A stretch of DNA of 64,000 bases, from IMG/VR virus record IMGVR_UViG_3300008448_011250, positions 22,600-86,599 of that record, one strand, 5' to 3'. A program made the translations under genes and the position numbers. Positions within the stretch are counted from its first letter, which is position 1, and each line of letters begins with the position of its first letter. The notes under the pieces are model-generated. The model saw nothing but the letters and a program-made list of their open reading frames with translations. It was not told where the DNA came from and did not search any database. This DNA is from a virus. Positions 1 to 64,000 of the stretch are shown in pieces.

Positions 1-980
1 ATCCTAATGCAATTCGTAGCGATTTTACATTAACAAGTCATGTTGCAACTACGTGGGATAAAACATTACCTCTTCCGCAGATATCAAATGGAAATATATC
101 AAAACGAGCGAACGGAGATTTTATACCAACACGTAATCCTATAGCATTAGCAACACCATTCCGCGGAGATAAAATTTCAGTAATTGATTTTGGTAAAAGA
201 AAATTAAAAAATGCATATGATTGGAAACGAAAATTTTTCACCGGAAAGCCAAAGTTAGATAACGTTGTACAAGCAATTGCATCCGTTACTGATTTAACGC
301 AAGATTTTATAAAATTTTATTTTACCGGGCCTGCACTTCAAAACGGATTAGAAGATGCCGAAGATGACATAATTGTATTTAGAGCAGTTATAACTTCATT
401 TTCAGAAAATTTTAATCCAGGTTGGACAGACGTAAAAATGATAGGTCGTGCAGATCCGAATTATACATATACTGGATATACTCGCGATGTATCAATTGAT
501 TTTGATATATATGCAACGGATCGGGATGAATTAAAACCAATTTATAGAAAACTTAATGCACTTGCCGGATATACTACTCCTATATATAGTGGCGAATCAA
601 TTGCAATGCAAGCTCCATGGATGCGTTTAACAATTGGCGACTTATATGTGCAAACACCAGTTGTTATGAATTCATTAGCATATACATATGCAATGGATGC
701 TCCATGGGAAATTAATATTGAAGATGATCCAACAATGATGCAAGTTCCGAAGAAAATTTCAGTATCATGTCAATTCAACGTAATTACAGACTACTTACCA
801 CAAAAGGGCGGTCGTTTCTGGACATTAGCTAAGAAATTTGATGTAGATGGAACACCGGCTGCTGGCGGCGATAATTGGTTAAGTGATACATTTGGAAATA
901 TTGATAGAACATTAATTGAAGAAAACAAACGAAAAACTCTAGCCGGCAAAGGAAGCAGGGGCGGAAATCAAACAAATTAA
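1..980 (+). CDS. Baseplate/tail structural protein, 5' partial
   Basis: The frame is open from the first bases of the window through the TAA at 978-980, so the gene begins upstream; the ATG at 438 is internal. The visible ~325 residues contain FRAVITSFSENFNPGW followed by a beta-rich region, which resembles baseplate/tail-tube-interface proteins of T4-like phages, but I cannot name a specific T4 homologue. It is followed 3 bases later by a gp53-like baseplate gene and then by a hub-like gene, which supports a tail role. The structural role is inferred mainly from context. Confidence 0.7.
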   Translation, partial: PNAIRSDFTLTSHVATTWDKTLPLPQISNGNISKRANGDFIPTRNPIALATPFRGDKISVIDFGKRKLKNAYDWKRKFFTGKPKLDNVVQAIASVTDLTQDFIKFYFTGPALQNGLEDAEDDIIVFRAVITSFSENFNPGWTDVKMIGRADPNYTYTGYTRDVSIDFDIYATDRDELKPIYRKLNALAGYTTPIYSGESIAMQAPWMRLTIGDLYVQTPVVMNSLAYTYAMDAPWEINIEDDPTMMQVPKKISVSCQFNVITDYLPQKGGRFWTLAKKFDVDGTPAAGGDNWLSDTFGNIDRTLIEENKRKTLAGKGSRGGNQTN

Positions 981-983
981 ACG

Positions 984-1286
984 ATGAGCAGATATTTAAC
1001 AGCATTAACAGAACGAGATAAAGTAACAGAAAAAAGAAAATTATCAACTGTTATAATTCCCGCTGCCCCTATCCGGACAGATGATGTATATATAAAAACA
1101 ATTGGTGTAGAACGTTTAGATAAATTATCCTTATTGTTTTATCAAGATGCTGCATTTTGGTGGGTTATTGCTGCTGCAAATGGTTTAGGAAAAGGCACAT
1201 TGCTTGTTCCATCGGGTATCAACATAAGAATACCAAGTTTTACAAACATGCAAAGTTATATTAATGAAACAAACTCATCACGATGA
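984..1286 (+). CDS. Baseplate wedge protein, T4 gp53-like
   Basis: A 100-residue protein. Residues ~48-90 carry the pattern YQDAAFWWVIAAANG followed by LLVPSGINIRIPSF, typical of the LysM-like fold of T4 gp53-type wedge proteins, where a residue pair WW precedes an 'ANG' turn and a VPSG-IRIP strand. It starts 3 bases after the previous stop and its stop overlaps the ATG of the next gene (ATGA). Assignment to the gp53 family is by motif recognition; the flanking tail genes agree. Confidence 0.7.
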   Translation: MSRYLTALTERDKVTEKRKLSTVIIPAAPIRTDDVYIKTIGVERLDKLSLLFYQDAAFWWVIAAANGLGKGTLLVPSGINIRIPSFTNMQSYINETNSSR

Positions 1287-4021
1287 ATATATTTTATACA
1301 CAAGTAGATACAAACTTACAAGAAGAATTAAATGCCCGGGGTCGAACTGGATTTCAAAATCGCACTACTAAAGCTATTGATTTCATGGTTGGAAAAATTG
1401 CTAATGTTGAAATAGTAGCATATGAAACGAGTAGTAGTCTTTCAGCTAAAATTGCAGTATTAGGAGGTCGAAACGTACAAATTGGTAGATATTTACCTAG
1501 CGGACCTGAAGGGTATTTAACAGATTATTCTTATAAACAAGAGTCAATTGATTTTTATACGCAAGATGATGTATCAATTGCTCAAACAAATGCAGGACTT
1601 TCTGGAAAAACTACTAATGCAAGCGTCGGCGATGCATATCTTAAACAGACAGAATTAACCGATCGTAGTAGACGTACCGGACCTTATATTACAACCGTCG
1701 ATGTTACAATTGGCGATCATTCCATGGGTTTATTAAATAAAGCTACAGTTAGCATTGTTATTCCAAACGTAGCCCGGGATTTAGATAATATTGAAGATGC
1801 ATGGTTTCGTCCCGGTCGTTATGTATCAATACGAATTGAACACCCTGAAACTGCCGTTGTAACAAGAACAGTTAACAATGCAGGAACTGTCACCGGCGGA
1901 CTATTAGCACCTAAGACATTACCTAATCCAGAGCGAATTAAAGAATTATATCCGGCGTGGGACGTTGATAAATTTCTTAAACAGTATTCAAAAATGAATG
2001 CATTTATATTTGAAGGATTAATTACATCATTTGATTTCTCATATACAGCAGATGGAACTGTAGAAGCAACATTATCATTAACGGGTACTAGTAATGTATA
2101 TTCAGATGTGTCAATGTTTTTAACAGATCCTAAAAAAAATGAAAAAGATTCAACAAAAACTACTAATACTGAAAACTTTAAAGTAGCCCCGACAGGGTCA
2201 ACCATTCCTTCATTATCAGGAGTCGGGCCAGATCAAAATGTAGATCAATTAGTTGAATTGATATATAATCGTATTAATACAATTATAGATAAGTTTAAAT
2301 TAAATTGCGATGCTGCAAAATCATTTACAGATTTTATATTACCATTTTCACTTAATGATTCATTAACGGAACACAACGATTTATTTTTACTAGTAGGTAA
2401 CCAAACATTACCTAAAATACAATCAGTACAAATTCCAGATGCAAACAATGAATATAAATATGCGGGTAATATTAAAAATAAAATCATACAAGTAGCTAAA
2501 CTAGATAAAACGGAAAGAGCTAAAGCATTATCAATTCCAGCTTCTGGTTCTACACCTGCTATACCGCGAGATCCTGCATCTATACCAGATGCATCTACAT
2601 TAATTGATCCAGTTACTAGTGCAACCGGCTTACCGACATTAACTGCAGATAGTACTATTGACGATGTTAACAACGTTGTTCAAATTTTAAGCTTTAATGG
2701 GTTGATAACTGCAGAAGAAAATGATCGTTTTGAACGAGATTTAGAAAGAGCAAAAAATGAACAACAAGCAGCTATAGATCTTGCAATTAAACAAAATACG
2801 CAAAGAGATGAATTTATTAAAAAATTTAATACTAGTCCAGAAGCTACTTATAATTTTAATCGTTATATTACATTAGGTGCGTTAATCTATATAATTAATG
2901 AAGAAATTATTAAAAAAGCTGCAACGCCTGGTCAATTAGCTCAAATTATACATACAGATGAATTATGTTTTAGTAATTATTATCCTAGATTAGTATCAAC
3001 ACGTCCCGAAGATATATTATTTCTACCAGAAAAACCAGATGCATTTAATGATATGAATTCATATGGCACAGATGCGGCAGTTGGATTGGTATATTATAAA
3101 AACGTTGTTAAACAATTTAATGATACGGGCTTATCTCGCGAATCATTAAAAAACTCCGGATTTAAACCATGGCCCGGTGTTTATAAAAAAGCTGATTCGT
3201 CAACGGGCGTTATGTATCCTAGTAGAATTTTTATTAATATCGAATCAATTAATCGCATAATTAATGCAATAACTGCTCAAGGAAAAAATGCATTTACAAT
3301 AAAAACATTTATAGCAAACATATCAGATTTAGTTTCCAAATGTAGTGGAAATGCAATAGATTTAAAATTAGTATCATATCCTGACGATCAAAACAAATTG
3401 TTATTAGCAGATACGCGATATTTAAAATCTAAAAATGAAACAGTAATACCGTATTCAGTTCCAATGTTTGCAAATCACCCGAATGGAAGCGTAGTATTAG
3501 AATTTTCTTTCACAGCAAAATTACCAGAAAATGTTAAAAATTTATCTTATGTATTAAATCAGGGTGATACTGTAACAGAAGAACAAATTGCACCTTATAT
3601 GAATTTCATGTATAATTCAAAAAATCCAGAACAAATTAATAAAGCATTAAATTTATATCGAGAAAAATTTAATGAATCTATAAAACAATTGGAAGAAGCT
3701 AGAATTAATTATGGTGCATCCCCTGGAGTTCCGGAACGAGCACGAGCGTTATACAAAGCTATTACTAGTTATATCAAGTATCCAACAAATGATATTAAAA
3801 CATCTCAACAAATAACTGCTCCAATATTTCCTTTTGAAGTTAAATTTACAATTGATGGAATCAACGGATTACGTTATGGCGATGTATTAACATTTGACGC
3901 GTTGCCTAGTAAATATCGAGAAAATACGGTATTTAGTGTTATAGGACTAACGCATACGGTTTCAACCGAAGGGGATTGGCGAACTGAAGTTAGATGCATA
4001 ATGAGACCTAGTATAGATTAA
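1283..4021 (+). CDS. Large baseplate hub-like protein
   Basis: A 912-residue protein. Residues ~245-275 (FEGLITSFDFSYTADGTVEATLSLTG) and the C-terminal ~60 residues (RYGDVLTFDALPSKY, then VFSVIGLTHTVS and a final WRTEVRCIMRPS) follow the pattern of baseplate hub/gp27-like proteins, which sit between the tail tube and the spike. The central region (~300-560) is a low-complexity, Ala/Asp/Lys-rich linker and predicted helices. No lysozyme or protease motif was seen. Hub function is inferred from the C-terminal pattern and neighbours. Confidence 0.65.
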   Translation: MNIFYTQVDTNLQEELNARGRTGFQNRTTKAIDFMVGKIANVEIVAYETSSSLSAKIAVLGGRNVQIGRYLPSGPEGYLTDYSYKQESIDFYTQDDVSIAQTNAGLSGKTTNASVGDAYLKQTELTDRSRRTGPYITTVDVTIGDHSMGLLNKATVSIVIPNVARDLDNIEDAWFRPGRYVSIRIEHPETAVVTRTVNNAGTVTGGLLAPKTLPNPERIKELYPAWDVDKFLKQYSKMNAFIFEGLITSFDFSYTADGTVEATLSLTGTSNVYSDVSMFLTDPKKNEKDSTKTTNTENFKVAPTGSTIPSLSGVGPDQNVDQLVELIYNRINTIIDKFKLNCDAAKSFTDFILPFSLNDSLTEHNDLFLLVGNQTLPKIQSVQIPDANNEYKYAGNIKNKIIQVAKLDKTERAKALSIPASGSTPAIPRDPASIPDASTLIDPVTSATGLPTLTADSTIDDVNNVVQILSFNGLITAEENDRFERDLERAKNEQQAAIDLAIKQNTQRDEFIKKFNTSPEATYNFNRYITLGALIYIINEEIIKKAATPGQLAQIIHTDELCFSNYYPRLVSTRPEDILFLPEKPDAFNDMNSYGTDAAVGLVYYKNVVKQFNDTGLSRESLKNSGFKPWPGVYKKADSSTGVMYPSRIFINIESINRIINAITAQGKNAFTIKTFIANISDLVSKCSGNAIDLKLVSYPDDQNKLLLADTRYLKSKNETVIPYSVPMFANHPNGSVVLEFSFTAKLPENVKNLSYVLNQGDTVTEEQIAPYMNFMYNSKNPEQINKALNLYREKFNESIKQLEEARINYGASPGVPERARALYKAITSYIKYPTNDIKTSQQITAPIFPFEVKFTIDGINGLRYGDVLTFDALPSKYRENTVFSVIGLTHTVSTEGDWRTEVRCIMRPSID

Positions 4022-4025
4022 AAAT

Positions 4026-4643
4026 ATGGCACGTTTAAAATTATATTATCCCGCAGAAGAAATTACTAATAATCTTTATACATTTGGTTCGGAATTAATG
4101 ACTGAAGATAATGTAGAATATGTAGGTCCGTTTCATCGTTATGTTACTGGTGAAGTATATACTGGTTCAACTTGGAACGCAAAAACATCAAAAAAATTAG
4201 TTGTATTTCAACAACAAAATAAAATAACAATTTACAATACACTAAAACCAGATATAAAAGTAAAGTATATAACGCCAAAACGCATACAGCCGCAAATAAC
4301 ATCAGCTGATATTTCGAGAGGTTCGATTCAACGTTATTTTATTTGCAAACAAAATGAACGCATTATTTTTGAAGTAGATGCCGCACAATACAATGACTGG
4401 ACTAGCAATGTTATTGATAATAAAATATACATTGCAACGCGTATTGAATGGACAATAACGGGGCCTATACAAGATTCACAAAAAGGAAACGTTTTAATAC
4501 CAGGCGCTACAACTAAAAATATACAACAAATAAAAGTTGCAACACGTACGATTCCAGCAATTGCTTCAATTTTAACAGACCCTTTAGAATTCTATACAGA
4601 TACGGATTACATTGCACCCGTCGACATTAACGGTTTGAAATAA
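4026..4643 (+). CDS. Conserved phage structural protein, function unknown
   Basis: A 205-residue, beta-rich protein without signal peptide or membrane segment. Its opening MARLKLYYPAEEITNNLYT followed by WMTED-like and GPFHRYVTGEVYTG segments looks like a protein type I associate with baseplate blocks of T4-like marine phages. It begins 4 bases after the hub gene. No enzymatic motif is visible, and the specific role is not known to me. Confidence 0.6.
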   Translation: MARLKLYYPAEEITNNLYTFGSELMTEDNVEYVGPFHRYVTGEVYTGSTWNAKTSKKLVVFQQQNKITIYNTLKPDIKVKYITPKRIQPQITSADISRGSIQRYFICKQNERIIFEVDAAQYNDWTSNVIDNKIYIATRIEWTITGPIQDSQKGNVLIPGATTKNIQQIKVATRTIPAIASILTDPLEFYTDTDYIAPVDINGLK

Positions 4644-4662
4644 GAAAATAATTTCATATATT
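4635..4662 (+). promoter_or_regulatory. Class I promoter before the PolA-like gene
   Basis: TTGAAA (4635-4640), 16-base spacer, TATATT (4657-4662). Only 7 bases separate the -10 box from the ATG at 4670 and no Shine-Dalgarno is visible, so a leaderless transcript is predicted. The -35 lies in the 3' end of the preceding gene. Confidence 0.55.
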
Positions 4663-4669
4663 ACCATTA

Positions 4670-5992
4670 ATGATAGTGGATTGTATAGAAGATGCCCAAA
4701 GTACATTACAAGCAGTTTTAAATCGACGTGCATTGTTAGTACCAATATTTTCTAGCCCTACCCATCATGTTACGCAAAATCCGTTATGTGCTATATACAT
4801 TTATACGGAAGATGATGTAGAACGACTAATACCGATACGACATACTGAACAGATAAGGGGCTTTTCAGAACTTGTCCCGGAGTTCTTAGCATTAGAGAAT
4901 ATCTTTGTTCATGACAAGAAGCAGTGGTTACAAACGGGAGGTAATGGTGCTGTATGGGATGTTAAAACATTGTGGTGGTATACATACGGTGAAGCATATG
5001 ATGAAAGTCATTATCCAACCACAGCACACAATTTTTATTGGAGACGTCACGCTGCAATGCCACAAGTAAATGCAATTGTTCCTTTACAGCAACATTTAGC
5101 AATGTGTCAAAAGATACGACACTATGCCTGGCCAATGTGTGTTAATGCAGAACGATCAGAATCCTATTTGCAATTTAATGCAACATATCCAGAAGTATTT
5201 GCAACGTTGGAATCTGCAGGATTAGCAGTTAATGAAACATTTCGAATGCCAGAATTGATACATAAAGGACAAGTATATTCACAATACAATTATCACACCA
5301 CAACGGGTCGTCCTAGCAATGCATTTCGAGGATTCAATTTTGCGGCAATGAATAAAGAAGATGGAACCAGAGCAGCATTTTGCAGTCGCTTCGATAATGG
5401 TGCACTAGTAGAAATGGACTTTGATTCATATCACGTTAGATTGATTGCTCGATTAGTAGGATATGCATTGCCCGCATCATCGATTCATGATTACTTAGGA
5501 CGATTTTATTTTGACACTGCAGAATTAACAGATACTCAACGTGAAGAAAGCAAAGCAATAACATTTCGTTTGCTATATGGAGGTATCGATCGAGAATTTT
5601 TAGCAATACCATTTTTTGAAAAAGTAAATGCATTTATATATGAGTTGTGGTCTAAATGGAAATCTAGAGGATACATTGAAACACCCGTACTTAAACGGCG
5701 ATTAACTGCAGACACATTAAAAAATATGACAGCAAACAAATTGTTTAACTACTTTTTGCAAGCTGTTGAAACGGAAGTATCCGTACAAAAGTTACGGCAA
5801 GTACAAAATGTATTAAACCCAATGAAAAGCAAAATGGTGTTATATACATATGACTCGGTACTTTTTGATATTGAATATACAGAAGCAAAAACATTATTAC
5901 CAACTATTAAGAATATGTTAGAACAAGGAAACTTTCCGGTTAAAACAAAAGTTGGCGATATTTATGATAAAATGAAAACTATATCTCTATGA
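4670..5992 (+). CDS. Short family A DNA polymerase-like protein
   Basis: A 440-residue protein with the palm/fingers motifs of family A polymerases: TTTGRPS (210-216), motif A VEMDFDSYHVRLIA (248-261, catalytic Asp250), motif B REESKAITFRLLYGG (291-305, with R, K, Y and G in register) and motif C LYTYDSVLFDI (391-401). In motif C the family's His-Asp-Glu reads Tyr394-Asp395-Ser396, so the metal-binding Asp is kept but the following Glu is lost. The N-terminal ~190 residues may be a decayed exonuclease domain. The phage also encodes a complete family B polymerase, so this is probably a specialised or accessory enzyme. It has its own promoter and ends with an ATGA overlap into the next gene. 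Confidence 0.75.
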   Translation: MIVDCIEDAQSTLQAVLNRRALLVPIFSSPTHHVTQNPLCAIYIYTEDDVERLIPIRHTEQIRGFSELVPEFLALENIFVHDKKQWLQTGGNGAVWDVKTLWWYTYGEAYDESHYPTTAHNFYWRRHAAMPQVNAIVPLQQHLAMCQKIRHYAWPMCVNAERSESYLQFNATYPEVFATLESAGLAVNETFRMPELIHKGQVYSQYNYHTTTGRPSNAFRGFNFAAMNKEDGTRAAFCSRFDNGALVEMDFDSYHVRLIARLVGYALPASSIHDYLGRFYFDTAELTDTQREESKAITFRLLYGGIDREFLAIPFFEKVNAFIYELWSKWKSRGYIETPVLKRRLTADTLKNMTANKLFNYFLQAVETEVSVQKLRQVQNVLNPMKSKMVLYTYDSVLFDIEYTEAKTLLPTIKNMLEQGNFPVKTKVGDIYDKMKTISL

Positions 5993-7245
5993 CCATAGAT
6001 TCAATTTTAACAGAATGGAGTTACAGATTACCAAAAGGTTATCCTACTCGTTCTAAAGATTATGAATTGTTATATCATGTTATTCTAGAAATGACTGAAT
6101 TAACACCGTTAGAAGCTCGTGCCGTAGTTAATCGTGCACAAGGCGTAATAACAGAACAAGTAGAATTTTCACAATTAAATTTATCTGATGATTTAACTCA
6201 ACAGATACAAGATCGATATGAAGATTTATCTCCGCAAGAAAAACTAGAATTTGAAAAAAATTATCGACAACATACCGTTGATTCTTTTATGTCAAGCGGA
6301 TACAAATCATTTACTAAATTTTATGATATTTTACCAACCGGCAAATCTGCAGCAGGTATGGGTAAAGGTGAAATTGAAATTTTATTAGCAGTAAAAGATT
6401 CACAACCTGGAGGAACGGCATCTCATGATATTATTATGCCCGGTGGAGAATGGGAAGTTAAAGAAATCGGTAAATTACCCAGACCTACCAAATCTGGAGA
6501 AATGGGTAAAGCACCAGAAGGAAAAACATTTCGTCCTGCAAAATCAGGAATGCCAGTTGACGGTGACTTATTAACGCAGACAGTAAACTTTTTTAATGAT
6601 ATCATAAAGCCATTAGCTGAAATGGGTGATTCATTTGAAGAATTAAAAGATCTAGTAGATCCGCATTCTTGGAAACAATTAAATGATTTGATTCAAGTAT
6701 TAGAAAAAGTATTTGTTCCATTAATGGATAATGTAGCTAGTACAGAAATAAGTTACAAAAGCGGTTGGGCTCAAATGTATCGGGGTTGGCAATTAATCCA
6801 TGAAATTTTATGGAAATCTGAATTAGATGCAGATATACGAGATACTAGATTAACAATCAAAACTGGAAGTCAAACATTATCATATTGGATAACAGCAGAA
6901 GATTTTGAAAAGATACAACAAGGTTCCGGCGAGCAAAATGAAGTTTCTATTAAAATAGGACAACAAATTAGCAACGAAACAAATAATGCAGCAATTTGGT
7001 TTAATAAATTAAAACATAATGATTTAGTTCGTAATCCAAATTACATGATACAATTATTGAATACTACAAAAAATAAATTCTTTGAAGGAATTTTAGGACT
7101 GATTGCATACGATGTTAATAATCCAGGAATTCCGATTGTAACGGACGCAACGGATTGGGCTATTATAGGATTATCTCAAGGAATGTGGGTATTTGGATTG
7201 AAAGCAGTATACCCTAAATATGAATTTATACAACAACAATCGTAA
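5989..7245 (+). CDS. Unknown protein with possible PD-(D/E)XK-like motif
   Basis: A 418-residue protein I do not recognise. The N-terminus (ILTEWSYRLPKGYPT) is followed by helices. Residues ~123-160 read KGEIEILLAVKDS, then HDIIMPGGEWEVKEIG, a possible nuclease core with an Asp followed by an E-x-K (EVK) strand. The rest is helical with no further motif. It overlaps the polymerase-like gene by 4 bases (ATGA), so the two may be translationally coupled and work together. The nuclease idea is weak; a virion or DNA-processing role is equally possible. Confidence 0.5.
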   Translation: MTIDSILTEWSYRLPKGYPTRSKDYELLYHVILEMTELTPLEARAVVNRAQGVITEQVEFSQLNLSDDLTQQIQDRYEDLSPQEKLEFEKNYRQHTVDSFMSSGYKSFTKFYDILPTGKSAAGMGKGEIEILLAVKDSQPGGTASHDIIMPGGEWEVKEIGKLPRPTKSGEMGKAPEGKTFRPAKSGMPVDGDLLTQTVNFFNDIIKPLAEMGDSFEELKDLVDPHSWKQLNDLIQVLEKVFVPLMDNVASTEISYKSGWAQMYRGWQLIHEILWKSELDADIRDTRLTIKTGSQTLSYWITAEDFEKIQQGSGEQNEVSIKIGQQISNETNNAAIWFNKLKHNDLVRNPNYMIQLLNTTKNKFFEGILGLIAYDVNNPGIPIVTDATDWAIIGLSQGMWVFGLKAVYPKYEFIQQQS

Positions 7246-7257
7246 GGATGAGGACGA

Positions 7258-7644
7258 GTGAAAACACAATTACTTTGCACATTTGCACATAGATCGGATT
7301 TAAACATAATAACCGAATACATACAACAAAGCTACACGATACCAGAAAGACGAATCTTTGTATTTTCAAATGCAGAAGCTACAGACAATTTGTATTGCAC
7401 ATACAATGCAGATGCTGGAACACAAAGAGGACAAAATACTATAAGCATACATCGAAAAAAAGAAACAAACACATTGTATACAGTAAATGCTTTGAATGAG
7501 ATAATTCGAATTGTAAACAACGGAGTGTTAGACAAAACTTACCAATTGGATTGGACGATGTATGAAAATTCTTTTATCCTTACTGATGAAGGAGGCTATC
7601 GCATAATTCCACTTGTTTTCTTTAAGAAAATTACCTGGAAGTAA
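7258..7644 (+). CDS. Unknown 128-residue protein, GTG start
   Basis: Begins with GTG at 7258, preceded by AAGGATGAGGA; the nearby ATG at 7248 is out of frame. The protein opens MKTQLLCTFAHRSDL and contains IFVFSNAEATDNLYCTYNAD and a C-terminal beta-rich part. There is no signal peptide or clear domain. It sits between the coupled polymerase-like pair and a late-type promoter. Function unknown. Confidence 0.55.
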   Translation: MKTQLLCTFAHRSDLNIITEYIQQSYTIPERRIFVFSNAEATDNLYCTYNADAGTQRGQNTISIHRKKETNTLYTVNALNEIIRIVNNGVLDKTYQLDWTMYENSFILTDEGGYRIIPLVFFKKITWK

Positions 7645-7652
7645 TATTTATA
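7645..7652 (+). promoter_or_regulatory. Class II TATTTATW box (candidate late promoter)
   Basis: TATTTATA just after a stop codon, 13 bases before the ATG at 7666, with an AGGA-type Shine-Dalgarno between. Same box as at 27927, 30045, 45819 and 58945. Confidence 0.5.
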
Positions 7653-7665
7653 TATAGGAACAGTC

Positions 7666-8292
7666 ATGAAAAAATTAGAAAATATACTTGCAGAAAATAT
7701 GCGCCGATTTGGTACCAAGAATCTAAATGAACAAGAAGAACAAGACTTTCTTAATGTATATCTAGAAGATTTTAAAAAACAAGGTTGGACATTGGAGTCT
7801 GGAGTTGCAAAAGGTGTTGGAGGTATGACTGACGGACGGAGTACAAATACATTAACAAAAAATGATATGCAAATTATTTTTACCAGCAATGCACTAACAG
7901 GGATTAAAGTTTCTGTTAAAATATTTCCATCTGATATGGGTAGTGATAATTTGCAAAATAAAGATTTAGCAAATGCATTTAAGGCATATAATCATAAGAC
8001 TCCTCCGGATATAATAAAACTTCCTCGACCACACGAATCTGGAGAATTCAAATTTTGGTATGCGACAGTAAATTATTCAACTGTTGGCAAAACAAAAGAA
8101 TCTACGCCATTTTACAAATATTATGCTGATATCATTAAACTTTCTCAAATTAGTGATAAATTTTCAGCAGTTAATAACATGAATGTAAAAGATCAATTAA
8201 AAACTGCCGGCAGCGCATTAAAAACAGGTTTTGGCCAATTGGCAGGAAAAGCAAAAGCTGCAATTGCCAAAACAAATGCAACGCCAGAATAA
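7666..8292 (+). CDS. Candidate packaged internal protein with LxE leader
   Basis: A 208-residue protein. Residues 1-22 end in LAENMRRFGTKNLNE, nearly identical to the start of the gene at 27951, after which the two proteins are unrelated. The leader contains two L-x-E tripeptides (LAE at 8-10, LNE at 20-22), the cleavage pattern of the T4 prohead protease, so it may be a capsid-targeting peptide. The rest has a central beta-rich part and an Ala/Lys-rich C-terminus (GFGQLAGKAKAAIAK). Preceded by a class II box, fitting late expression. Body function unknown. Confidence 0.6.
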   Translation: MKKLENILAENMRRFGTKNLNEQEEQDFLNVYLEDFKKQGWTLESGVAKGVGGMTDGRSTNTLTKNDMQIIFTSNALTGIKVSVKIFPSDMGSDNLQNKDLANAFKAYNHKTPPDIIKLPRPHESGEFKFWYATVNYSTVGKTKESTPFYKYYADIIKLSQISDKFSAVNNMNVKDQLKTAGSALKTGFGQLAGKAKAAIAKTNATPE

Positions 8293-8322
8293 TAATTTAT
8301 TCAAAAAAATTAACAATTAACT

Positions 8323-8350
8323 TTGATTTATCCCATTAATTATCTATATT
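8323..8350 (+). promoter_or_regulatory. Class I promoter before the SSB gene
   Basis: TTGATT (8323-8328), 16-base spacer, TATATT (8345-8350; the adjoining TATAAT at 8350-8355 is an alternative). A ~40-base AT-rich leader with AAAAGGAAG Shine-Dalgarno precedes the ATG at 8397. It fills most of the 104-base gap. Confidence 0.55.
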
Positions 8351-8396
8351 ATAATTAATATTTTATTTTATTAACCAATTAACAAAAGGAAGACTT

Positions 8397-9176
8397 ATGG
8401 CACTTAACTTAGATGCAATTAAGGCAAAACTTAATCAGTTAAACAAAGCTGATGACAAAAAACAAAATTTGTGGAAGCCCGAAGCTGGCAAAACAAGAAT
8501 TCGAATTGTACCTTACGTACACAGAAAAGACAATCCATTTCTAGAATTGTATTTCCATTACGACATTGGTAAAAGATCAATGTTATCACCAATCACATTT
8601 GGTAATGCAGATCCAATCGTTGAATTTGCAGAAAAGCTAAAAAAGACTGGCGATAAAGATGAATGGCTAATGGGCCGTAAAATTGAGCCGAAAATGAGAA
8701 CTTATGTTCCTGTAATCATTCGCGGTAAAGAATCTGAAGGAGTTAAATTTTGGGGATTTGGAAAACAAATCTATACAGAATTGTTATCAATCATTTCAGA
8801 TCCAGATTATGGTGACATTACAGATTTGATGAATGGACGCGATATTGATGTTGAATTCACACCAGCAGAAGGCGGAGCATATCCTAAGACAGCAATTCGA
8901 GTTAAGCCTAATACACAGGCAGCAACTGAAGACAAAGAAATTGCTCAAAAAATTATGAATCAACCGCAAATTACCGATTTATTTCCAGAACCAACTTATG
9001 ACGAACTAGAAAAAGCATTAGCTGAATGGATGAATCCAGAAAATGCAGATTCAGATGTTGAAGAATCAGATGAAGAAGAAGAAACAGTAGCAACAGCTCC
9101 TGCAAAAGCAGCAAAGCCAGCAGCAACTAAACAAACAGATGTAGCATCTGCATTTGATGATCTATTCAATTCTTAA
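8397..9176 (+). CDS. Single-stranded DNA-binding protein, gp32-like
   Basis: A 259-residue protein with the layout of T4 gp32-type SSBs: a basic N-terminal arm (~1-20), an OB-like core (~25-190, starting KPEAGKTRIRIVPYVHRKDN) and a very acidic tail (~210-230, DSDVEESDEEEE) followed by an Ala/Pro linker and an acidic tip FDDLF. It coats ssDNA during replication and recombination. Unlike T4 gp32 it contains no cysteines, so the zinc site is absent. It heads the SSB-recombinase-nuclease-helicase block, with its own promoter and Shine-Dalgarno. Confidence 0.85.
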   Translation: MALNLDAIKAKLNQLNKADDKKQNLWKPEAGKTRIRIVPYVHRKDNPFLELYFHYDIGKRSMLSPITFGNADPIVEFAEKLKKTGDKDEWLMGRKIEPKMRTYVPVIIRGKESEGVKFWGFGKQIYTELLSIISDPDYGDITDLMNGRDIDVEFTPAEGGAYPKTAIRVKPNTQAATEDKEIAQKIMNQPQITDLFPEPTYDELEKALAEWMNPENADSDVEESDEEEETVATAPAKAAKPAATKQTDVASAFDDLFNS

Positions 9177-9189
9177 GAAGGAGTTATAA

Positions 9190-10350
9190 ATGGCAAAAAG
9201 TAAAAGTAAACTGGAAATCGAGGACAGCTTAGCAAACACCCTTGCAGAATCAATCAACAAACAATTCAAAGGGCAATCGTTAAAAACTGCTTTCTTTTTA
9301 GCCGGCGATGATGATTCTCCTAGCAATGTTAAAGAATGGATTTCATCTGGTTGTGATTCTTTAGATTTAGCAATATCTAATAGACCACACGGAGGTTTTC
9401 CGGTAGGAAGAATAACTGAGATAACTGGATTGGAAGCATCGGGTAAATCTTTATTAGCATCACATACCTTAGCAGAAACACAAAAGAAAGGTGGCTTAGC
9501 TGTTTATATTGATACAGAAGCTGCAACTAGTAGTGAGTTTTTAACGGCTATTGGGGTTGATTTAAAAACCATGTTGTATGTCCCATTAGAGACAGTTGAG
9601 GAAATATTCGAAACAATTGAAACTATAGTTGAACAAGTCCGAAAGTCAGACAAAGATCGTTTAGTTACAATCATTGTTGACTCAATAATGGGTGCTTCAA
9701 CTAAAATTGAAATGTCTGCCGAATATGACAAAGATGGTTATGCAACATCAAAATCAATCATTTTATCAAAGGCAATGCGTAAAGTTACCAATTGGATTGC
9801 ACGAGAAAGAATTTGTCTCATATTTACCAATCAGTTACGTACCAAAATGGGAGTGTCTTTTGGCGACCAATGGACAACTGCAGGTGGTAAGGCAATTCCA
9901 TTCCACGCATCAGTTAGACTTCGTTTGAAAAATACAGGTATGATCAAAGCTAAAATAAATGGCGTTGAACAAGTTGTAGGAAGTAAAACAGAAGTACAAG
10001 TTGTTAAGAATCGTATGGGTCCACCACACCGCAAAGTTAATTACGAAATCTATTATGATAGCGGAATTGACAATTACGGTGGTTGGTTAGAAACTATGAA
10101 AAAGTTTGATTTAGTTAAACAATCTGGAGCACATTATACATTGGAAGATGTTGATATTATAACAGGCGAAAGTTTTGGCGAAATCAAATTTCAATCAAAG
10201 AATTTTATTGATAAGGTAATTGCATTACCAGAAGTAAAAGAACGGTTATATCAAAGAATTTGCGATGCATATATCTTCAAATACCAAGCAGGTATCGATG
10301 GCGGAATTGATGATGTAATAATCACTGATGAAGTTTATGATGAAGAATAA
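9190..10350 (+). CDS. uvsX: RecA/UvsX-type recombinase
   Basis: A 386-residue RecA-fold ATPase. Walker A GLEASGKS lies at ~79-86 and Walker B TIIVDSIMG at ~160-168; FTNQLRTKMG and the following GGKAIPFHASVRLRL match the loop 2/core strands of RecA-family proteins. It forms filaments on ssDNA and drives strand exchange and recombination-dependent replication. AAGGAG precedes the ATG by 6 bases. Length fits UvsX/RecA. Its 3' end overlaps the next gene by 23 bases. Confidence 0.9.
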   Translation: MAKSKSKLEIEDSLANTLAESINKQFKGQSLKTAFFLAGDDDSPSNVKEWISSGCDSLDLAISNRPHGGFPVGRITEITGLEASGKSLLASHTLAETQKKGGLAVYIDTEAATSSEFLTAIGVDLKTMLYVPLETVEEIFETIETIVEQVRKSDKDRLVTIIVDSIMGASTKIEMSAEYDKDGYATSKSIILSKAMRKVTNWIARERICLIFTNQLRTKMGVSFGDQWTTAGGKAIPFHASVRLRLKNTGMIKAKINGVEQVVGSKTEVQVVKNRMGPPHRKVNYEIYYDSGIDNYGGWLETMKKFDLVKQSGAHYTLEDVDIITGESFGEIKFQSKNFIDKVIALPEVKERLYQRICDAYIFKYQAGIDGGIDDVIITDEVYDEE

Positions 10351-11395
10351 GTATCAAGAATTATTCAAACAGTTACAACAAGAAAAAGGTTCAAATCCGT
10401 CTGCTCCAAATGATCATATCATGGTGGTGGACGGGTTGAACACCTTTATTCGAAGTTTTGGTGCAACGCCTGCTTATAATGAAGATGGCGACCATATTGG
10501 TGGTATTACTGGTTTTTTGTATTCAATAGGCAAAATTGTTAGAGATTTCAAACCAAGCAGATTAGTAATTGTATTTGATGGAAAAGGTGGAAATGCCCGC
10601 CGCAGAAAGATTTATGGAGATTACAAAGGTAATCGAGCTAATAAAACTAAATTGCGACGTCATGATCATCATGATTCTTCAATTGAAGATGAACAAGAAT
10701 CAATGCGACATCAATTTAGCAGATTAGTTTCTTATTTGGATAATTTGCCTGTTACGTTCATAGCTATGGATGGAATTGAAGCAGATGATGCAATTGCATA
10801 TATTGCTCAAATGTATGAAACGGAATGCAAAAAAATAACCATAGTATCCACAGATAGAGACTTTTATCAGTTAGTAGACGAACGAATTCAAGTTTGGTCT
10901 CCTATCAAAAAGAAAATGTATGACATACAAGCAGTGCACGATGAATTTGGAGTGCACCCTGCAAACATGGTTATTTATCGTACATTTACAGGCGATGCTT
11001 CAGACAACATTCCTGGGGTAAATGGAATAGGACCTAAAACTGTTTTAAAATTGATTCCAGAATTAGCAGATGCTGCCGAGTTTACAGTTGATGCATTATT
11101 TCAAAAAAGCAAAGACGCTTTAAAAGAATCTAAATCATATCAAAAGATATTGGATAATTCCAGCATCATTGAACAAAATTATCAACTCATGAATATCAAA
11201 TTGTTAGACATACCTGCACAAACAGCTAGCAAGATACGAGGCATCATGGAACAACCTATTAGCGAATTAAATCGTGCAGAGTTTCAACGTCTTTTCTATG
11301 AAGATAAGATGTGGGCAATTATGAAGAATTTACCAGAATGGTTAAACAATACTTGGTTATCTTTAAATGCTTTCGCAAAACAAACACAAAAATAA
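10328..11395 (+). CDS. 5'-3' exonuclease / RNase H (FEN family)
   Basis: A 355-residue FEN/XNI nuclease, equivalent to T4 RNase H, which removes Okazaki primers. Motifs in order: MVVDGLNTFIRSF (~33-45, first metal Asp), FDGKGGNARRRKIYGDYKGN (~79-98), GIEADDAIAY (~152-161, acidic cluster), STDRDFYQL (~177-185) and the DNA-binding helix-hairpin-helix GDASDNIPGVNGIGPKTVL (~222-240). It overlaps the recombinase; ATGs at 10328, 10337 and 10340 are possible starts. The next gene begins after an internal promoter. Confidence 0.9.
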   Translation: MKFMMKNKYQELFKQLQQEKGSNPSAPNDHIMVVDGLNTFIRSFGATPAYNEDGDHIGGITGFLYSIGKIVRDFKPSRLVIVFDGKGGNARRRKIYGDYKGNRANKTKLRRHDHHDSSIEDEQESMRHQFSRLVSYLDNLPVTFIAMDGIEADDAIAYIAQMYETECKKITIVSTDRDFYQLVDERIQVWSPIKKKMYDIQAVHDEFGVHPANMVIYRTFTGDASDNIPGVNGIGPKTVLKLIPELADAAEFTVDALFQKSKDALKESKSYQKILDNSSIIEQNYQLMNIKLLDIPAQTASKIRGIMEQPISELNRAEFQRLFYEDKMWAIMKNLPEWLNNTWLSLNAFAKQTQK

Positions 11396-11396
11396 T

Positions 11397-11424
11397 TTGA
11401 ATTTAACATTGTTTTTATTATAAT
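11397..11424 (+). promoter_or_regulatory. Class I promoter before the helicase gene
   Basis: TTGAAT (11397-11402), 16-base spacer, TATAAT (11419-11424), then only 6 bases to the ATG at 11431. No Shine-Dalgarno; a leaderless start is predicted. Confidence 0.6.
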
Positions 11425-11430
11425 GGTTAT

Positions 11431-12786
11431 ATGACAGATAAATTATCGGAATACGGTTATGGATTTCAAATAAAAACTATTGCAGCATTATTTACGGATA
11501 GGTCGTTTTTGCAACAAATTGCAGATATATTACGTCCTGATTATTTTGAATCAGATGCAAATAGTTGGTTATTAGAAGTAACATTACAACATTTTCAAGA
11601 ATACAAAACACCACCGTCAAAAGATGTGCTTAAAGTAAAAATTACAGAAATTGAAAATGATATATTAAAAACTGCAGTATTAGAACAACTTAAAGAAGTT
11701 TTCCGATACATGGAGTCAGACGATTTGTCTTTTGTAAAAGATGAGATTCTTCGTTTTTGTAAGAATCAAGAAATTAAGCGTGCCATTATGGATTCAGTTG
11801 GTTTACTCAAAATGGGTAACTATGATGAAATAAAAACCAAAATTGACGGAGCAATGAAAGCTGGAGCTGATACCAATATTGGATTAGATTACAAAGCAAA
11901 TATTTCAGCTCGATATGCAGAATCATCCCGACACACAATTACAACGGGTTGGGATGTTATTGATGACTTAATGGACGGAGGATTAGCACCGGGAGAATTA
12001 GGGGTAGTAATGGCTCCTGCAGGTATTGGTAAATCTTGGATGCTTATTAATATAGGTGCAAATGCAGTAAAAGCTGGCAAAATGGTAATACATTATACAT
12101 TGGAGCTTAACGAAAACTACGTAGGGCAAAGGTATGACTCCGTTTTAACAGGTATCAATGCACAGACTCTTAAGAATCACCAAGACACTGTAGAAGAACG
12201 TATGCGCACTCTATCCGGCAATTTGATAGTAAAATATTATCCAACCAAGTCAGTTAGCGTGTTAGGATTAAAGGCACATTTAGAAAAAACCATAATGATG
12301 GGACAGAAGCCAGATCTAGTAATAGTAGATTATGGTGACTTATTAAAAATTAATACAAAAAAGGATCGACATGAAGCACTTGAAGAACTATATGAAGAAC
12401 TCCGGGGGATGGCTGGAGAATATGAAATACCTGTTTGGACTGCATCTCAAGCTGGCCGTTCGGCGTTGGAAGAAGATGTTATCGAAGCTGACAAAATAGC
12501 CGGAGCATACGGAAAAGTAATGGTTGCAGACTTTTTAATGTCGCTTTCTAGAAAAGTGGAAGATAAAATGTCAGGCACAGGTAGAGGACATGTTATTAAG
12601 AATCGTTTCGGCCCAGATGGTATTACTTTGCCAAGTAAAATTAATACTAATAACGGACAATTTCAATTCTTCGAACCACAGACATCGCAGGGTAAACAAA
12701 CAACTCAAGTAATGAAAACAGGTGAGAACATGTTGAAGAAAAATTTAGCACAAAAGTTCAAAGATTTGGGCGGACAATTAGGATAA
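11431..12786 (+). CDS. Replicative DNA helicase, DnaB/gp41-like
   Basis: A 451-residue protein with a helical N-terminal domain (~1-160) and a RecA-type ATPase: TTGWDVIDDLMDGGLAPGEL (~170-189), Walker A APAGIGKSW (~194-202), LELNENYVGQRYDS and Walker B LVIVDYGDLL (~296-305), followed by TASQAGRSA. This is the DnaB/T4 gp41 arrangement, a hexameric 5'-3' helicase at the fork. No primase was found in this window. A terminator follows. Confidence 0.9.
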   Translation: MTDKLSEYGYGFQIKTIAALFTDRSFLQQIADILRPDYFESDANSWLLEVTLQHFQEYKTPPSKDVLKVKITEIENDILKTAVLEQLKEVFRYMESDDLSFVKDEILRFCKNQEIKRAIMDSVGLLKMGNYDEIKTKIDGAMKAGADTNIGLDYKANISARYAESSRHTITTGWDVIDDLMDGGLAPGELGVVMAPAGIGKSWMLINIGANAVKAGKMVIHYTLELNENYVGQRYDSVLTGINAQTLKNHQDTVEERMRTLSGNLIVKYYPTKSVSVLGLKAHLEKTIMMGQKPDLVIVDYGDLLKINTKKDRHEALEELYEELRGMAGEYEIPVWTASQAGRSALEEDVIEADKIAGAYGKVMVADFLMSLSRKVEDKMSGTGRGHVIKNRFGPDGITLPSKINTNNGQFQFFEPQTSQGKQTTQVMKTGENMLKKNLAQKFKDLGGQLG

Positions 12787-12791
12787 AAACA

Positions 12792-12799
12792 TATTTATA
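12792..12799 (+). promoter_or_regulatory. Class II TATTTATW box directly before a terminator
   Basis: TATTTATA 5 bases after the helicase stop. The terminator stem begins only 9 bases further on, so if this is a promoter its main product would be a very short RNA. See the finding for this site. Confidence 0.35.
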
Positions 12800-12807
12800 T
12801 AAAATTA

Positions 12808-12838
12808 GGCACGGATGGAATACTCCGGCCTTTTTTTA
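12808..12838 (+). terminator. Rho-independent terminator after the helicase gene
   Basis: GGC-A-CGGA (12808-12815) can pair with TCCG-GCC (12824-12830) across an 8-base loop with one bulged A, followed immediately by seven T. It separates the helicase and RNR genes and lies over an upstream in-frame ATG (12815), which is why that ATG was rejected as the RNR start. Confidence 0.7.
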
Positions 12839-12880
12839 TCTAAAAAAATTAAGTTAACAAACATTCAAAGGATTTATGCA

Positions 12881-14737
12881 ATGGAGATTTCAAATCAAAT
12901 TTTAAGTGAAATTACAGTGTACATGAAGTATGCTAAGTATGTTCCCGAACTCAATCGTCGAGAAACATGGGAAGAATTAGTTACAAGAAACAAAGAGATG
13001 CATCAGAAAAAATATCCCGCATTAGTGCAGGAAATTGAAACGGCGTATCAATATGTTTACAATAAGAAAATATTACCTTCAATGCGTAGTTTGCAATTTG
13101 GAGGAAAACCAATTGAAATTTCTCCGAACCGTATTTACAATTGTGCTTATTTGCCAATTGATGATTACAGAGCATTTGGTGAGGCAATGTTTCTACTTTT
13201 AGGCGGTACAGGTGTTGGATATTCAGTTCAAACACATCATGTAGAAAAATTACCAGAGATTCGCAAACCAAATCCTAAGAAAACACGAAGATTCTTGATT
13301 GCAGATTCAATTGAAGGTTGGGCAGATGCAGTTAAAGCTCTTGTTAAATCTTATTTCGAAGGTGGCTCAACGTTTAATTTTGATTTCTCTGATATTCGTC
13401 CAAAAGGAGCAAGATTAGTAACATCAGGAGGAAAAGCTCCAGGGCCACAACCACTTAAGGAATGTTTAATTAAATTAGCAGGAATATTAGATGCAAAAGA
13501 AGATGGCGACAAATTATCAGCGATTGAAGTGCACGATATGGTATGCCACGTTGCGGATGCGGTATTGGCAGGAGGTATTAGACGTGCGGCCCTTATTAGC
13601 TTGTTTAGTGCCGATGATGAAGAAATGATTGCATGTAAATCAGGCAATTGGTGGGAAACAAATCCACAAAGAGGTCGTGCTAACAATTCAGCAACATTGA
13701 TGCGTCACAAATTAACAAAAGAATTCTTTATGGATCTTTGGAAACGTGTTGAATTGTCAGGAGCAGGAGAACCAGGAATCTATTTAACTAACGATAAAGA
13801 TTGGGGAACTAACCCATGTTGCGAAATTGCACTACGTCCTTTCCAATTCTGTAATTTATGTGAAGTAAATGCATCAGATATTGAATCACAAGAAGATTTA
13901 GAAGCACGTGTTAAGGCAGCAGCATTTATCGGAACACTTCAAGCAGGTTACACTGATTTTCATTACCTTCGTCCAATTTGGAAACGCACAACTGAAAAAG
14001 ATGCTTTAATTGGAGTATCAATGACAGGAATCGGTTCTGGCACAGTATTGGGTTATGATATGAAAGCTGCGGCAAAAGCTGTTAAAGAAGAAAATGAAAG
14101 AGTTGCAAAACTTATTGGAATTAATAAATCAGCCCGAACTACAACGGTTAAGCCAGCTGGAACAACTTCATTAGCATTAGGAACATCATCAGGTATTCAC
14201 GCTTGGCACAATGATTACTATGTAAGAAGAATACGCGTTGGAAAGAATGAAGCAATTTATTCATACTTGGCAATTAATCACCCAGAGTTAGTTGAAGATG
14301 AATATTTCCGTCCACACGATACTGCAGTTATTTCTATTCCACAAAAGTCACCGGAAGGAGCTATTCTAAGAACAGAATCACCATTTGCTTTATTGGAACG
14401 AATTAAAAAAGTGCACTTAGAGTGGGTTAAACCGGGACATAGAAGCGGAAACAATACACACAATGTATCAGCAACAGTTTCGCTTAAAGCAGATGAATGG
14501 GAATTGGCAGGAGAATGGATGTGGACAAACAGAGATCATTATAATGGATTATCAGTTTTACCATATGATGGAGGAACTTACACTCAAGCACCATTTGAAG
14601 ATATTACTCAAGAACAATATGAATCAATGTTAAAATCATTAACGGATATTGATTTAAGTCAAGTTGTTGAATTAGATGATAACACTGACCTGTCAGGCGA
14701 ATTAGCTTGTGCAGGCGGAGCGTGCGAGATAAAGTAA
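12881..14737 (+). CDS. Ribonucleotide reductase, class II (B12-dependent)
   Basis: A 618-residue enzyme that reduces ribonucleotides to deoxyribonucleotides using adenosylcobalamin. Seen: IYNCAYLPIDD, LLGGTGVGYSVQ, GGIRRAALISLFS, the catalytic region NPCCEIALRPFQFCNLCEVN and TVKPAGTTSLALGTSSGIH, with the C-terminal redox tail ACAGGACEIK. These match monomeric class II reductases and there is no NrdB partner nearby. ATG 12881 is preferred (AAAGG 9 bases upstream); an in-frame ATG at 12815 lies in the terminator. A phage thioredoxin at 17833 could be its reductant. Its stop overlaps the next ATG (TAATG). Confidence 0.88.
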   Translation: MEISNQILSEITVYMKYAKYVPELNRRETWEELVTRNKEMHQKKYPALVQEIETAYQYVYNKKILPSMRSLQFGGKPIEISPNRIYNCAYLPIDDYRAFGEAMFLLLGGTGVGYSVQTHHVEKLPEIRKPNPKKTRRFLIADSIEGWADAVKALVKSYFEGGSTFNFDFSDIRPKGARLVTSGGKAPGPQPLKECLIKLAGILDAKEDGDKLSAIEVHDMVCHVADAVLAGGIRRAALISLFSADDEEMIACKSGNWWETNPQRGRANNSATLMRHKLTKEFFMDLWKRVELSGAGEPGIYLTNDKDWGTNPCCEIALRPFQFCNLCEVNASDIESQEDLEARVKAAAFIGTLQAGYTDFHYLRPIWKRTTEKDALIGVSMTGIGSGTVLGYDMKAAAKAVKEENERVAKLIGINKSARTTTVKPAGTTSLALGTSSGIHAWHNDYYVRRIRVGKNEAIYSYLAINHPELVEDEYFRPHDTAVISIPQKSPEGAILRTESPFALLERIKKVHLEWVKPGHRSGNNTHNVSATVSLKADEWELAGEWMWTNRDHYNGLSVLPYDGGTYTQAPFEDITQEQYESMLKSLTDIDLSQVVELDDNTDLSGELACAGGACEIK

Positions 14738-14952
14738 TGATACATTCGGCATCAAAAGATTGGATACAACAACTGTATGTGAAGGAGTTTGGCAACAAGC
14801 TCCTTCCTACAGACTTTTACTATGAAAATGGGTATCGAGTAATGACTGAATCATATCACAAAAGAAGAGGGACATGTTGCGGAAATGGTTGTCGACATTG
14901 TCCGTATGAACCTGCACATAAAAAAGGCAATACGACTTTGAAATCCGAATAA
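14737..14952 (+). CDS. Small Cys-rich protein, DUF5522-like
   Basis: A 71-residue protein starting at the ATG that overlaps the RNR stop; a longer frame from 14707 would run inside the RNR gene. It contains FYYENGYRVMTESYHKRRG followed by CCGNGCRHCPY, the Cys/His cluster characteristic of the uncharacterised DUF5522 family, probably a small metal-binding protein. Its coupling to the RNR suggests, without proof, a link to nucleotide or cofactor metabolism. A class I promoter begins in its last codons. Confidence 0.75.
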   Translation: MIHSASKDWIQQLYVKEFGNKLLPTDFYYENGYRVMTESYHKRRGTCCGNGCRHCPYEPAHKKGNTTLKSE

Positions 14953-14965
14953 ATTTTATTATATT
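14938..14965 (+). promoter_or_regulatory. Class I promoter before folE
   Basis: TTGAAA (14938-14943), 16-base spacer, TATATT (14960-14965); ATG at 14983 follows after 17 bases with only a weak AAG-rich ribosome site. It would drive the deazaguanine pathway genes. Confidence 0.55.
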
Positions 14966-14982
14966 AGAAATAAGATTAAGTT

Positions 14983-15684
14983 ATGACAAAAGAACAAAGA
15001 AAAAATTTAGAATTAGTTAAATCTGGTTTTGCTAACGGTATTTCAACGCAACTAGCAACTAAACAAGCAATGTTCGGCCCAGATGCTGAATTAACTCAAG
15101 AAGAAAAACAAGCAATTATTGATGATGCTGCATTTTATTATGGAGAATTTCTTCGTGCATTAGGTGTAGCTTGGGAACAAGATCCTAATTCAGACAATAC
15201 TCCACGCAGAGTTGCAAAGGCATACGTAAATGATTTATGGAAAGGTCGTTATGAGCCAATGTCTAATATTACTTCATTTCCAAGTGATGGTTATGATGGT
15301 ATTGTGTTTGAAGGCGGTATTCCATTAACATCAATGTGTAGTCATCACCACCAGACAATTGAAGGATTAGTTCATATTGCATATATTCCGGCAGAGAATG
15401 GTAATGTAGTAGGTTTAAGTAAATTGAATAGAGTTGTAGAACACTTTGGTAGAAGAGGTGCAATTCAAGAACAATTGACAGTAGCAATTCAACACGCAGT
15501 TGACGAACTAATTACTGACAATAAAGGAGTAGCAGTTATGATTGAAGCAACTCATAATTGTGTATCATGTAGAGGTGTTAAGCATCGTGGTGCTTCAATG
15601 AAGACAGCAAAATTATCTGGAGCATTCTTGGAAGATGGCAATGCGAGATCAGAATTTTATCAATTCGTAAAAGGTTATAATTAA
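14983..15684 (+). CDS. folE: GTP cyclohydrolase I
   Basis: A 233-residue enzyme converting GTP to dihydroneopterin triphosphate, the first step toward 7-deazaguanines (and folate). The zinc and active-site signatures are present: MCSHHHQTIEG (~111-121; zinc Cys and catalytic His), GLSKLNRVVEHFGRR (~145-159), QEQLT and EATHNCVSCRGVKH (~188-201; second zinc Cys). The last bases overlap the queD start (TAATG). With QueD, QueE and DpdA it points to phage DNA modification. Confidence 0.93.
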   Translation: MTKEQRKNLELVKSGFANGISTQLATKQAMFGPDAELTQEEKQAIIDDAAFYYGEFLRALGVAWEQDPNSDNTPRRVAKAYVNDLWKGRYEPMSNITSFPSDGYDGIVFEGGIPLTSMCSHHHQTIEGLVHIAYIPAENGNVVGLSKLNRVVEHFGRRGAIQEQLTVAIQHAVDELITDNKGVAVMIEATHNCVSCRGVKHRGASMKTAKLSGAFLEDGNARSEFYQFVKGYN

Positions 15685-16286
15685 TGGCTGATTGGGACGC
15701 ATTGAATGCAGAATTAGATACTGCATTAGATTCAATGACTCATGAAGATTGGTTACAATGGAAAAATATGTCTATTATAGATTGGGAATTACACCAAAAA
15801 CTTATGCAAAAGAAAAGTAAAATGAAAAAGTTTAAGTCAACAAAATTATTTGATGGTTATTCTGCTTGTTTTAGACAATGGCGAGCAGAAGATACGCATT
15901 GCAAATTCTTACATGGGTATGCAGTATCATTTCGAGTATGGTTCGAAGGTGATTTAGATCATCGCAATTGGGTATTTGATTTCGGAGGAATGAAACGTGC
16001 AAAAACGCAAATTGCAGGTATGTCTCCGAAAGATTACTTTGCGTGGCTATTAGATCACACTACGATTGTATCTGTCGATGATCCATACTTAAAGACATTC
16101 GAACAAATGCATGAAGATGGTATTATCCAATTGCGAATATTAGCAAACGTTGGTTGCGAAAAGTTTGCAGAACATTTATACAATGTAATCAATATATTCT
16201 TATTACAAGAAACCGAAGGTAGAGTTAAGGCAACAAAAGTAGAAGTATATGAACACGAAAGAAATTCGGCAAGTTATGGAGAATAA
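15684..16286 (+). CDS. queD: QueD-type 6-carboxytetrahydropterin synthase, variant ligands
   Basis: A 200-residue T-fold protein with a ~50-residue extra N-terminus. The core runs FDGYSACFRQW (~56-66), THCKFLHGYAVSF (~71-83), NWVFDFGGMK (~95-104), WLLDHTTI (~121-128) and VEVYEHERNS (~187-196). It should convert dihydroneopterin triphosphate to 6-carboxytetrahydropterin. The nucleophile Cys73 is present, but two of the family's three zinc histidines are replaced: the first is Cys62 and the second of the HGH pair is Tyr79. It may use an altered metal site. It sits in a folE-queD-queE run. Confidence 0.85.
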   Translation: MADWDALNAELDTALDSMTHEDWLQWKNMSIIDWELHQKLMQKKSKMKKFKSTKLFDGYSACFRQWRAEDTHCKFLHGYAVSFRVWFEGDLDHRNWVFDFGGMKRAKTQIAGMSPKDYFAWLLDHTTIVSVDDPYLKTFEQMHEDGIIQLRILANVGCEKFAEHLYNVINIFLLQETEGRVKATKVEVYEHERNSASYGE

Positions 16287-16395
16287 AAAGAGAAATATAA
16301 TAAATATTGATTTAAGTGGTTGTAAAAACATGAAGGAATGTGCTAAAGCAATTGATATGATCTTATCTGGTAAAATTAAAATTACAATACAATAG
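16276..16395 (+). CDS. Small ORF overlapping the end of queD (39 aa)
   Basis: ATG at 16276 to TAG at 16393-16395, in a different frame from queD, overlapping it by 11 bases and filling most of the gap before the next gene. It encodes a compact lysine-rich peptide with the core IDLSGCKNMKECAKAIDMI. The end-to-end fit supports a real gene, but there is no clear ribosome site. Function unknown. Confidence 0.4.
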   Translation: MENKKRNIINIDLSGCKNMKECAKAIDMILSGKIKITIQ

Positions 16396-16400
16396 ACAAA

Positions 16401-16781
16401 ATGAAAAATAATGAAGAGATATATGTATCACTTTATGAGTATTTAGGTAAAGGTTCTGGTGGTACTAATATTGGTCGAGAAGTAACGGCAGAAGCTGTTA
16501 AACAAGGCGTTGATATCAAATGGAGAACTCTACCTAAAGAAGCACAACGTCCGGAATATACTCAAGTACAAATATATCCAATATCATTTTTGGATTCATA
16601 TTTTGCTAATGATCCGACTGTAGGTAATGTTGAAATAGATCGAACTCCATTAGTACGTCGTTCCGAATTGCTTAAATTGCAGCAACGACTACAAGAACTT
16701 GAGGCTAAATTTGACGCCGTAATTAAAAAATTAGATGTACCAACAACCAAATTAGAAGATGACTATGACCTCCCATTCTAA
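16401..16781 (+). CDS. Small protein with coiled coil and SSB-like acidic tip
   Basis: A 126-residue protein of unknown function. Residues ~85-115 (RRSELLKLQQRLQELEAKF) are a predicted coiled coil. The C-terminus is LEDDYDLPF, very like the bacterial SSB tail (DDDIPF/DDDLPF) that recruits replication and repair proteins. The phage's own SSB ends differently (DDLFNS). It overlaps queE by 23 bases, so it is co-transcribed with the deazaguanine genes. A docking role is an inference from the tail alone. Confidence 0.6.
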   Translation: MKNNEEIYVSLYEYLGKGSGGTNIGREVTAEAVKQGVDIKWRTLPKEAQRPEYTQVQIYPISFLDSYFANDPTVGNVEIDRTPLVRRSELLKLQQRLQELEAKFDAVIKKLDVPTTKLEDDYDLPF

Positions 16782-17547
16782 AAGAATTACAGATTACAAC
16801 AAAACATTGCCCATAGTAGAATTGTATAGATGTGTACAATCAGAAGGCTCTCGCTTTGGCAGACCTACTATTGCAGTTAGAACTACGGGTTGCACTCATC
16901 GATGCTATTTTGGCGAAGGTGGTTGGTGCGATTCTTGGTATACTAGTATTCACCCGGAGAAAGGCACATTTACTTTCAATGACATCATAAAGATATATGA
17001 CGAAAATCCGCATATCAAAGAAATGATGTTAACTGGAGGTTCTCCAACAATGCATCCAGCATTGGTAAATGAATTGACACACTTTGCACATGAAAGAGAC
17101 ATTCTTATCACTATTGAAACTGAAGGCTCACATTTTATTGCTACTGATTATCCTATCGGCTTATTATCTATTAGCCCTAAGTTTAATAATAGTGTACCCG
17201 TTGTGGGCGTTGCTACGCCGCAGGGCACTATCACGGATTCAAAGATGGTATCCCAACATAACAAGTTTAGATTGAATTACACAGCAATCAATGAAATGAT
17301 ATCATATCATACAGATTATCATTATAAGCCAGTATGGGATGGTACAGAAGAAAATTTGCGAGAAATTGAAGAAGCTCGCATATTCCTAGATATTCCAAAG
17401 GAAAAAACATACATTATGCCAGCAGGAGATACCAGAGAAGAATTAATTAAAATGTATCCCGTAGTATTTGAAATGTGTGCCGAACATGGATATAACATGA
17501 CAGGTAGAGACCATATTATTGCATATGATACTAAAAGAGGCGTGTAA
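16759..17547 (+). CDS. queE: 7-carboxy-7-deazaguanine synthase (radical SAM)
   Basis: A 262-residue radical SAM enzyme converting 6-carboxytetrahydropterin to 7-carboxy-7-deazaguanine. VELYRCVQSEGSRFGRPTIAVR (~16-37) matches the substrate/Mg region and GCTHRCYFGEGGWC (~41-54) supplies the iron-sulfur cysteines as CX3CX7C rather than the common CX3CX2C, a spacing variation known in QueE-type enzymes. MMLTGGSPTMHP (~92-103) is the SAM-binding GGE-like segment with Ser in place of Glu. ATG 16759 or 16765 could be the start. Confidence 0.85.
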   Translation: MTMTSHSKRITDYNKTLPIVELYRCVQSEGSRFGRPTIAVRTTGCTHRCYFGEGGWCDSWYTSIHPEKGTFTFNDIIKIYDENPHIKEMMLTGGSPTMHPALVNELTHFAHERDILITIETEGSHFIATDYPIGLLSISPKFNNSVPVVGVATPQGTITDSKMVSQHNKFRLNYTAINEMISYHTDYHYKPVWDGTEENLREIEEARIFLDIPKEKTYIMPAGDTREELIKMYPVVFEMCAEHGYNMTGRDHIIAYDTKRGV

Positions 17548-17573
17548 ACTAACAACTTAAAATAAAGGAAAAA

Positions 17574-17780
17574 ATGGAAGAACAAATAAAACCATTAGAA
17601 GAACAAAATCTTAAGATTAGAATTCAAATTTTAGATGTTGAAGATAATGTACTTATATCATCGGTAATAAGTCAAATGATGGTACATAATTTAAACGTTT
17701 ATCATGGCGTCAGTGGGGTAGATCAAGCATACAATTTATTATTAGATGAATTATCCAAAAAACAGTCTATAGAAAAATGA
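17574..17780 (+). CDS. Unknown 68-residue protein
   Basis: Starts after AATAAAGGAAAAA, a good Shine-Dalgarno. It is acidic and probably alpha/beta (IQILDVEDNVLISSVIS, then an amphipathic C-terminal helix). No recognised domain. It lies between queE and thioredoxin in the same run; its stop overlaps a tiny ORF that leads into the thioredoxin gene. Confidence 0.55.
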   Translation: MEEQIKPLEEQNLKIRIQILDVEDNVLISSVISQMMVHNLNVYHGVSGVDQAYNLLLDELSKKQSIEK

Positions 17781-17836
17781 ATTGGACAATAACAACAACG
17801 TTTGGAGACGTTAAAATAATTTACGAGATAAAATGA
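17777..17836 (+). CDS. 19-codon ORF linking two genes by ATGA overlaps
   Basis: ATG at 17777 overlaps the previous stop and its TGA (17834-17836) overlaps the ATG of the thioredoxin gene, so it exactly bridges the 52-base gap. It may be a translational-coupling leader rather than a functional peptide, or simply chance. Confidence 0.25.
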   Translation: MNWTITTTFGDVKIIYEIK

Positions 17837-18084
17837 AAAAGATATTATACTTCACAGCAGAATGGTGCGGCCCATGTACATATGTAAAACCGCAGATGCA
17901 AGAAATTGCTAATCAAGTTCCTATTACATTTATTGATGTCGACACTAATTCAGCTACCGCATCGAAATACAATGTAAAAAATATACCATGTGTCATTTTA
18001 ATTGACCAATCCGGTACTGCTCTAGGTAAACTAGTAGGAACAAATGTAACAAAACAATCAGTTATTAATTTATATAATCGTTAA
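17833..18084 (+). CDS. Thioredoxin-like protein
   Basis: An 83-residue minimal thioredoxin with the redox motif EWCGPC (residues ~10-15) and cis-Pro strand NIPCVILID (~52-60). It is shorter than bacterial thioredoxins (~105), typical of phage forms. It likely reduces the C-terminal cysteines of the B12-dependent RNR encoded upstream. It lacks a signal peptide, so it is cytoplasmic. Confidence 0.88.
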   Translation: MKKILYFTAEWCGPCTYVKPQMQEIANQVPITFIDVDTNSATASKYNVKNIPCVILIDQSGTALGKLVGTNVTKQSVINLYNR

Positions 18085-18095
18085 AAGGAAAAGTT

Positions 18096-18395
18096 ATGGA
18101 ATGGAAACCATTAGGTGATCAAGTATTGATCAAAGTAGAGAAAACTACCGAAAAAACAAAAAGTGGAATTATTTTGGTAGATAGAGACATGAACTTTAAA
18201 GCAGGAACAATTGTTGCTGTTGGAGACGGATTGTTTACGCAAACGGGAGATAGAATTCCAATGACAGTTAAACCCGGAGATACTGTATACGTATACAAAT
18301 CAAATTTAGGTGAAAACAAAAGTATAGTTTTAGATGATGAAGATTATATGTTGCTTCGAGAATCTGAAATTGGACTCGTAAACGCAGCACAATGA
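18096..18395 (+). CDS. groES: GroES-type co-chaperonin
   Basis: A 99-residue Cpn10: WKPLGDQVLIKVEKT (~3-17), the mobile-loop region TKSGIILVDRDMNFKAG (~21-37), VAVGDG and a C-terminal PGDTVYVYKSNLGE...DYMLLRESEI. It caps GroEL and assists folding; T4 uses its own gp31 to fold the capsid protein. Here the phage also encodes GroEL, 40 kb downstream. Preceded by AAAAGGAA and overlapping the next gene by 4 bases. Confidence 0.9.
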   Translation: MEWKPLGDQVLIKVEKTTEKTKSGIILVDRDMNFKAGTIVAVGDGLFTQTGDRIPMTVKPGDTVYVYKSNLGENKSIVLDDEDYMLLRESEIGLVNAAQ

Positions 18396-18625
18396 TAGAA
18401 GCATTAGGGTGGGCTAGTACCGCATTGGTATTAGTAGGTTACATTTTAAATGCACGACAATTTACACGTTATGCAATGTATGCCTGGATCATTGGCGATA
18501 TTGGTTGGATTACATATGATTTTTTCATTGATAATTTCAGCCATTTGGTATTAAGCTTAGTTATTATTATTATAAATTTATACGGAATATGGAACTTATT
18601 ATCAGCAAAAAAGAAATCCAATTAA
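18392..18625 (+). CDS. Small membrane protein
   Basis: A 77-residue hydrophobic protein with about three membrane helices (GWASTALVLVGYILNA, YAWIIGDIGWITYDFF, LVLSLVIIIINLYGIW) and a basic C-terminus. It looks like small bacterial inner-membrane proteins of the YgjV/PnuC-like type, but this is only a general resemblance. It overlaps groES by 4 bases and the phosphoribosyltransferase gene by 37 bases. Confidence 0.6.
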   Translation: MIEALGWASTALVLVGYILNARQFTRYAMYAWIIGDIGWITYDFFIDNFSHLVLSLVIIIINLYGIWNLLSAKKKSN

Positions 18626-19095
18626 GAGTAAAACAATTGGCATTAGACATTGCAAATGACCATATAAATACAGGTAATGCATTGCCACCAGTAATGATTT
18701 GCATTTTGAACGGTGCGTACATGTTTTATACGGATTTGCTCCGTAATATGCCGGTAGATGTACAATCTGATTTTGTTAGAATGAAATCATATCAAGGTCA
18801 AGATAATTCCGGCGGGATTGAAATCCTTAAGGGTTTAGAAGTAGATCTTAAAGGTCGCAATGTTTATATTGTAGATGATATTTGTGATACGGGTACAACT
18901 ATATTAGAAGCATTGTTTATGGTTAATAGTCACTTGCCCGCTCAAGTTAAAGTTGTTACATTAACAAGAAGAGGTGGCGGTGTTGATTTAACAAATTTTT
19001 GTGGTTTTGTTTTAGGCGATGAATGGATTGCTGGCTATGGGCTTGACAACAACGGGGTAGGAAGAAATTTAGAGGATTTATACAAGGTTAATTAA
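18589..19095 (+). CDS. hpt: Hypoxanthine phosphoribosyltransferase-like enzyme
   Basis: A 168-residue type I phosphoribosyltransferase. The PRPP-binding loop VYIVDDICDTGTTI (~91-104) and the N-terminal ILNGAYMFYTDLLR (~35-48) are those of hypoxanthine-guanine phosphoribosyltransferases, which salvage purine bases to nucleotides; the C-terminal DEWIAGYGLD closes the active site. It overlaps the upstream membrane-protein gene and the downstream polymerase (TAATG). Confidence 0.85.
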   Translation: MELIISKKEIQLRVKQLALDIANDHINTGNALPPVMICILNGAYMFYTDLLRNMPVDVQSDFVRMKSYQGQDNSGGIEILKGLEVDLKGRNVYIVDDICDTGTTILEALFMVNSHLPAQVKVVTLTRRGGGVDLTNFCGFVLGDEWIAGYGLDNNGVGRNLEDLYKVN

Positions 19096-21611
19096 TGTTT
19101 CAAGGAATAGGTTACGACAAAAAAAATAACATCATGCACGTATGGGATGATGAATTAGGACACCAAAAGTTTTCTTTTCAACCATATGCATATTTGCCAG
19201 ATGATAATGGTGCACACGTTTCATTAGATGGAACGCGACTATCACAAGTCCCAGGCAATCACAAAGACAATAGAACTGCATATGAATCAGATCTAAACGA
19301 AGAAATGCGCACATTGATTGATTTATATTATGAATCAGATGAGCCGTCCAAAGGACATAGAGATTTCTTTTTTGATATTGAGTCAGAACGTGATGAAAAT
19401 GGTTATTCAACACCGCAAGATGCACGTTTGCGAATTACATCCATTGCATATTATGATAAAGCAGCAAATGACCGCAAAGTATTGGTATTAGATGAAGAAC
19501 ATCGAGTTACAACAAAAGGTTTTAAAGAAGCTGAATATGAAGTAGAGATATTTCGCACAGAAGCGGATATGTTGACTAGATTCATAAATATTTTTGCTGC
19601 AGCTAAACCTACCGTAATTACAGGTTGGAACATTGACAATTATGACGTTCCATATCTTGTTAATCGTATTAAAAAAGTATTAGGTGCACAAGCAGTTAAA
19701 AAGCTTTCTCCTGCAGGTATTGTAGATTGGAATAAGAATCGAGAAAGATACAAAATCTTTGGAGTATCTAGTTTAGATTACCTGACACTATATAAAAAGT
19801 TTACGTATACAGAATTACCAAATTATCGATTAGACACTGTAGCAAAAACAGAATTAGGTAAGGGTAAAGTTGAATATGAAGGAGACTTGAATCAATTGTT
19901 TGCAACTGATATTCGCAAATTTGTTGAATATAACATGGTTGACGTTAATTTGGTTTATGAGTTAGATGAAAAGACACAGTTATTGAATCTTGCTCGAACC
20001 ATATGTCATAAAGGCCATGTTCCATATGAAGATGTATATTATGCATCTAAATACCTGGATGGTGCTGCAATAGTTGATTTGAAACGCAATGGATTAGTTG
20101 CACCTAACAAACAATTCCGATTTGTTGAAGAAGAAACGGAAGCTGATGCATTAGCAGGAGCATATGTAAAAGATCCGATACCCGGCTTATACAAATGGAT
20201 ATATGACTTAGATTTAACGTCATTATATCCTAGCATCATCATGAGTTTAAATATTTCTCCAGAAACTAAAGTAGGAGTAATACAAAATTGGAATGAAGAA
20301 TGTTTATTGAAACCAGAAGCACAACAAGTCACATTTACCAATGGCACGTATGCTCAAAATGTTAAAACATGGCTACAAGACAATGCATATACCGTTGCAA
20401 GTAATGGTGCCGTTTATAGAACAGATATCCGGGGATTCTTACCAACGATTCTAGAAAAATGGTTTGATGAACGTGTTGAATATAAAGACAAACGCGATGA
20501 ATATGCAGTCGGAACGGAAGAATATAAGTTTTATGATGCATTGCAGTTAACACAAAAAGTATTGCTCAATTCATTTTATGGAGTATTAGGACTTAAGACA
20601 TTTCGATTCCACGATTTAGATAATGCAGGTGCTATCACAGCAACAGGTCAAAGTGTAATTAAGTTTTCCGCAAAAGTTATTAATAATCACTATGCAAAAG
20701 AAGTAGGACAAGACCATTTCATTAATGCAACCAATGGCAAAGCAGAATTTGCATTCTATACGGATACAGATTCAACCTTTGTTAGTTCATTGCCTTTAAT
20801 TGCAAAACGATTTCCTGGATTTGATGAAACAGATGAAAAGTTTATGATTGAACAAACCAATGCAATTGCATCAGAAGTTCAACGTCTTGTAAATCAAATG
20901 TATGACCGATATTCGGAAGTATTTCACAATACCAAAACGCATCGATTCCAAATTAAACAAGAATATGTTGCAAAATCAGGTTTATGGATTGCTAAGAAGC
21001 GATATGCACAATGGGTTATATTCAAAGAGGGTAAACCTACGGATAAATTAGATATCAAAGGATTAGATGTTGTTAGATCTAGTTTCCCGGAAGATTTCAA
21101 AAAGATAATGAAAGAAACACTTTGGAATATTCTTAAGGAAAAGAATAAAACAGAAACAACCGATATGATTCACACGTTTAAATCTGGATTAAAGAATTCG
21201 CCAGTACTTAATGTGATGAAGAATTCCGGGGTAAAGGAAATATCAAAATATACCAAGAAAAGAAAACCATTTACAGGATATTTACTCGGAACACCAGCAC
21301 ACGTTAAGTCAGCAATTAATTTCAATGATTTGTTAACGTCTAATGACATTCGAGACATTGAACCTATAACAGATGGCGAAAAGGTTAAATGGGCATACTT
21401 ATCAGATAATCCTTTTGGTTTTGACACAATGGCACTTCGAGGTTACCAAGATCCAAAAGTTATCGTGGACTTTGTAGAGCAATACATAGATCGCAATAAA
21501 ATCTTTGAAAAGGAATTGAAAAATAAACTGGATGATTTCTATGCAGCAATGAATTGGGGTGCATTCCCGGAAAATAATTCAGTTGCCAAGTTCTTTTCAT
21601 TTGGAAAATAA
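19095..21611 (+). CDS. DNA polymerase family B, T4 gp43-like
   Basis: An 838-residue replicative polymerase with 3'-5' exonuclease. Exo motif FFDIESERD (~91-99) and ITGWNIDNYDVPYLVNR (~175-191); polymerase motif A DLDLTSLYPSIIMS (~371-384), motif B KVLLNSFYGVLG (~487-498) and motif C FYTDTDSTFV (~554-563). All catalytic acids are present. Slightly shorter than T4 gp43 (898). It is the main replicase, working with the clamp and loader genes at 24713-27681. A class I promoter begins in its last codons. Confidence 0.95.
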   Translation: MFQGIGYDKKNNIMHVWDDELGHQKFSFQPYAYLPDDNGAHVSLDGTRLSQVPGNHKDNRTAYESDLNEEMRTLIDLYYESDEPSKGHRDFFFDIESERDENGYSTPQDARLRITSIAYYDKAANDRKVLVLDEEHRVTTKGFKEAEYEVEIFRTEADMLTRFINIFAAAKPTVITGWNIDNYDVPYLVNRIKKVLGAQAVKKLSPAGIVDWNKNRERYKIFGVSSLDYLTLYKKFTYTELPNYRLDTVAKTELGKGKVEYEGDLNQLFATDIRKFVEYNMVDVNLVYELDEKTQLLNLARTICHKGHVPYEDVYYASKYLDGAAIVDLKRNGLVAPNKQFRFVEEETEADALAGAYVKDPIPGLYKWIYDLDLTSLYPSIIMSLNISPETKVGVIQNWNEECLLKPEAQQVTFTNGTYAQNVKTWLQDNAYTVASNGAVYRTDIRGFLPTILEKWFDERVEYKDKRDEYAVGTEEYKFYDALQLTQKVLLNSFYGVLGLKTFRFHDLDNAGAITATGQSVIKFSAKVINNHYAKEVGQDHFINATNGKAEFAFYTDTDSTFVSSLPLIAKRFPGFDETDEKFMIEQTNAIASEVQRLVNQMYDRYSEVFHNTKTHRFQIKQEYVAKSGLWIAKKRYAQWVIFKEGKPTDKLDIKGLDVVRSSFPEDFKKIMKETLWNILKEKNKTETTDMIHTFKSGLKNSPVLNVMKNSGVKEISKYTKKRKPFTGYLLGTPAHVKSAINFNDLLTSNDIRDIEPITDGEKVKWAYLSDNPFGFDTMALRGYQDPKVIVDFVEQYIDRNKIFEKELKNKLDDFYAAMNWGAFPENNSVAKFFSFGK

Positions 21612-21629
21612 GAATTAATTCATTATATT
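21601..21629 (+). promoter_or_regulatory. Class I promoter after the polymerase gene
   Basis: TTGGAA (21601-21606), 17-base spacer, TATATT (21624-21629), 5 bases before the ATG at 21635 and no Shine-Dalgarno. The -35 is inside the polymerase 3' end. Leaderless start predicted. Confidence 0.6.
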
Positions 21630-21634
21630 ATAGT

Positions 21635-22087
21635 ATGATTGGTTATAAAAGTATATGGTATGGTAAAGAAGTTGAAGGACGCTTTACGGATATCGAAACA
21701 TGTTTCATTGCAGACTTTACGCCATTAGTTTATGGTACGCAACGAATGAAACCTATGCCGCACATTTATATTTGTTCTCCGGCTACTGAACAATTGGTTA
21801 ATGACAGCAAAAGCAAAGATTTCAATTGGCAGAATGTTTTTAACATGATATCAGACACGCAATTTGTTTCAATTGAAGCAACACCTGGTATGTTAGAACA
21901 TATTCCTCCGATGATTAGAATTCGAGCGCATATCTTATTAATGTTAGATTGCAAAGATGCTGGATTGTTAAAGCAAACGGATAGTATCAAAGTAGTTTAT
22001 GGAGATTATAAATTGTATTGCACAACCGTTCATAATATGCAATCAGTAAACCCAGATGATTATAAATTCGACCGCCATGAAGTATAG
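21635..22087 (+). CDS. Unknown 150-residue protein
   Basis: First gene of the clamp/DpdA operon, starting 5 bases after a -10 box. The protein is soluble, with no signal or motif that I recognise; it has an N-terminal beta region (GYKSIWYGKEVEGRF) and a helical middle. It overlaps the T-fold protein gene by 11 bases, so it may take part in the same base-modification process, but that is context only. Confidence 0.55.
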   Translation: MIGYKSIWYGKEVEGRFTDIETCFIADFTPLVYGTQRMKPMPHIYICSPATEQLVNDSKSKDFNWQNVFNMISDTQFVSIEATPGMLEHIPPMIRIRAHILLMLDCKDAGLLKQTDSIKVVYGDYKLYCTTVHNMQSVNPDDYKFDRHEV

Positions 22088-22418
22088 TGTAGTAGTAACA
22101 TTTAGCATCGAAGGATTTCATAATTGGCCTGATGCTAAAGATGTTTTTCCAGAAGTAGCATTCTTATCAGATAGACATCGTCATATGTTTGGATTTCGTT
22201 GTTATGCACACGTAACACACACTGATAGAGATGAAGAATTTATTCTAATGCAACGAAGATTGAAACAACAGTTGCGAACTAACTTCGGTGGTAACATATT
22301 AGAGTTTGGTTCAATGTCGTGTGAGATGATTGGAGAATGGATATTAGAAAACAATAAAAATCTTTACAAAGTAGAAGTTTGGGAAGATTGGGAAAATGGT
22401 GCAATCATTGAAAGATAG
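22077..22418 (+). CDS. T-fold (QueD/PTPS-like) small protein
   Basis: A 113-residue protein starting at ATG 22077 (a longer frame from 22056 lies inside the previous gene). The pattern fits a 6-pyruvoyltetrahydropterin-synthase fold: TFSIEGFHNW (His15), DRHRHMFGF (His34, His36), EFILMQRRLKQQL in place of the DF-LK segment, MSCEMIGEWIL and the terminal KVEVWEDWENGA. The three His match the QueD zinc triad spacing (16, 31, 33 in E. coli), but the catalytic Cys is absent. It lies immediately upstream of the glycosyltransferase and dpdA genes. Fold assignment is my inference. Confidence 0.6.
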   Translation: MKYSVVVTFSIEGFHNWPDAKDVFPEVAFLSDRHRHMFGFRCYAHVTHTDRDEEFILMQRRLKQQLRTNFGGNILEFGSMSCEMIGEWILENNKNLYKVEVWEDWENGAIIER

Positions 22419-22419
22419 T

Positions 22420-23454
22420 ATGAAAATATTTTTAGTAGATTTAGAATCTGTTCCAACTCGTTATACTTGTGAATGGAAATGGCACGTGCCGCAATTGCTT
22501 AGAGATAATGGCTTCGATGTAGAAGTTATCGAAGGTGACTTAGATATTCCAGAAGCAGTAACACCAGGTGCCTTTTTGAATTTCGGTGGCACTAATATGT
22601 ATAAGGCTACACAAACACATCGTTTAGCAGAATTATTTACACGAGGTGATATTAAAGCAGGAGATCATATCATATTCACTGATGCTTGGCATCCAGGTAT
22701 TATCAATGTTAAGTACATGAGTGAACTCCTAAATATTCCTGTTGTAACGCACGGACTTTGGCACGCGGGTTCATATGACCCAAATGACTTTTTAGGTCGT
22801 CTCGTTGGAGATAAACCATGGATTCGTCACGCTGAACAAGCCTTTATTGGAGCATTTGACCATAATTGGTTAGCAACTGCAGCACATTTTAATTTAATGT
22901 GTAAAACATATGACATATTTCATAATCCAACTTTTGATAGAACGGGTTGGCCTATGGAATATACAAAAACGATGATTGCTCCTAAAATGTGGGCAAAGAA
23001 AGAAAATATCATTGTATTTCCGCATCGCATTGCACCAGAAAAGCGTTTAGATTTATTTCAGCGCTTAGCAAAGCATCCGGATTTGAAACATTATCAATTT
23101 TGCGTTGCAATGGAAATGAATTTAAGCAAAACAGAATATCATGAATTGCTTCAACGTGCAAGATTTGCAGTGTCGTTTGCAGATCAAGAAACTTTAGGCA
23201 TTTCTATGTATGAATCAGCTTGTGCTGGAGCTTGTCCTATAGTTCCAAATCGTTTATCATATACGGAAATGTATGATCCGATGTTTAAACGTGCTGATTC
23301 GGTAGCAGAGGCAGCAAAAGCAATACTAGAATATGAACAGCAAGAAATGTCCGAAGCAATTGGGCAATTAGTTGCAAAATTACATAATAACTTTTTTTCA
23401 GCAAAACAATTAATCAATTATTTAAAAGGATACGAAAAAGATGAGCGAAAATAA
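22420..23454 (+). CDS. GT-B glycosyltransferase upstream of dpdA
   Basis: A 344-residue enzyme starting at ATG 22420, one base after the previous stop region; an earlier in-frame ATG lies within that gene. The second half has the GT4-type donor-binding domain: IIVFPHRIAPEKRLDLFQ (~195-212) and the E-x7-E segment QETLGISMYESACAGACP (~255-272). It should transfer a sugar from a nucleotide-sugar donor. It overlaps dpdA by 14 bases, away from the large glycan cluster, so modified DNA is a plausible acceptor; this is not shown by sequence. Confidence 0.75.
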   Translation: MKIFLVDLESVPTRYTCEWKWHVPQLLRDNGFDVEVIEGDLDIPEAVTPGAFLNFGGTNMYKATQTHRLAELFTRGDIKAGDHIIFTDAWHPGIINVKYMSELLNIPVVTHGLWHAGSYDPNDFLGRLVGDKPWIRHAEQAFIGAFDHNWLATAAHFNLMCKTYDIFHNPTFDRTGWPMEYTKTMIAPKMWAKKENIIVFPHRIAPEKRLDLFQRLAKHPDLKHYQFCVAMEMNLSKTEYHELLQRARFAVSFADQETLGISMYESACAGACPIVPNRLSYTEMYDPMFKRADSVAEAAKAILEYEQQEMSEAIGQLVAKLHNNFFSAKQLINYLKGYEKDERK

Positions 23455-24700
23455 AAGATTCATATACTTTCCATCATTGTCCGCAGGTTCCATGGTATCT
23501 GCTTTCAAAAAGGATATGAAATTTGAAGATGGTAACCCTGTCAAATTTTTTGATTCGAGATATCCGGCAGATTGGAGACATCCATATTTCCTAGTCACTG
23601 CAGGACATCATTACAAAAAAATAGACTTTAGAAAGCAAATGGGCTTAGAAGATGATGTATTAGTATTTGGAGATTCAGGAGGTTATCAGATTGCAACTGG
23701 AGCTTTGCCATATAGCAATGAATTACGTGAAAAGATATTTCATTGGTTAGAAGCAAATAGTGATGTTGCAGCAAATTTAGATATTCCACCTAAGACAAAG
23801 TATAAGAATCAATTTGCTCTATGTGCTGATATTAGTTTTGATAACTTTGCTTGGTTTGAAAAACATCAATCAGGTAAGACAAAATTCTTGAACATGTTGC
23901 AAGGATCAAATTCCGAAGAGTATACATGGTGGTATCACAAATTTAAGCATTTTGATTTCCAAGGTTGGGCAATCGGAGGTCCGCAGAAGTTAGTAGACTT
24001 TATGTTTGCGGTTTCATTGATGCTTAAGAATAGAGAGTTTGAAAATAAACGATTAGAATATGTCCATTTATTAGGTATTTCTAAAATATCAGATTTCTTC
24101 ATATTAGCAACCTTGCAAAAGTTAATGAATCAACATACAGGTAATAGAATTTATATTACAACGGATTCATCTTCTCCAGGTCAATATCCGGTATTCGGAA
24201 CATACCTGCATTCAACGAATTACAAGTCACAATCATTTTCTGAATTGTATTTTCCTAAGAATGCAGAATACCGCAGAAAGACACATATTAAACAAGGTAA
24301 GACGGGTGAAGTTCCAATTGATTTAACTCAACACGTTCCTTGTTCATTAGGTTGTCCGGCTTGTAAAGATTTTACCTATGATTTGCTAGGAGGTAAGACT
24401 CCAGAAGGATTAGATAGATATTCTCAAGAAGCTATGCCTAGAATGGTTGTTCACAATACGCATTTGTATGTACAAGCAGCAAATGAAATAAATCAATTAG
24501 TTGATAGTCACGTTGAATTGCTAGAAACGTTGATACCAAGAGACTTATATGATGTAATCCTTTCATTACACGAAATGTTTGCAGATCCAGATGGCGCACC
24601 GCAAGTATATGAAAAATACATCAAAACATATAAAAAATTCGGCGGAAGTAGTATTTCCACAACCGATGCAGAAAACTTTAATAAATTCTTTAAATTTTAA
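23441..24700 (+). CDS. dpdA: DpdA-type DNA 7-deazaguanine transglycosylase
   Basis: A 419-residue member of the tRNA-guanine transglycosylase superfamily, of the phage DpdA type that exchanges guanine in DNA for a 7-deazaguanine. Motifs: FGDSGGYQI (~76-84, catalytic Asp78), NMLQGS (~151-156), WAIGGPQ (~176-182), HLLGI (~209-213), ITTDSSSPG (~239-247, candidate nucleophile Asp242) and the zinc site CSLGCPAC (~301-308) with a following His. No tRNA-binding PUA domain is visible. The phage's own FolE, QueD and QueE supply the precursor; no QueC is visible in the window. Confidence 0.85.
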   Translation: MSENKRFIYFPSLSAGSMVSAFKKDMKFEDGNPVKFFDSRYPADWRHPYFLVTAGHHYKKIDFRKQMGLEDDVLVFGDSGGYQIATGALPYSNELREKIFHWLEANSDVAANLDIPPKTKYKNQFALCADISFDNFAWFEKHQSGKTKFLNMLQGSNSEEYTWWYHKFKHFDFQGWAIGGPQKLVDFMFAVSLMLKNREFENKRLEYVHLLGISKISDFFILATLQKLMNQHTGNRIYITTDSSSPGQYPVFGTYLHSTNYKSQSFSELYFPKNAEYRRKTHIKQGKTGEVPIDLTQHVPCSLGCPACKDFTYDLLGGKTPEGLDRYSQEAMPRMVVHNTHLYVQAANEINQLVDSHVELLETLIPRDLYDVILSLHEMFADPDGAPQVYEKYIKTYKKFGGSSISTTDAENFNKFFKF

Positions 24701-24712
24701 TCAGGATAAACA

Positions 24713-25423
24713 ATGGAAAAAAGCAAGTTACAATCATTTATTAATCGTTATTATTTAGCAGGAAATTGCGAAGCGGTTAAATTGAATCAAAACGAAGAAG
24801 GTGTTGGTTGTGAATTGATCGATATGGATCAAACAATTGTAGGTAAAATACAATGGAAAACAACACCATTCATGAAAGGCGAATTAGGTATCAATCATAC
24901 CGGTGCCTTAAACAAAATGCTCGGAGCATTGGGTGAAAATATCAATATCAATGTAAAAGATGCAGCAGGTAAGAATTATGCAATGGAAATTGCTGAAGGT
25001 AGCACTAAGGCAACATTTATGTTGGCAGACACGACAGTTATTCCAGCAGTTCCTTCAATCAATGCAGAACCTGATTATGTTATTGAAATTCCTGTCAATG
25101 AAGAATTTATTAGCAAGTTCATTAAAGCCAAGAATGCATTACCTGATGCCAAAAACTTTGCAGTGCAAGTAAAAGATGGTGTTATTAAATTTATTATCAA
25201 TTACACAACAGTTAATGCAGATAACATTACATTCGAGGTAGGAAATACAACTGCTGCCGATATGGATCCGGTTTGTTTCTCTGCGGATAAATTGAAAGAA
25301 GTACTTGTAGCAAATCGTGGAGACTCTGGTCAATTGAAAGTATCTCCAGATGGATTATCTAGAATTAATTTTACGGGTTCTGATTTTGAATCAACTTATT
25401 GGTTAGTAATGTTACAAAACTAA
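24713..25423 (+). CDS. Sliding clamp, T4 gp45-like
   Basis: A 236-residue protein with the two-fold repeated clamp architecture of trimeric T4-type clamps, ending in STYWLVMLQN. MDQTIVGKIQWKTTPF and GALNKMLGALGE in the first half and a similar FSADKLKEVLVANRG helix in the second half support the fold. It tethers the polymerase and is loaded by the proteins encoded at 25866 and 27232. Length is close to gp45 (228). The DNA-replication block continues directly. Confidence 0.82.
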   Translation: MEKSKLQSFINRYYLAGNCEAVKLNQNEEGVGCELIDMDQTIVGKIQWKTTPFMKGELGINHTGALNKMLGALGENININVKDAAGKNYAMEIAEGSTKATFMLADTTVIPAVPSINAEPDYVIEIPVNEEFISKFIKAKNALPDAKNFAVQVKDGVIKFIINYTTVNADNITFEVGNTTAADMDPVCFSADKLKEVLVANRGDSGQLKVSPDGLSRINFTGSDFESTYWLVMLQN

Positions 25424-25431
25424 GGAGTCGA

Positions 25432-25860
25432 ATGCAAGTAAAAATAAAACGACTACATAAAGATGCAACGATCCCGGCATATTCAAAGCCGGGAGATGCA
25501 GGAATGGATTTAACGGCAACATCTGCAAGGAAAGATGATTATGGTAATGTTGTTTATGGAACAGGCCTGGCAATTGAAATACCGGAAGGTCACGTTGGAT
25601 TGATTTTTCCTAGATCATCAAATAGCAAAACAGATCTATATCTAACAAATCATGTAGGTGTTATTGATTCTGGGTATCGAGGAGAAATTATGTTTAAGTT
25701 TCGCCCAATTGATGGATTACTTAATGCTAAAGTATATCAAATTGGTGATAGAATAGGACAATTAATGATATTACCATATCCTGCTGTTGAATTAATAGAG
25801 GCAGCAGAATTATCTTCATCAGAACGTGGAGATGGCGGATTTGGATCAACGGGTAAATAA
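25432..25860 (+). CDS. dut: dUTPase
   Basis: A 142-residue trimeric dUTPase that hydrolyses dUTP to dUMP, keeping uracil out of DNA and feeding thymidylate synthase. All five motifs are present: PGDAGMDLT (~18-26), PRSSNSKTDL (~62-71), NHVGVIDSGYRGEI (~76-89), GDRIGQLMI (~107-115) and SSERGDGGFGSTG (~129-141). The ATG at 25432, with TAAGGAG upstream, is the start; a longer frame lies within the clamp gene. Confidence 0.95.
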   Translation: MQVKIKRLHKDATIPAYSKPGDAGMDLTATSARKDDYGNVVYGTGLAIEIPEGHVGLIFPRSSNSKTDLYLTNHVGVIDSGYRGEIMFKFRPIDGLLNAKVYQIGDRIGQLMILPYPAVELIEAAELSSSERGDGGFGSTGK

Positions 25861-25865
25861 AAAAT

Positions 25866-26792
25866 ATGTTTGGACAACAAGAAAATACACTTTGGGTTGA
25901 ATCATTTCGACCTGACACATTAGAAGGATATATAGGCAATGAGCATATTATCGAGAAAGTTAAAATTTTTATTGATAATGGCGATGTTCCGCATCTCTTA
26001 TTTTATGGATCGGCTGGAACAGGCAAAACGACGTTGGCGAAAATAATTGCCGGATCGGTAGATGCAGATTTAATGTATATTAATGCATCAGATGAAAACT
26101 CAGTAGATGCGGTTAGAGATAAGATTAAGCGTTATGCATCAACAGTAGGATTTCGCAGATGGAAAATTATCATCTTAGATGAGGCAGATTATTTAACACC
26201 TAATGCTCAAGCTGCTCTTCGTAACTTAATGGAGACATATAGCAAAACAACACGCTTTATTTTAACATGTAACTATGTTGAAAAGATTATTGATCCGATT
26301 CAATCACGTTGTCAGACATTTGCTATTACACCACCAAATAAAAAAGAAGTAGCACAACGTTTAGTTACAGTACTTGATGAAAAAGGCGTAAGCTATGACA
26401 TCAAAGATATTGCTGCAATTATCAATGCATCATATCCAGATATTCGTCGAGCAATCAATGCAGCACAAGCATCAGTAGTTAATGGCAAATTGCAATTGGA
26501 TAAAGCTTCTGCAATTCAAGCTAATTATATGACTGAAATACTTGAAATGCTCAAAAATGCAAAAGACAAAAAAGCAACATTCACAAAAATTCGTCAATGT
26601 ATTGCAGATAGCAAAGTTAGAGACTTTACTCCTTTGTATACATTTTTATATGACAATTTAGATGAATTTGCACATGGACATATTGCACCTTGCATTTTGA
26701 TTATAGCAGAATCGCAATTTAAAGATGCTAGTGTAGTAGATAAAGAAATTAACATAATGGCAATGTTTGTCAATTTATTAGGAGAAATATGA
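25866..26792 (+). CDS. Clamp loader large subunit, T4 gp44-like (AAA+)
   Basis: A 308-residue RFC/gp44-type ATPase. Walker A GSAGTGKTT (~48-56), Walker B IILDEADYL (~101-109), sensor 1 RFILTCNY (~132-139) and the SRC arginine finger QSRCQTF (~146-152). With the gp62-like protein it opens and loads the clamp. Overlaps the next gene by 4 bases. Confidence 0.93.
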   Translation: MFGQQENTLWVESFRPDTLEGYIGNEHIIEKVKIFIDNGDVPHLLFYGSAGTGKTTLAKIIAGSVDADLMYINASDENSVDAVRDKIKRYASTVGFRRWKIIILDEADYLTPNAQAALRNLMETYSKTTRFILTCNYVEKIIDPIQSRCQTFAITPPNKKEVAQRLVTVLDEKGVSYDIKDIAAIINASYPDIRRAINAAQASVVNGKLQLDKASAIQANYMTEILEMLKNAKDKKATFTKIRQCIADSKVRDFTPLYTFLYDNLDEFAHGHIAPCILIIAESQFKDASVVDKEINIMAMFVNLLGEI

Positions 26793-27013
26793 GTAAATTA
26801 ACCGCACCAGGAATTAAGCCAACAGATATGCAACCAATTATCTGTAAAGAATGTGACGGAATGTATTTTCGTCAAGTAATGGCAATTAACAAAGTATCAA
26901 AACTATTAACGGGTTCTGATAAAGACACAATGGTTCCAATACCAGTATTTAGATGTGATGATTGCGGAGCTATTCCAGAAGAGTTTCAACCAATTAAAAC
27001 GAAACTTAAATAA
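26789..27013 (+). CDS. Small zinc-ribbon protein
   Basis: A 74-residue protein with two Cys pairs, CKECDG (~19-24) and CDDCGA (~51-56), a typical zinc ribbon. It opens MSKLTAPGIKPTDM. It is embedded between the two clamp-loader genes with 1-4 base overlaps, so it is expressed with the replisome. A nucleic-acid or protein-binding role is possible; the function is not known. Confidence 0.65.
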   Translation: MSKLTAPGIKPTDMQPIICKECDGMYFRQVMAINKVSKLLTGSDKDTMVPIPVFRCDDCGAIPEEFQPIKTKLK

Positions 27014-27228
27014 TGTCAGTACAATATCACAAAAGCACGGTTAGCATTGTATTTAAAACATCGAATAGAAGCAATGCTAAAACTAAAATGAAAACATTTC
27101 GCAATAAAACAATAGATGACATTTTAGATGCAAAACGTATTATCGGAGTTCCAGATAATGCGGTGATAATTGAATTAGGAATAGGTAAACAATTGGAACA
27201 ACAATATCGTAACAAATATAAACTATAA
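27013..27228 (+). CDS. Unknown basic 71-residue protein
   Basis: A lysine/arginine-rich small protein (KTSNRSNAKTKMKTFRNK near the N-terminus, then IIGVPDNAVIIELGIG). Its ATG overlaps the zinc-ribbon stop and it ends 3 bases before the clamp-loader small subunit. No recognised domain; it may bind nucleic acid given its charge. Confidence 0.5.
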   Translation: MSVQYHKSTVSIVFKTSNRSNAKTKMKTFRNKTIDDILDAKRIIGVPDNAVIIELGIGKQLEQQYRNKYKL

Positions 27229-27231
27229 TAA

Positions 27232-27681
27232 ATGGCAGAAGAAAAAAAGGGTGCAACAATTTTTGATTTCATTAATGGCGTAACTGACAAGAAAAAAGAA
27301 TGGTCTAAATGGTCTGAAACGGATCAAAAGAAATTTACTCCATTTATTGTTAATCGTTGGTTGTCAATGCGTATGGAATTAACAGAAATTGTTAATGAGT
27401 TTCAAACCTATACAATTGGCTTATTGCGTCCACAAGAAACGTATAGATTATACTATGAATTTCTTCCTGCAACTAAAGGATTTGCAAAATACATAAAAGG
27501 CAAATCAGAAGATAAGTATGAAAAGGATTTAGTTGCACAAATTGCCGAACATTATCAAGTATCCAAATCAGAAGCTACTGACTATATCGATTTAATGGAT
27601 AAGACTCAATGTGATAGAATTTTATCAATGTATGGTTATAGTGAAGGAGAAAAAAAGAAATTATTGAAAGGAATAAAATGA
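27232..27681 (+). CDS. Clamp loader small subunit, T4 gp62-like
   Basis: A 149-residue protein. TIFDFINGVTDKKKEW at the start and KFTPFIVNRWLSM (~40-52) resemble T4 gp62-type loader subunits, where a PF-VNR-LS segment is conserved; its position just after the gp44-like gene also fits. It should form the loader complex with the AAA+ subunit. Identification rests on this motif plus gene order. Confidence 0.7.
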   Translation: MAEEKKGATIFDFINGVTDKKKEWSKWSETDQKKFTPFIVNRWLSMRMELTEIVNEFQTYTIGLLRPQETYRLYYEFLPATKGFAKYIKGKSEDKYEKDLVAQIAEHYQVSKSEATDYIDLMDKTQCDRILSMYGYSEGEKKKLLKGIK

Positions 27682-27914
27682 CACAAACTGATGAAACTCG
27701 AATCATACCAGTACTGGATACAATTGTAGATTCAATTATAGATCGATTCATACAACGTTCCGTAATCGGAAAAGCAAAATATGGAACTGATATGGATCGC
27801 ACAGACCTTTCACTTAAAGAATGGTTACAACATAGCATTGAAGAAAAATTAGATGATATTCTTTATATGCAACGTGCATTAAAGGAGATAGAAAAGTTGG
27901 AATCTGATAAATAA
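27678..27914 (+). CDS. Small helical protein, possibly MazG/DUF5664-like
   Basis: A 78-residue all-helical protein. KYGTDMDRTDLSLKEWLQH followed by the acidic helix EEKLDDILYM resembles small phage proteins related to all-alpha NTP pyrophosphohydrolases, where the acidic residues bind magnesium. The family placement is tentative. It overlaps the gp62-like gene by 4 bases and is the last gene before a class II box. Confidence 0.5.
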   Translation: MTQTDETRIIPVLDTIVDSIIDRFIQRSVIGKAKYGTDMDRTDLSLKEWLQHSIEEKLDDILYMQRALKEIEKLESDK

Positions 27915-27926
27915 TTTTTTTTCTGA

Positions 27927-27934
27927 TATTTATT
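27927..27934 (+). promoter_or_regulatory. Class II TATTTATW box
   Basis: TATTTATT after a stop codon and a T-run, 16 bases before the ATG at 27951 (weak TAGGT ribosome site). Precedes the second gene carrying the LAENMRRFGTKNL leader. Confidence 0.45.
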
Positions 27935-27950
27935 TAAAAATAGGTAAAAT

Positions 27951-28385
27951 ATGAAAAAAAATACATTAGCAGAAAATATGCGTAGATTCGGCACTAAGAA
28001 TTTACATGAAACTAATTTCACTTTAACTGATCTGGAAAATAAATTAGGATTTGATTCAGGTGCTAACCGAGATCCAAAAACAGGCAATTTAAGAGATACT
28101 GATTCAAATAATAACGGATATCCAGATGATACCGAAGGATCTGCTAATAAGCAAATGATTTTATTTTCTGGTACTAATAAGTTCATGGATAGAGTTGCTA
28201 TTAATGTATTTAACAGATATGGCTTCGATAAAACTTCGATTAACCGATCATATGATCCAAACGAAGGTATTGTTGAATTTAAAGTAACTATTTCAGATGA
28301 AATTGCAGATAAAATTAGTGATGAATTAGAACGAGCAGATAGAGACCGCGGCGAATATGGTGGCTACATTGTAGTTGAACAATAA
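27951..28385 (+). CDS. Candidate packaged internal protein with LxE leader (second copy of leader)
   Basis: A 144-residue protein. Residues 1-20 (LAENMRRFGTKNLHE after MKKNT) repeat the leader of the gene at 7666 and end in L-x-E. The body contains an EF-hand-like, Asp/Asn-rich stretch (RDTDSNNNGYPDDTEG, ~46-61) and a C-terminal beta/alpha region. The leader could be removed by a prohead protease. It has its own class II box before and a terminator after it, so it forms a single-gene late unit. Confidence 0.6.
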   Translation: MKKNTLAENMRRFGTKNLHETNFTLTDLENKLGFDSGANRDPKTGNLRDTDSNNNGYPDDTEGSANKQMILFSGTNKFMDRVAINVFNRYGFDKTSINRSYDPNEGIVEFKVTISDEIADKISDELERADRDRGEYGGYIVVEQ

Positions 28386-28400
28386 AAAAATTAGTATAAG

Positions 28401-28428
28401 GTGCTAGCAGAAATGTTAGCACTTTTTT
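28401..28428 (+). terminator. Rho-independent terminator
   Basis: GTGCTAGC (28401-28408) pairs with GTTAGCAC (28415-28422; one G-T wobble) over a 6-base loop, followed by TTTTTT. It ends the transcript of the 27951 gene and isolates the next class I promoter. Confidence 0.85.
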
Positions 28429-28437
28429 ACTATCCGG

Positions 28438-28466
28438 TTGGTATATAGTGATATTTTTCATATATT
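28438..28466 (+). promoter_or_regulatory. Class I promoter before the nuclease gene
   Basis: TTGGTA (28438-28443), 17-base spacer, TATATT (28461-28466), then 6 bases to the ATG at 28473 with no Shine-Dalgarno; a leaderless start is predicted. Confidence 0.6.
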
Positions 28467-28472
28467 AATAGT

Positions 28473-29429
28473 ATGAAATCCGGAAACTATCTTTCACCGA
28501 TATATCGTTTATCTCAACGAGATTCAACGACAGTTCCAAGAAAAATATCTTATTCGCAGTGGTCAATGTATGAACGTTGTCCACTTTCTTGGAAATTAGC
28601 TTACATTGATGGATTAGCTCCATTCACATCTTCAATTGATACATGTTTCGGAACAGCATTTCACGAAACATTTCAATATTTCTTAACGGTTATGTATACC
28701 GAATCAGTTAAGAAAGCAGAAGCAATAAATTTTAGAGACATATTAACGGCAAAGCTCAAAGAAGAATATTCACGATGTGTTGCTGAAAATAATGGTGAAC
28801 ATTTTTCAAATCCATTACAATTAGCAGAATACCTTGAAGATGGCGTTGCAATATTGAATTGGTTTATGAAACGACGCTCACAATACTTTTCATCTAAGAA
28901 TTGGGAATTGGCAGGCATCGAAATGGAATTGTGTGTACAAGCTTCAGACGAAAATCCTTCAGTATATTGGTATGGATTTATGGATGTTGTTATGCGACAT
29001 GTTCCTAGCGGTAAAATATACATATATGACATTAAAACAAGTCGTAATGGTTGGAATCAAAATGCAAAATCAGATTCACTTAAATTAGCTCAGCTTATTA
29101 CATATAAAAATTATTTTGCAAAACAATATGGTATTCCTAAAGAAAACATTGAAGTTGAATTCTTTGTGGTTAAACGCAAAATAATGGAAGAGTCAATGTT
29201 TCCTCAGAAACGCATACAAAACATCAAACCTGCTGCAGGTAGTGTAACACAAAAGCGTGTTCAACGTAGCATTGATTTGTTTATTGAACATTGCTTTGAT
29301 GCAGAAGGCAACAAATTAGCAGATAAAACATATTTAGCAGTAGCCGGCAAAGGTTCTGCAAATTGTAAGTATTGTCCATTTAAAACTGATTACGAACGAT
29401 GTCCGAAAGCGAACAGAATAAAAGAATAA
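28473..29429 (+). CDS. PD-(D/E)XK exonuclease with probable iron-sulfur cluster
   Basis: A 318-residue RecB/Cas4/AddB-type nuclease. Motifs: YSQWSMYERCPLSW (~24-37), FGTAFHETF (His in motif I, ~56-64), WYGFMDVVM (Asp, ~167-175), IYIYDIKTS (the D-x-K core, ~183-191) and QLITYKNYF (Q-x3-Y, ~207-215). One N-terminal Cys (in ERCP) plus CKYC and a later RCP near the C-terminus give the four-cysteine arrangement of iron-staple nucleases. It probably processes DNA ends in recombination or replication. Start placed just after a -10 box. Confidence 0.85.
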   Translation: MKSGNYLSPIYRLSQRDSTTVPRKISYSQWSMYERCPLSWKLAYIDGLAPFTSSIDTCFGTAFHETFQYFLTVMYTESVKKAEAINFRDILTAKLKEEYSRCVAENNGEHFSNPLQLAEYLEDGVAILNWFMKRRSQYFSSKNWELAGIEMELCVQASDENPSVYWYGFMDVVMRHVPSGKIYIYDIKTSRNGWNQNAKSDSLKLAQLITYKNYFAKQYGIPKENIEVEFFVVKRKIMEESMFPQKRIQNIKPAAGSVTQKRVQRSIDLFIEHCFDAEGNKLADKTYLAVAGKGSANCKYCPFKTDYERCPKANRIKE

Positions 29430-29641
29430 AGTATTTGCATGAACATGTTTATGTTTATCAATTCGATATTGAAAATCACCCAACATGGGGTGGTAAGCGT
29501 TGGACTACAATGGAATATGCTCTTTGCACTAACATTGATGATCCAAACCACAAAGAAAATAAAAAGCTATTAGAATCCATGCTCAGACTAGTATATGGAT
29601 ATTATCCAAAAGGTGTTAAATTCATAAAGGAACGAGTATGA
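29399..29641 (+). CDS. Unknown 80-residue protein
   Basis: Overlaps the nuclease gene by 31 bases and the next gene by 4 bases. The protein is hydrophilic (MSESEQNKRIKYLHEH, then WGGKRWTTMEYAL) without a recognised domain. Because no nearer ATG exists, this start is used; a TTG at 29435 is an alternative. Confidence 0.5.
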   Translation: MSESEQNKRIKYLHEHVYVYQFDIENHPTWGGKRWTTMEYALCTNIDDPNHKENKKLLESMLRLVYGYYPKGVKFIKERV

Positions 29642-30042
29642 CCCGAGTTGCAGTAGTAGGCAATACAAATTGGCAAAATAAACGCAAAGTACAGGATACA
29701 CTTCAAATGCTTAAACGTAAGTTTGGAGAAGAGTTAACAGTAGTTGGCGCCGGGGGAACTGAAGGTGCTAATAGTATGGTTAGAAAATATACATTAGAAT
29801 TTTCAATACGTTATGAAGAATACAATCCTAGTTTTTCCGGATACAACATGTACTCCGCTATGCCAGAATCTTATTATGGAAAACCTTATCATTTTAGTCA
29901 ACTTCATCATCGCATGAAATTGATTGCTGAACGTTGCGATTACATGATGATATTAACCAATGAAATGCAACTTGATCCGGTGTTGCAAACAGCTTGGTCT
30001 AAGACAAAAAAACTTAATAAACCGGTTGTTATTTTAGGATAG
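29638..30042 (+). CDS. SLOG/DUF2493-like nucleotide-binding protein
   Basis: A 134-residue Rossmann-like protein. RVAVVGNTNWQNKRKVQDTL (~3-22), VVGAGGTEGANSMVRKY (~35-51) and a C-terminal ERCDYMMILT strand follow the SLOG superfamily, whose members bind nucleotide-derived ligands. The specific role is unknown. It ends the nuclease operon, before the class II box of the glycan cluster. Confidence 0.6.
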   Translation: MTRVAVVGNTNWQNKRKVQDTLQMLKRKFGEELTVVGAGGTEGANSMVRKYTLEFSIRYEEYNPSFSGYNMYSAMPESYYGKPYHFSQLHHRMKLIAERCDYMMILTNEMQLDPVLQTAWSKTKKLNKPVVILG

Positions 30043-30044
30043 TA

Positions 30045-30052
30045 TATTTATA
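30045..30052 (+). promoter_or_regulatory. Class II TATTTATW box before the glycan cluster
   Basis: TATTTATA, 21 bases before the ATG at 30074, with AAAGGA (30063-30068) as Shine-Dalgarno. It is the only strong box near the head of the 30-32.8 kb segment. Confidence 0.5.
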
Positions 30053-30073
30053 TTAAAGTTATAAAGGAATAGA

Positions 30074-31561
30074 ATGGAATTACCAAAGTTACAAAAGATT
30101 GATCCTAACAAACCTAAGAAAAAGAAAATCTTATTGTTAGCAGATGATTTTCGCTTACCATCAGGTATCGGAACAATCAGTAAAGAAATTATTTTTAATA
30201 CAATTCATCACTATGATTGGGTTCAATTAGGTGCTGCACTAAATCATCCTGATGCTGGTAAAGCATATGATTTGTCCGAAGATGTTCGCAGAGAAACAGG
30301 AGTTGAAGATGCTTCAGTTAAATTAATTCCATATAATGGTTATGGTGATAGAAACATTTTGTTTGCATTGCTAAATCAAGAAAAGCCAGATGCAATCTTT
30401 CACTTTACAGATCCTAGATATTGGACATGGTTGTATGCATTAGAACATGAAATTAAAACTACATATGCAACGCCAATTATTTATTATTCAATTTGGGATG
30501 ATTTACCATATCCAATGTGGAACGCCCCTTTTTATGCAAGTTGCGATTTAATCATAGGCATTAGTAAGCAATCCGATAATATCCATAGAGAAGTGCTTAA
30601 ACAGAACGGATTTAAGGTTGTAGATTATGATGAATCTGATGAACTTTGTGCCGAAGTTAGTTCAGATGAAATCATTACAGGTTTTGTTCCTCACGGATTA
30701 AATCATAATACGTTTAAACCTTTAGACGCCAAAGATCCGGTGTTGGTTGATATGCACAAAAAAATCAAAACGGATAATGGAGTAGATTTTGTAGTATTTT
30801 GGAATAATCGAAATATTCGAAGAAAACAACCAGGAGATGTAATTTTAGCATTCAAAACATTCGTTGATGGATTGCCAGAAGCCAAACGTCAAACAGTTGC
30901 ATTATTAATGCATACTCAGATAGTAGACGATAATGGAACAGATTTACGTGCAGTATGGAAAGCAGTATGTCCTGATTATAAAGTATTATTTTCGGAGGCA
31001 AAACTAAACACGCCGGAATTGAATGCAATGTATAACGTAGCAGATGTTGTAGTTAATATTGGATCAAATGAAGGTTGGGGACTAAGTTCAACTGAGGCAA
31101 TTTTATCCGGAACGCCTATCATTAATAATGTTACTGGTGGATTACAAGATCAATGTGGCTTTGTAGACGAAAATGATGAATGGATACGTTTTAATGGTGA
31201 ATTTGCAACTAATCATGCTGGTAAGTATAAATTACATGGAGTTTGGGCTAAACCAGTATTTCCTAGTAATAGAAGCTTACAAGGATCTCCGCAAACACCT
31301 TATATCTTTGATGATCGTGTTCGATTTGAAGATGTAGCCGATGCAATTGCATATTGGTATGACACACCAGAAACCCTTCGTTCAGAAATGGGACAATCAG
31401 GAAGAGAATGGGCGTTAAAAAATGGATTAACGGCACAACAAATGGGGCAGAAAATGATTTGGATGATTGATTATTTATTTGAATCAAAACAAGTAATTAG
31501 AAAGCGATACACATTAACACCAGTTACAGAAACAAAATACGAAAAAATAGGAATAGTATGA
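30074..31561 (+). CDS. Glycosyltransferase, GT4 type
   Basis: A 495-residue GT-B enzyme, first gene of the glycan cluster. KILLLADDFRLPSGIGTISK (~18-37) is the N-terminal acceptor domain; the second half has SNEGWGLSSTEAILSGTPII (~330-349), the GT4 E-x7-E donor site. It also carries an N-terminal tag MELPKLQK which recurs at the C-terminus of the next protein. It overlaps the following gene by 4 bases. Donor and acceptor sugars cannot be read from the sequence. Confidence 0.85.
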   Translation: MELPKLQKIDPNKPKKKKILLLADDFRLPSGIGTISKEIIFNTIHHYDWVQLGAALNHPDAGKAYDLSEDVRRETGVEDASVKLIPYNGYGDRNILFALLNQEKPDAIFHFTDPRYWTWLYALEHEIKTTYATPIIYYSIWDDLPYPMWNAPFYASCDLIIGISKQSDNIHREVLKQNGFKVVDYDESDELCAEVSSDEIITGFVPHGLNHNTFKPLDAKDPVLVDMHKKIKTDNGVDFVVFWNNRNIRRKQPGDVILAFKTFVDGLPEAKRQTVALLMHTQIVDDNGTDLRAVWKAVCPDYKVLFSEAKLNTPELNAMYNVADVVVNIGSNEGWGLSSTEAILSGTPIINNVTGGLQDQCGFVDENDEWIRFNGEFATNHAGKYKLHGVWAKPVFPSNRSLQGSPQTPYIFDDRVRFEDVADAIAYWYDTPETLRSEMGQSGREWALKNGLTAQQMGQKMIWMIDYLFESKQVIRKRYTLTPVTETKYEKIGIV

Positions 31562-32817
31562 GAACAGCGGTTATATCATCACCAGTAGCAACACAATCAG
31601 GTTACGGACACCACGCACGAGAAGTAATTAAACAATTTATAGATAAACGAGGCGAAGAGTGGGACATTAAATTACTTTCAATGCCATGGGGACATACTCC
31701 ATTTACATATCCTATTCCGTTTGATTGGCAAAGCAGATTTGTTCCGCTTCCATTAACAGCACAGCCAGACATCTGGGTTCAAATTACAGTACCAAATGAA
31801 TTTCAACCTATAGGTAAATACAATATTGGTGTAACAGCAGGAACTGAAGGAGACGTTTGTCCTGCAGAATGGATTGATAAGATCAATCAAATGCAAGTTA
31901 CTATAGTTCCTAGCGAATTTACTAAATCAGTATTCGAAACAACAGCAAAGAATGCTGGAAAGTCGATTACAACTAGTTTACAAGTAGTTCCAGAATATTT
32001 TGATGACAAAATATATGACAATAAAAATGTAACCGTTAAAGTTGCTGGATTAGATGATATTAAAGAATCTGCAGCATTTTTAAGTGTCGGACATTGGTTG
32101 CAAGGTCAATTGGGGGAAGATCGTAAAAACATCGGGGGACTAGTGCATTGTTTCTTCAATACATATAAAAACAAGAAAGATGCTCCTGCGTTGATACTAA
32201 AAACAAGCGGAGCAACATATTCGGTAACAGATCGAAAAGAAATTGAAAATAGAATCAATCAAGTTCGAGATTTATTTCCAAATGTAAAACTTCCTAGTAT
32301 ATACTTATTACATGGTGATTTAACAAATGCAGAAATGAATGCATTATACAATCACACTAAAGTAAAAGCAATGATATCATTTACTAAATCTGAAGGATTC
32401 GGACGACCATTGTTAGAATTTGCTACAACAGGTAAGCCAATCATTGCCCCACATTACTCCGGGCCTGCAGACTTCTTAAAAAAAGATTTTATGTGTGCCC
32501 TGCCAGGAGCATTAACTCCAATTCATCCATCTGCGCAAAATGAATTTTTAATTGCAGACGCAAAATGGTTTACGATAGATTATGGGTATGCTGGGAAAAT
32601 GATGCAAGAAGTATTGAAAAATTATAAAACATTTAAAGATTTAGCAACTCGTCAAAGATACTTTGTAAATACTAATTTTACAGAAACTGCAGTAGCTAAA
32701 CGTTATGATGAAGTATTGCAAATCATTGATGATGGCGTAAATAAAATTCCGAAAGCAGTTGAATTAAAATTACCGCAGTTACAAAAAGTAGAATTACCTA
32801 AGCTTCAAAAGGTTTGA
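31558..32817 (+). CDS. Glycosyltransferase, GT4-like
   Basis: A 419-residue GT-B enzyme. The start RTAVISSPVATQSGYGHHAR (~2-21) is typical of GT4 N-domains and TKSEGFGRPLLEFATTGKPI (~278-297) is the donor-site E-x7-E. Its C-terminus ends in two copies of a short motif, LPQLQKVELPKLQKV, which also opens the preceding GT. The downstream promoter's -35 overlaps its stop. Confidence 0.85.
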   Translation: MRTAVISSPVATQSGYGHHAREVIKQFIDKRGEEWDIKLLSMPWGHTPFTYPIPFDWQSRFVPLPLTAQPDIWVQITVPNEFQPIGKYNIGVTAGTEGDVCPAEWIDKINQMQVTIVPSEFTKSVFETTAKNAGKSITTSLQVVPEYFDDKIYDNKNVTVKVAGLDDIKESAAFLSVGHWLQGQLGEDRKNIGGLVHCFFNTYKNKKDAPALILKTSGATYSVTDRKEIENRINQVRDLFPNVKLPSIYLLHGDLTNAEMNALYNHTKVKAMISFTKSEGFGRPLLEFATTGKPIIAPHYSGPADFLKKDFMCALPGALTPIHPSAQNEFLIADAKWFTIDYGYAGKMMQEVLKNYKTFKDLATRQRYFVNTNFTETAVAKRYDEVLQIIDDGVNKIPKAVELKLPQLQKVELPKLQKV

Positions 32818-32841
32818 TAATAATCTAAATTTTAATATAAT
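32814..32841 (+). promoter_or_regulatory. Class I promoter inside the glycan cluster
   Basis: TTGATA (32814-32819), 16-base spacer, TATAAT (32836-32841), 5 bases before the ATG at 32847; no Shine-Dalgarno. It would allow separate, leaderless expression of the GT2/methyltransferase part. Confidence 0.6.
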
Positions 32842-32846
32842 ATAGT

Positions 32847-33467
32847 ATGACAATAACATATGCTATTACCGTTTGTAATGAATTTATAGAAATTCAACGA
32901 TTACTTGGTTTCTTGTTAAAACATAAACGTATACAAGATAATATTGTAGTTTTATATGATGAAGCAAATGGAGATCTAGAAATTGAAAATTTTTTGCGTT
33001 CGCATTCTGTTAATGCGGAATTTGCTTGGCATAAAGCAAAGTTTCAAGGACATTTTGCAGATTGGAAAAATCATTTAACTAAATTATGTACAGGAGATTA
33101 TATTTTTCAAATTGATGCCGATGAAATGATTGATGAGTATATATGCCGTCTCTTACCACAAGTATTAGAACACAATCAAGTAGATGTAATTCGTGTACCA
33201 AGAATCAATACGGTACAAGGTATGACACAAGATCATATGCAACAATGGGGCTGGAATGTTAATGAACATGGATGGATCAATTTTCCAGATTATCAATGGC
33301 GCGTTTATCGTAACGCACCACACATTAAATGGGAAAACAAAGTTCATGAAGTGTTAACTGGATATGAAACAATATCTCATTTACCAACTGATAAAGAATG
33401 GTGTCTATTGCATCCTAAAACAATTGAACGACAAGTAAAACAGAATTCATATTATGCAAATCTATAG
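32847..33467 (+). CDS. Glycosyltransferase, GT2-like
   Basis: A 206-residue GT-A enzyme. ITYAITVCNEFIEIQRLL (~2-19) is the nucleotide-binding start and FQIDADEMIDEY (~91-102) carries the metal-binding D-x-D. HGWINFPDYQWRVYRN and a late HEVLTGYE segment resemble small GT2 enzymes related to LPS core transferases. Soluble; leaderless start predicted; overlaps the next GT by 14 bases. Confidence 0.8.
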   Translation: MTITYAITVCNEFIEIQRLLGFLLKHKRIQDNIVVLYDEANGDLEIENFLRSHSVNAEFAWHKAKFQGHFADWKNHLTKLCTGDYIFQIDADEMIDEYICRLLPQVLEHNQVDVIRVPRINTVQGMTQDHMQQWGWNVNEHGWINFPDYQWRVYRNAPHIKWENKVHEVLTGYETISHLPTDKEWCLLHPKTIERQVKQNSYYANL

Positions 33468-34311
33468 TCCATTAACATTTTGTATATCTACGTTCAATAA
33501 TTTGCCATATTTGAAGATTGCTATTGATTCTGTTAGAAAAAATAGTTATTACAAATCGGCTCCATTTCTTATTCATGCAGAAAATTGTACAGATGGTACT
33601 AATGAATGGTTACAGGAAAACAAAGACACATACAATTTAACATTACTTATTGAACCTGAGAATGATGATATAAAGGGCATTGGCGGCGGAATGAATATTT
33701 GCGCCGAACATGTTGAAACTGACTATATCATGTTTCTCCATTCTGATTTTTATGTCACAAAAAATTGGGATAAAGCTTTGTTAGATATACATGAAAAATA
33801 TCCTACGGAAAAGTTATGGGTTAATTCACATCGTGTAGAGCCGAATATGTTTAATAATCCAACTAGTAGACCAGGTACAGTAATAGTTCCGCCTACAATG
33901 TTTGGTGCTTACTTTCATGATTTTAATTCTGAGTACTTTGATGCATGGGCTGAAGATTTTATTCGAATAAATAATGAAATTGAAATTCCAAAAGGAGAAG
34001 GAGTCTCTGGATTAGTTAAAAAATCAGTTTGGATCGAAGTTGGAGGCAATGATCCGAGATTTGCTCCTGCAAGTTGGGACGATATGGATTTATTCTTAAG
34101 AATGTTACAACATGGTGTAAGATTCATATTACCAGCTTCATCATTAGTATGGCATTTTGGTGCTAGAGGTAGTCATCGATTAGAAGAAAATAATGGACAA
34201 AGTTCCGAAAGGCAACGCATTGCAGAACATGAAAATGCACACAAATGGTTACAAAAATGGGGAGCGATGCCAGCGTTTGATGAGTATGGAATGATAAAAG
34301 GAATACAATGA
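33454..34311 (+). CDS. Glycosyltransferase, GT2
   Basis: A 285-residue GT-A enzyme: FCISTFNNLPYLKIAIDSV (~8-26), ENCTDGTNEWL, FLHSDFYVTKNWD (acidic D-x-D-like motif, ~93-105) and the acceptor-site ASWDDMDLFLRM (~207-218). Soluble, no membrane helix. Overlapping starts and stops tie it to its neighbours. Confidence 0.85.
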   Translation: MQIYSPLTFCISTFNNLPYLKIAIDSVRKNSYYKSAPFLIHAENCTDGTNEWLQENKDTYNLTLLIEPENDDIKGIGGGMNICAEHVETDYIMFLHSDFYVTKNWDKALLDIHEKYPTEKLWVNSHRVEPNMFNNPTSRPGTVIVPPTMFGAYFHDFNSEYFDAWAEDFIRINNEIEIPKGEGVSGLVKKSVWIEVGGNDPRFAPASWDDMDLFLRMLQHGVRFILPASSLVWHFGARGSHRLEENNGQSSERQRIAEHENAHKWLQKWGAMPAFDEYGMIKGIQ

Positions 34312-34994
34312 AAAATATACCTATAGTAATTTTAAACAGAGATCGTTTATATCCTTTAATTGATCAAGTTAATGTTTTAAAGAAAAAAGGATATCATAAT
34401 ATAACTATCATCGATAATCAATCAACATATCAACCTTTATTGGATTGGTATAAAGAAACCGGAATTGATGTTTTTTATAATGATGTGACTGAAAATTCGT
34501 GCCATGCTTTTAGAGATTTAGTAATGATGAATCATCCTAAATTTAAAGCTATTACATCTGATTGGTATGTATTCAATGACAGTGACATTATCCCTTTAGA
34601 TACAGTTCCAGATAATTTTATTGAAGATTTAATTGATTATGCAATTCGACACAACAAAACGAAAGTTGGAATGTCAATTAAAATTGATGACATAGATCTG
34701 TCATATCCATTGAATGCTTGGGTACATAGTTACGAATCAACTTATTGGACTAATGCAATTGTAGATGAAGATGTTGAATTATATCCACATCCAATTGATA
34801 CAACATTTGCAGTACATGCCCCGCATATCATTCCAACTTGGAGTAATGATACATTGCGAGCTGGCGAACCGTATATTGTTAAACATGCTCCATTCTATTA
34901 TGATCCAAACAATTTACCAGAAGATGAAAAGTATTATCTGATGCATATGAATAAACAAAGTAGTAATTGGTCAAGTAAAGTAGAAGTAAAATGA
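34308..34994 (+). CDS. Probable glycosyltransferase, GT-A fold
   Basis: A 228-residue protein: IPIVILNRDRLYPLIDQV (~4-21), TIIDNQSTYQPLLDWY and VFNDSDIIPLD (~88-98, D-x-D). It resembles short GT2-like enzymes that act on sugars. Coupled by ATGA overlaps on both sides. Confidence 0.7.
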   Translation: MKNIPIVILNRDRLYPLIDQVNVLKKKGYHNITIIDNQSTYQPLLDWYKETGIDVFYNDVTENSCHAFRDLVMMNHPKFKAITSDWYVFNDSDIIPLDTVPDNFIEDLIDYAIRHNKTKVGMSIKIDDIDLSYPLNAWVHSYESTYWTNAIVDEDVELYPHPIDTTFAVHAPHIIPTWSNDTLRAGEPYIVKHAPFYYDPNNLPEDEKYYLMHMNKQSSNWSSKVEVK

Positions 34995-35656
34995 TTCCAA
35001 TACATAAATTTGGTGTTGATTTTGTTATCACACCTTCCACTCCAGCATTAGATGATTTTTGGCAAAATGCATATCAAAACAATTGGGAAAATGAAACGTT
35101 TAATGATATATTACCAGCTCTAGATAAAAATAAAACATTTATTGATATAGGTGCATGGCAAGGTCCAATATCATTGGTAGCACAACAATATTCAAAACAA
35201 TGTTTATGTTTCGAACCCGATCCAGATGCATATAAGTATTTAGCAAAAAACATACAAGCAAATAACTTTAAAAACATACTGCATGAAAATGTAGCTGTGT
35301 CAGCAGAAGCAGTATTAAATCTAGGCGCCGATGAATTAGGCGGCGGTGTAACTAGTTTTACTAAATCTAATAATAGTATACAATGTCCTACAATATCAAT
35401 ACAACAGATATTTGAAAAATATAAATTAACACAGGATGATGTATCTGTAATTAAAATTGATGTTGAAGGTTATGAATGTGAACTATTGAAAGATCCTTTT
35501 TGGAAAACTTTAAATGTAAATTTACATATAAGTTTACATGGTTTATTTTTTCAAGACAAACAAAAATATTTTAATGATTTACGAGAATTCTTTGGAAGTG
35601 ATTATCAATTTTTAGAACATGCAGATACACAAGAAATCTTTATAAGGAAACGATGA
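34991..35656 (+). CDS. FkbM-family methyltransferase
   Basis: A 221-residue SAM-dependent methyltransferase. FIDIGAWQGPISLVAQQY (~50-67) is the SAM-binding glycine loop, CFEPDPDAYKYLAKNI (~75-90) the second motif and VIKIDVEGYECELL (~155-168) the FkbM signature. These O-methylate sugars or other small hydroxyl acceptors; here probably a glycan residue. ATGA overlaps on both sides. Confidence 0.85.
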   Translation: MIPIHKFGVDFVITPSTPALDDFWQNAYQNNWENETFNDILPALDKNKTFIDIGAWQGPISLVAQQYSKQCLCFEPDPDAYKYLAKNIQANNFKNILHENVAVSAEAVLNLGADELGGGVTSFTKSNNSIQCPTISIQQIFEKYKLTQDDVSVIKIDVEGYECELLKDPFWKTLNVNLHISLHGLFFQDKQKYFNDLREFFGSDYQFLEHADTQEIFIRKR

Positions 35657-36291
35657 AAACAATAGCACTATTTGGAGCAAGTGGAGGCTTAGGAAGCCAA
35701 TTATTGCCAGTATTACAAAAAAAGTACAACGTTATTGCAATTAGTTCAGCTGACGTTAATGTAACTAATTATGATGCAGTTAAAACATTATTTGATACAC
35801 ACAAAATTGACATTGTTATCAATTTAAGTGGTTATAATTCAGATGCATTTGCTCATAAAATTAATAACGAGCAATTGGATAAACAAATTGATATCAACAT
35901 AAAAGGAACTGTAAATATAGTTTCAAATTGTTTGCCATTTATGCGAGAACAACAATTTGGTCGTATTATTTTAGTTTCATCAGTTTTAGCAGATCATCCC
36001 GTTGTTAGTACTAGTATATATTCTGGCTGTAAAGGTTTTGTGGATAGTTTTACTAAAACAGTAGCATTAGAAAATGCAAATAAAAACATCAATTGTAATA
36101 GTTTGCAATTAGGATATTTCGACGGAGGTTTAACATATAAAATACCAGAAACCTTTAGAGATACAATTAAAAATAATATACCAGCAAAACGTTGGGGTAT
36201 GATTTCTGAATTATATAATACAATTGATTATTTAATCGAAACAGGTTATATCACGGGACAAAATATTAATATCAGCGGAGGAATCATATAA
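35653..36291 (+). CDS. Short-chain dehydrogenase/reductase
   Basis: A 212-residue SDR. IALFGASGGLGSQLL (~4-18) is the NAD(P) site, VINLSGYN the NNAG-like turn, IILVSSVLA (~107-115) the Ser strand and YSGCKGFVDSF (~124-134) the catalytic Y-x3-K. Likely oxidises or reduces a sugar or sugar-nucleotide. Shares its stop/start with the acyltransferase gene. Confidence 0.88.
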   Translation: MKTIALFGASGGLGSQLLPVLQKKYNVIAISSADVNVTNYDAVKTLFDTHKIDIVINLSGYNSDAFAHKINNEQLDKQIDINIKGTVNIVSNCLPFMREQQFGRIILVSSVLADHPVVSTSIYSGCKGFVDSFTKTVALENANKNINCNSLQLGYFDGGLTYKIPETFRDTIKNNIPAKRWGMISELYNTIDYLIETGYITGQNINISGGII

Positions 36292-37142
36292 TGGAAGTAT
36301 ATCAAGATTTTGCTAACAATGTACATATAACAGCTAAAGAAATAAATATCGGAAGCAATGTTCGTTTTGGTAAGGATATCAAAATAAATGTACGAGGAAC
36401 ATTTGAAGTTGGTAATAATAGTATCATAGGCGATCGTTTTACTGCAAATGCCGAAGAACTTATTATTGGAGAATATTTTTATAATGGGCCAACTGATTCT
36501 AGGGGTATGGTAATAGGCGGCGGAGGAGCTAACTTTCCATATGCAAAATTAAAAATAGGCGATCGGGTTGTTTGTCATACAGGACATATAAATCTTGCAA
36601 GTCCAGTTACAATTGGAAATGATGTAGGTTTATCTCATGACGTCGATTTGATTACGCACGGATTTTGGTATTCTATTTTAGAAGGATATCCTAGAGTATT
36701 TAAAGACATCAATATTGGAAATAATGTTATTGTAGGGTGGAAAACAGTTATTATGAGTGGCGTTACAATAGCCGATAATACAGTAATTGGTTCGAATTCA
36801 ACCGTAACAAAATCTTTGTTAGAATCTAAAGCCATTTACGCCGGCTCTCCTGCTAAGTTAATTAAACATATCACTGAACCTACGTTGCAAGAAAAACATC
36901 AAATGCTTGAATCTTTGATTGCAGATTTTAAAGATTTAATGTCATATTACGATGTGCCAGAATTTACCATTAATGCACAATATCCATATTTATATATAAA
37001 TCAACTAAAGGTTAATGTTGATGATTTTAGTTATGAAGGCGAACATGATGCAATAACAGATGCATTCAGAGATTTTGCTAGAAGATATGGAATACGAATT
37101 TATGTTCCACATGGTTTTAAATTTAATTTAACACGTAAATGA
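36291..37142 (+). CDS. Hexapeptide-repeat acyltransferase
   Basis: A 283-residue left-handed beta-helix protein with isoleucine/valine hexads (INIGSNVRFGKDIKI, VTIGNDVGLSHDVDLITH, INIGNNVIVGWKTVIMSGV), the fold of sugar O- or N-acyltransferases. The His in LITHG is a candidate catalytic base, and YAGSPAKLIKHI (~187-198) closes the helix. A ~80-residue C-terminal extension is unusual. Next to a PIG-L deacetylase, so an amino sugar could be unmasked and then re-acylated. Confidence 0.82.
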   Translation: MEVYQDFANNVHITAKEINIGSNVRFGKDIKINVRGTFEVGNNSIIGDRFTANAEELIIGEYFYNGPTDSRGMVIGGGGANFPYAKLKIGDRVVCHTGHINLASPVTIGNDVGLSHDVDLITHGFWYSILEGYPRVFKDINIGNNVIVGWKTVIMSGVTIADNTVIGSNSTVTKSLLESKAIYAGSPAKLIKHITEPTLQEKHQMLESLIADFKDLMSYYDVPEFTINAQYPYLYINQLKVNVDDFSYEGEHDAITDAFRDFARRYGIRIYVPHGFKFNLTRK

Positions 37143-37771
37143 AATTTTTAAATTTTAATAGAGTATTATGTTTAAGTCCACATCCGGATGATACTGAATA
37201 TAGTATGGCGGGAGTTGTTTTAAAACATCAAGATACGCGCTTTGACATATTATGTATGACACAAGGAGGAGATTGCGATTTAACATCAGGAACAGGTCGT
37301 ATTCAAGAAGTACGTAATGCATGGTCTGCATCTAAAGCAAAAAATTATACATTGTTTTTCAGTGATGTTAAATATCTTAAAGAACGTGCAACTGACGAAT
37401 GGATAAATTACATAGAAACCAATTTCACTAAAAACTTCGAATATGATTGTATTATGACTACTTCACAATGTGACAGTCATTTTGAACATGTTATAGTTTC
37501 TTCATTAGCAGCACCATTGGCACGAGTTAAACCATACAGTATCATTCAATATAAGTCGCCATCGACACTAGATAAATGGACTCCAAATTTATTTGTTTCT
37601 TTGGGAGATTTTTATTATATTAAGAAAAAGATGCTACAAGAGTTTAAGTCACAAACACATCATGAGTATTTTGGAGATTTTGTACTCGATGGTTTTCATA
37701 GTAATTTTCAATGTATGAAAAAAGGACAAGGATTTGTAGAATCATATAAAATAGTTACCATATATGAATAA
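37139..37771 (+). CDS. PIG-L/LmbE-family deacetylase
   Basis: A 210-residue zinc-dependent N-deacetylase. The signature CLSPHPDDTEYSMAG (~11-25) supplies His-Pro-Asp-Asp, and a later His (QCDSHFEHVIVSSL, ~111-124) completes the zinc site. The family removes acetyl groups from GlcNAc-type sugars. Its place between an acyltransferase and a glycosyltransferase suggests amino-sugar editing in the glycan. Overlaps both neighbours. Confidence 0.87.
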   Translation: MKFLNFNRVLCLSPHPDDTEYSMAGVVLKHQDTRFDILCMTQGGDCDLTSGTGRIQEVRNAWSASKAKNYTLFFSDVKYLKERATDEWINYIETNFTKNFEYDCIMTTSQCDSHFEHVIVSSLAAPLARVKPYSIIQYKSPSTLDKWTPNLFVSLGDFYYIKKKMLQEFKSQTHHEYFGDFVLDGFHSNFQCMKKGQGFVESYKIVTIYE

Positions 37772-38543
37772 AATAGTATTGTATTGTAAATCATATGATA
37801 AAGATGTTCATCGTGCAAAAACGCTTTTGAATAGCATCATTCAATACAATACGGATAACATTCCTTTTTATATTTCCGTTCCAGAAAAAGATATTGAACT
37901 ATTTAAAACTGTTTTAGGAACTGAAAATTACGTATTGATAACAGATGAATCAATTGATGCTGATAATGAAGGATGGAAAGGTCAACAAATCGTAAAGAGT
38001 CAATTTTGGAAATTAGGCCTTTGTGAAAATTATGTATGTGTTGATTCTGATTGTTTTTTTATCAAGCCCTTTAGCATTAAAGATTTCATGTTTAATGATG
38101 AAACGCCATATACCATATGTCATGAATATAAATCATTCTTTGAATTTTTAGATAAGCATCCATTAGGTTTTGATCCATATGAATCATTTCTTAAAGAACG
38201 TTTGCATATCATGGAATTATTTGGTAGGGAAGGAGTTGTATATGATTTTGGCCCAGGTCCAACTATATGGTCTTCAACGGTATGGCAAAGTTTGGAAGAA
38301 AATTATATTCAACCAAACGGACTTAAGTTTAGCGATCTAATACAAGCAAATGGATCTGAATTTACATGGTATGGTGAATGGTTATTACGTAGCCAGGTAA
38401 TTAGATTAATACCGAAAGGTCCACTATTTAAAAACTATCATTATCCAAATCAATTTGAATATGACAAACATTATGGGTATGATCTAGAAAGAATATCAAA
38501 ACTATACTTAGGAATAGGTATGCAATCAATTTATGAATTTTAA
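37764..38543 (+). CDS. Probable glycosyltransferase, DUF6492-like
   Basis: A 259-residue GT-A-like enzyme: KIVLYCKSYDKDVHRAKTLL (~3-22), a VCVDSDCFFIKPF metal-binding D-x-D motif (~90-102), and an ITDESID/GWKGQQIVK acceptor region, similar to the DUF6492 glycosyltransferase family. Overlaps the next gene by 11 bases. Confidence 0.7.
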   Translation: MNKIVLYCKSYDKDVHRAKTLLNSIIQYNTDNIPFYISVPEKDIELFKTVLGTENYVLITDESIDADNEGWKGQQIVKSQFWKLGLCENYVCVDSDCFFIKPFSIKDFMFNDETPYTICHEYKSFFEFLDKHPLGFDPYESFLKERLHIMELFGREGVVYDFGPGPTIWSSTVWQSLEENYIQPNGLKFSDLIQANGSEFTWYGEWLLRSQVIRLIPKGPLFKNYHYPNQFEYDKHYGYDLERISKLYLGIGMQSIYEF

Positions 38544-39174
38544 TGAAAAGTATAATATGAAAAAAAGTTTAGAAGAAATTAGTAAAAATTATCGTTCAGA
38601 CAAAGGATCTGTATATCATAACTATCTAGAAATTTATGAAAAATATTTTTCTAAATATCAAAATAAATTGAAAACTTTCTTAGAAATTGGATTATGGGAA
38701 GGCGAAAGTATTCGAATGTGGAGAGAGTATTTTACAACAGGTAATTTAGTCGGTGCAGATATTTTAGATTTATCTCATATAAAATTACCAAATACTAGTT
38801 TTCATGTTTGCGATCAGTCTGACAGACAACAATTGGAAGAACTAGTTCAAAAAACATACAACCAGTTTGATATTATAATCGACGATGGAGGACATATGAT
38901 GCATCAACAACAAATTACACTAGGAACAATGTTTAAATATTTGAAACCAGGCGGCGTTTTTGTTATTGAAGATTTACACACATCAGGAAACCCAGCATAT
39001 ACACGCCCGGGCGACACAGATACGTTAGAAATGTTGCATCATTATAATAATACAAAACAATTTGTAAGTAATTGTATGTTACCGGAAGAAATACGTTATC
39101 TAAATGAAAATATCAAAGAATTAAATATTGAATCAGGAAACGTTTCGCCAATTGCCTTTATTATTAAAAAATGA
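38533..39174 (+). CDS. SAM-dependent methyltransferase (MycE/CmcI-like)
   Basis: A 213-residue class I methyltransferase. KNYRSDKGSVYHNYLEIYEKY (~18-38, typical opening), FLEIGLWEGESIRMWREYF (~50-68, SAM loop), DIIIDDGGHMMHQQQ (~113-127, metal/acceptor acidic pair) and LKPGGVFVIEDLH. This pattern is that of macrocin/mycinamicin-type sugar O-methyltransferases. ATG 38533 or the later ATG 38557 may be used. Confidence 0.82.
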   Translation: MNFNEKYNMKKSLEEISKNYRSDKGSVYHNYLEIYEKYFSKYQNKLKTFLEIGLWEGESIRMWREYFTTGNLVGADILDLSHIKLPNTSFHVCDQSDRQQLEELVQKTYNQFDIIIDDGGHMMHQQQITLGTMFKYLKPGGVFVIEDLHTSGNPAYTRPGDTDTLEMLHHYNNTKQFVSNCMLPEEIRYLNENIKELNIESGNVSPIAFIIKK

Positions 39175-40016
39175 AAAGTTGTATAATCTTTGCATGTACA
39201 ATCATTTCAGAATCTAGATTAATAGTTTTACATAGATTTTTAGAAACATTTAAACTACATTTTTCTGATTGTGATATTTTTATTGGAATCAATCCAAATA
39301 GTTTACAACATGTTGAGGAAATTATCGATTCATATGATTTAAATGTATTATCAATGCAACGATGTTCAGAAGAATTGTATTCATTCAGTGATGCATCTGC
39401 ATACCAAATAGCATTAAAACAATTATATCAATCTAAAAATGAATATGAGAATTATTGGTTTGTTCATACCAAAAGCGGTGTTAATGAACATAGTAACTAT
39501 TTACGAGAATGGTATATTGGTAACTTTTTAGCAAAACGTAATTCAATAGAATCATTTATACAATCTTCACCGGGCGTCGGGTCGTATGGAATGTTAGGAT
39601 TAGAATTTGATAAATCTAGAAACTACTCCGAAACTGATTGTGAAATTGACTTGTTTAAAAACGTAATAACATCGGAATTACCTTGCACTCACGCAAACTT
39701 TTTTTATATACATACGCTTTATGTAATTAATAAAAAACCAATGCAAAATTTTCTAAAATTGATATCAAATACGTGGTTCGATATAAAATTAGATCGTTAT
39801 TATTTCGAAGGAGTGTTTCCATTCATCGTTTCCAGATCTGGATACTTTCCGTATTTAGAAAATCGCTACAGTTGTTCATTTATTGACTTACAACCATATA
39901 TTGAACAATGGATTTCAGAAAATAATTTGGAAATATTCAAAAATTATACTAATATATTTAAAACGGATTTTACATTCGAACAACTTTATCCACCATATGT
40001 TAATAGCAACACTTAA
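39171..40016 (+). CDS. Unknown protein of the glycan cluster, perhaps GT-A fold
   Basis: A 281-residue soluble protein. CIIFACTIISESRLIVLHRFL (~3-23) and FSDCDIFIGINPNS (~30-43) look like a Rossmann/GT-A start, and YWFVHTKSGVNEHSNYL (~95-111) could be an active-site region, but no D-x-D is obvious. It is coupled to both neighbours, so it is presumably another glycan enzyme. Confidence 0.55.
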   Translation: MKSCIIFACTIISESRLIVLHRFLETFKLHFSDCDIFIGINPNSLQHVEEIIDSYDLNVLSMQRCSEELYSFSDASAYQIALKQLYQSKNEYENYWFVHTKSGVNEHSNYLREWYIGNFLAKRNSIESFIQSSPGVGSYGMLGLEFDKSRNYSETDCEIDLFKNVITSELPCTHANFFYIHTLYVINKKPMQNFLKLISNTWFDIKLDRYYFEGVFPFIVSRSGYFPYLENRYSCSFIDLQPYIEQWISENNLEIFKNYTNIFKTDFTFEQLYPPYVNSNT

Positions 40017-40719
40017 TCATAATCTTCCTGATTGGACAGATAATTTAGTTAATCAATTACAACGAGATCCACTATTTGCAGACTGCGAATTGATGGTATT
40101 AGATAACGGCTCATCAGAGCCTTTGGCAAATACAACAACACATCGCTTAGAAGAAAATGTATACTTCGGCGGAGGCTTCAATGTAGTACTTGATTATTTT
40201 TTACAAACAAAACATGAATACTTATATTTTCTAAACAATGATTTAGTATTCCACGGTCCTGCATTTTTAACTACATCATTACGAGAAGCACGAGAATCAG
40301 ATGCAGCAGTATATTCTGCAACTGTTATTAATGCATCAGTAGAACAATGTCATTGGCGACAAATGTGGAATTGGGGAACGGGTTTACGAGAAGTACGTTG
40401 GATAGATTTTCAAGCTCCATTGATACGTAGAGACATTTTAGAACATATACAGCAATTTCCTGCAGAATTGATACATGGGTGGGGTTTAGATTTTTATGCT
40501 GGATGTGTTGCAGAATCATTAGGATTAAAAACCATAGTTTCAGATACCAATACAATTACACATATGAATTCATTGACTTTCAAGGAAAATAAAATTAATA
40601 TAGGAGTATCTGAATTTTGTCAACGGGCAGAACTTGGAATGTACAATTATTTTTCTAATTCTATATATAAAGATTTATACTTTGAATTGAGAAGTTACGG
40701 AGAAAATTACACAATATGA
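39997..40719 (+). CDS. Glycosyltransferase, GT2
   Basis: A 240-residue enzyme starting at ATG 39997; a longer in-frame reading from 39883 would duplicate coding inside the preceding gene. MLIATLNHNLPDWTDNLV (1-18), LMVLDNGSSEPL (~33-44), GGGFNVVLDYFL and FLNNDLVF (~74-81, D-x-D-like NND) are GT2 features; HGWGLDFYAGCVAE (~162-175) matches the acceptor loop. Overlaps upstream gene by 20 bases and the next by 4. Confidence 0.8.
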   Translation: MLIATLNHNLPDWTDNLVNQLQRDPLFADCELMVLDNGSSEPLANTTTHRLEENVYFGGGFNVVLDYFLQTKHEYLYFLNNDLVFHGPAFLTTSLREARESDAAVYSATVINASVEQCHWRQMWNWGTGLREVRWIDFQAPLIRRDILEHIQQFPAELIHGWGLDFYAGCVAESLGLKTIVSDTNTITHMNSLTFKENKINIGVSEFCQRAELGMYNYFSNSIYKDLYFELRSYGENYTI

Positions 40720-41405
40720 TTCAACTAAAAGGAACAAAAATAGTAGAAGTTCCATACTTTGCAGATCAATTAACTGATAATACAAAATCAGTACTAATAA
40801 TTGGAGAATGTCAAGGGGGGCATGAAGGAGTTTCAGAAACTATTCATGAAAAGGGTTTTTTAAACGTAGCTACTACGGATATTATGCCATCACTACCAGA
40901 ATATTGGTTAAGACAAAATACAGAATGGGAACATATACAATGTGACTTTATTGAGTTTGATGAATCAAACAAATATGATTTTGTAATTTCAATATCAGTA
41001 TTTGAACACTTCGGATTTTGGTTTGCTGGTAATCGTATGGCAAACGGATTAGTAGAAGATGATACATGTAGGTGGAATCACGATATATTAGGAATCAATA
41101 AAGCATGTAAACTTCTTAAAGATGCAAATTCAAAACTTATAATTACATTGCCAGCTGGGCCATATATGAATTATGAAGAATCTGGAGAACCATTTTTACG
41201 GTATTATGATTATCGTAGGCAGAATTTAATTAAACAAGAATTGCAAAGAAATGGATATTATGTTTCAAATGAAAAGTTCTTTTATTCCGCAGATTTCAAT
41301 ACATGGGAAGAAATGTCTGCAGAAATAAATGATCCAAAATTTTATTCACATTATAATTTATATACACCTAATGTAATTTGGGGAGTAACAATTCAACAAA
41401 TATGA
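40716..41405 (+). CDS. SAM-dependent methyltransferase
   Basis: A 229-residue class I methyltransferase. VLIIGECQGGHEGVSETI (~27-44) is the SAM loop, FVISISVFEHFGFWF (~89-103) the motif with the VFEH signature and LIITLPAGPY a later strand. It resembles DUF268-type sugar methyltransferases. The partially conserved EHFG region is consistent with a modifying rather than nucleic-acid role. Confidence 0.75.
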   Translation: MIQLKGTKIVEVPYFADQLTDNTKSVLIIGECQGGHEGVSETIHEKGFLNVATTDIMPSLPEYWLRQNTEWEHIQCDFIEFDESNKYDFVISISVFEHFGFWFAGNRMANGLVEDDTCRWNHDILGINKACKLLKDANSKLIITLPAGPYMNYEESGEPFLRYYDYRRQNLIKQELQRNGYYVSNEKFFYSADFNTWEEMSAEINDPKFYSHYNLYTPNVIWGVTIQQI

Positions 41406-42592
41406 TATCACTAATTATACCTAGTTACAATAATTTGCGCCACTTAAAAAATGCGTACGAAAGTATTAAAAAACATGCTCCGACTGCAGAAATAATTTTA
41501 TTAGATGATGGTTCGACTGATGGGACGTGGGATTGGATGAAAGAACGATATGCCGAAGATGAAAATCTAGTTATAATGCGGGTAGAGGAGAGAACGGGTC
41601 ATACTATTTTATATGATCAAGGTATAGAATATGCTACAAACGAAATAGTGGGCATATTACACGCCGATATGATTATTGGCCCAAGTTATATAGAAAACTT
41701 AGTAAAGCACTTACAACCAGGAAAAGTTGTCTGTGCGACCCGTATAGAACCACCTTTACACCCTCCGGGTAAAGAAAAAATCATAATGGATTTTGGACAA
41801 GACTTTGATACATTAAATATTGATGCATTTGAAGAATTTGCAATGCAACAGCAAGAAGAAAATGTAGATCGAGTAACATATGGAATGTTCGCACCATGGA
41901 TTTTATATAAATCAGATTTTCAAGCAATAGGAGGCCATGATCCATTATTTGCTCCATTTCCATATGAAGATTCAGATATATTTCAACGTTGGATATTAGC
42001 CGGATATGAATTAATACAAAGTCGCGATGCATTCGTTTATCATTTAACTTGTAGAGGACATAGATGGACAGAACAGGTTGGACAAGATGATGAATATTAT
42101 AAACAAGCTTGTACAAGAGCTAGTAGAAACTATTTACGTAAATGGGGTAGCTGGATTAAAAACAATGAATATCAGTATCCAATTATAATACCAAAATATA
42201 ATATTGCATTTGTAGTTCATAATTGCACATTACCTATATTAGAAGCATTAGAACCATGGTGCGATAGAATCTACATCGATGATGATATGCAAGTAATTAC
42301 AACTGCGTATATTGAAAAAGAACAACCAAATACTAAGTTTGATTTAACAAAACGCGTTTTGAATTTAGGCTTAAATTATCCAGAAGGAGAAAATGATATA
42401 GTTGTTGTAATACTTGATGCATCACAATTAGGAAATCACAATTTTCAATACATTCAGCAACTTCCAGAAATTATTGCAGATAATGGCGCTATAGGTGAAT
42501 TTAAACTAGATTGCTTTACTGTGATTATCAATCATCTAGAAACATATGAAAAAAATCTCATTAAACTTAACCAACAACATATTTATCTATGA
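41402..42592 (+). CDS. Glycosyltransferase, GT2, with extra C-terminal domain
   Basis: A 396-residue enzyme starting at ATG 41402 (an earlier TTG reading overlaps the methyltransferase). MISLIIPSYNNLRHLKNA (1-18), IILLDDGSTDGTWDWM (~32-47), GILHADMIIG (~86-95; D-x-D reads HAD) and PYEDSDIFQRWILAGYE are GT2 features. The last ~130 residues form a separate alpha/beta domain not usual in GT2 enzymes, function unknown. Last gene of the cluster; it overlaps the holin-like gene by 4 bases. Confidence 0.82.
   Translation: MISLIIPSYNNLRHLKNAYESIKKHAPTAEIILLDDGSTDGTWDWMKERYAEDENLVIMRVEERTGHTILYDQGIEYATNEIVGILHADMIIGPSYIENLVKHLQPGKVVCATRIEPPLHPPGKEKIIMDFGQDFDTLNIDAFEEFAMQQQEENVDRVTYGMFAPWILYKSDFQAIGGHDPLFAPFPYEDSDIFQRWILAGYELIQSRDAFVYHLTCRGHRWTEQVGQDDEYYKQACTRASRNYLRKWGSWIKNNEYQYPIIIPKYNIAFVVHNCTLPILEALEPWCDRIYIDDDMQVITTAYIEKEQPNTKFDLTKRVLNLGLNYPEGENDIVVVILDASQLGNHNFQYIQQLPEIIADNGAIGEFKLDCFTVIINHLETYEKNLIKLNQQHIYL
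42580..42587 (+). promoter_or_regulatory. Weak class II box before the lysis genes
   Basis: TATTTATC inside the last codons of the glycan cluster, one base before the ATG at 42589. The last base departs from the other boxes, so this call is tentative. Confidence 0.3.
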
Positions 42593-42897
42593 AACGAAAA
42601 CGAATGTTATTAAGAATAAGGATTGCAATGCGTCAAACCAAAAGTTTCCTGCAACGTTTATTGTCAGATTCTAGATCTGGCGATGTATCATCAAAGCGCG
42701 TTATCGGCGTTGTAGGATTTGTATCACTCATGGCCATGATGTTTATTAATTCATTGTATCCTAAATCAATAGCACCAGACGAACACCTAGTATCAGCAAT
42801 TGAATATATTGTTATAGCTGCCATGTTTAGCACAACGGCAGACAAGTTTTCGCCAACATCGAAGAAGAAGAATGATGACAATCAACCAGTAGTGTAA
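42589..42897 (+). CDS. Holin-like small membrane protein
   Basis: A 102-residue protein with a basic N-terminus (RKRMLLRIRIAMRQ) and two hydrophobic helices (RVIGVVGFVSLMAMMFI and EYIVIAAMFS), ending in a charged tail. This looks like holin-type proteins of Bacteroidota phages and the next genes are a holin and an amidase, so a role in lysis is likely. Alternatively it is an unrelated membrane protein. Confidence 0.6.
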   Translation: MKRKRMLLRIRIAMRQTKSFLQRLLSDSRSGDVSSKRVIGVVGFVSLMAMMFINSLYPKSIAPDEHLVSAIEYIVIAAMFSTTADKFSPTSKKKNDDNQPVV

Positions 42898-42901
42898 GGA
42901 T

Positions 42902-43327
42902 ATGAAACGGATGAAAACATTTCTATTAGTAAGTAGTACAACGACCCTATCATTTATTTGTACGTATTTTTTAAATTTAACAATGCATAATGCAGATCAA
43001 TATTTGGCTCTAGTTGCAGTAGTAATGTTAGATGGATTTTTTGGAGTAATTGCTGGTATGAAACGAGAAGGTTTCAAAACATATAAAGCTCTTAAAGTAT
43101 TACAAACCCTAGTAATTTGGATCATGTTTTTATCAACATTACTAATAGTAGAACAAGGATATCCGGGAACGAGTTGGTTAAGTGAAACTATATTATTTCC
43201 TTTCTTATTCTTTCAAATCATTAGTGCATTGAAAAATGCATCAATGTCAGGATTTATTGAAGCGACATTATTAACAAGCATATTAGATAAAATAGATCTT
43301 CATAAAGGAGACCGTAAAAAGGATTAA
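42902..43327 (+). CDS. Phage holin, holin-4-like
   Basis: A 141-residue protein with about four membrane helices, including FLLVSSTTTLSFICTYF, YLALVAVVMLDGFFGVIAG, VLQTLVIWIMFLSTLLIV and ILFPFLFFQIISALKN. The DGFFGVIAG-KREGFKTYKALK segment resembles the PF05105-type (toxin secretion/phage lysis) holin family. It should form the membrane lesion that releases the endolysin. Starts 4 bases after the previous stop and ends 2 bases before the amidase gene. Confidence 0.8.
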   Translation: MKRMKTFLLVSSTTTLSFICTYFLNLTMHNADQYLALVAVVMLDGFFGVIAGMKREGFKTYKALKVLQTLVIWIMFLSTLLIVEQGYPGTSWLSETILFPFLFFQIISALKNASMSGFIEATLLTSILDKIDLHKGDRKKD

Positions 43328-43329
43328 CA

Positions 43330-44007
43330 ATGAGTTTAGATGTTACAAAAATCAAACAAGTTCCATTGCGAGAGTCGCAATATGTAAAAGAAGAAATCAA
43401 AAAAACACAAATCGTATTGCATCACACAGCCGGCAATTCATCTGGCGTAGGCACAATTAAAATGTGGGATACGGATGATAGAGGACGCATTGCAACCTGC
43501 GTAACTATATCAGGCAAAGGTGCATCAAAAGATACATATGATGGAGAAATTTGCCAAGCATTTTCATCTCGCTTTTGGGCATATCATTTAGGTGTTAAAG
43601 GAGATGTATTTCGTGCAAATGGTCTTCCTGTTAAAAGCTTAGATAAATTATCAATTGGCATTGAAATTTGTAGTTGGGGGCCATTAGAGAAAAAAGGTGA
43701 CAAGTTTTATAACTATGTTGATAGAGAAGTTCCTGCAGATCAAGTTACTGAATTAGAAACTCCATATAAAGGATATAAGTATTATCATCGATACACTGAT
43801 GCACAAATTGAATCTACTAAAAATCTTTTATTGTATTGGCGCGATACATACGGAATTAATTTGACATACAACGAAAAGGATATGTGGTCAGTTTCTAAAC
43901 GAGCACTTAGCGGCGATAATGGCGTATATACTCACAATTCTTATCGTAAAGACAAAACAGATATTCACCCATGCCCTAGAATGATTGCAATGTTAAAATC
44001 TTTGTAA
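43330..44007 (+). CDS. Endolysin: N-acetylmuramoyl-L-alanine amidase
   Basis: A 225-residue Amidase_2-type zinc enzyme that cuts the bond between muramic acid and the peptide stem. IVLHHTAGNS (~26-35) gives the first zinc His; FWAYHLGVKG and LSIGIEICSWG follow in the expected order, and the C-terminal DIHPCPRMI (~211-219) gives the remaining His/Cys ligands. No signal peptide, so it needs the holin encoded just upstream. Confidence 0.92.
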   Translation: MSLDVTKIKQVPLRESQYVKEEIKKTQIVLHHTAGNSSGVGTIKMWDTDDRGRIATCVTISGKGASKDTYDGEICQAFSSRFWAYHLGVKGDVFRANGLPVKSLDKLSIGIEICSWGPLEKKGDKFYNYVDREVPADQVTELETPYKGYKYYHRYTDAQIESTKNLLLYWRDTYGINLTYNEKDMWSVSKRALSGDNGVYTHNSYRKDKTDIHPCPRMIAMLKSL

Positions 44008-44023
44008 TTATGTCAAGTATCTA

Positions 44024-44031
44024 TATTTATA
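44024..44031 (+). promoter_or_regulatory. Class II TATTTATW box, leaderless context
   Basis: TATTTATA, 4 bases before the ATG at 44036, with no room for a Shine-Dalgarno. Implies a leaderless transcript if used. Confidence 0.45.
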
Positions 44032-44035
44032 TAAG

Positions 44036-45085
44036 ATGCTAAACGAATACGAAACACAGAAAACTCTTAATCCAAAACTTTGGGACGGCGATCGGCTTAA
44101 GCCAGGCCTACGTAAAAAGTTTCTTAAGATTGTAAAAGAATTTTACGCATTCTTAGAAATTGATGCAGAAGTTAAAGATATCATACTAATTGGCAGCAAT
44201 GCTAATTACAATTGGACAGAACATTCTGATATTGATCTTCACGTTGTTATTAATTATATGCAAGTAGGAGAAAACATTCATCTAGTTAAAAACTATTTAA
44301 TGGCAAAGAAATCCGTTTGGAATACAAATTATCCACTTTCGTTGCAAGGAACTCCAATTGAATTGTATGCACAAGATTCGAATGAAGAATTACATTCATC
44401 GGTGGGAGAATATTCGTTACTTAATAATAAATGGATTCGTAAACCTAGTGCTGATATGATATCGATTGATGATAGTATTATTGATCAAAAAGTAAAACCA
44501 TTAGCATATGAAATTGAACAACTTGATGCAAATGATCCTAAACTAAAAAAACGAATTAATGCGTTAATGCGTCGTATACGTTCTATGCGACAAGCAGGAT
44601 TAGATGCAGAAGGCGAATATTCAGTAGAAAATTTGGCTTACAAAAAACTTCGTAATGATGGACATCTAGACAAGTTAAAAAATCTGCTTCGCAAAGTAAC
44701 AGTAGCATATTTGCAAACAGAATCCGTTATACATGAAGATGCGGTAACTGCATTAGCAAAACATGTTAATGGCGAAAAAATGTTAGACGAATCTGGGTGG
44801 ATGCGCATAATGAAATTTACCGGTGCGGTAGAAGATGCAATGGGACAATGGAAACACCCGGGACGTTGCACAATGATACCTAGCAATAATATCACAATGC
44901 GCAATGTGTCACACGCAGTAATAGGCATCGATGACACGGGGCATATGAAAATGATGCGCCCCGGCGTTGAAACATATACATACCCGGGCGGACGAGTATT
45001 TGAAATACCTGTAACGCCTCAACAACGAACAATGATAATGCAATTGCGTAATGCAATACAAAATGGAGCGCGCTATGCAAAGTAG
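44036..45085 (+). CDS. Nucleotidyltransferase-fold protein
   Basis: A 349-residue protein. IGSNANYNWTEHSDIDLHVV (~52-71) is the G-S-x9-D-x-D active-site pattern of the pol-beta/MNT nucleotidyltransferase superfamily. The C-terminal half (~235-349, HPGRCTMIPSNNITMRNV) is a distinct basic domain. The protein begins MLNE, an L-x-E leader as in the nearby packaged-protein candidates. Substrate unknown. It begins 4 bases after a class II box; no alternative start exists nearby. Confidence 0.72.
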   Translation: MLNEYETQKTLNPKLWDGDRLKPGLRKKFLKIVKEFYAFLEIDAEVKDIILIGSNANYNWTEHSDIDLHVVINYMQVGENIHLVKNYLMAKKSVWNTNYPLSLQGTPIELYAQDSNEELHSSVGEYSLLNNKWIRKPSADMISIDDSIIDQKVKPLAYEIEQLDANDPKLKKRINALMRRIRSMRQAGLDAEGEYSVENLAYKKLRNDGHLDKLKNLLRKVTVAYLQTESVIHEDAVTALAKHVNGEKMLDESGWMRIMKFTGAVEDAMGQWKHPGRCTMIPSNNITMRNVSHAVIGIDDTGHMKMMRPGVETYTYPGGRVFEIPVTPQQRTMIMQLRNAIQNGARYAK

Positions 45086-45266
45086 AGGTTTGGGTGATGA
45101 CATTAAAAAAATAACTGTAGCAACTGGTTTAGATCAACTTGCAAAACGAATTGCGCAAATACTTGATGAAGATTGTGGTTGCGATGATCGACAGGAATGG
45201 ATGAATGAAAAAACAAAGAATTGGCCTATATATAAGAAAAGGAACATAAATGGCAATAATAAATAA
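45075..45266 (+). CDS. Conserved phage protein with CGC motif
   Basis: A 63-residue protein; ATG 45075 is chosen because the earlier ATGs lie within the preceding gene. RGLGDDIKKITVATGLDQL followed by DEDCGCDDRQEWMNE is a pattern I associate with small conserved proteins of Bacteroidota phages, with a likely metal-binding CGC. Function unknown. Overlaps the next gene by 17 bases. Confidence 0.65.
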   Translation: MQSRGLGDDIKKITVATGLDQLAKRIAQILDEDCGCDDRQEWMNEKTKNWPIYKKRNINGNNK

Positions 45267-45816
45267 AACAGGTATCTCAAATGGGGGTACGATACAAGCT
45301 GAACATGTAACTCGAGCTATAGATGCATTAAGTGGTGGCTCTACAGATACTGTAATAGCAACGGGTTCATTTAGCGGATCTTTAGCAGGAATAGCAACAA
45401 GTGCATCATTTGCAACAACAGCTTCATTTGCATTAAATGCAGGAGGCGGATCTGGTGTCGGATTTCCATTTACGGGTAGTGCTAGAATAACCGGGTCTTT
45501 AGCTGTTACAGGTAGTTTAACGGTTGTAAGTAGTTTTGCAGCATCTGCTTCAAATATGAATATTTCGGCTACTAATTTTTTAGTAACATCTGGAGAAACT
45601 TATTTTACTGGATCAGCTGGAAAAGGATTTGGATCTGTTACATTCGGAAATAAAACGGCATTGGATTTACGATCTATCGATACAGGATCGGGATTTTCAA
45701 TACCATTACAAGCTCCAACCGCTCCAACAACGGGTTCTATGTATTTCGAAAAAGGCAATTTAATATTGTGGATTTATGATGGAGATCAGTGGACATATGT
45801 CGGTTTTCAACCATAA
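45250..45816 (+). CDS. Gly/Ser/Thr-rich virion fibre-like protein
   Basis: A 188-residue low-complexity protein. Repeats such as TGSFSGSLAG, ATSASFATTASFA and TGSARITGSLAVTGSLTV predict an elongated beta structure as in phage fibres or head decorations, and the C-terminus (PTTGSMYFEKGNLILWIYDG) resembles a fibre tip or trimerisation unit. AAAAGGAAC precedes the ATG. Structural role inferred from composition. Confidence 0.65.
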   Translation: MAIINKTGISNGGTIQAEHVTRAIDALSGGSTDTVIATGSFSGSLAGIATSASFATTASFALNAGGGSGVGFPFTGSARITGSLAVTGSLTVVSSFAASASNMNISATNFLVTSGETYFTGSAGKGFGSVTFGNKTALDLRSIDTGSGFSIPLQAPTAPTTGSMYFEKGNLILWIYDGDQWTYVGFQP

Positions 45817-45818
45817 TA

Positions 45819-45826
45819 TATTTATA
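45819..45826 (+). promoter_or_regulatory. Class II TATTTATW box
   Basis: TATTTATA right after the fibre gene stop, with AAAGG (45834-45838) as Shine-Dalgarno and ATG at 45844. Confidence 0.5.
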
Positions 45827-45843
45827 TAAAAGAAAGGTTAATT

Positions 45844-46017
45844 ATGAAACTTACACAAGAACAAGTACTTGGAATCATACGACACACTTTGACTTTTGTC
45901 GGAGGTATTGTCGTTGCTCGAGGTTTAGCTGATGAAACTGTGGTTACTGAAATTATTGGTGGCGTTGTAACACTAGTTGGTGCCATATGGTCTATCGTAG
46001 CTAAAAACAAGGTTTAA
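45844..46017 (+). CDS. Small holin-like membrane protein (57 aa)
   Basis: ATG at 45844 to TAA at 46015-46017. The peptide has an N-terminal basic stretch (MKLTQEQVLGIIRHTL), then TFVGGIVVARGLAD and a second helix TEIIGGVVTLVGAIWSIVAKNK. It resembles short phage holin-type proteins with two helices (Pam3 gp28-like). It has its own class II box and Shine-Dalgarno, and ends 2 bases before the next ATG. Confidence 0.7.
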   Translation: MKLTQEQVLGIIRHTLTFVGGIVVARGLADETVVTEIIGGVVTLVGAIWSIVAKNKV

Positions 46018-46019
46018 TT

Positions 46020-46490
46020 ATGAAACGACTTAACGAATGTGGTTGCGGTTGTGGTGGAATGTCTGGCGGATGTCAAGACACGGAAAGCAACAACTACATG
46101 TTCTTTCAGAATTTAAAAACGATTCATCATGCAGTTGGAGAATTGCTTGAAATGGATCCAATGCAAGTAGATAAACTATTAAGTGATGGCCATGCATGGG
46201 CTGTAGATCATATAACAACTTCTGCAGATGATGTAGAAGAAGTATATCATTTCATTACTAGTAATTTTGGTCATGATGATCATGATGCATACAATTCTCA
46301 ACAACCACAATTCGTTCCAGTCGATTTTAAAAATCATCTTAAACGCTCAATGAATGAAAAGATTCAAAAAGTTGAAGGCGGTTGGGCAGTATATCCTAGT
46401 AAAGGCGGAAAACGTTTAGGAACGCATCCAACTAAAAAAGCAGCACTTAAACAATTAGCAGCAATTGAAATTTCAAAACACAGAAAATAA
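46020..46490 (+). CDS. Unknown protein with RLNE leader and Cys cluster
   Basis: A 156-residue protein. It starts MKRLNE followed by CGCGCGGMSGGC, a dense Cys/Gly cluster. The middle (VGELLEMDPMQVDKLLSDGH) is helical, with a short acidic/His stretch GHDDHDAYN. The basic C-terminus (GGKRLGTHPTKKAALKQL) could bind DNA. The L-x-E leader puts it with the packaged-protein candidates. No family recognised with confidence. Confidence 0.55.
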   Translation: MKRLNECGCGCGGMSGGCQDTESNNYMFFQNLKTIHHAVGELLEMDPMQVDKLLSDGHAWAVDHITTSADDVEEVYHFITSNFGHDDHDAYNSQQPQFVPVDFKNHLKRSMNEKIQKVEGGWAVYPSKGGKRLGTHPTKKAALKQLAAIEISKHRK

Positions 46491-46491
46491 T

Positions 46492-46893
46492 ATGTTTGAA
46501 CAGATACTACATAGTATCAATCAATTTGGTAAAACCAAGTTAGCTCCGTCGCGCGTATGTGACGGAGTTGGTGTTTTTGCACTTACAAAAATCAACAACG
46601 GTTTTGTTTTATTTCATGACGTTGACCCGGATATAATTCATATTCCGTTTGATAAGATCGATGATGATGCAATACGAATACATTTAAACTCTACATGTAA
46701 TTCAGATAAATTTGGAATTTGGCTTTCTAGAACATATAATAATATTAATATGGCATACTATATTAATCATTCAGAAACGCCTAATGTATATCACGACTTA
46801 ACGTTAGATAAATACATTGCACTTCGAGATATTTGTGCTGGAGAAGAATTAACATGTTTATACACTAACGAGGAAATAGATTGGCTTACTTAA
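46492..46893 (+). CDS. SET-domain protein, candidate lysine methyltransferase
   Basis: A 133-residue protein beginning at ATG 46492, one base after the previous stop. It is essentially a bare SET core: SRVCDGVGVFALTKINNG (~18-35), NMAYYINHSETPNVYHD (~84-100, the N-H-S-x2-PN SAM/active-site motif), YIALRDICAGEELTCLY (~107-123, with the catalytic Tyr). SET proteins methylate protein lysines. A SET domain in a phage is unusual; the target is unknown. It overlaps the following TTG-started gene by 13 bases. Confidence 0.8.
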   Translation: MFEQILHSINQFGKTKLAPSRVCDGVGVFALTKINNGFVLFHDVDPDIIHIPFDKIDDDAIRIHLNSTCNSDKFGIWLSRTYNNINMAYYINHSETPNVYHDLTLDKYIALRDICAGEELTCLYTNEEIDWLT

Positions 46894-47519
46894 ACGCAAA
46901 CATACCAACCATTACATGTTTTATACGTAATGAATTTTTATTTAATTTTGAACGAGGACAAAGTGAATATACTGCTGCAGATGTACATTCTGTAGCATCG
47001 ATACAAAAAAGAACGCCATTATTTGAAGCATTTCTAGAAAATGGAGTAAATTGGACACGAAGACCAATTCATGCATTTTGTTGGAAGAAGAATGCTGAAA
47101 CGTTGCCATTAACGGAACATGTATATTGGGATTGTTTTTCTTCTTACATTGATGTTCAAGTACGAGAACGATTATCGGGGTTACGTGCAGATCTAATTAG
47201 CATTACAGGTGTCAAGCGCCAAGGGGTGTATATGTTTACATTAGATTGGAGTCATGAAAATCGCAACGTATTAGACACTAATTTTTCTGAAACTCCAGAA
47301 CATAAATGCGGACATGTATTCAAAATGGATAACGGAAACTATTTTATATATCCTAACAATAGAATCATATGGATGGATAATGCTTGGACATTTAATAGAA
47401 TAGATAAGAATCCGGGATATAAGATTGATATGACTGTTTATTCCGTTGAGGGAAAAGCTGGCTATGAAACAGACTATTCATATATGACGGAGTTTAAACA
47501 AGATAAAACAAACAAGTAA
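46881..47519 (+). CDS. Conserved phage protein, TTG start, unknown function
   Basis: A 212-residue protein. TTG at 46881 is the only sensible start because the next Met is ~110 residues in; AGGAAA lies 4 bases upstream. LNANIPTITCFIRNEFLF (~4-21) and RRPIHAFCWKK, YWDCFSSYIDV and LSGLRADL follow a pattern common in uncharacterised proteins of large marine phages. No catalytic motif. Probably soluble; possibly structural. Confidence 0.65.
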   Translation: MAYLNANIPTITCFIRNEFLFNFERGQSEYTAADVHSVASIQKRTPLFEAFLENGVNWTRRPIHAFCWKKNAETLPLTEHVYWDCFSSYIDVQVRERLSGLRADLISITGVKRQGVYMFTLDWSHENRNVLDTNFSETPEHKCGHVFKMDNGNYFIYPNNRIIWMDNAWTFNRIDKNPGYKIDMTVYSVEGKAGYETDYSYMTEFKQDKTNK

Positions 47520-47527
47520 TATTTATT
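47520..47527 (+). promoter_or_regulatory. Class II TATTTATW box, leaderless context
   Basis: TATTTATT, 3 bases before the ATG at 47531 and just after the preceding TAA; no Shine-Dalgarno. Confidence 0.45.
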
Positions 47528-47530
47528 AAT

Positions 47531-47863
47531 ATGAAACTAATAAATTTACTTTTTGAATCAAAAGATAAACCAGACACTTTCGAATCATTTGCAGATACTA
47601 GAGAAGCTGGAGCAGAGAAGATTGCTAATACCGCACATAAGAAGGGTGGATTAGCACTTTTAACGTGGCATCATTTCAAAGTTAAATTGCCTTACTATAA
47701 AAAAGCAGCTGCAGGACGTTTTGACTTAGATAAAGCAAAAAAGGAATTTGAAGAAACATATAAAAAGATATCTACTTCAATGTCACAAACCGAATTTCAA
47801 AGAGAAGTAGGTCGATTAGAAGTATTAGGTGAATTAATAATTAGAGAGGAACGAGGACGATGA
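47531..47863 (+). CDS. Unknown protein with LFE leader
   Basis: A 110-residue helical protein. It opens MKLINLLFE, an amphipathic leader ending in L-x-E like those of the genes at 47860 and 52868. The rest is charged and helical (EAGAEKIANTAHKKGG, then FDLDKAKKEFEETYKKI), including Lys/Glu-rich heptads. Overlaps the next gene by 4 bases. Function unknown. Confidence 0.55.
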   Translation: MKLINLLFESKDKPDTFESFADTREAGAEKIANTAHKKGGLALLTWHHFKVKLPYYKKAAAGRFDLDKAKKEFEETYKKISTSMSQTEFQREVGRLEVLGELIIREERGR

Positions 47864-48555
47864 TACGCCTTACATCTTTATTAAACGAAGGAAACGGCCC
47901 ATTAACTGGTAAATGGTTAGATACTGGAGTTGGTTTAGCTAAATTATTAATTGCTCGTGGATTTTCAAAAGAAGCTGCAAGTGCTATCGTTGGAAATATG
48001 TGGGCAGAATCTACATTCAATCCTGCAGCAACAAATGCAATTGGAGCATTTGGTTTATTGCAATGGTTAGGCGATCGTAAAAAGGAATTGATTAAATTTG
48101 CAAATGGTCGCAAAATGAATCCAAACTCACTCAAAACTCAATTAGATTTTATCAAGTATGAATTGTTAGATGCGTATGATGGCGAGTATGCTTATGAAGC
48201 AAATCAATTTAAAAAAGCCATGGCGTCTGATACCGTTACGGGAAAAGCATACGCATTTGCTAAGTTTGTTGAACGTCCTAATAGTTCAGAATTAACTGCA
48301 TCAGCTAGTTCAAGAAAAATTGCAGCAAAAAATGTATATGATGTTTTAACTGGAATAAAACCTAAAAAAACTGCAGCTACAACACTTGGAAAAGCTTCTA
48401 CAAAAAAATCATCTAAAAAACAATATACAGTTAAACAAGGTGAAACGTTAGGTGGCATTGCAAATCGCAATAAAACAACGATAGATGCAATTCTTAAAAA
48501 GAATAAAGGACTTAAAGCTGATAAGATTGCTGTCGGGCAAAAACTATATATTTAA
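47860..48555 (+). CDS. Phage lysozyme-like muralytic protein with LysM
   Basis: A 231-residue protein. MIRLTSLLNE (1-10) is an (L/I)xE leader. Residues ~20-160 match the phage tail lysozyme-like domain: AIVGNMWAESTFNPAATN (~42-59, catalytic Glu candidate in WAES) and AFGLLQWLGDRKKEL (~63-77). A basic Ala/Lys/Ser linker leads to a C-terminal LysM (YTVKQGETLGGIANRN, ~188-203). It likely degrades or binds peptidoglycan, perhaps delivered in the virion. Confidence 0.82.
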   Translation: MIRLTSLLNEGNGPLTGKWLDTGVGLAKLLIARGFSKEAASAIVGNMWAESTFNPAATNAIGAFGLLQWLGDRKKELIKFANGRKMNPNSLKTQLDFIKYELLDAYDGEYAYEANQFKKAMASDTVTGKAYAFAKFVERPNSSELTASASSRKIAAKNVYDVLTGIKPKKTAATTLGKASTKKSSKKQYTVKQGETLGGIANRNKTTIDAILKKNKGLKADKIAVGQKLYI

Positions 48556-48584
48556 TTGGATATTGCAAAAATAATTCATATTAT
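48556..48584 (+). promoter_or_regulatory. Class I promoter, leaderless context
   Basis: TTGGAT (48556-48561), 17-base spacer, TATTAT (48579-48584), 5 bases before the ATG at 48590 and no Shine-Dalgarno. Confidence 0.6.
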
Positions 48585-48589
48585 AAGTT

Positions 48590-48802
48590 ATGATCTTAGA
48601 AAATTTTATTAACCAGTTATTCGTTGATTCAATCAATATCATGAAAACAGATGAATGGGAATGGCCCGAGTCATGGAATATGCCCCGGAAAATCAAATTC
48701 CTAGATGAATCATTACAATATGCAGAAAAAAGAGAACTTTATGAGCAATGTGCAATCATTAGAGATGTCAAAAAAAGCATCACCGAAGACCAAACAAACT
48801 AA
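48590..48802 (+). CDS. Small protein with UVR-like helix-loop motif
   Basis: A 70-residue protein. FLDESLQYAEKRELYEQCAI (~38-57), followed by RDVKKSI, resembles the UVR helical hairpin (as in UvrB/UvrC and McsA), which mediates protein-protein contacts, including Clp-linked ones. It is co-transcribed with a ClpS-like gene, which may not be coincidence. Only this motif is recognisable. Overlaps the next gene by 38 bases. Confidence 0.55.
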   Translation: MILENFINQLFVDSINIMKTDEWEWPESWNMPRKIKFLDESLQYAEKRELYEQCAIIRDVKKSITEDQTN

Positions 48803-49061
48803 AACGAAACGAGGGCTTTATGAAGTTATAATTCATAATGACTCTGTTAATACATTTGATCACGTTATTGATTGTTTGATTGATATTTGTGGACATAATA
48901 ACCTACAAGCTCAGCAATGTGCTTTAATTACGCATACGCGCGGCCGATGTTCAGTATTCGTCGATGGATTCGAAATGTGCACGGAAATAAGCAAACTATT
49001 AACACAACAACGTATTAAAACATCGGTAAATAAATTTGATAATCGTTATGAAATTGATTAA
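48765..49061 (+). CDS. clpS: ClpS-like Clp protease adaptor
   Basis: A 98-residue protein from ATG 48765 (upstream in-frame ATGs lie deeper in the previous gene). YEVIIHNDSVNTFDHVIDCL (~19-38) matches the ClpS signature, and QQCALITHTRGRCSVFVDGF (~50-69), followed by EMCTEISKLL, matches the remaining ClpS fold. ClpS presents N-degron substrates to ClpA-type unfoldases. A phage-encoded form could redirect host proteolysis. Some ClpS pocket residues differ from the bacterial consensus (NDS instead of NDD). Confidence 0.8.
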   Translation: MSKKASPKTKQTKTKRGLYEVIIHNDSVNTFDHVIDCLIDICGHNNLQAQQCALITHTRGRCSVFVDGFEMCTEISKLLTQQRIKTSVNKFDNRYEID

Positions 49062-49251
49062 TAAAATATCAAAGCTATTAGCAAAGATCCGTGTTGGGTT
49101 TCTTCATGCAACGTTTCAACGCAATATGCGAAAAGCAAACGTAGCTAGAAACAAACATGATATTGTTACATTTAAAAAGCATATATACCAAGCCGAAGAT
49201 GCTTGGCGTAAAATAGTTATACTAACACAAAAAATAAAAGCAAATGGGTAA
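49048..49251 (+). CDS. Unknown basic 67-residue protein
   Basis: ATG 49048 overlaps the ClpS-like stop; an earlier TTG is less likely. It is very basic and helical (LINKISKLLAKIRVGFLHATF, then MRKANVARNKHD). No domain recognised; it may bind nucleic acid or membranes. Overlaps the next gene by 8 bases. Confidence 0.5.
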   Translation: MKLINKISKLLAKIRVGFLHATFQRNMRKANVARNKHDIVTFKKHIYQAEDAWRKIVILTQKIKANG

Positions 49252-49630
49252 GAAATCAGCACACACGGGAATGTCCCCGAAGGATCGTTCTATCAACTTA
49301 ATGGACAAATTCATTTCAAAGAATGCACGTAACCAAAGTCAACAACCTAAACAACCTGCACTTAGAAAAGATCCTAACATTCCAATTCATATGTGGCCAT
49401 TGAAAGATCAAATTGAATATTGGGATACACGTTCAGCAGAAGATTGGTTTAAAGATAAGTATCCGGTATATTCATATTGGATCGATGAAGTAAAAACAGA
49501 AAGCAAAGTACATTCGACATTCTTCGCAGATCAGACTCTTAAATTAAAACCAATGTTAATGGAAATGTATGATGCTGCTACACCAGTAAAAGAAGCTGTT
49601 AGACAACTTCGTAAGCACGGAATATACTAA
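49244..49630 (+). CDS. Unknown 128-residue protein
   Basis: A soluble protein with a polar, Gln/Pro-rich N-terminal third (NARNQSQQPKQPALRKD) and a helical C-terminal part (IEYWDTRSAEDWFKDKYP). Stop overlaps the HNH gene start by one base. Function not recognised. Confidence 0.5.
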   Translation: MGKKSAHTGMSPKDRSINLMDKFISKNARNQSQQPKQPALRKDPNIPIHMWPLKDQIEYWDTRSAEDWFKDKYPVYSYWIDEVKTESKVHSTFFADQTLKLKPMLMEMYDAATPVKEAVRQLRKHGIY

Positions 49631-50184
49631 TGGAAGAAAAGCAGTACAAGTACGTATATGGTATAGGTAAAACAGCCTTAGACATACCTGAAAGTGAAAT
49701 TCGGTATGCCATGGAAAATACTAAATCAAATGCTGAAGCTGCTCGTTTTTTAAAAGTATCATTCACAACATATAAAAAGTATGCACGACTCTATACGGAT
49801 CGAGAAACTGGTAAGACACTTTATGAATTGCATAAGAATCAATTTGGAGTCGGCATACCAAAAGATGTTCAAAAAGCCAATAAAGGTATATACAGCATAA
49901 CAAATATACTTGAAGGTAAGCATCCTAACTATCCAACATGGAAACTTCGTAACAGATTATTAGCATTAGGTATATTTAAAGAAGAATGTGCAAGCTGCGG
50001 ATATTCAGAACGCAGAATAACAGATGATACAGTTCCATTGCTCTTAGATCATATAGACGGTGATGAAACTAATCATGTTGTAGAGAATTTGCAAATGCTT
50101 TGCTTCAATTGTTATTATCAACAAACCGGTAATCCTTTCAATCATGACAAAGAACGTTATTGGAATTATAATTTATTAGAATGA
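49630..50184 (+). CDS. HNH endonuclease with DNA-binding N-terminus
   Basis: A 184-residue protein. The C-terminal half has the HNH fold: CASCGY (~119-124), LLLDHIDGDETNHVVENL (~136-153, H and N) and MLCFNCYYQ (~155-163), i.e. zinc Cys pairs flanking the D-H-x-D-x-D core. The N-terminal ~60 residues contain a helix-turn-helix-like SNAEAARFLKVSFTTYKKYAR stretch. It may be a homing endonuclease or a DNA-processing enzyme; it is not inside an intron here. Confidence 0.8.
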   Translation: MEEKQYKYVYGIGKTALDIPESEIRYAMENTKSNAEAARFLKVSFTTYKKYARLYTDRETGKTLYELHKNQFGVGIPKDVQKANKGIYSITNILEGKHPNYPTWKLRNRLLALGIFKEECASCGYSERRITDDTVPLLLDHIDGDETNHVVENLQMLCFNCYYQQTGNPFNHDKERYWNYNLLE

Positions 50185-50192
50185 TATTTATT
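50185..50192 (+). promoter_or_regulatory. Class II TATTTATW box before the LF-KGGK triplet
   Basis: TATTTATT, 20 bases before the ATG at 50212, with TAAGGA (50201-50206) as Shine-Dalgarno. Confidence 0.5.
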
Positions 50193-50211
50193 ATAAAGTA
50201 TAAGGAATATC

Positions 50212-50562
50212 ATGCTTAAATTATTACAACGTTTAATTCAATTATTTATGAAGGGCGGCAAAACACCTGGTGGTCGAATGATAGCTCGAGATATATCCAA
50301 ATCGCAAAGATTAAAGCAATTTCAAACTATGCTAGAAACAAATTCTCAATATCGTAGAAAATATCAAGCATTAATGCAACAAGGCAAAGCTGGAAGACAA
50401 GAACAAATAAAATTTCTTAAAGATTATGTAGCTGGTCGCAAAAAAATGACAGATTATGTAAAACCATCTAAATACGATAAAAAATGGGGAATTAATCGAG
50501 ATTATACTACTAGCGCTAGAACAAAAAATATACACGGAGGCGAAGGCTCTGGGGGTTGGTAA
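50212..50562 (+). CDS. LF-KGGK module protein 1 (short)
   Basis: A 116-residue basic protein. Residues 1-25 (LLQRLIQLFMKGGKTPGGRM) match the N-terminus of the next two proteins. The rest is Lys/Gln/Arg-rich and helical, with a glycine-rich end. It appears to be the module with only a short tail. Its stop overlaps the next ATG (TAATG). Function unknown; a virion-targeting or membrane-proximal peptide is possible. Confidence 0.55.
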   Translation: MLKLLQRLIQLFMKGGKTPGGRMIARDISKSQRLKQFQTMLETNSQYRRKYQALMQQGKAGRQEQIKFLKDYVAGRKKMTDYVKPSKYDKKWGINRDYTTSARTKNIHGGEGSGGW

Positions 50563-51782
50563 TGCGACTATTACAAACATTAGTACGATCTTTAATTAAA
50601 TTGTTTTCCAAAGGTGGTAAAATCAAAGGTGGTAAATTTATTCCACCTAATCCAACAGCTATTAAAAATTTACAAAAGCTAGAAAGACTACAACAAACTA
50701 ATCCGGAAGTATGGAAGAAGTTATCAAAATTACCAAAACAAGAACAAATTGAAATTTTAAAAAAAACAAAACAAGGTAAGCTATCAATATCACAACTAAT
50801 TGATAAAGTAAAATCTGCAGGAAGAAAAATTAAAGCACGTGCAGTAACACCAATTGGATACAATTTATCAAAACCTTTTGGTATTCCATTAGAAATACTT
50901 TTACCTAAGATTGGACCTAAATATCAATCACTTCGAAATCGTTATGATGCGTGGTACGTATACAATAATGTTCCACAAAAATACAATTCATTAATAAAAA
51001 TAGGTACCCATACAGACGGATTACCAGCATATAGTATAAAAAATTTTACAATTGCAAAAAATGAAATTGATGCTATAATACGTAATCCAAAACAAAAAGA
51101 CATATTAACAACATTTAACTTTGGTGGGGTACATGGCAACGGCGGTGCATATAAAGGTGTTGATAAAAAAGGAAACTTTATTGTCTTTTATGACCATTGG
51201 GACTTACAACCTTTAAAGGGGTTAGTTAATCGATTAGGTAAAAAACTGAAATTGTCAAAAACACAAACAGATAAAATTGCCAATTGGGAAGTAGGCGGAA
51301 AACCTTTTTGGACTAAGAATAAATTGTATTATGATGATGCTGGAAATGTATTTAGAGCTGATGGCAAAACGCCATTATATCAAACTAAAGGTACAATGTA
51401 TAAAGATATAACAACGGCCCCGGACCAAGCAATGCTAAATGTTAAAAATGTTAATAAAAGAAAATCTGCATTACAGCGTTTAGGTAAAAAAGAAGTTACG
51501 GTATATTCAACGGAGCCAATAACACCAGAAACGTTGTCTGCTATGTTAGGCGAATGGGGAACGCATCTTAAATATAGTAAATTCAAATCAACAGCTATGA
51601 TAGCAACCGGTGCATTTGCAGGATTAGGTGCATTAGCATCATATATTCTTAGTAAAGATGATGACCAAAGACGTAAAGTTGGTGAGTACATGATAAAAAA
51701 TAAATTATCACAAAAAGATCTCAATGATAAACTTCAAGATAAACAATTTGCATCTAGACTAGATAAACAAATAGGGAAATGA
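50562..51782 (+). CDS. LF-KGGK module protein 2 with unknown effector-like C-terminus
   Basis: A 406-residue protein starting at ATG 50562. Residues ~5-32 (LVRSLIKLFSKGGKIKGGKF) repeat the module; a ~60-residue helical linker follows. The C-terminal ~250 residues include FNFGGVHGNGG and FIVFYDHWDLQPL (a YD-WD-type motif seen in some polymorphic-toxin-like proteins) and a membrane segment TAMIATGAFAGLGALASYIL (~346-365). No catalytic assignment. DNA identity around 50595-50641 is shared with the third copy. Confidence 0.55.
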   Translation: MRLLQTLVRSLIKLFSKGGKIKGGKFIPPNPTAIKNLQKLERLQQTNPEVWKKLSKLPKQEQIEILKKTKQGKLSISQLIDKVKSAGRKIKARAVTPIGYNLSKPFGIPLEILLPKIGPKYQSLRNRYDAWYVYNNVPQKYNSLIKIGTHTDGLPAYSIKNFTIAKNEIDAIIRNPKQKDILTTFNFGGVHGNGGAYKGVDKKGNFIVFYDHWDLQPLKGLVNRLGKKLKLSKTQTDKIANWEVGGKPFWTKNKLYYDDAGNVFRADGKTPLYQTKGTMYKDITTAPDQAMLNVKNVNKRKSALQRLGKKEVTVYSTEPITPETLSAMLGEWGTHLKYSKFKSTAMIATGAFAGLGALASYILSKDDDQRRKVGEYMIKNKLSQKDLNDKLQDKQFASRLDKQIGK

Positions 51783-51786
51783 TGAT

Positions 51787-52866
51787 ATGAGACAATTATT
51801 ACGAGCTTTAATTAAATTGTTTTCCAAAGGAGGAAAAACAAAGGGTGGCAAATTCATTGCACCCAATCCTACTATCGTTAAGCGATTATCTAGTGTTCAA
51901 CGTTTAGAGCAAGAAGCTCCATTAGTTTGGAAATCATTATCTAATAAATCAACTGCCGATATTGTTAGTACACTTAAACAAATTAAAACAGGTAAGCTTA
52001 CTGCAAAAGATATTGTAGCCACAAAAAAATTATCACCAGTTGGGTCACATGTACAGACAAAGGCGCCAACCGGTTGGTCAAAATTCGAACCGCCGAAAGA
52101 TTTTAAATGGTCAATGCCAAATCCTCCAGTTACTGGAGCTACGCTGCATAAACCAATTGTTCCTAAGAATATACACCTATCTCATGTATTTCTAAATAAA
52201 CGTAATGAATTAATGTTAAATAAGGTATTCAATGATCTTGCAAAACAAATGGGAGAAAAAATTGAAGGTAAACTTATGGGTGGAGCCCAAGGAGCTGCAA
52301 TGCGTACGGAAAGAGGACGTATTTTAAAACTTACTAGCAATCCGCAGGAAGTTGCATCTGCATTGCGCGCCCGGCAAAGAACTACTGCAAAACACGTAAT
52401 AAAACCTTATAGCATAAGCAAAATAACAATAAATGGAGAATCGACTCAATATTACGTAATATTAATGGATGAGATAACAGTGCTATCCGATCGAGAGCAA
52501 AAATTATGGAATATTATTCAATCAGATTTTTTAAATCTTCGATCAGATTTCACAAATAAAGAAATAGCGAACCGCGTAATTGAAAGATTAAAAGCTGGAG
52601 TTTACTCGGGCTTTACGGTAAATGAAATTGACAATTTCATGAAAAAAATATTACCACAACGCCAATCGATTTTAAAAGATTTTGGAAAATTAAAAATACA
52701 TGGCGCAGAAGCACATGCCGGCAATGTAGGTTTTGATCGTAATGGTCGATTTAAACATTTTGATTCTTGGAATTTCTTAAAACAAGAACCCATGTTGAAA
52801 AAAATTAATCGCGGGTCAGCATATAACGTTAAAATAGATCCCAACATGATAAATCAGATACAATAA
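51787..52866 (+). CDS. LF-KGGK module protein 3 with kinase-like C-terminal domain
   Basis: A 359-residue protein. Residues ~1-28 (LLRALIKLFSKGGKTKGGKF) are the shared module. The C-terminal part resembles a protein kinase/APH fold: GAQGAAMRTERGRILKLTSN (~172-191, glycine-rich loop and Lys), YYVILMDEI (~220-228, hinge) and HAGNVGFDRNGRFKHFD (~313-329, catalytic-loop N and a metal-binding D). The catalytic Asp of HxD is not clear, so activity is uncertain. A kinase would suggest modification of host or phage proteins. Confidence 0.55.
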   Translation: MRQLLRALIKLFSKGGKTKGGKFIAPNPTIVKRLSSVQRLEQEAPLVWKSLSNKSTADIVSTLKQIKTGKLTAKDIVATKKLSPVGSHVQTKAPTGWSKFEPPKDFKWSMPNPPVTGATLHKPIVPKNIHLSHVFLNKRNELMLNKVFNDLAKQMGEKIEGKLMGGAQGAAMRTERGRILKLTSNPQEVASALRARQRTTAKHVIKPYSISKITINGESTQYYVILMDEITVLSDREQKLWNIIQSDFLNLRSDFTNKEIANRVIERLKAGVYSGFTVNEIDNFMKKILPQRQSILKDFGKLKIHGAEAHAGNVGFDRNGRFKHFDSWNFLKQEPMLKKINRGSAYNVKIDPNMINQIQ

Positions 52867-52867
52867 T

Positions 52868-53617
52868 ATGATATCACTTAAAACATTGATTGTAGAAGGA
52901 CGTTATGATAGTTTGGTAACTAAGCTATCTAATACATTATTAAAAATCATCAAAGACAGTTATGCTGCAACAAAAGATCCGGAAGGACGTTTTGCAGGAG
53001 AAAAGATTTACTTCAAACAAGATGAAGAAGTTCCATTGATTGATGATGACAAGAAGCAACGTCACATATATTTTGAAGAAGTAGAAAACATGGATATTCC
53101 TGTTGAGTTTTACTTACAACTCAAAGTACAATGGATTGACGGGTTCAATGATTTCAAAGCTGGAGGAGATGCATATAACTCCGATAAACGAGACTCAGAT
53201 GAATTGCCATTAATAGAAGTACGATTTCAATTTGATTCGGCAGAGTATCCGCGCATATTGAGTGAAGTTGCAATGGAACTAAGAGACATACTTCGACATG
53301 AAATTGAACATGTAACACAAAGTGGTTGGAACTTAATTGCTAGCAAATATCTACGTTCAGATATGGGACTTCGTGCTAAGATTGAATCAGGAGAATTACC
53401 ACCAGTTCGATACTTTTTATTGCCCAAAGAAATTCCAGCAATGATACATGGATTATATTCAAAAGCTAAAAAATCAAAACAACCATTTCAGCAAGTTGTC
53501 AATAATTATTTAAGTATATGGGTTGATAACAACACCATAACTGATAAAGAAAAAGAACAAATATTAGCAACATGGAGGACATATCTTCCTAAGTTAGCAA
53601 TACGTCAGGAGTTGTAA
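52868..53617 (+). CDS. Zinc metallopeptidase-like protein with LIVE leader
   Basis: A 249-residue protein. The first ten residues, MISLKTLIVE, end in I-x-E as in the nearby leaders. LRDILRHEIEHVTQSGW (~138-154) carries a zincin H-E-x2-H motif (His144, Glu145, His148); a downstream Glu (KEIPAMIHGL) could be a third ligand. Substrate unknown. If the leader is a packaging signal, a protease would be delivered into the host with the DNA. Confidence 0.7.
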   Translation: MISLKTLIVEGRYDSLVTKLSNTLLKIIKDSYAATKDPEGRFAGEKIYFKQDEEVPLIDDDKKQRHIYFEEVENMDIPVEFYLQLKVQWIDGFNDFKAGGDAYNSDKRDSDELPLIEVRFQFDSAEYPRILSEVAMELRDILRHEIEHVTQSGWNLIASKYLRSDMGLRAKIESGELPPVRYFLLPKEIPAMIHGLYSKAKKSKQPFQQVVNNYLSIWVDNNTITDKEKEQILATWRTYLPKLAIRQEL

Positions 53618-54054
53618 TGCAATATATTGATGAATCAGATCCGTGTTGGTCTGGATATGAAATGATCGGAATGAAGAAAAAAGGTGGACGCAAAGTTCCT
53701 AACTGCGTTCCAATCAATGAAGCAGATGGATATTGTCCAAGCTGTTTAATTGAATACATTAAAAAACATGCAGATCTAGATGAATATATTGATATTGCAT
53801 ATCCAGGAGTAAATGAATCAGAATATCAAGGACGCAAAGTTAAACTTGGCAAACCAATGCAAGGCGATGTTAAGAAATTCAAAGTCTACGTTAAGAACGC
53901 TAAAGGTAACGTTGTAAAGGTCAACTTTGGAGACCCTAATATGAGAATACGTAAGAACAATCCTGCACGTAGGCGTTCATTTAGAGCAAGACACCGTTGT
54001 CATACAGCAAATGATAGAACCTCAGCACGTTATTGGTCTTGTCGTAAATGGTAA
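53617..54054 (+). CDS. Conserved phage protein with Cys-Arg-rich C-terminus
   Basis: A 145-residue protein. DPCWSGYEMIGMKKKGGRKV (~8-27) and the C-terminal segments VKVNFGDPNMRIRKNN and RRRSFRARHRCHT, then SARYWSCRKW follow a pattern I know from uncharacterised small proteins of T4-like marine phages. The C-terminus is basic and could bind DNA. Opens MQYIDE, another (L/I)xE-like start. Function unknown. Confidence 0.6.
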   Translation: MQYIDESDPCWSGYEMIGMKKKGGRKVPNCVPINEADGYCPSCLIEYIKKHADLDEYIDIAYPGVNESEYQGRKVKLGKPMQGDVKKFKVYVKNAKGNVVKVNFGDPNMRIRKNNPARRRSFRARHRCHTANDRTSARYWSCRKW

Positions 54055-54079
54055 TTTGAATTTTAAATTATTTTCTGTA

Positions 54080-54087
54080 TATTTATT
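54080..54087 (+). promoter_or_regulatory. Class II TATTTATW box, leaderless context
   Basis: TATTTATT, 3 bases before the ATG at 54091. No Shine-Dalgarno. Confidence 0.45.
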
Positions 54088-54090
54088 TAT

Positions 54091-54204
54091 ATGGAGAAGA
54101 TTCAAGTTACGATGCAAGAAGTTTGGCAGGCAACCCGTCCTGTAATTCAACGCAATCGCAAAAAATATACTAGGAAATCAAAACATAAAAAGCAGGAATC
54201 GTGA
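54091..54204 (+). CDS. Small basic ORF (37 aa) preceding the secreted protein
   Basis: ATG at 54091 to TGA at 54202-54204, a 37-residue peptide very rich in Arg/Lys (RPVIQRNRKKYTRKSKHKK). It starts 3 bases after a class II box and its stop overlaps the GTG start of the secreted protein, so it is probably a real leader cistron or coupling gene. Function unknown. Confidence 0.5.
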   Translation: MEKIQVTMQEVWQATRPVIQRNRKKYTRKSKHKKQES

Positions 54205-55487
54205 AACAGTTATTATTTTTATTCTTATTGGTTTCATCTTTTGCATACACCCAATGCAATCAATATCAAATATATGAAAGCTTTACTAGCACAGTTACAA
54301 CACAAGGCGGAACGTGGGCTGTAAACTCAATGATTGCAGTTACATCGCCAGTACGTACTGGAACTCATGCAATTGGATTTAATGGAACGGGTGATTGGAT
54401 ACGCACTCCGCAAATTGCAAATCCAGGCGTATTAACTTTTTGGTATCGTAGAAGTTCAAACACAACTGCTTGGACCTTAAACATACAGACATCGCCAGAT
54501 GGAACAACTTGGACGACTCGAGGATCAATCACAACGGTTACTAATGCATATGCTCAATACACGCTTAACATTGGTGCTTTGGGTTTAACTAATGTATTCA
54601 TACGTTTATTAGACGCGCGAGCATCTGGAGCACATGAAAGATATATAGATGATTTCGGATTGACGTCTACATCAGCTAGTTCGAACACACTTATTCCTAT
54701 TTTATCAGCTTGTAGCCAAACTCTTAATTCTGCATTAACATATAGAATTACAGATGATGGCGGCCCGGCAGGCCCTACATCCGTTGGGTATACAAATAGT
54801 GTCGATAGAATACTAACCTTAACACCATCTGATGTTACACAAAAATTAAATCTTTCTTTCACACAATTAGATTTAGAAACCACTTATGATTTCTTATACG
54901 TATATGATGGTGCAAATACATCGGCGCCATTGTTAGCTACACTTAATGGTTCAACGCTTCCCGCAGACATCATGGCAACTAATTCTGCAGGACAATTAAC
55001 ATTGAGGTGGACAACTGATATTTCGAATGTAGGAACATGGGGCGGGTTTTTTGCAAATGCAACTTCAGTTACTGCATTGCCTGTAGAACTTTTATATTTC
55101 GAAGGAGTTCCATATCCTGCATTCAACATGTTGAAATGGGCTACCGCATCTGAGAAAGATGCATCGCATTTTGTAGTTGAACGATCTGCAGATGGAGAAC
55201 AATGGATTGCAGTAGGAGAACGAGCAGCTGCTGGCAATTCTACGCAAACACAAAACTATTCATACTTAGATGTCTTTAATGAATTTAACATACATTATTA
55301 TAGATTAATGCAATATGATATAGATGGTGCACTAGATATATATGGCCCGATTGCAATTGACAATACACGTAAAACAAAACAAGTTGTTAAATGGGTAAAT
55401 TCATTAGGACAAAAAGTTGGGACTGAATATAAAGGTTTAGTATTTGAAATATACGAAGACGGAACCAGTAAAAAAATAATCAGATAA
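54201..55487 (+). CDS. Secreted CUB protein with T9SS-type C-terminal region
   Basis: A 428-residue protein with GTG start and AGGA upstream. Residues 1-18 (MKQLLFLFLLVSSFAYTQ) are a signal peptide. Residues ~175-290 hold a CUB-like beta-sandwich (ETTYDFLYVYDGANTSAP and WGGFFANATSV). The end (ALPVELLYFEG, LKWATASEKDASHFVVERSA and GQKVGTEYKGLVFEIYEDG) matches C-terminal regions of Bacteroidota type IX cargo. Such a protein in a phage is likely host-derived; it may be a virion adhesin or be exported by the infected cell. Confidence 0.78.
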   Translation: MKQLLFLFLLVSSFAYTQCNQYQIYESFTSTVTTQGGTWAVNSMIAVTSPVRTGTHAIGFNGTGDWIRTPQIANPGVLTFWYRRSSNTTAWTLNIQTSPDGTTWTTRGSITTVTNAYAQYTLNIGALGLTNVFIRLLDARASGAHERYIDDFGLTSTSASSNTLIPILSACSQTLNSALTYRITDDGGPAGPTSVGYTNSVDRILTLTPSDVTQKLNLSFTQLDLETTYDFLYVYDGANTSAPLLATLNGSTLPADIMATNSAGQLTLRWTTDISNVGTWGGFFANATSVTALPVELLYFEGVPYPAFNMLKWATASEKDASHFVVERSADGEQWIAVGERAAAGNSTQTQNYSYLDVFNEFNIHYYRLMQYDIDGALDIYGPIAIDNTRKTKQVVKWVNSLGQKVGTEYKGLVFEIYEDGTSKKIIR

Positions 55488-55489
55488 GG

Positions 55490-55518
55490 TTGGATATTAG
55501 CTTTTTATTTTATATAAT
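55490..55518 (+). promoter_or_regulatory. Class I promoter before the MoxR gene
   Basis: TTGGAT (55490-55495), 17-base spacer, TATAAT (55513-55518); ATG at 55538 with weak AAGAG. One of the cleanest class I sites. Confidence 0.65.
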
Positions 55519-55537
55519 ATAGAAAAATAAAAGAGCT

Positions 55538-56710
55538 ATGAAAAAAACAAAATCAATTGGCGTAGTAAAGTATACGCAAGATGGAAATCCTTACATTTCC
55601 GAATTAGGTACTGGTAATGACATTACTTCATTATTCCGATCCATTATGGTGCAACATGCAATAGATAATGATGAAGCATTGATATTTGATCATGAATCGG
55701 GTCGAGCAAAACGCGTCGCATTAGATCAGATTAATCAAGAAGAAATAAAAGCAACATATCCACCAGAACCACAACCTATGCCTAAACAAGAGTTAGATCC
55801 AGTATTAGCATTAATTCACAATGCACATAAGATTAAACCAGCAAACTTAGAAATGTCTGACATCAAATGGAAGTATCTGGTTCGCTCAGCAGTTCGTGGT
55901 AAAAATATCATGATGGTCGGTCCTGCAGGTTGTGGTAAGACACAAGCAGCAAAGGAATTGCCTAAAGCAACCAATCGTCCTTTTTTCTATTTCAACTTAG
56001 GTGCAACTCAAGATCCAAGAGCAACTCTTATTGGTAACACGCATTTCAAAGATGGTCAGACAACTTTTGATGAGTCTGCATTTGTTAAAGCAATTCAAAC
56101 TGAGAATGCCGTTATCTTGTTAGATGAGTTATCCAGAGCTCACCCTGAAGCGTGGAACATCTTAATGACAGTACTTGATGAAGGTCAAAGATATTTGCGA
56201 TTAGATGAAGATGTTAATTCTCCAACTATTAGAGTTGCTGCAAATGTATCCTTTATTGCTACAGCAAACATTGGTACGGAGTATACATCAACCAGAGTAT
56301 TGGACCGAGCATTGATGGATCGTTTTGAAATTATTGAAGTTGACATTTTGTCTTTATCTCAAGAAGAAGATTTATTGACGAAGCGTTTTGGTGACAAGGT
56401 ATCTGGCAATCTTATTCATTCAGTAGCAGATATTGCAGATGCAACTCGTAAAGAATGGAGATCAGATGAAGGCAAATTATCCACAATGATATCAACCCGT
56501 ATGACGGTTAGGATATGTGAGTTGTTAGCAGATGGATTTTCTTTGTCAGAAGCCGCTGAGGTTGCAGTTCTTCCATTCTTTGATGCATCAGGCGGAACAG
56601 ATTCTGAAAGAACCTTTGTTAAGCAAATTATCCAAAAGCATATGGCAACCGAAATGAAAGACATTTTCAATACCGGTAAAGACGAAGACAGCACCGGAAT
56701 ACCATTTTAA
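55538..56710 (+). CDS. MoxR/CobS-type AAA+ ATPase
   Basis: A 390-residue AAA+ protein. Walker A VGPAGCGKTQAAK (~127-139), Walker B AVILLDELSRAHPEAWN (~192-208), sensor 1 FIATAN (~242-247) and RALMDRFEIIE (~264-274). Such ATPases work with VWA-domain partners as chaperones or in metal insertion (CobS/CobT, CbbQ/CbbO, RavA/ViaA). The partner is the next gene. Ends with a GIPF tail. Confidence 0.88.
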   Translation: MKKTKSIGVVKYTQDGNPYISELGTGNDITSLFRSIMVQHAIDNDEALIFDHESGRAKRVALDQINQEEIKATYPPEPQPMPKQELDPVLALIHNAHKIKPANLEMSDIKWKYLVRSAVRGKNIMMVGPAGCGKTQAAKELPKATNRPFFYFNLGATQDPRATLIGNTHFKDGQTTFDESAFVKAIQTENAVILLDELSRAHPEAWNILMTVLDEGQRYLRLDEDVNSPTIRVAANVSFIATANIGTEYTSTRVLDRALMDRFEIIEVDILSLSQEEDLLTKRFGDKVSGNLIHSVADIADATRKEWRSDEGKLSTMISTRMTVRICELLADGFSLSEAAEVAVLPFFDASGGTDSERTFVKQIIQKHMATEMKDIFNTGKDEDSTGIPF

Positions 56711-56729
56711 TTTTTCATAGCTCGAAAAG

Positions 56730-56786
56730 GAGACAGTTACGGCAAAAATCACCATTCGTTAATCAGCGTGATCTGTCTCTTTTTTT
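56730..56786 (+). terminator. Structured Rho-independent terminator
   Basis: GAGACAG (56730-56736) pairs with CTGTCTC (56773-56779) and an inner ATCAC/GTGAT stem closes a branched loop, followed by a run of seven T. It separates the MoxR gene from its VWA partner, so the two can be expressed independently. It fills most of the 136-base gap. Confidence 0.75.
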
Positions 56787-56797
56787 ATGCAACTAGG

Positions 56798-56826
56798 TTG
56801 GATAATACTGAATTTTTTCTTATATT
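56798..56826 (+). promoter_or_regulatory. Class I promoter before the VWA gene
   Basis: TTGGAT (56798-56803), 17-base spacer, TATATT (56821-56826). The -10 abuts a class II box (56826-56833), so this locus may be read in both phases. Confidence 0.6.
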
Positions 56827-56833
56827 ATTTATA
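56826..56833 (+). promoter_or_regulatory. Class II box overlapping a class I -10
   Basis: TATTTATA immediately downstream of the class I -10 hexamer, 13 bases before the ATG at 56847. Confidence 0.4.
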
Positions 56834-56846
56834 TAAAAATAAAGAT

Positions 56847-58934
56847 ATGAAACAGGGAGATAACAAGACACAATGGGGCGCATCTAGCTTTTGGTTGGAT
56901 CGAGATTTTGATGTTGATTTTAAAAGAGAAGAAGGCGGCGTTGACTTAGCTAAATTAGCGGCAGCACAAAGAGCAATTGCTAACTTTGTTAATATTGTTA
57001 CGGGCAAACAAATTCCTGTAGTATTTCAAAGCTCTGACAATAGTTACACAGATGGCGAACAAGTTGTTATTGGTTCTAAATTAGAAGATAAACATTTTGA
57101 CCCAGCTGTTGGATTAGCCTTACATGAAGGCTCACATATCTTATTGACAGACTTTACCATGTTTCAAACAGTTCAAGGCGGCTTCACTAGCTTAATTGAA
57201 AATACAAAGTTTGCGAATGCAGTTCGTATGCGCGGATTAGACCCGGAGATGAAAATGACATCTCGAGAATTTACAATCATCAAAGACCTATTGAATTGGA
57301 TCGAAGATCGTCGTATTGACTATTACATATACACCACAGCTCCAGGATACCGTATGTATTATGAAGCAATGTATGATAAATATTTCAATGACAAAATTGT
57401 TGATAAGGCTTTGAAGACCAATGAGAAGTGTGATGAATCTTGGGATGATTACTTTTTTCATATCATCAATTTCACTAATCCAAATCGCAACCTAGATGCA
57501 CTTAAACAATTAAGAAGTATATGGTCAATGATTGATTTGCGAAACATTAGCAGATTGAAATCTACCGATGATGCATTAAGTGTAGCAATTGAAGTATACA
57601 AAGCAATCAAAGATGCAGTCACTGAAATAGATATGCCAGGTAATAATGGACAAGGACAAGGAGAAGGACAGCCTGGAGAAGGACCTATAGGAGGCGGAAG
57701 CGGTGATGGATCGGGAGAGCCTACGGATATTAATGAAGATGATGATGAAAGTGATAGCGATAGTGAAGGAGATGAAGAAGGAGAAGGTAATGGTGGCGGT
57801 TCCGAATTGACACAAAGAGAACTAGAAAAATTGCAAAAAGCAATTGATAAGCAACGAGAATTTTTAAATGGCGATTCTAAAAAATCTGGAAAGATTACTA
57901 AGAAGAATGCATCAATTATCAATGCCTTAAGAGATTCAGATACAAATATCAAACAAGTAGATACAAGCGCAGAAGGTGCTGGCTCAGCAAACTTTGTTGA
58001 TACCGTTGTTATTAAAAAGTTGACGCCAGGTATTATTTGTTCATTGTCTAATTTATTTGCAACTAATTCCGAAGATTATGTCACCGGAAAGCGAGATTAT
58101 GACACAGATGTTAAAAAAGGTAGTTACTATGCTAGATGCTTGAAAGAAACTGATGATGCAGTTACGAAAGGTATCATCTTAGGCAAACAATTGGGTCGCA
58201 AGCTCCAGGTAAGAGACACGGAACGCAGTTTGAAATCAACTCGTTTGCAATCCGGTAAAATTGATAGACGTTTAATTTCGCAGTTGGGTTATGACAATGT
58301 AAATGTATTTCACCGAATAGTAACAGACCGTTATAAGAATTATTTTATTCATATTTCAATTGATGCTTCAGGATCAATGTCAGGCACTAAGTTTTACAAT
58401 GCAATTACATCTGCAGTAGCAGTAGCACAAGCAGCATCAATGACAACGGGTATTAGAGTCCAAATTTCATTCCGAGGAACAAATTCAATTGGCTCTGGCG
58501 ATAAATGTATAACATTGTATGCATATGACTCACAACATGATAAAATGAGTAAAATCAAATCATTGTTTAAGTATTTGCGTACCTTTGGTGTTACTCCGGA
58601 GGGAATTGCATTTAAAAGTATTGAAAAGGAAATTCGTGCAGCAGCAAAAGGAGATGAGTGTATCTTTATTAACTATTCCGATGGCGAGCCAACTGACATC
58701 TCCGGAGTGCAAAGTTCATATGATGGTGTAGAATATACAAGACGCGTTATTAATTCATTTAAAGAAGCAGGCATCAATGTAATTTCATATTTTATCTATC
58801 AAGGTTATATGGGTTCAAACACGAAATATAATTTTACTAGAATGTATGGCCCAGATGCACAATTCATTGATCCAATGAACATGACACAAGTTTCCAAAAC
58901 TGTCAATCAAAAGTTCTTGGAAATGGCTGAATAA
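56847..58934 (+). CDS. VWA-domain protein, CobT/ViaA-like partner of MoxR
   Basis: A 695-residue protein starting at ATG 56847, after both promoter boxes (an earlier in-frame ATG lies between the terminator and the promoter). Residues ~88-102 carry GLALHEGSHILLTDF, a zincin-like HExxH. A Gly/Glu/Asp/Ser-rich linker (~270-330) separates the N-terminal part from a C-terminal VWA domain with the MIDAS motif IDASGSMSG (~504-512). The MoxR AAA+ gene directly upstream suggests an AAA/VWA machine. Cobaltochelatase-type and peptidase-type roles are both possible. Confidence 0.82.
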   Translation: MKQGDNKTQWGASSFWLDRDFDVDFKREEGGVDLAKLAAAQRAIANFVNIVTGKQIPVVFQSSDNSYTDGEQVVIGSKLEDKHFDPAVGLALHEGSHILLTDFTMFQTVQGGFTSLIENTKFANAVRMRGLDPEMKMTSREFTIIKDLLNWIEDRRIDYYIYTTAPGYRMYYEAMYDKYFNDKIVDKALKTNEKCDESWDDYFFHIINFTNPNRNLDALKQLRSIWSMIDLRNISRLKSTDDALSVAIEVYKAIKDAVTEIDMPGNNGQGQGEGQPGEGPIGGGSGDGSGEPTDINEDDDESDSDSEGDEEGEGNGGGSELTQRELEKLQKAIDKQREFLNGDSKKSGKITKKNASIINALRDSDTNIKQVDTSAEGAGSANFVDTVVIKKLTPGIICSLSNLFATNSEDYVTGKRDYDTDVKKGSYYARCLKETDDAVTKGIILGKQLGRKLQVRDTERSLKSTRLQSGKIDRRLISQLGYDNVNVFHRIVTDRYKNYFIHISIDASGSMSGTKFYNAITSAVAVAQAASMTTGIRVQISFRGTNSIGSGDKCITLYAYDSQHDKMSKIKSLFKYLRTFGVTPEGIAFKSIEKEIRAAAKGDECIFINYSDGEPTDISGVQSSYDGVEYTRRVINSFKEAGINVISYFIYQGYMGSNTKYNFTRMYGPDAQFIDPMNMTQVSKTVNQKFLEMAE

Positions 58935-58944
58935 GTTATTAATA

Positions 58945-58952
58945 TATTTATA
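58945..58952 (+). promoter_or_regulatory. Class II TATTTATW box before groEL
   Basis: TATTTATA, 24 bases before the ATG at 58977, with a GAAAGG Shine-Dalgarno. Points to late expression of the chaperonin. Confidence 0.55.
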
Positions 58953-58964
58953 TAAAAGTTATAA

Positions 58965-60587
<1,623 letters not shown>

Positions 60588-60588
60588 A

Positions 60589-60798
60589 ATGCAAATACAA
60601 GTACATAACGGAATCGCATACAAAGTATTACGAGCAAAATTTATTTCACACTTTGCTCCTAAATTAGACGAACACCCAAACATGGAGTATGTACAATTAT
60701 TTAGAGACTGGGTTGGAGCAGATCATGTATTGAGAACTCCAACTCACTTTCTTTTTTGTGAAACAATTCAAGAAGCAGACTTTGAAATGTGTGAATGA
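60589..60798 (+). CDS. Unknown 69-residue protein
   Basis: Begins one base after the groEL stop. The protein (HNGIAYKVLRAKFISHFAP, then YVQLFRDWVGADHVL) shows no known domain. Its last codons contain a class I -35, and the stop lies between -35 and -10 of the next promoter. Confidence 0.5.
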   Translation: MQIQVHNGIAYKVLRAKFISHFAPKLDEHPNMEYVQLFRDWVGADHVLRTPTHFLFCETIQEADFEMCE

Positions 60799-60809
60799 TT
60801 CAATATAAT
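60782..60809 (+). promoter_or_regulatory. Class I promoter, leaderless context
   Basis: TTGAAA (60782-60787), 16-base spacer, TATAAT (60804-60809), then 5 bases to the ATG at 60815 with no Shine-Dalgarno. Confidence 0.6.
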
Positions 60810-60814
60810 ATGTT

Positions 60815-61072
60815 ATGACAGAAAAAGAAATACAATTGTTAGGATTTGAACGAGAAGATTATTCAGATTTTGACGGAGATCATTATTATTATTCATATCA
60901 GGTAGCTCAAGGCTTTGGATTTATTTCATCTGCCAATACCGAAAGCGATGCAGAATGGTTTGTTGACTTTTTTGATTCATATCCAACAATTCGATTTACG
61001 GATTTTGAAGAAGTACAATCATTAATTAAATTAATCGAAAAACGAGTAGTACGCGATGAATCAGCTGGATAG
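60815..61072 (+). CDS. Unknown acidic 85-residue protein
   Basis: A small protein rich in Asp/Glu/Phe/Tyr (REDYSDFDGDHYYYSYQVA, then DAEWFVDFFDSY). Very acidic small phage proteins sometimes mimic DNA or inhibit host enzymes, but nothing specific supports that here. Leaderless start; overlaps the thymidylate synthase gene by 17 bases. Confidence 0.5.
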   Translation: MTEKEIQLLGFEREDYSDFDGDHYYYSYQVAQGFGFISSANTESDAEWFVDFFDSYPTIRFTDFEEVQSLIKLIEKRVVRDESAG

Positions 61073-62183
61073 ACACTATCAAGATCTTTTATTTAACCTT
61101 ATAGCAGATGGACGCGTGAAAGAAACGCGAAATGGTAAAACTATATCAATATTCGGACATCAAATACGTCACAAGATGTCAGAAGGTTTTCCATTACTTA
61201 CCACAAAGAAAATGTATTGGAAAGGAATTGTAACCGAGTTGTTATGGTTTTTAAGGGGTGATACAAACATCAAATACCTTGTTGATAATGATTGTCATAT
61301 TTGGGATGGTGATGCTTATAAGAATTTTGAGAAAACCTGTCAGTTTGAAAGGGATGCAAACCACATACTACCTGATGAATGGATGAGTATTAGTGATGAC
61401 TATATGTCCGTAGATGTTTTAACACAAGAAGAATTCATCAACAAAATCAAAACAGATGATGAGTTTGCAAAGACGTGGGGTGAGTTAGGTCCAATTTATG
61501 GTAAGCAGTGGAGAAGTTGGAAAACTAGCGATACTAAAAGTTTAGGCGGAACATTTTGGGGTCCAACTACCGAAATAACAGAAAATTCAATTGACCAAAT
61601 CGCAAACCTAATCAACGACCTTAAAACAAACCCAGACTCAAGACGATTGATGGTTAATGCGTGGAATGTTGGTGAATTGGACCAAATGACACTTCCACCT
61701 TGTCATTATGGATTTCAAGTTTATACAAGAGAGTTGAATATGGAAGAACGAAGTACAATCCAAATTCAAACAAACGATTACGCATCATTTTACACCAAAG
61801 AAGAGATGGACAATAATAACATCCCTAAACGAGCAATCTCTTTAATGTGGAATCAACGTTCAGTGGATACATTCTTAGGTTTGCCATTCAATATTGCTTC
61901 TTATGGTTTACTACTTGAAATCATTGCAAAAGAAGTTAATATGGTTCCTGATGAATTGATTGGTAATTTAGGTGACGTTCATTTATATCAAGATCATTTA
62001 GAACAAGCGCGTCAACAGATTGTAAGAGAACCTTATGCGTTGCCTAAACTTATTATAGATCAATTCGACGAATCAAATCATTACATCGGAGATATGGATG
62101 ATGTTTCGGAATACAACATTGAACAGTTTAAATTACAAGGTTATCAATCACATCCGGCAATTAAAGCACCTTTAATCAATTAA
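61056..62183 (+). CDS. thyA: Thymidylate synthase with inserts
   Basis: A 375-residue ThyA-type enzyme making dTMP from dUMP with methylenetetrahydrofolate. MSEGFPLLTTKKMYWKG (~37-53), WFLRGDTN (~64-71), the active-site Cys in LPPCHYGFQV (~211-220) and the dUMP-binding RSVDTFLGLPFNIASYG (~267-283) are intact. It is about 110 residues longer than typical ThyA, because of inserts between residues ~88-150 and ~222-262. Works with the phage dUTPase and RNR. Confidence 0.92.
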   Translation: MNQLDRHYQDLLFNLIADGRVKETRNGKTISIFGHQIRHKMSEGFPLLTTKKMYWKGIVTELLWFLRGDTNIKYLVDNDCHIWDGDAYKNFEKTCQFERDANHILPDEWMSISDDYMSVDVLTQEEFINKIKTDDEFAKTWGELGPIYGKQWRSWKTSDTKSLGGTFWGPTTEITENSIDQIANLINDLKTNPDSRRLMVNAWNVGELDQMTLPPCHYGFQVYTRELNMEERSTIQIQTNDYASFYTKEEMDNNNIPKRAISLMWNQRSVDTFLGLPFNIASYGLLLEIIAKEVNMVPDELIGNLGDVHLYQDHLEQARQQIVREPYALPKLIIDQFDESNHYIGDMDDVSEYNIEQFKLQGYQSHPAIKAPLIN

Positions 62184-62184
62184 T

Positions 62185-63009
62185 ATGAATAAAATAGTTG
62201 AGATCTTTAAACAATTCAAATTTGAGTTGATTTGGATTTATTCATTCATGTTATTAACAGAACTTGCTAATTTAGCAACTCCATTCTTGCTAGGTAAAAG
62301 TATCGATGGATTGATTGTTGGCAGTTGGGGTTGGTTGGTATTATTAGGAGGCTCATATTTTTTATCTACATTCTTTAACTACAAGAGAATGGTTTATGAT
62401 ACTAAAGTATATACAAAAATTTACAATAGCATTGTCTTTAGATTCTTAAAAAATGATCAACTTGATACATCAACAAAGATTGCTCGAACTGATATGGCCC
62501 ATGAAATAGTGCACGTATTGGAAGGTTATGTTCATTATTATATTGCAACTATAGTAACAATAATTGGATCTATTGGATTTATATTTTCAGAAAATTGGCA
62601 GGTAGGGTTACTAGTTATAATTGCTATGATTTTGATTGTACTAGCCGGTTCGGTATATTACAAAAAAGTACAACAAGCAATTTGTGTTAGGAATAATCAT
62701 AATGAGAATAAAGCAAATTCTATTGAATTAGGGTATGACCAGTCCGTATCATTTTTTAAACGAATGCGAAGAATAAACATATATGATTCAACTGTACAGG
62801 GAAAGAATTGGTTTCTAATCGGAATGATTAAAAACATATTTCTGTTCATTGCAGTAATATTACTTGTATTAACAACTCGCAACATTACAATTGGTAGCAT
62901 AATTACAGTATATTCATATGTTAATAACTTCTTAATTGCATTGCTATCTGTACCCGTTGCTCTTGAAATGTATTCTAGACTAGGAGATATATTAAAAAGA
63001 TTACATTAA
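62185..63009 (+). CDS. ABC exporter transmembrane domain without ATPase
   Basis: A 274-residue membrane protein with about six helices, such as LIWIYSFMLLTELANLATPF, WLVLLGGSYFLSTFF, HYYIATIVTIIGSIGFIF, VGLLVIIAMILIVLAGSVYY and FLFIAVILLVLTTRNITIGS. This is the type I ABC exporter membrane domain, ending where the ATPase normally begins; no Walker or signature motif follows. It may pair with a host ATPase or act as an inhibitor or anchor. Gene is complete (stop at 63007-63009). Confidence 0.75.
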   Translation: MNKIVEIFKQFKFELIWIYSFMLLTELANLATPFLLGKSIDGLIVGSWGWLVLLGGSYFLSTFFNYKRMVYDTKVYTKIYNSIVFRFLKNDQLDTSTKIARTDMAHEIVHVLEGYVHYYIATIVTIIGSIGFIFSENWQVGLLVIIAMILIVLAGSVYYKKVQQAICVRNNHNENKANSIELGYDQSVSFFKRMRRINIYDSTVQGKNWFLIGMIKNIFLFIAVILLVLTTRNITIGSIITVYSYVNNFLIALLSVPVALEMYSRLGDILKRLH

Positions 63010-63016
63010 TAAAATT

Positions 63017-63343
63017 ATGGATGACATCAAAATAGTACATTTAAAAAGCAATGCTCAGCAATTAGAAACTTGGATTGCTATGGTTAGTGGAGACATTGTA
63101 GGACATATCTACATGGAGCGTGAACGAGACCAAAAGATTAAATTCTTAGATGCTTGGGTTCATGAAGAACATCGAAGGAAAGGCATCTTCAGAATGTTAT
63201 GGGATGCACGTTGGGACTATGTACAAAGCAAATATCCAGGATGGTTAGCGTATGCTTGGTGCAAACCGGCATCATTGCCATTGCTATTAGAAAAAGGATT
63301 CGATGCTGGAGAACAATGCACATACGTTGAAAAAATTATCTAG
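63017..63343 (+). CDS. GNAT acetyltransferase
   Basis: A 108-residue GNAT. DAWVHEEHRRKGIFRMLWDA (~45-64) contains the R-x2-G-x acetyl-CoA binding signature, and CKPASLPLLLEKGF (~82-95) is the usual following helix/strand. It acetylates an amine of unknown identity. Compact length fits a single-domain GNAT. Confidence 0.82.
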   Translation: MDDIKIVHLKSNAQQLETWIAMVSGDIVGHIYMERERDQKIKFLDAWVHEEHRRKGIFRMLWDARWDYVQSKYPGWLAYAWCKPASLPLLLEKGFDAGEQCTYVEKII

Positions 63344-63345
63344 TA

Positions 63346-63353
63346 TATTTATT
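63346..63353 (+). promoter_or_regulatory. Class II TATTTATW box, leaderless context
   Basis: TATTTATT, 5 bases before the ATG at 63359 and just after the GNAT stop; no Shine-Dalgarno. Confidence 0.45.
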
Positions 63354-63358
63354 AGTAT

Positions 63359-63946
63359 ATGCGTTTCATTTTATTCATATCGTTACTTTGGAGTTATGCA
63401 TTCTCACAATGCAATGGAACGCAATCTTTTACATTAACTCCACCACCTTCAGCTGGTACATATCTTCCAGGACAAACGGTAACTGCATGTTACACGATGA
63501 ATGGATACACTCAAGCGGGAACAAATTGGATAGATGGCTTTGATTTGACATTGGGTCCAGGTTGGTCATCAGTTACTCCACAAACGGCACCAGCAAATTG
63601 CGGTGGTAATGCAACCGGAGGACAATGGACATGGATGACGACAGTAACATCAACAACAACTCCTATTACAACGGTTGGCCCGGGATACTTTTTTGATTTG
63701 AATGTAGATGGAAATCCGGGAAATGATTTTGGAGATGCTGGCTCATGTGCATGGACGTTTTGTGTTACACTTACAGTAGCTAACGTATGTACTCCACAAA
63801 ATTTATTATTACAAGTAACACCTGGATCGGATGGCGTTTGGGGAAGTTATACAAGTAGCACATGTGACGTGTTAACACCATTTACTTTATTCAATGGAAC
63901 TATTAACATAACGCTACCTAGTCTAGGCGCTATACAACACAATTAA
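63359..63946 (+). CDS. Secreted Cys-rich protein
   Basis: A 195-residue protein with a signal peptide at residues 1-17 (MRFILFISLLWSYAFSQ). The mature part is Thr/Gly/Cys-rich and beta-structured (PPPSAGTYLPGQTVTACYTM, FDLTLGPGWSSVTP, CAWTFCVTLTV) and resembles modules of secreted Bacteroidota proteins, but no family is certain. It is followed by another signal-peptide gene, so this is a region of exported or virion-exposed proteins. Confidence 0.65.
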   Translation: MRFILFISLLWSYAFSQCNGTQSFTLTPPPSAGTYLPGQTVTACYTMNGYTQAGTNWIDGFDLTLGPGWSSVTPQTAPANCGGNATGGQWTWMTTVTSTTTPITTVGPGYFFDLNVDGNPGNDFGDAGSCAWTFCVTLTVANVCTPQNLLLQVTPGSDGVWGSYTSSTCDVLTPFTLFNGTINITLPSLGAIQHN

Positions 63947-63957
63947 AAGGATAAAAT

Positions 63958-64000
63958 ATGAAAAAGCTATTATTTATTGCCGCAATGTTGATTTCAAGTA
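63958..64000 (+). CDS. Secreted protein, 3' partial
   Basis: ATG at 63958 with AAAAGG upstream; the window ends after 14 codons. The visible MKKLLFIAAMLISS is a typical signal peptide. Likely the next gene in the secreted-protein run. Confidence 0.55.
   Translation, partial: MKKLLFIAAMLISS

Follow-up and report, generated by a model that had tools for sequence, protein, structure and literature searches.

Clusters of glycan genes in phages are generally regarded as auxiliary, sporadic in occurrence and serving to alter the host surface. Fifteen such genes lie together in a 64,000-nucleotide stretch of the virus record IMGVR_UViG_3300008448_011250 (here termed the window), and they raise the question of whether the sugar chain that they build is destined for the host or for the phage. 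The locus exemplifies an arrangement of a large, mostly aquatic group of tailed phages, in which a fixed set of three glycosyltransferases is followed by about a dozen exchangeable genes for building and decorating sugars. Its purpose is most likely to furnish the phage particle itself with a sugar chain that varies, comparable to the swapping of capsule types in bacteria. Because the genes of the first enzymes behave as part of the phage core, mobility being limited to the outer cassette, the glycan is probably the phage's own.

A fixed core and an exchangeable cassette

The island (30074-42592; Table 1) comprises 15 continuous open reading frames, all on the + strand, as a sequence-only reading had described. 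Its account of near-total linkage also held: adjacent frames overlap by 1-20 bases, the sole exception being a 29-base gap before 32847, if g13 is taken to start at ATG 39997 (preferred to a longer TTG frame from 39883) and g15 at ATG 41402. The GC content (0.29-0.35) is near that of the genome itself. The same succession of 15 genes recurs in several independent contigs, which rules out chance gene order or a local assembly artefact.

Table 1. Features of the glycan locus and its flanks (positions in the window)
Feature	Position	Strand	Evidence
PD-(D/E)XK nuclease, conserved left neighbour, locus anchor	28473..29429	+	PF12705 9e-21
Promoter-like box TATATTTATA	30043..30052	+	29 bases before GT4a
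g1 GT4a, core glycosyltransferase, GT-B fold	30074..31561	+	Pfam Glycos_transf_1 3.5e-5; structure model; PDB profile
g2 GT4b, core glycosyltransferase, conserved C-terminal LPxLxK repeats	31558..32817	+	Pfam; nearest PDB sequence B736L, E 1e-4
g3 GT2a, core glycosyltransferase	32847..33467	+	DADE motif; Pfam 0.0015
Exchangeable cassette, g4-g15 plus small ORF 42589-42897	33455..42910	+	similarity to L107 lost
g4 GT2 glycosyltransferase, first gene of cassette	33454..34311	+	PF00535 1.1e-12
g5 probable GT-A glycosyltransferase	34308..34994	+	FNDSD motif only; no Pfam match
g6 FkbM-type SAM methyltransferase	34991..35656	+	PF05050 4.7e-13
g7 short-chain dehydrogenase/reductase (SDR)	35653..36291	+	PF13561 6.3e-28; YxxxK present
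g8 hexapeptide acyltransferase, conserved C-terminal extension	36291..37142	+	PF00132 1.4e-7
g9 PIG-L type de-N-acetylase	37139..37771	+	PF02585 1.1e-9; HPDD and HxxH motifs
g10 DUF6492 glycosyltransferase-like protein	37764..38543	+	PF20102 3.7e-11
g11 SAM methyltransferase	38533..39174	+	PF13847 1.2e-6, PF13578 6.7e-6
g12, no sequence family, weakly GT-A-like by predicted structure	39171..40016	+	model pLDDT 77.5
g13 GT2-like glycosyltransferase	39997..40719	+	PF00535 0.004, PF05212 3.7e-4
g14 putative SAM methyltransferase	40716..41405	+	IGECQGG motif only; no Pfam or NCBIfam match
g15 GT2 glycosyltransferase, conserved C-terminal domain, end of island	41402..42592	+	PF00535 3.5e-23
Holin-like protein, right cassette anchor in this lineage	42902..43327	+	58% to immuto ORF annotated holin; two hydrophobic segments
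Amidase endolysin, downstream of island, before box 44024	43330..44007	+	phrog_1794 3.3e-7

The enzyme classes proposed in that reading were upheld above the curated Pfam cut-off for eight genes, i.e., g4 and g15 (GT2), g6 (FkbM), g7 (SDR), g8 (Hexapep), g9 (PIG-L), g10 (DUF6492) and g11 (methyltransferase). The two GT4 genes (3.5e-5 and 4.1e-5), g3 and g13 matched below the cut-off; g12 had no Pfam match, and g5 and g14 are recognizable solely by motif. Catalytic motifs were intact in the PIG-L, SDR, glycosyltransferase and methyltransferase proteins wherever they could be checked. Structure modelling, which had been recommended, confirmed GT4a as a GT-B enzyme but left g12 weakly GT-A-like, with TarS as its best PDB match (E 1.4e-3; none better than 1e-3). 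Genes g7, g8 and g9 are co-conserved, with distances that correlate across loci, a pattern that fits joint action on one sugar; the PIG-L/acyltransferase pair may act on an amino sugar that is de-acetylated and then re-acylated.

Where the sequence-only reading had treated the island as a single unit, it consists of two, i.e., a three-gene phage core (g1-g3) and an exchangeable cassette (g4-g15). Throughout the sampled phage group the core recurs, in a constant position next to a PD-(D/E)XK nuclease: among loci fetched by this neighbouring nuclease gene alone, GT4a was present in all 58 with enough DNA, at a median of 264 bp downstream, and the GT4a-GT4b pair in all 40 of the longer ones, with GT2a scoring next in 38. 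GT4a and GT4b are inherited with the replication genes, their Mantel correlations with the nuclease (r = 0.90 and 0.84, respectively) standing beside those of gp44 (0.89) and gp62 (0.91); values were 0.45 for GT2a and 0.02-0.52 for the cassette genes. The GT4a model (pLDDT 86) had 373 PDB matches at E <= 0.001, GT4-type GT-B structures among them, the best being the chlorovirus NY-2A protein B736L (3oy2; E 1.3e-17, at about 18% identity in the structural alignment). A sequence profile of GT4a also found B736L nearest in the PDB (E 5e-14), as did the GT4b sequence. The EX7E-type motifs NEGWGLSSTE and EGFGRPLLE are present in GT4a and GT4b. We rejected the LPxLxK repeat as a tether motif common to structural proteins: it is confined to GT4a and GT4b bar incidental single matches, and the immuto structural region and the left part of the window genome contain no copy.

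The cassette is exchanged between phages as a block. Phage L107 is 90.9% identical to the window up to 33454, i.e., the 3' end of GT2a, and 91.5% identical from 42911, with unrelated DNA in between. Phages whose replication genes are just 41-47% identical carry versions of the cassette that are 65-78% identical, and across eight divergent loci the cassettes were more alike (54-78% identity) than the cores (43-46%; p=0.008). The 197 other cassette proteins fell into 141 clusters at 40% identity. A variable centre between conserved flanks, exchanged by recombination, is also the layout of Wzx/Wzy-type loci. As for a borrowed host O-antigen locus, no bacterial source was seen in a profile search of genome contigs with the g8 acyltransferase only, which returned one relative, in a phage-like MAG contig.

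A soluble pathway and its relatives

None of the 15 island genes encodes a hydrophobic segment. Among 416 ORFs scanned from 88 loci, 414 had no such segment, two had one and none had three or more, by a crude test in which the holin scored 2 and an ABC protein 3, and with most of the loci being contig fragments. Since there is no multi-pass membrane protein among the roughly 400 cassette proteins, there is no flippase or polymerase; the absence of Wzx/Wzy and of an initiating sugar-phosphate transferase, noted from the sequence, thus extends from this island to its relatives. The accompanying claim, that nucleotide-sugar genes are missing, is true of this island, but such genes are common in sister cassettes, which carry GDP-mannose-dehydratase-like, CapD-like and DegT genes (judged from the 25 commonest families).

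The core is carried by phages recorded on Flavobacterium (immuto), Microcystis (Mel-JY01) and, distantly, Rhodothermus (RM378, whose GT4a is merely 28% identical); in phage records, GT2a was found only in these three. In vB_FspM_immuto (NC_055915, gp181-gp169) the genes lie at the same site after the nuclease, with GT4a 48%, GT4b 46%, GT2a 52% and the terminal GT2 (g15 versus gp169) about 48-49% identical, whereas the interior differs, consisting of two DegT-type aminotransferases, a methyltransferase, an epimerase and a pilin-glycosylation-like protein. The immuto genes are annotated, and a limited literature search found no description of them as a locus.

Two other phage systems are comparable. 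Cyanophage P-SSM2-type "LPS" clusters likewise have about 15 glycosyltransferase and sugar-modifier genes, polymorphic among related phages, but their published description includes sugar kinases and nucleotidyltransferases and a sporadic distribution (PMC7824862). Neither PfkB sugar kinases nor NDP-sugar nucleotidyltransferases occur among the 15 genes here, the core was present in every testable locus (58/58), and in the phage collection GT4a, GT4b and GT2a matched no record of P-SSM2. The host-recognition cluster of pelagimyophages, marine T4-like phages, is also a plastic region rich in glycosyltransferases, but these lie beside tail-fibre genes, are GT8-dominated and also occur scattered in twos or threes (PMC7029224); the present island lacks tail-fibre genes and has an invariant GT4-GT4-GT2 core.

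Possible acceptors of the glycan

For a glycan-building set that lacks lipid-linked export machinery, action on a phage component, as the sequence-only reading proposed, is a better explanation than a complete O-antigen locus. The evidence ranks a virion protein above a host surface glycan, and that above a DNA base, as acceptor, although sequence alone cannot separate them. We put at about even the chance that this is a soluble pathway whose glycan is built on a virion protein of the phage, an acceptor that we infer, the inner sugars being conserved and the outer ones hypervariable. The enzymes would work in the host cytoplasm on host nucleotide sugars, some sister cassettes making their own. 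GT4a and GT4b would attach the first sugars directly to the virion protein, GT2a would extend the glycan, and the cassette enzymes would add outer sugars and cap them by O-methylation and N-acylation. New particles would then bear a conserved inner glycan and a strain-specific outer part, which recombination could change in one step.

Chloroviruses use their own enzymes to glycosylate their capsid protein, the core of the glycan being conserved among them (PMC7826918). The PBCV-1 type pathway is cytosolic, with virus-encoded, largely soluble enzymes, a conserved core, variable outer sugars and O-methylation (PMC7826918, PMC9614988). In its gene content the island resembles it, with soluble glycosyltransferases, a conserved core and variable decoration; B736L is the nearest solved structure to GT4a by both sequence and fold. 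The differences are that chloroviruses infect eukaryotes, that their genes are dispersed and that the glycan is N-linked. Moreover, the acceptor of B736L is unproven, and NY-2A capsid glycans lack mannose, its preferred sugar (PMC9614988). Mycobacteriophage glycosyltransferases glycosylate capsid and tail-tube subunits, according to work cited in passages of PMC12619734. These passages also describe moraphages, a large aquatic lineage with predicted hosts mostly in Bacteroidota and four core glycosyltransferase orthologue groups; they describe no cassette architecture, and the likeness is one of description. It speaks against a virion acceptor that the core sits in the replication module, away from the structural genes, and that this phage and several relatives have 7-deazaguanine DNA-modification genes.

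The best explanation of the layout is that the island is a phage glycosylation locus organized in the manner of capsule or serotype loci in bacteria. That it is a true phage serotype locus, in which universal enzymes make the inner glycan on a virion protein and outer cassettes are swapped as blocks between phages at 41-47% replication-gene identity, we consider a little short of an even bet. If so, phages would possess a recombining surface-antigen locus, a system of virion-surface diversity parallel to bacterial capsule switching; virion glycosylation would characterize a widespread phage group as a whole; and about a hundred glycosyltransferase and sugar-modification families would be new. 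The cultured relative immuto makes the virion-glycan reading directly testable.

The enzymes might instead modify the lipid-linked intermediates or the LPS core of the infected host, which would supply flippase and ligase, such that an altered surface blocked superinfection or adsorption of progeny to debris. The clusters of P-SSM2 type (PMC7824862) and the glycosyltransferases of pelagimyophages (PMC7029224) have been interpreted in this way, the cassette content (GT2, FkbM, SDR, PIG-L and nucleotide-sugar enzymes) resembles O-antigen loci, and variability fits surface variation too. We nevertheless regard this as unlikely: the core is universal and vertically inherited, not sporadic, not one of about 400 cassette ORFs encodes a membrane protein, an initiating enzyme, a flippase or a polymerase, and likely co-expression with lysis genes would leave little time for remodelling. 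In addition, the core is common to phages whose hosts (Flavobacterium, Microcystis and, distantly, Rhodothermus) span different phyla, which suggests a phage-made acceptor.

A DNA acceptor appears improbable. GT4a and GT4b would glycosylate a modified base (7-deazaguanine or 5-hydroxymethylpyrimidine), and the cassette would extend the sugar, blocking restriction enzymes. The island's place in the replication module, adjoining a nuclease, is compatible with this, and the window has FolE, QueD-like and QueE genes and a TGT/DpdA-like ORF (at 23441), although Pfam, NCBIfam and PDB sequence searches gave the latter no support. In immuto a DpdA is annotated, along with QueC/D/E/F and FolE; this phage and two further relatives (G001 and G003) carry a different DpdA type, and the notion that the relatives lack DNA modification was therefore rejected. 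However, GT4a and GT4b also occur in Mel-JY01 and RM378 (both complete) and the 164-kb G002, none with a detectable DpdA (either type), TGT, QueC, FolE or thymidylate-synthase-family gene, so that the core is not everywhere accompanied by DpdA and deazaguanine genes; FolE was found in 4/7 large records versus 7/7 for GT4a. Nor did the window record, which is partial, reveal the T4-type route to DNA glucosylation (a dCMP hydroxymethylase or Tet). Its thymidylate synthase keeps the Asn of LPFNIASY, and is thus of the dUMP type; Tet/JBP was not found in a search run without a positive control.

Least probable is a product that the cell releases or secretes, such as a small glycoside or secondary metabolite, or else a host protein glycosylated during takeover: sets of glycosyltransferases, methyltransferases and SDRs are likewise present in secondary-metabolite loci, and a second cyanophage cluster was interpreted as of that type (PMC7824862), but the families seen include no scaffold-building enzyme (PKS, NRPS or terpene) or transporter, and a universal two-GT4 core would be unusual for metabolite decoration.

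Expression of the island

The T4 late promoter TATAAATA showed no overall enrichment (11 seen versus 12.7 expected). Read as TATTTATA on the + strand, the box is strongly concentrated in intergenic gaps, which hold seven of its nine copies and make up 1.9% of bases (p=3.1e-11). The sequence-only reading had taken the box before GT4a as class II and as a sign of late expression. Such boxes are not specific to late genes: they lie ahead of the genes for RNR and GroEL and also of that for the tail sheath, and the box alone is therefore no proof of late expression. No promoter-like box was found from g1 to the holin and amidase genes, the following one being at 44024, past the lysis genes, and from this layout the island is likely to be expressed together with them.

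An inherited glycosyltransferase core

The sequence-only reading had described a fifteen-gene island in a T4-like phage genome. All fifteen ORFs are present in a single tightly packed block. The window comprises bases 22600-86599 of an 86,599-base IMG/VR virus record, whose left part encodes a tail sheath and a major head protein of the T4 type. Window genes include PolB, a UvsX-like recombinase, a DnaB-like helicase, the clamp loader gp44, ribonucleotide reductase (RNR), GroEL and a thymidylate synthase; the last has about 100 inserted residues, with the catalytic residues apparently intact. T4-like is a fair label. Most island assignments were backed by Pfam (g5, g12 and g14 had no family, g12 being weakly GT-A-like in its predicted structure). 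The tally is at most nine glycosyltransferases, three methyltransferases, one SDR, one acyltransferase and one de-N-acetylase, with catalytic motifs intact wherever checkable. The first gene product, GT4a, had a good predicted structure (pLDDT 86), that of a GT-B enzyme.

Relatives were collected by three queries, i.e., the acyltransferase, GT4a (relatives encoded on at least 594 contigs) and the neighbouring nuclease irrespective of GT4a, the last yielding loci picked without any glycan gene as query. In this nuclease-fetched set, every one of the 58 loci extending 2.5 kb or more beyond the nuclease had GT4a (median distance 264 bp). GT4a and then GT4b were found in all 40 loci with more than 5.5 kb, and GT2a was scored next in 38 of these. 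When pairwise distances were correlated with those of the nuclease, Mantel r was 0.90 for GT4a and 0.84 for GT4b, with 0.89 for gp44 and 0.91 for gp62; it was 0.45 for GT2a and 0.02-0.52, i.e., weak or none, for the remaining genes. The two GT4 genes thus keep pace with the nuclease no less closely than gp44 and gp62, which marks them as inherited core genes; GT2a takes an intermediate position, and the other island genes are mobile. Phage glycan clusters are already known (PMC7824862, PMC7029224, PMC12619734); in the literature searched, largely outside subscription journals, we met with no account of a GT4-GT4-GT2 core that is universal and joined to a recombining cassette.

A short LPxL(K/R/Q)K motif occurs at the C-terminus of GT4b, where 67 of 68 relatives have LPxL (at least two copies in 51), and at the N-terminus of GT4a in 39 loci; elsewhere only incidental single matches were seen. 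The motif may serve to dock both proteins onto a common partner. Most other lineages have, between GT4b and GT2a, a small cysteine-containing protein (about 150 aa) that is absent in the window and possibly belongs to the core.

Coordinates of features in the window and in relative loci
Feature	Location	Positions	Remark
Promoter-like box (A)TATTTATA	window	7645, 12792, 30045, 44024, 45819, 54084, 58945	before many genes
Promoter-like box (A)TATTTATA	L002	2057, 3029, 15940	before many genes
LPxL(K/R/Q)K, GT4a N-terminus	window	30074-30100	also L020-L099
LPxL(K/R/Q)K, GT4b C-terminus	window	32760-32815	also L020-L099
Small cysteine-containing ORF	L010	6087-6533
Small cysteine-containing ORF	L012	6077-6541
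Small cysteine-containing ORF	L019	13124-13582
Small cysteine-containing ORF	about 30 other loci
GT4 and TGT/DpdA-like genes	window	22396-24700	14-base overlap
ORF with TGT-like motifs	window	23441-24700
Thymidylate synthase	window	61056-62183	insertion
SAM synthase and IMP dehydrogenase-like genes	L101 (Mel-JY01)	9320-13901	adjoin island

Cassette exchange and expression

Record G011 (loci L020 and L107) shares 90.9% DNA identity with the window from the nuclease through base 33454, the g3/g4 border, is wholly unlike it across the next 9.5 kb (12.0 kb on the G011 side), and is again 91.5% identical from base 42911 onward, at the holin gene. Similarity also breaks near 33454 in L108 and L021. 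Conversely, L010, L011, L012, L014, L016, L017 and L100 retain the window's cassette at 65-78% mean identity, with nuclease and GT4 genes at 39-47%; these loci were fetched via a cassette gene, a choice that partly accounts for their high cassette identity but has no bearing on how low their core identity is.

Among cassettes unlike the window's, 197 proteins of at least 170 aa fell into 141 clusters at 40% identity. Pfam searches with 110 such proteins found epimerases, GDP-mannose-dehydratase-like, CapD-like and DegT aminotransferase proteins, many methyltransferases, and GT families 2, 10 and 11. The earlier statement that nucleotide-sugar genes are absent thus holds for the window's cassette, of which it is a trait, and not for the whole system. 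In G002 (L109, L110) the island is bigger, about 22 kb, with relatives of GT2d, GT2c and GT2b relocated beside GT4b and a 752-aa ORF close to the far end.

By hydrophobicity count, 414 of 416 ORFs after GT2a (396 distinct, 88 loci) had no hydrophobic segment, two had one and none had three or more, so that no export machinery was apparent; the controls scored two (holin) and three (an ABC-transporter-like protein). The island pathway looks soluble.

The sequence TATTTATA on the + strand, which with its leading (A) is the T4 late box in reverse complement, is concentrated in intergenic gaps. One copy lies 29 bases before GT4a and the next is past the amidase, so the island and lysis genes probably form one transcription unit, which suggests late use of the island. 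The same box precedes RNR and GroEL as well, so the late expression proposed earlier can only be tentative.

Acceptor of the glycan

GT4a, GT4b and GT2a would begin a sugar chain that the cassette enzymes would lengthen; g7-g9 may edit an amino sugar, and the methyltransferases would cap the product. We favour a virion protein as acceptor, at about even confidence. The top PDB match of GT4a was B736L of chlorovirus NY-2A, both by sequence profile (E 5e-14) and, for the predicted model, by fold (E 1.3e-17, TM 0.76 on target). B736L binds GDP-mannose, its acceptor being unproven (PMC9614988), and chloroviruses glycosylate their capsid protein with their own enzymes, building a conserved glycan core with variable outer sugars (PMC7826918). 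A conserved core with a variable outer part is common to both designs; the parallel extends to design and fold but does not prove the acceptor. The best viral structure model matching GT4a is a 484-residue protein, which from its equal length we tentatively take to be gp13 of Rhodothermus phage RM378. Among 50,697 phage records, Flavobacterium phage immuto and Microcystis phage Mel-JY01 matched all three core proteins, RM378 matched GT4a and GT2a, and GT4a had further matches in S-EIVl (weak) and in an uncultured phage of 484 kb. In the Mel-JY01 annotation GT4a is split over two ORFs, which may reflect a break or an error in sequencing.

The host surface is an unlikely acceptor. Attachment to a modified base of phage DNA is improbable, although the window phage carries FolE, QueD-like and QueE genes together with an ORF bearing TGT-like motifs (one of its relatives, a Vibrio phage protein, is annotated as TGT), and immuto has an annotated DpdA and deazaguanine pathway. 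FolE was found in four of seven large records, against seven of seven for GT4a. Moreover, Mel-JY01, RM378 and G002 hold the GT4 pair without detectable DpdA (either type), TGT, QueC, FolE or TS-family genes; the core can therefore do without those base modifications, but phages having them could still glycosylate a base. Any other acceptor or product is very improbable.

Between PolB and the clamp loader, a further GT4 gene overlaps a TGT/DpdA-like gene. In relatives this GT falls into two classes, one at 80-88% or 40-49% identity and the other at about 23%, each accompanied by a different DpdA-like version. The arrangement suggests that 7-deazaguanine in the phage DNA carries a sugar, independently of the island.
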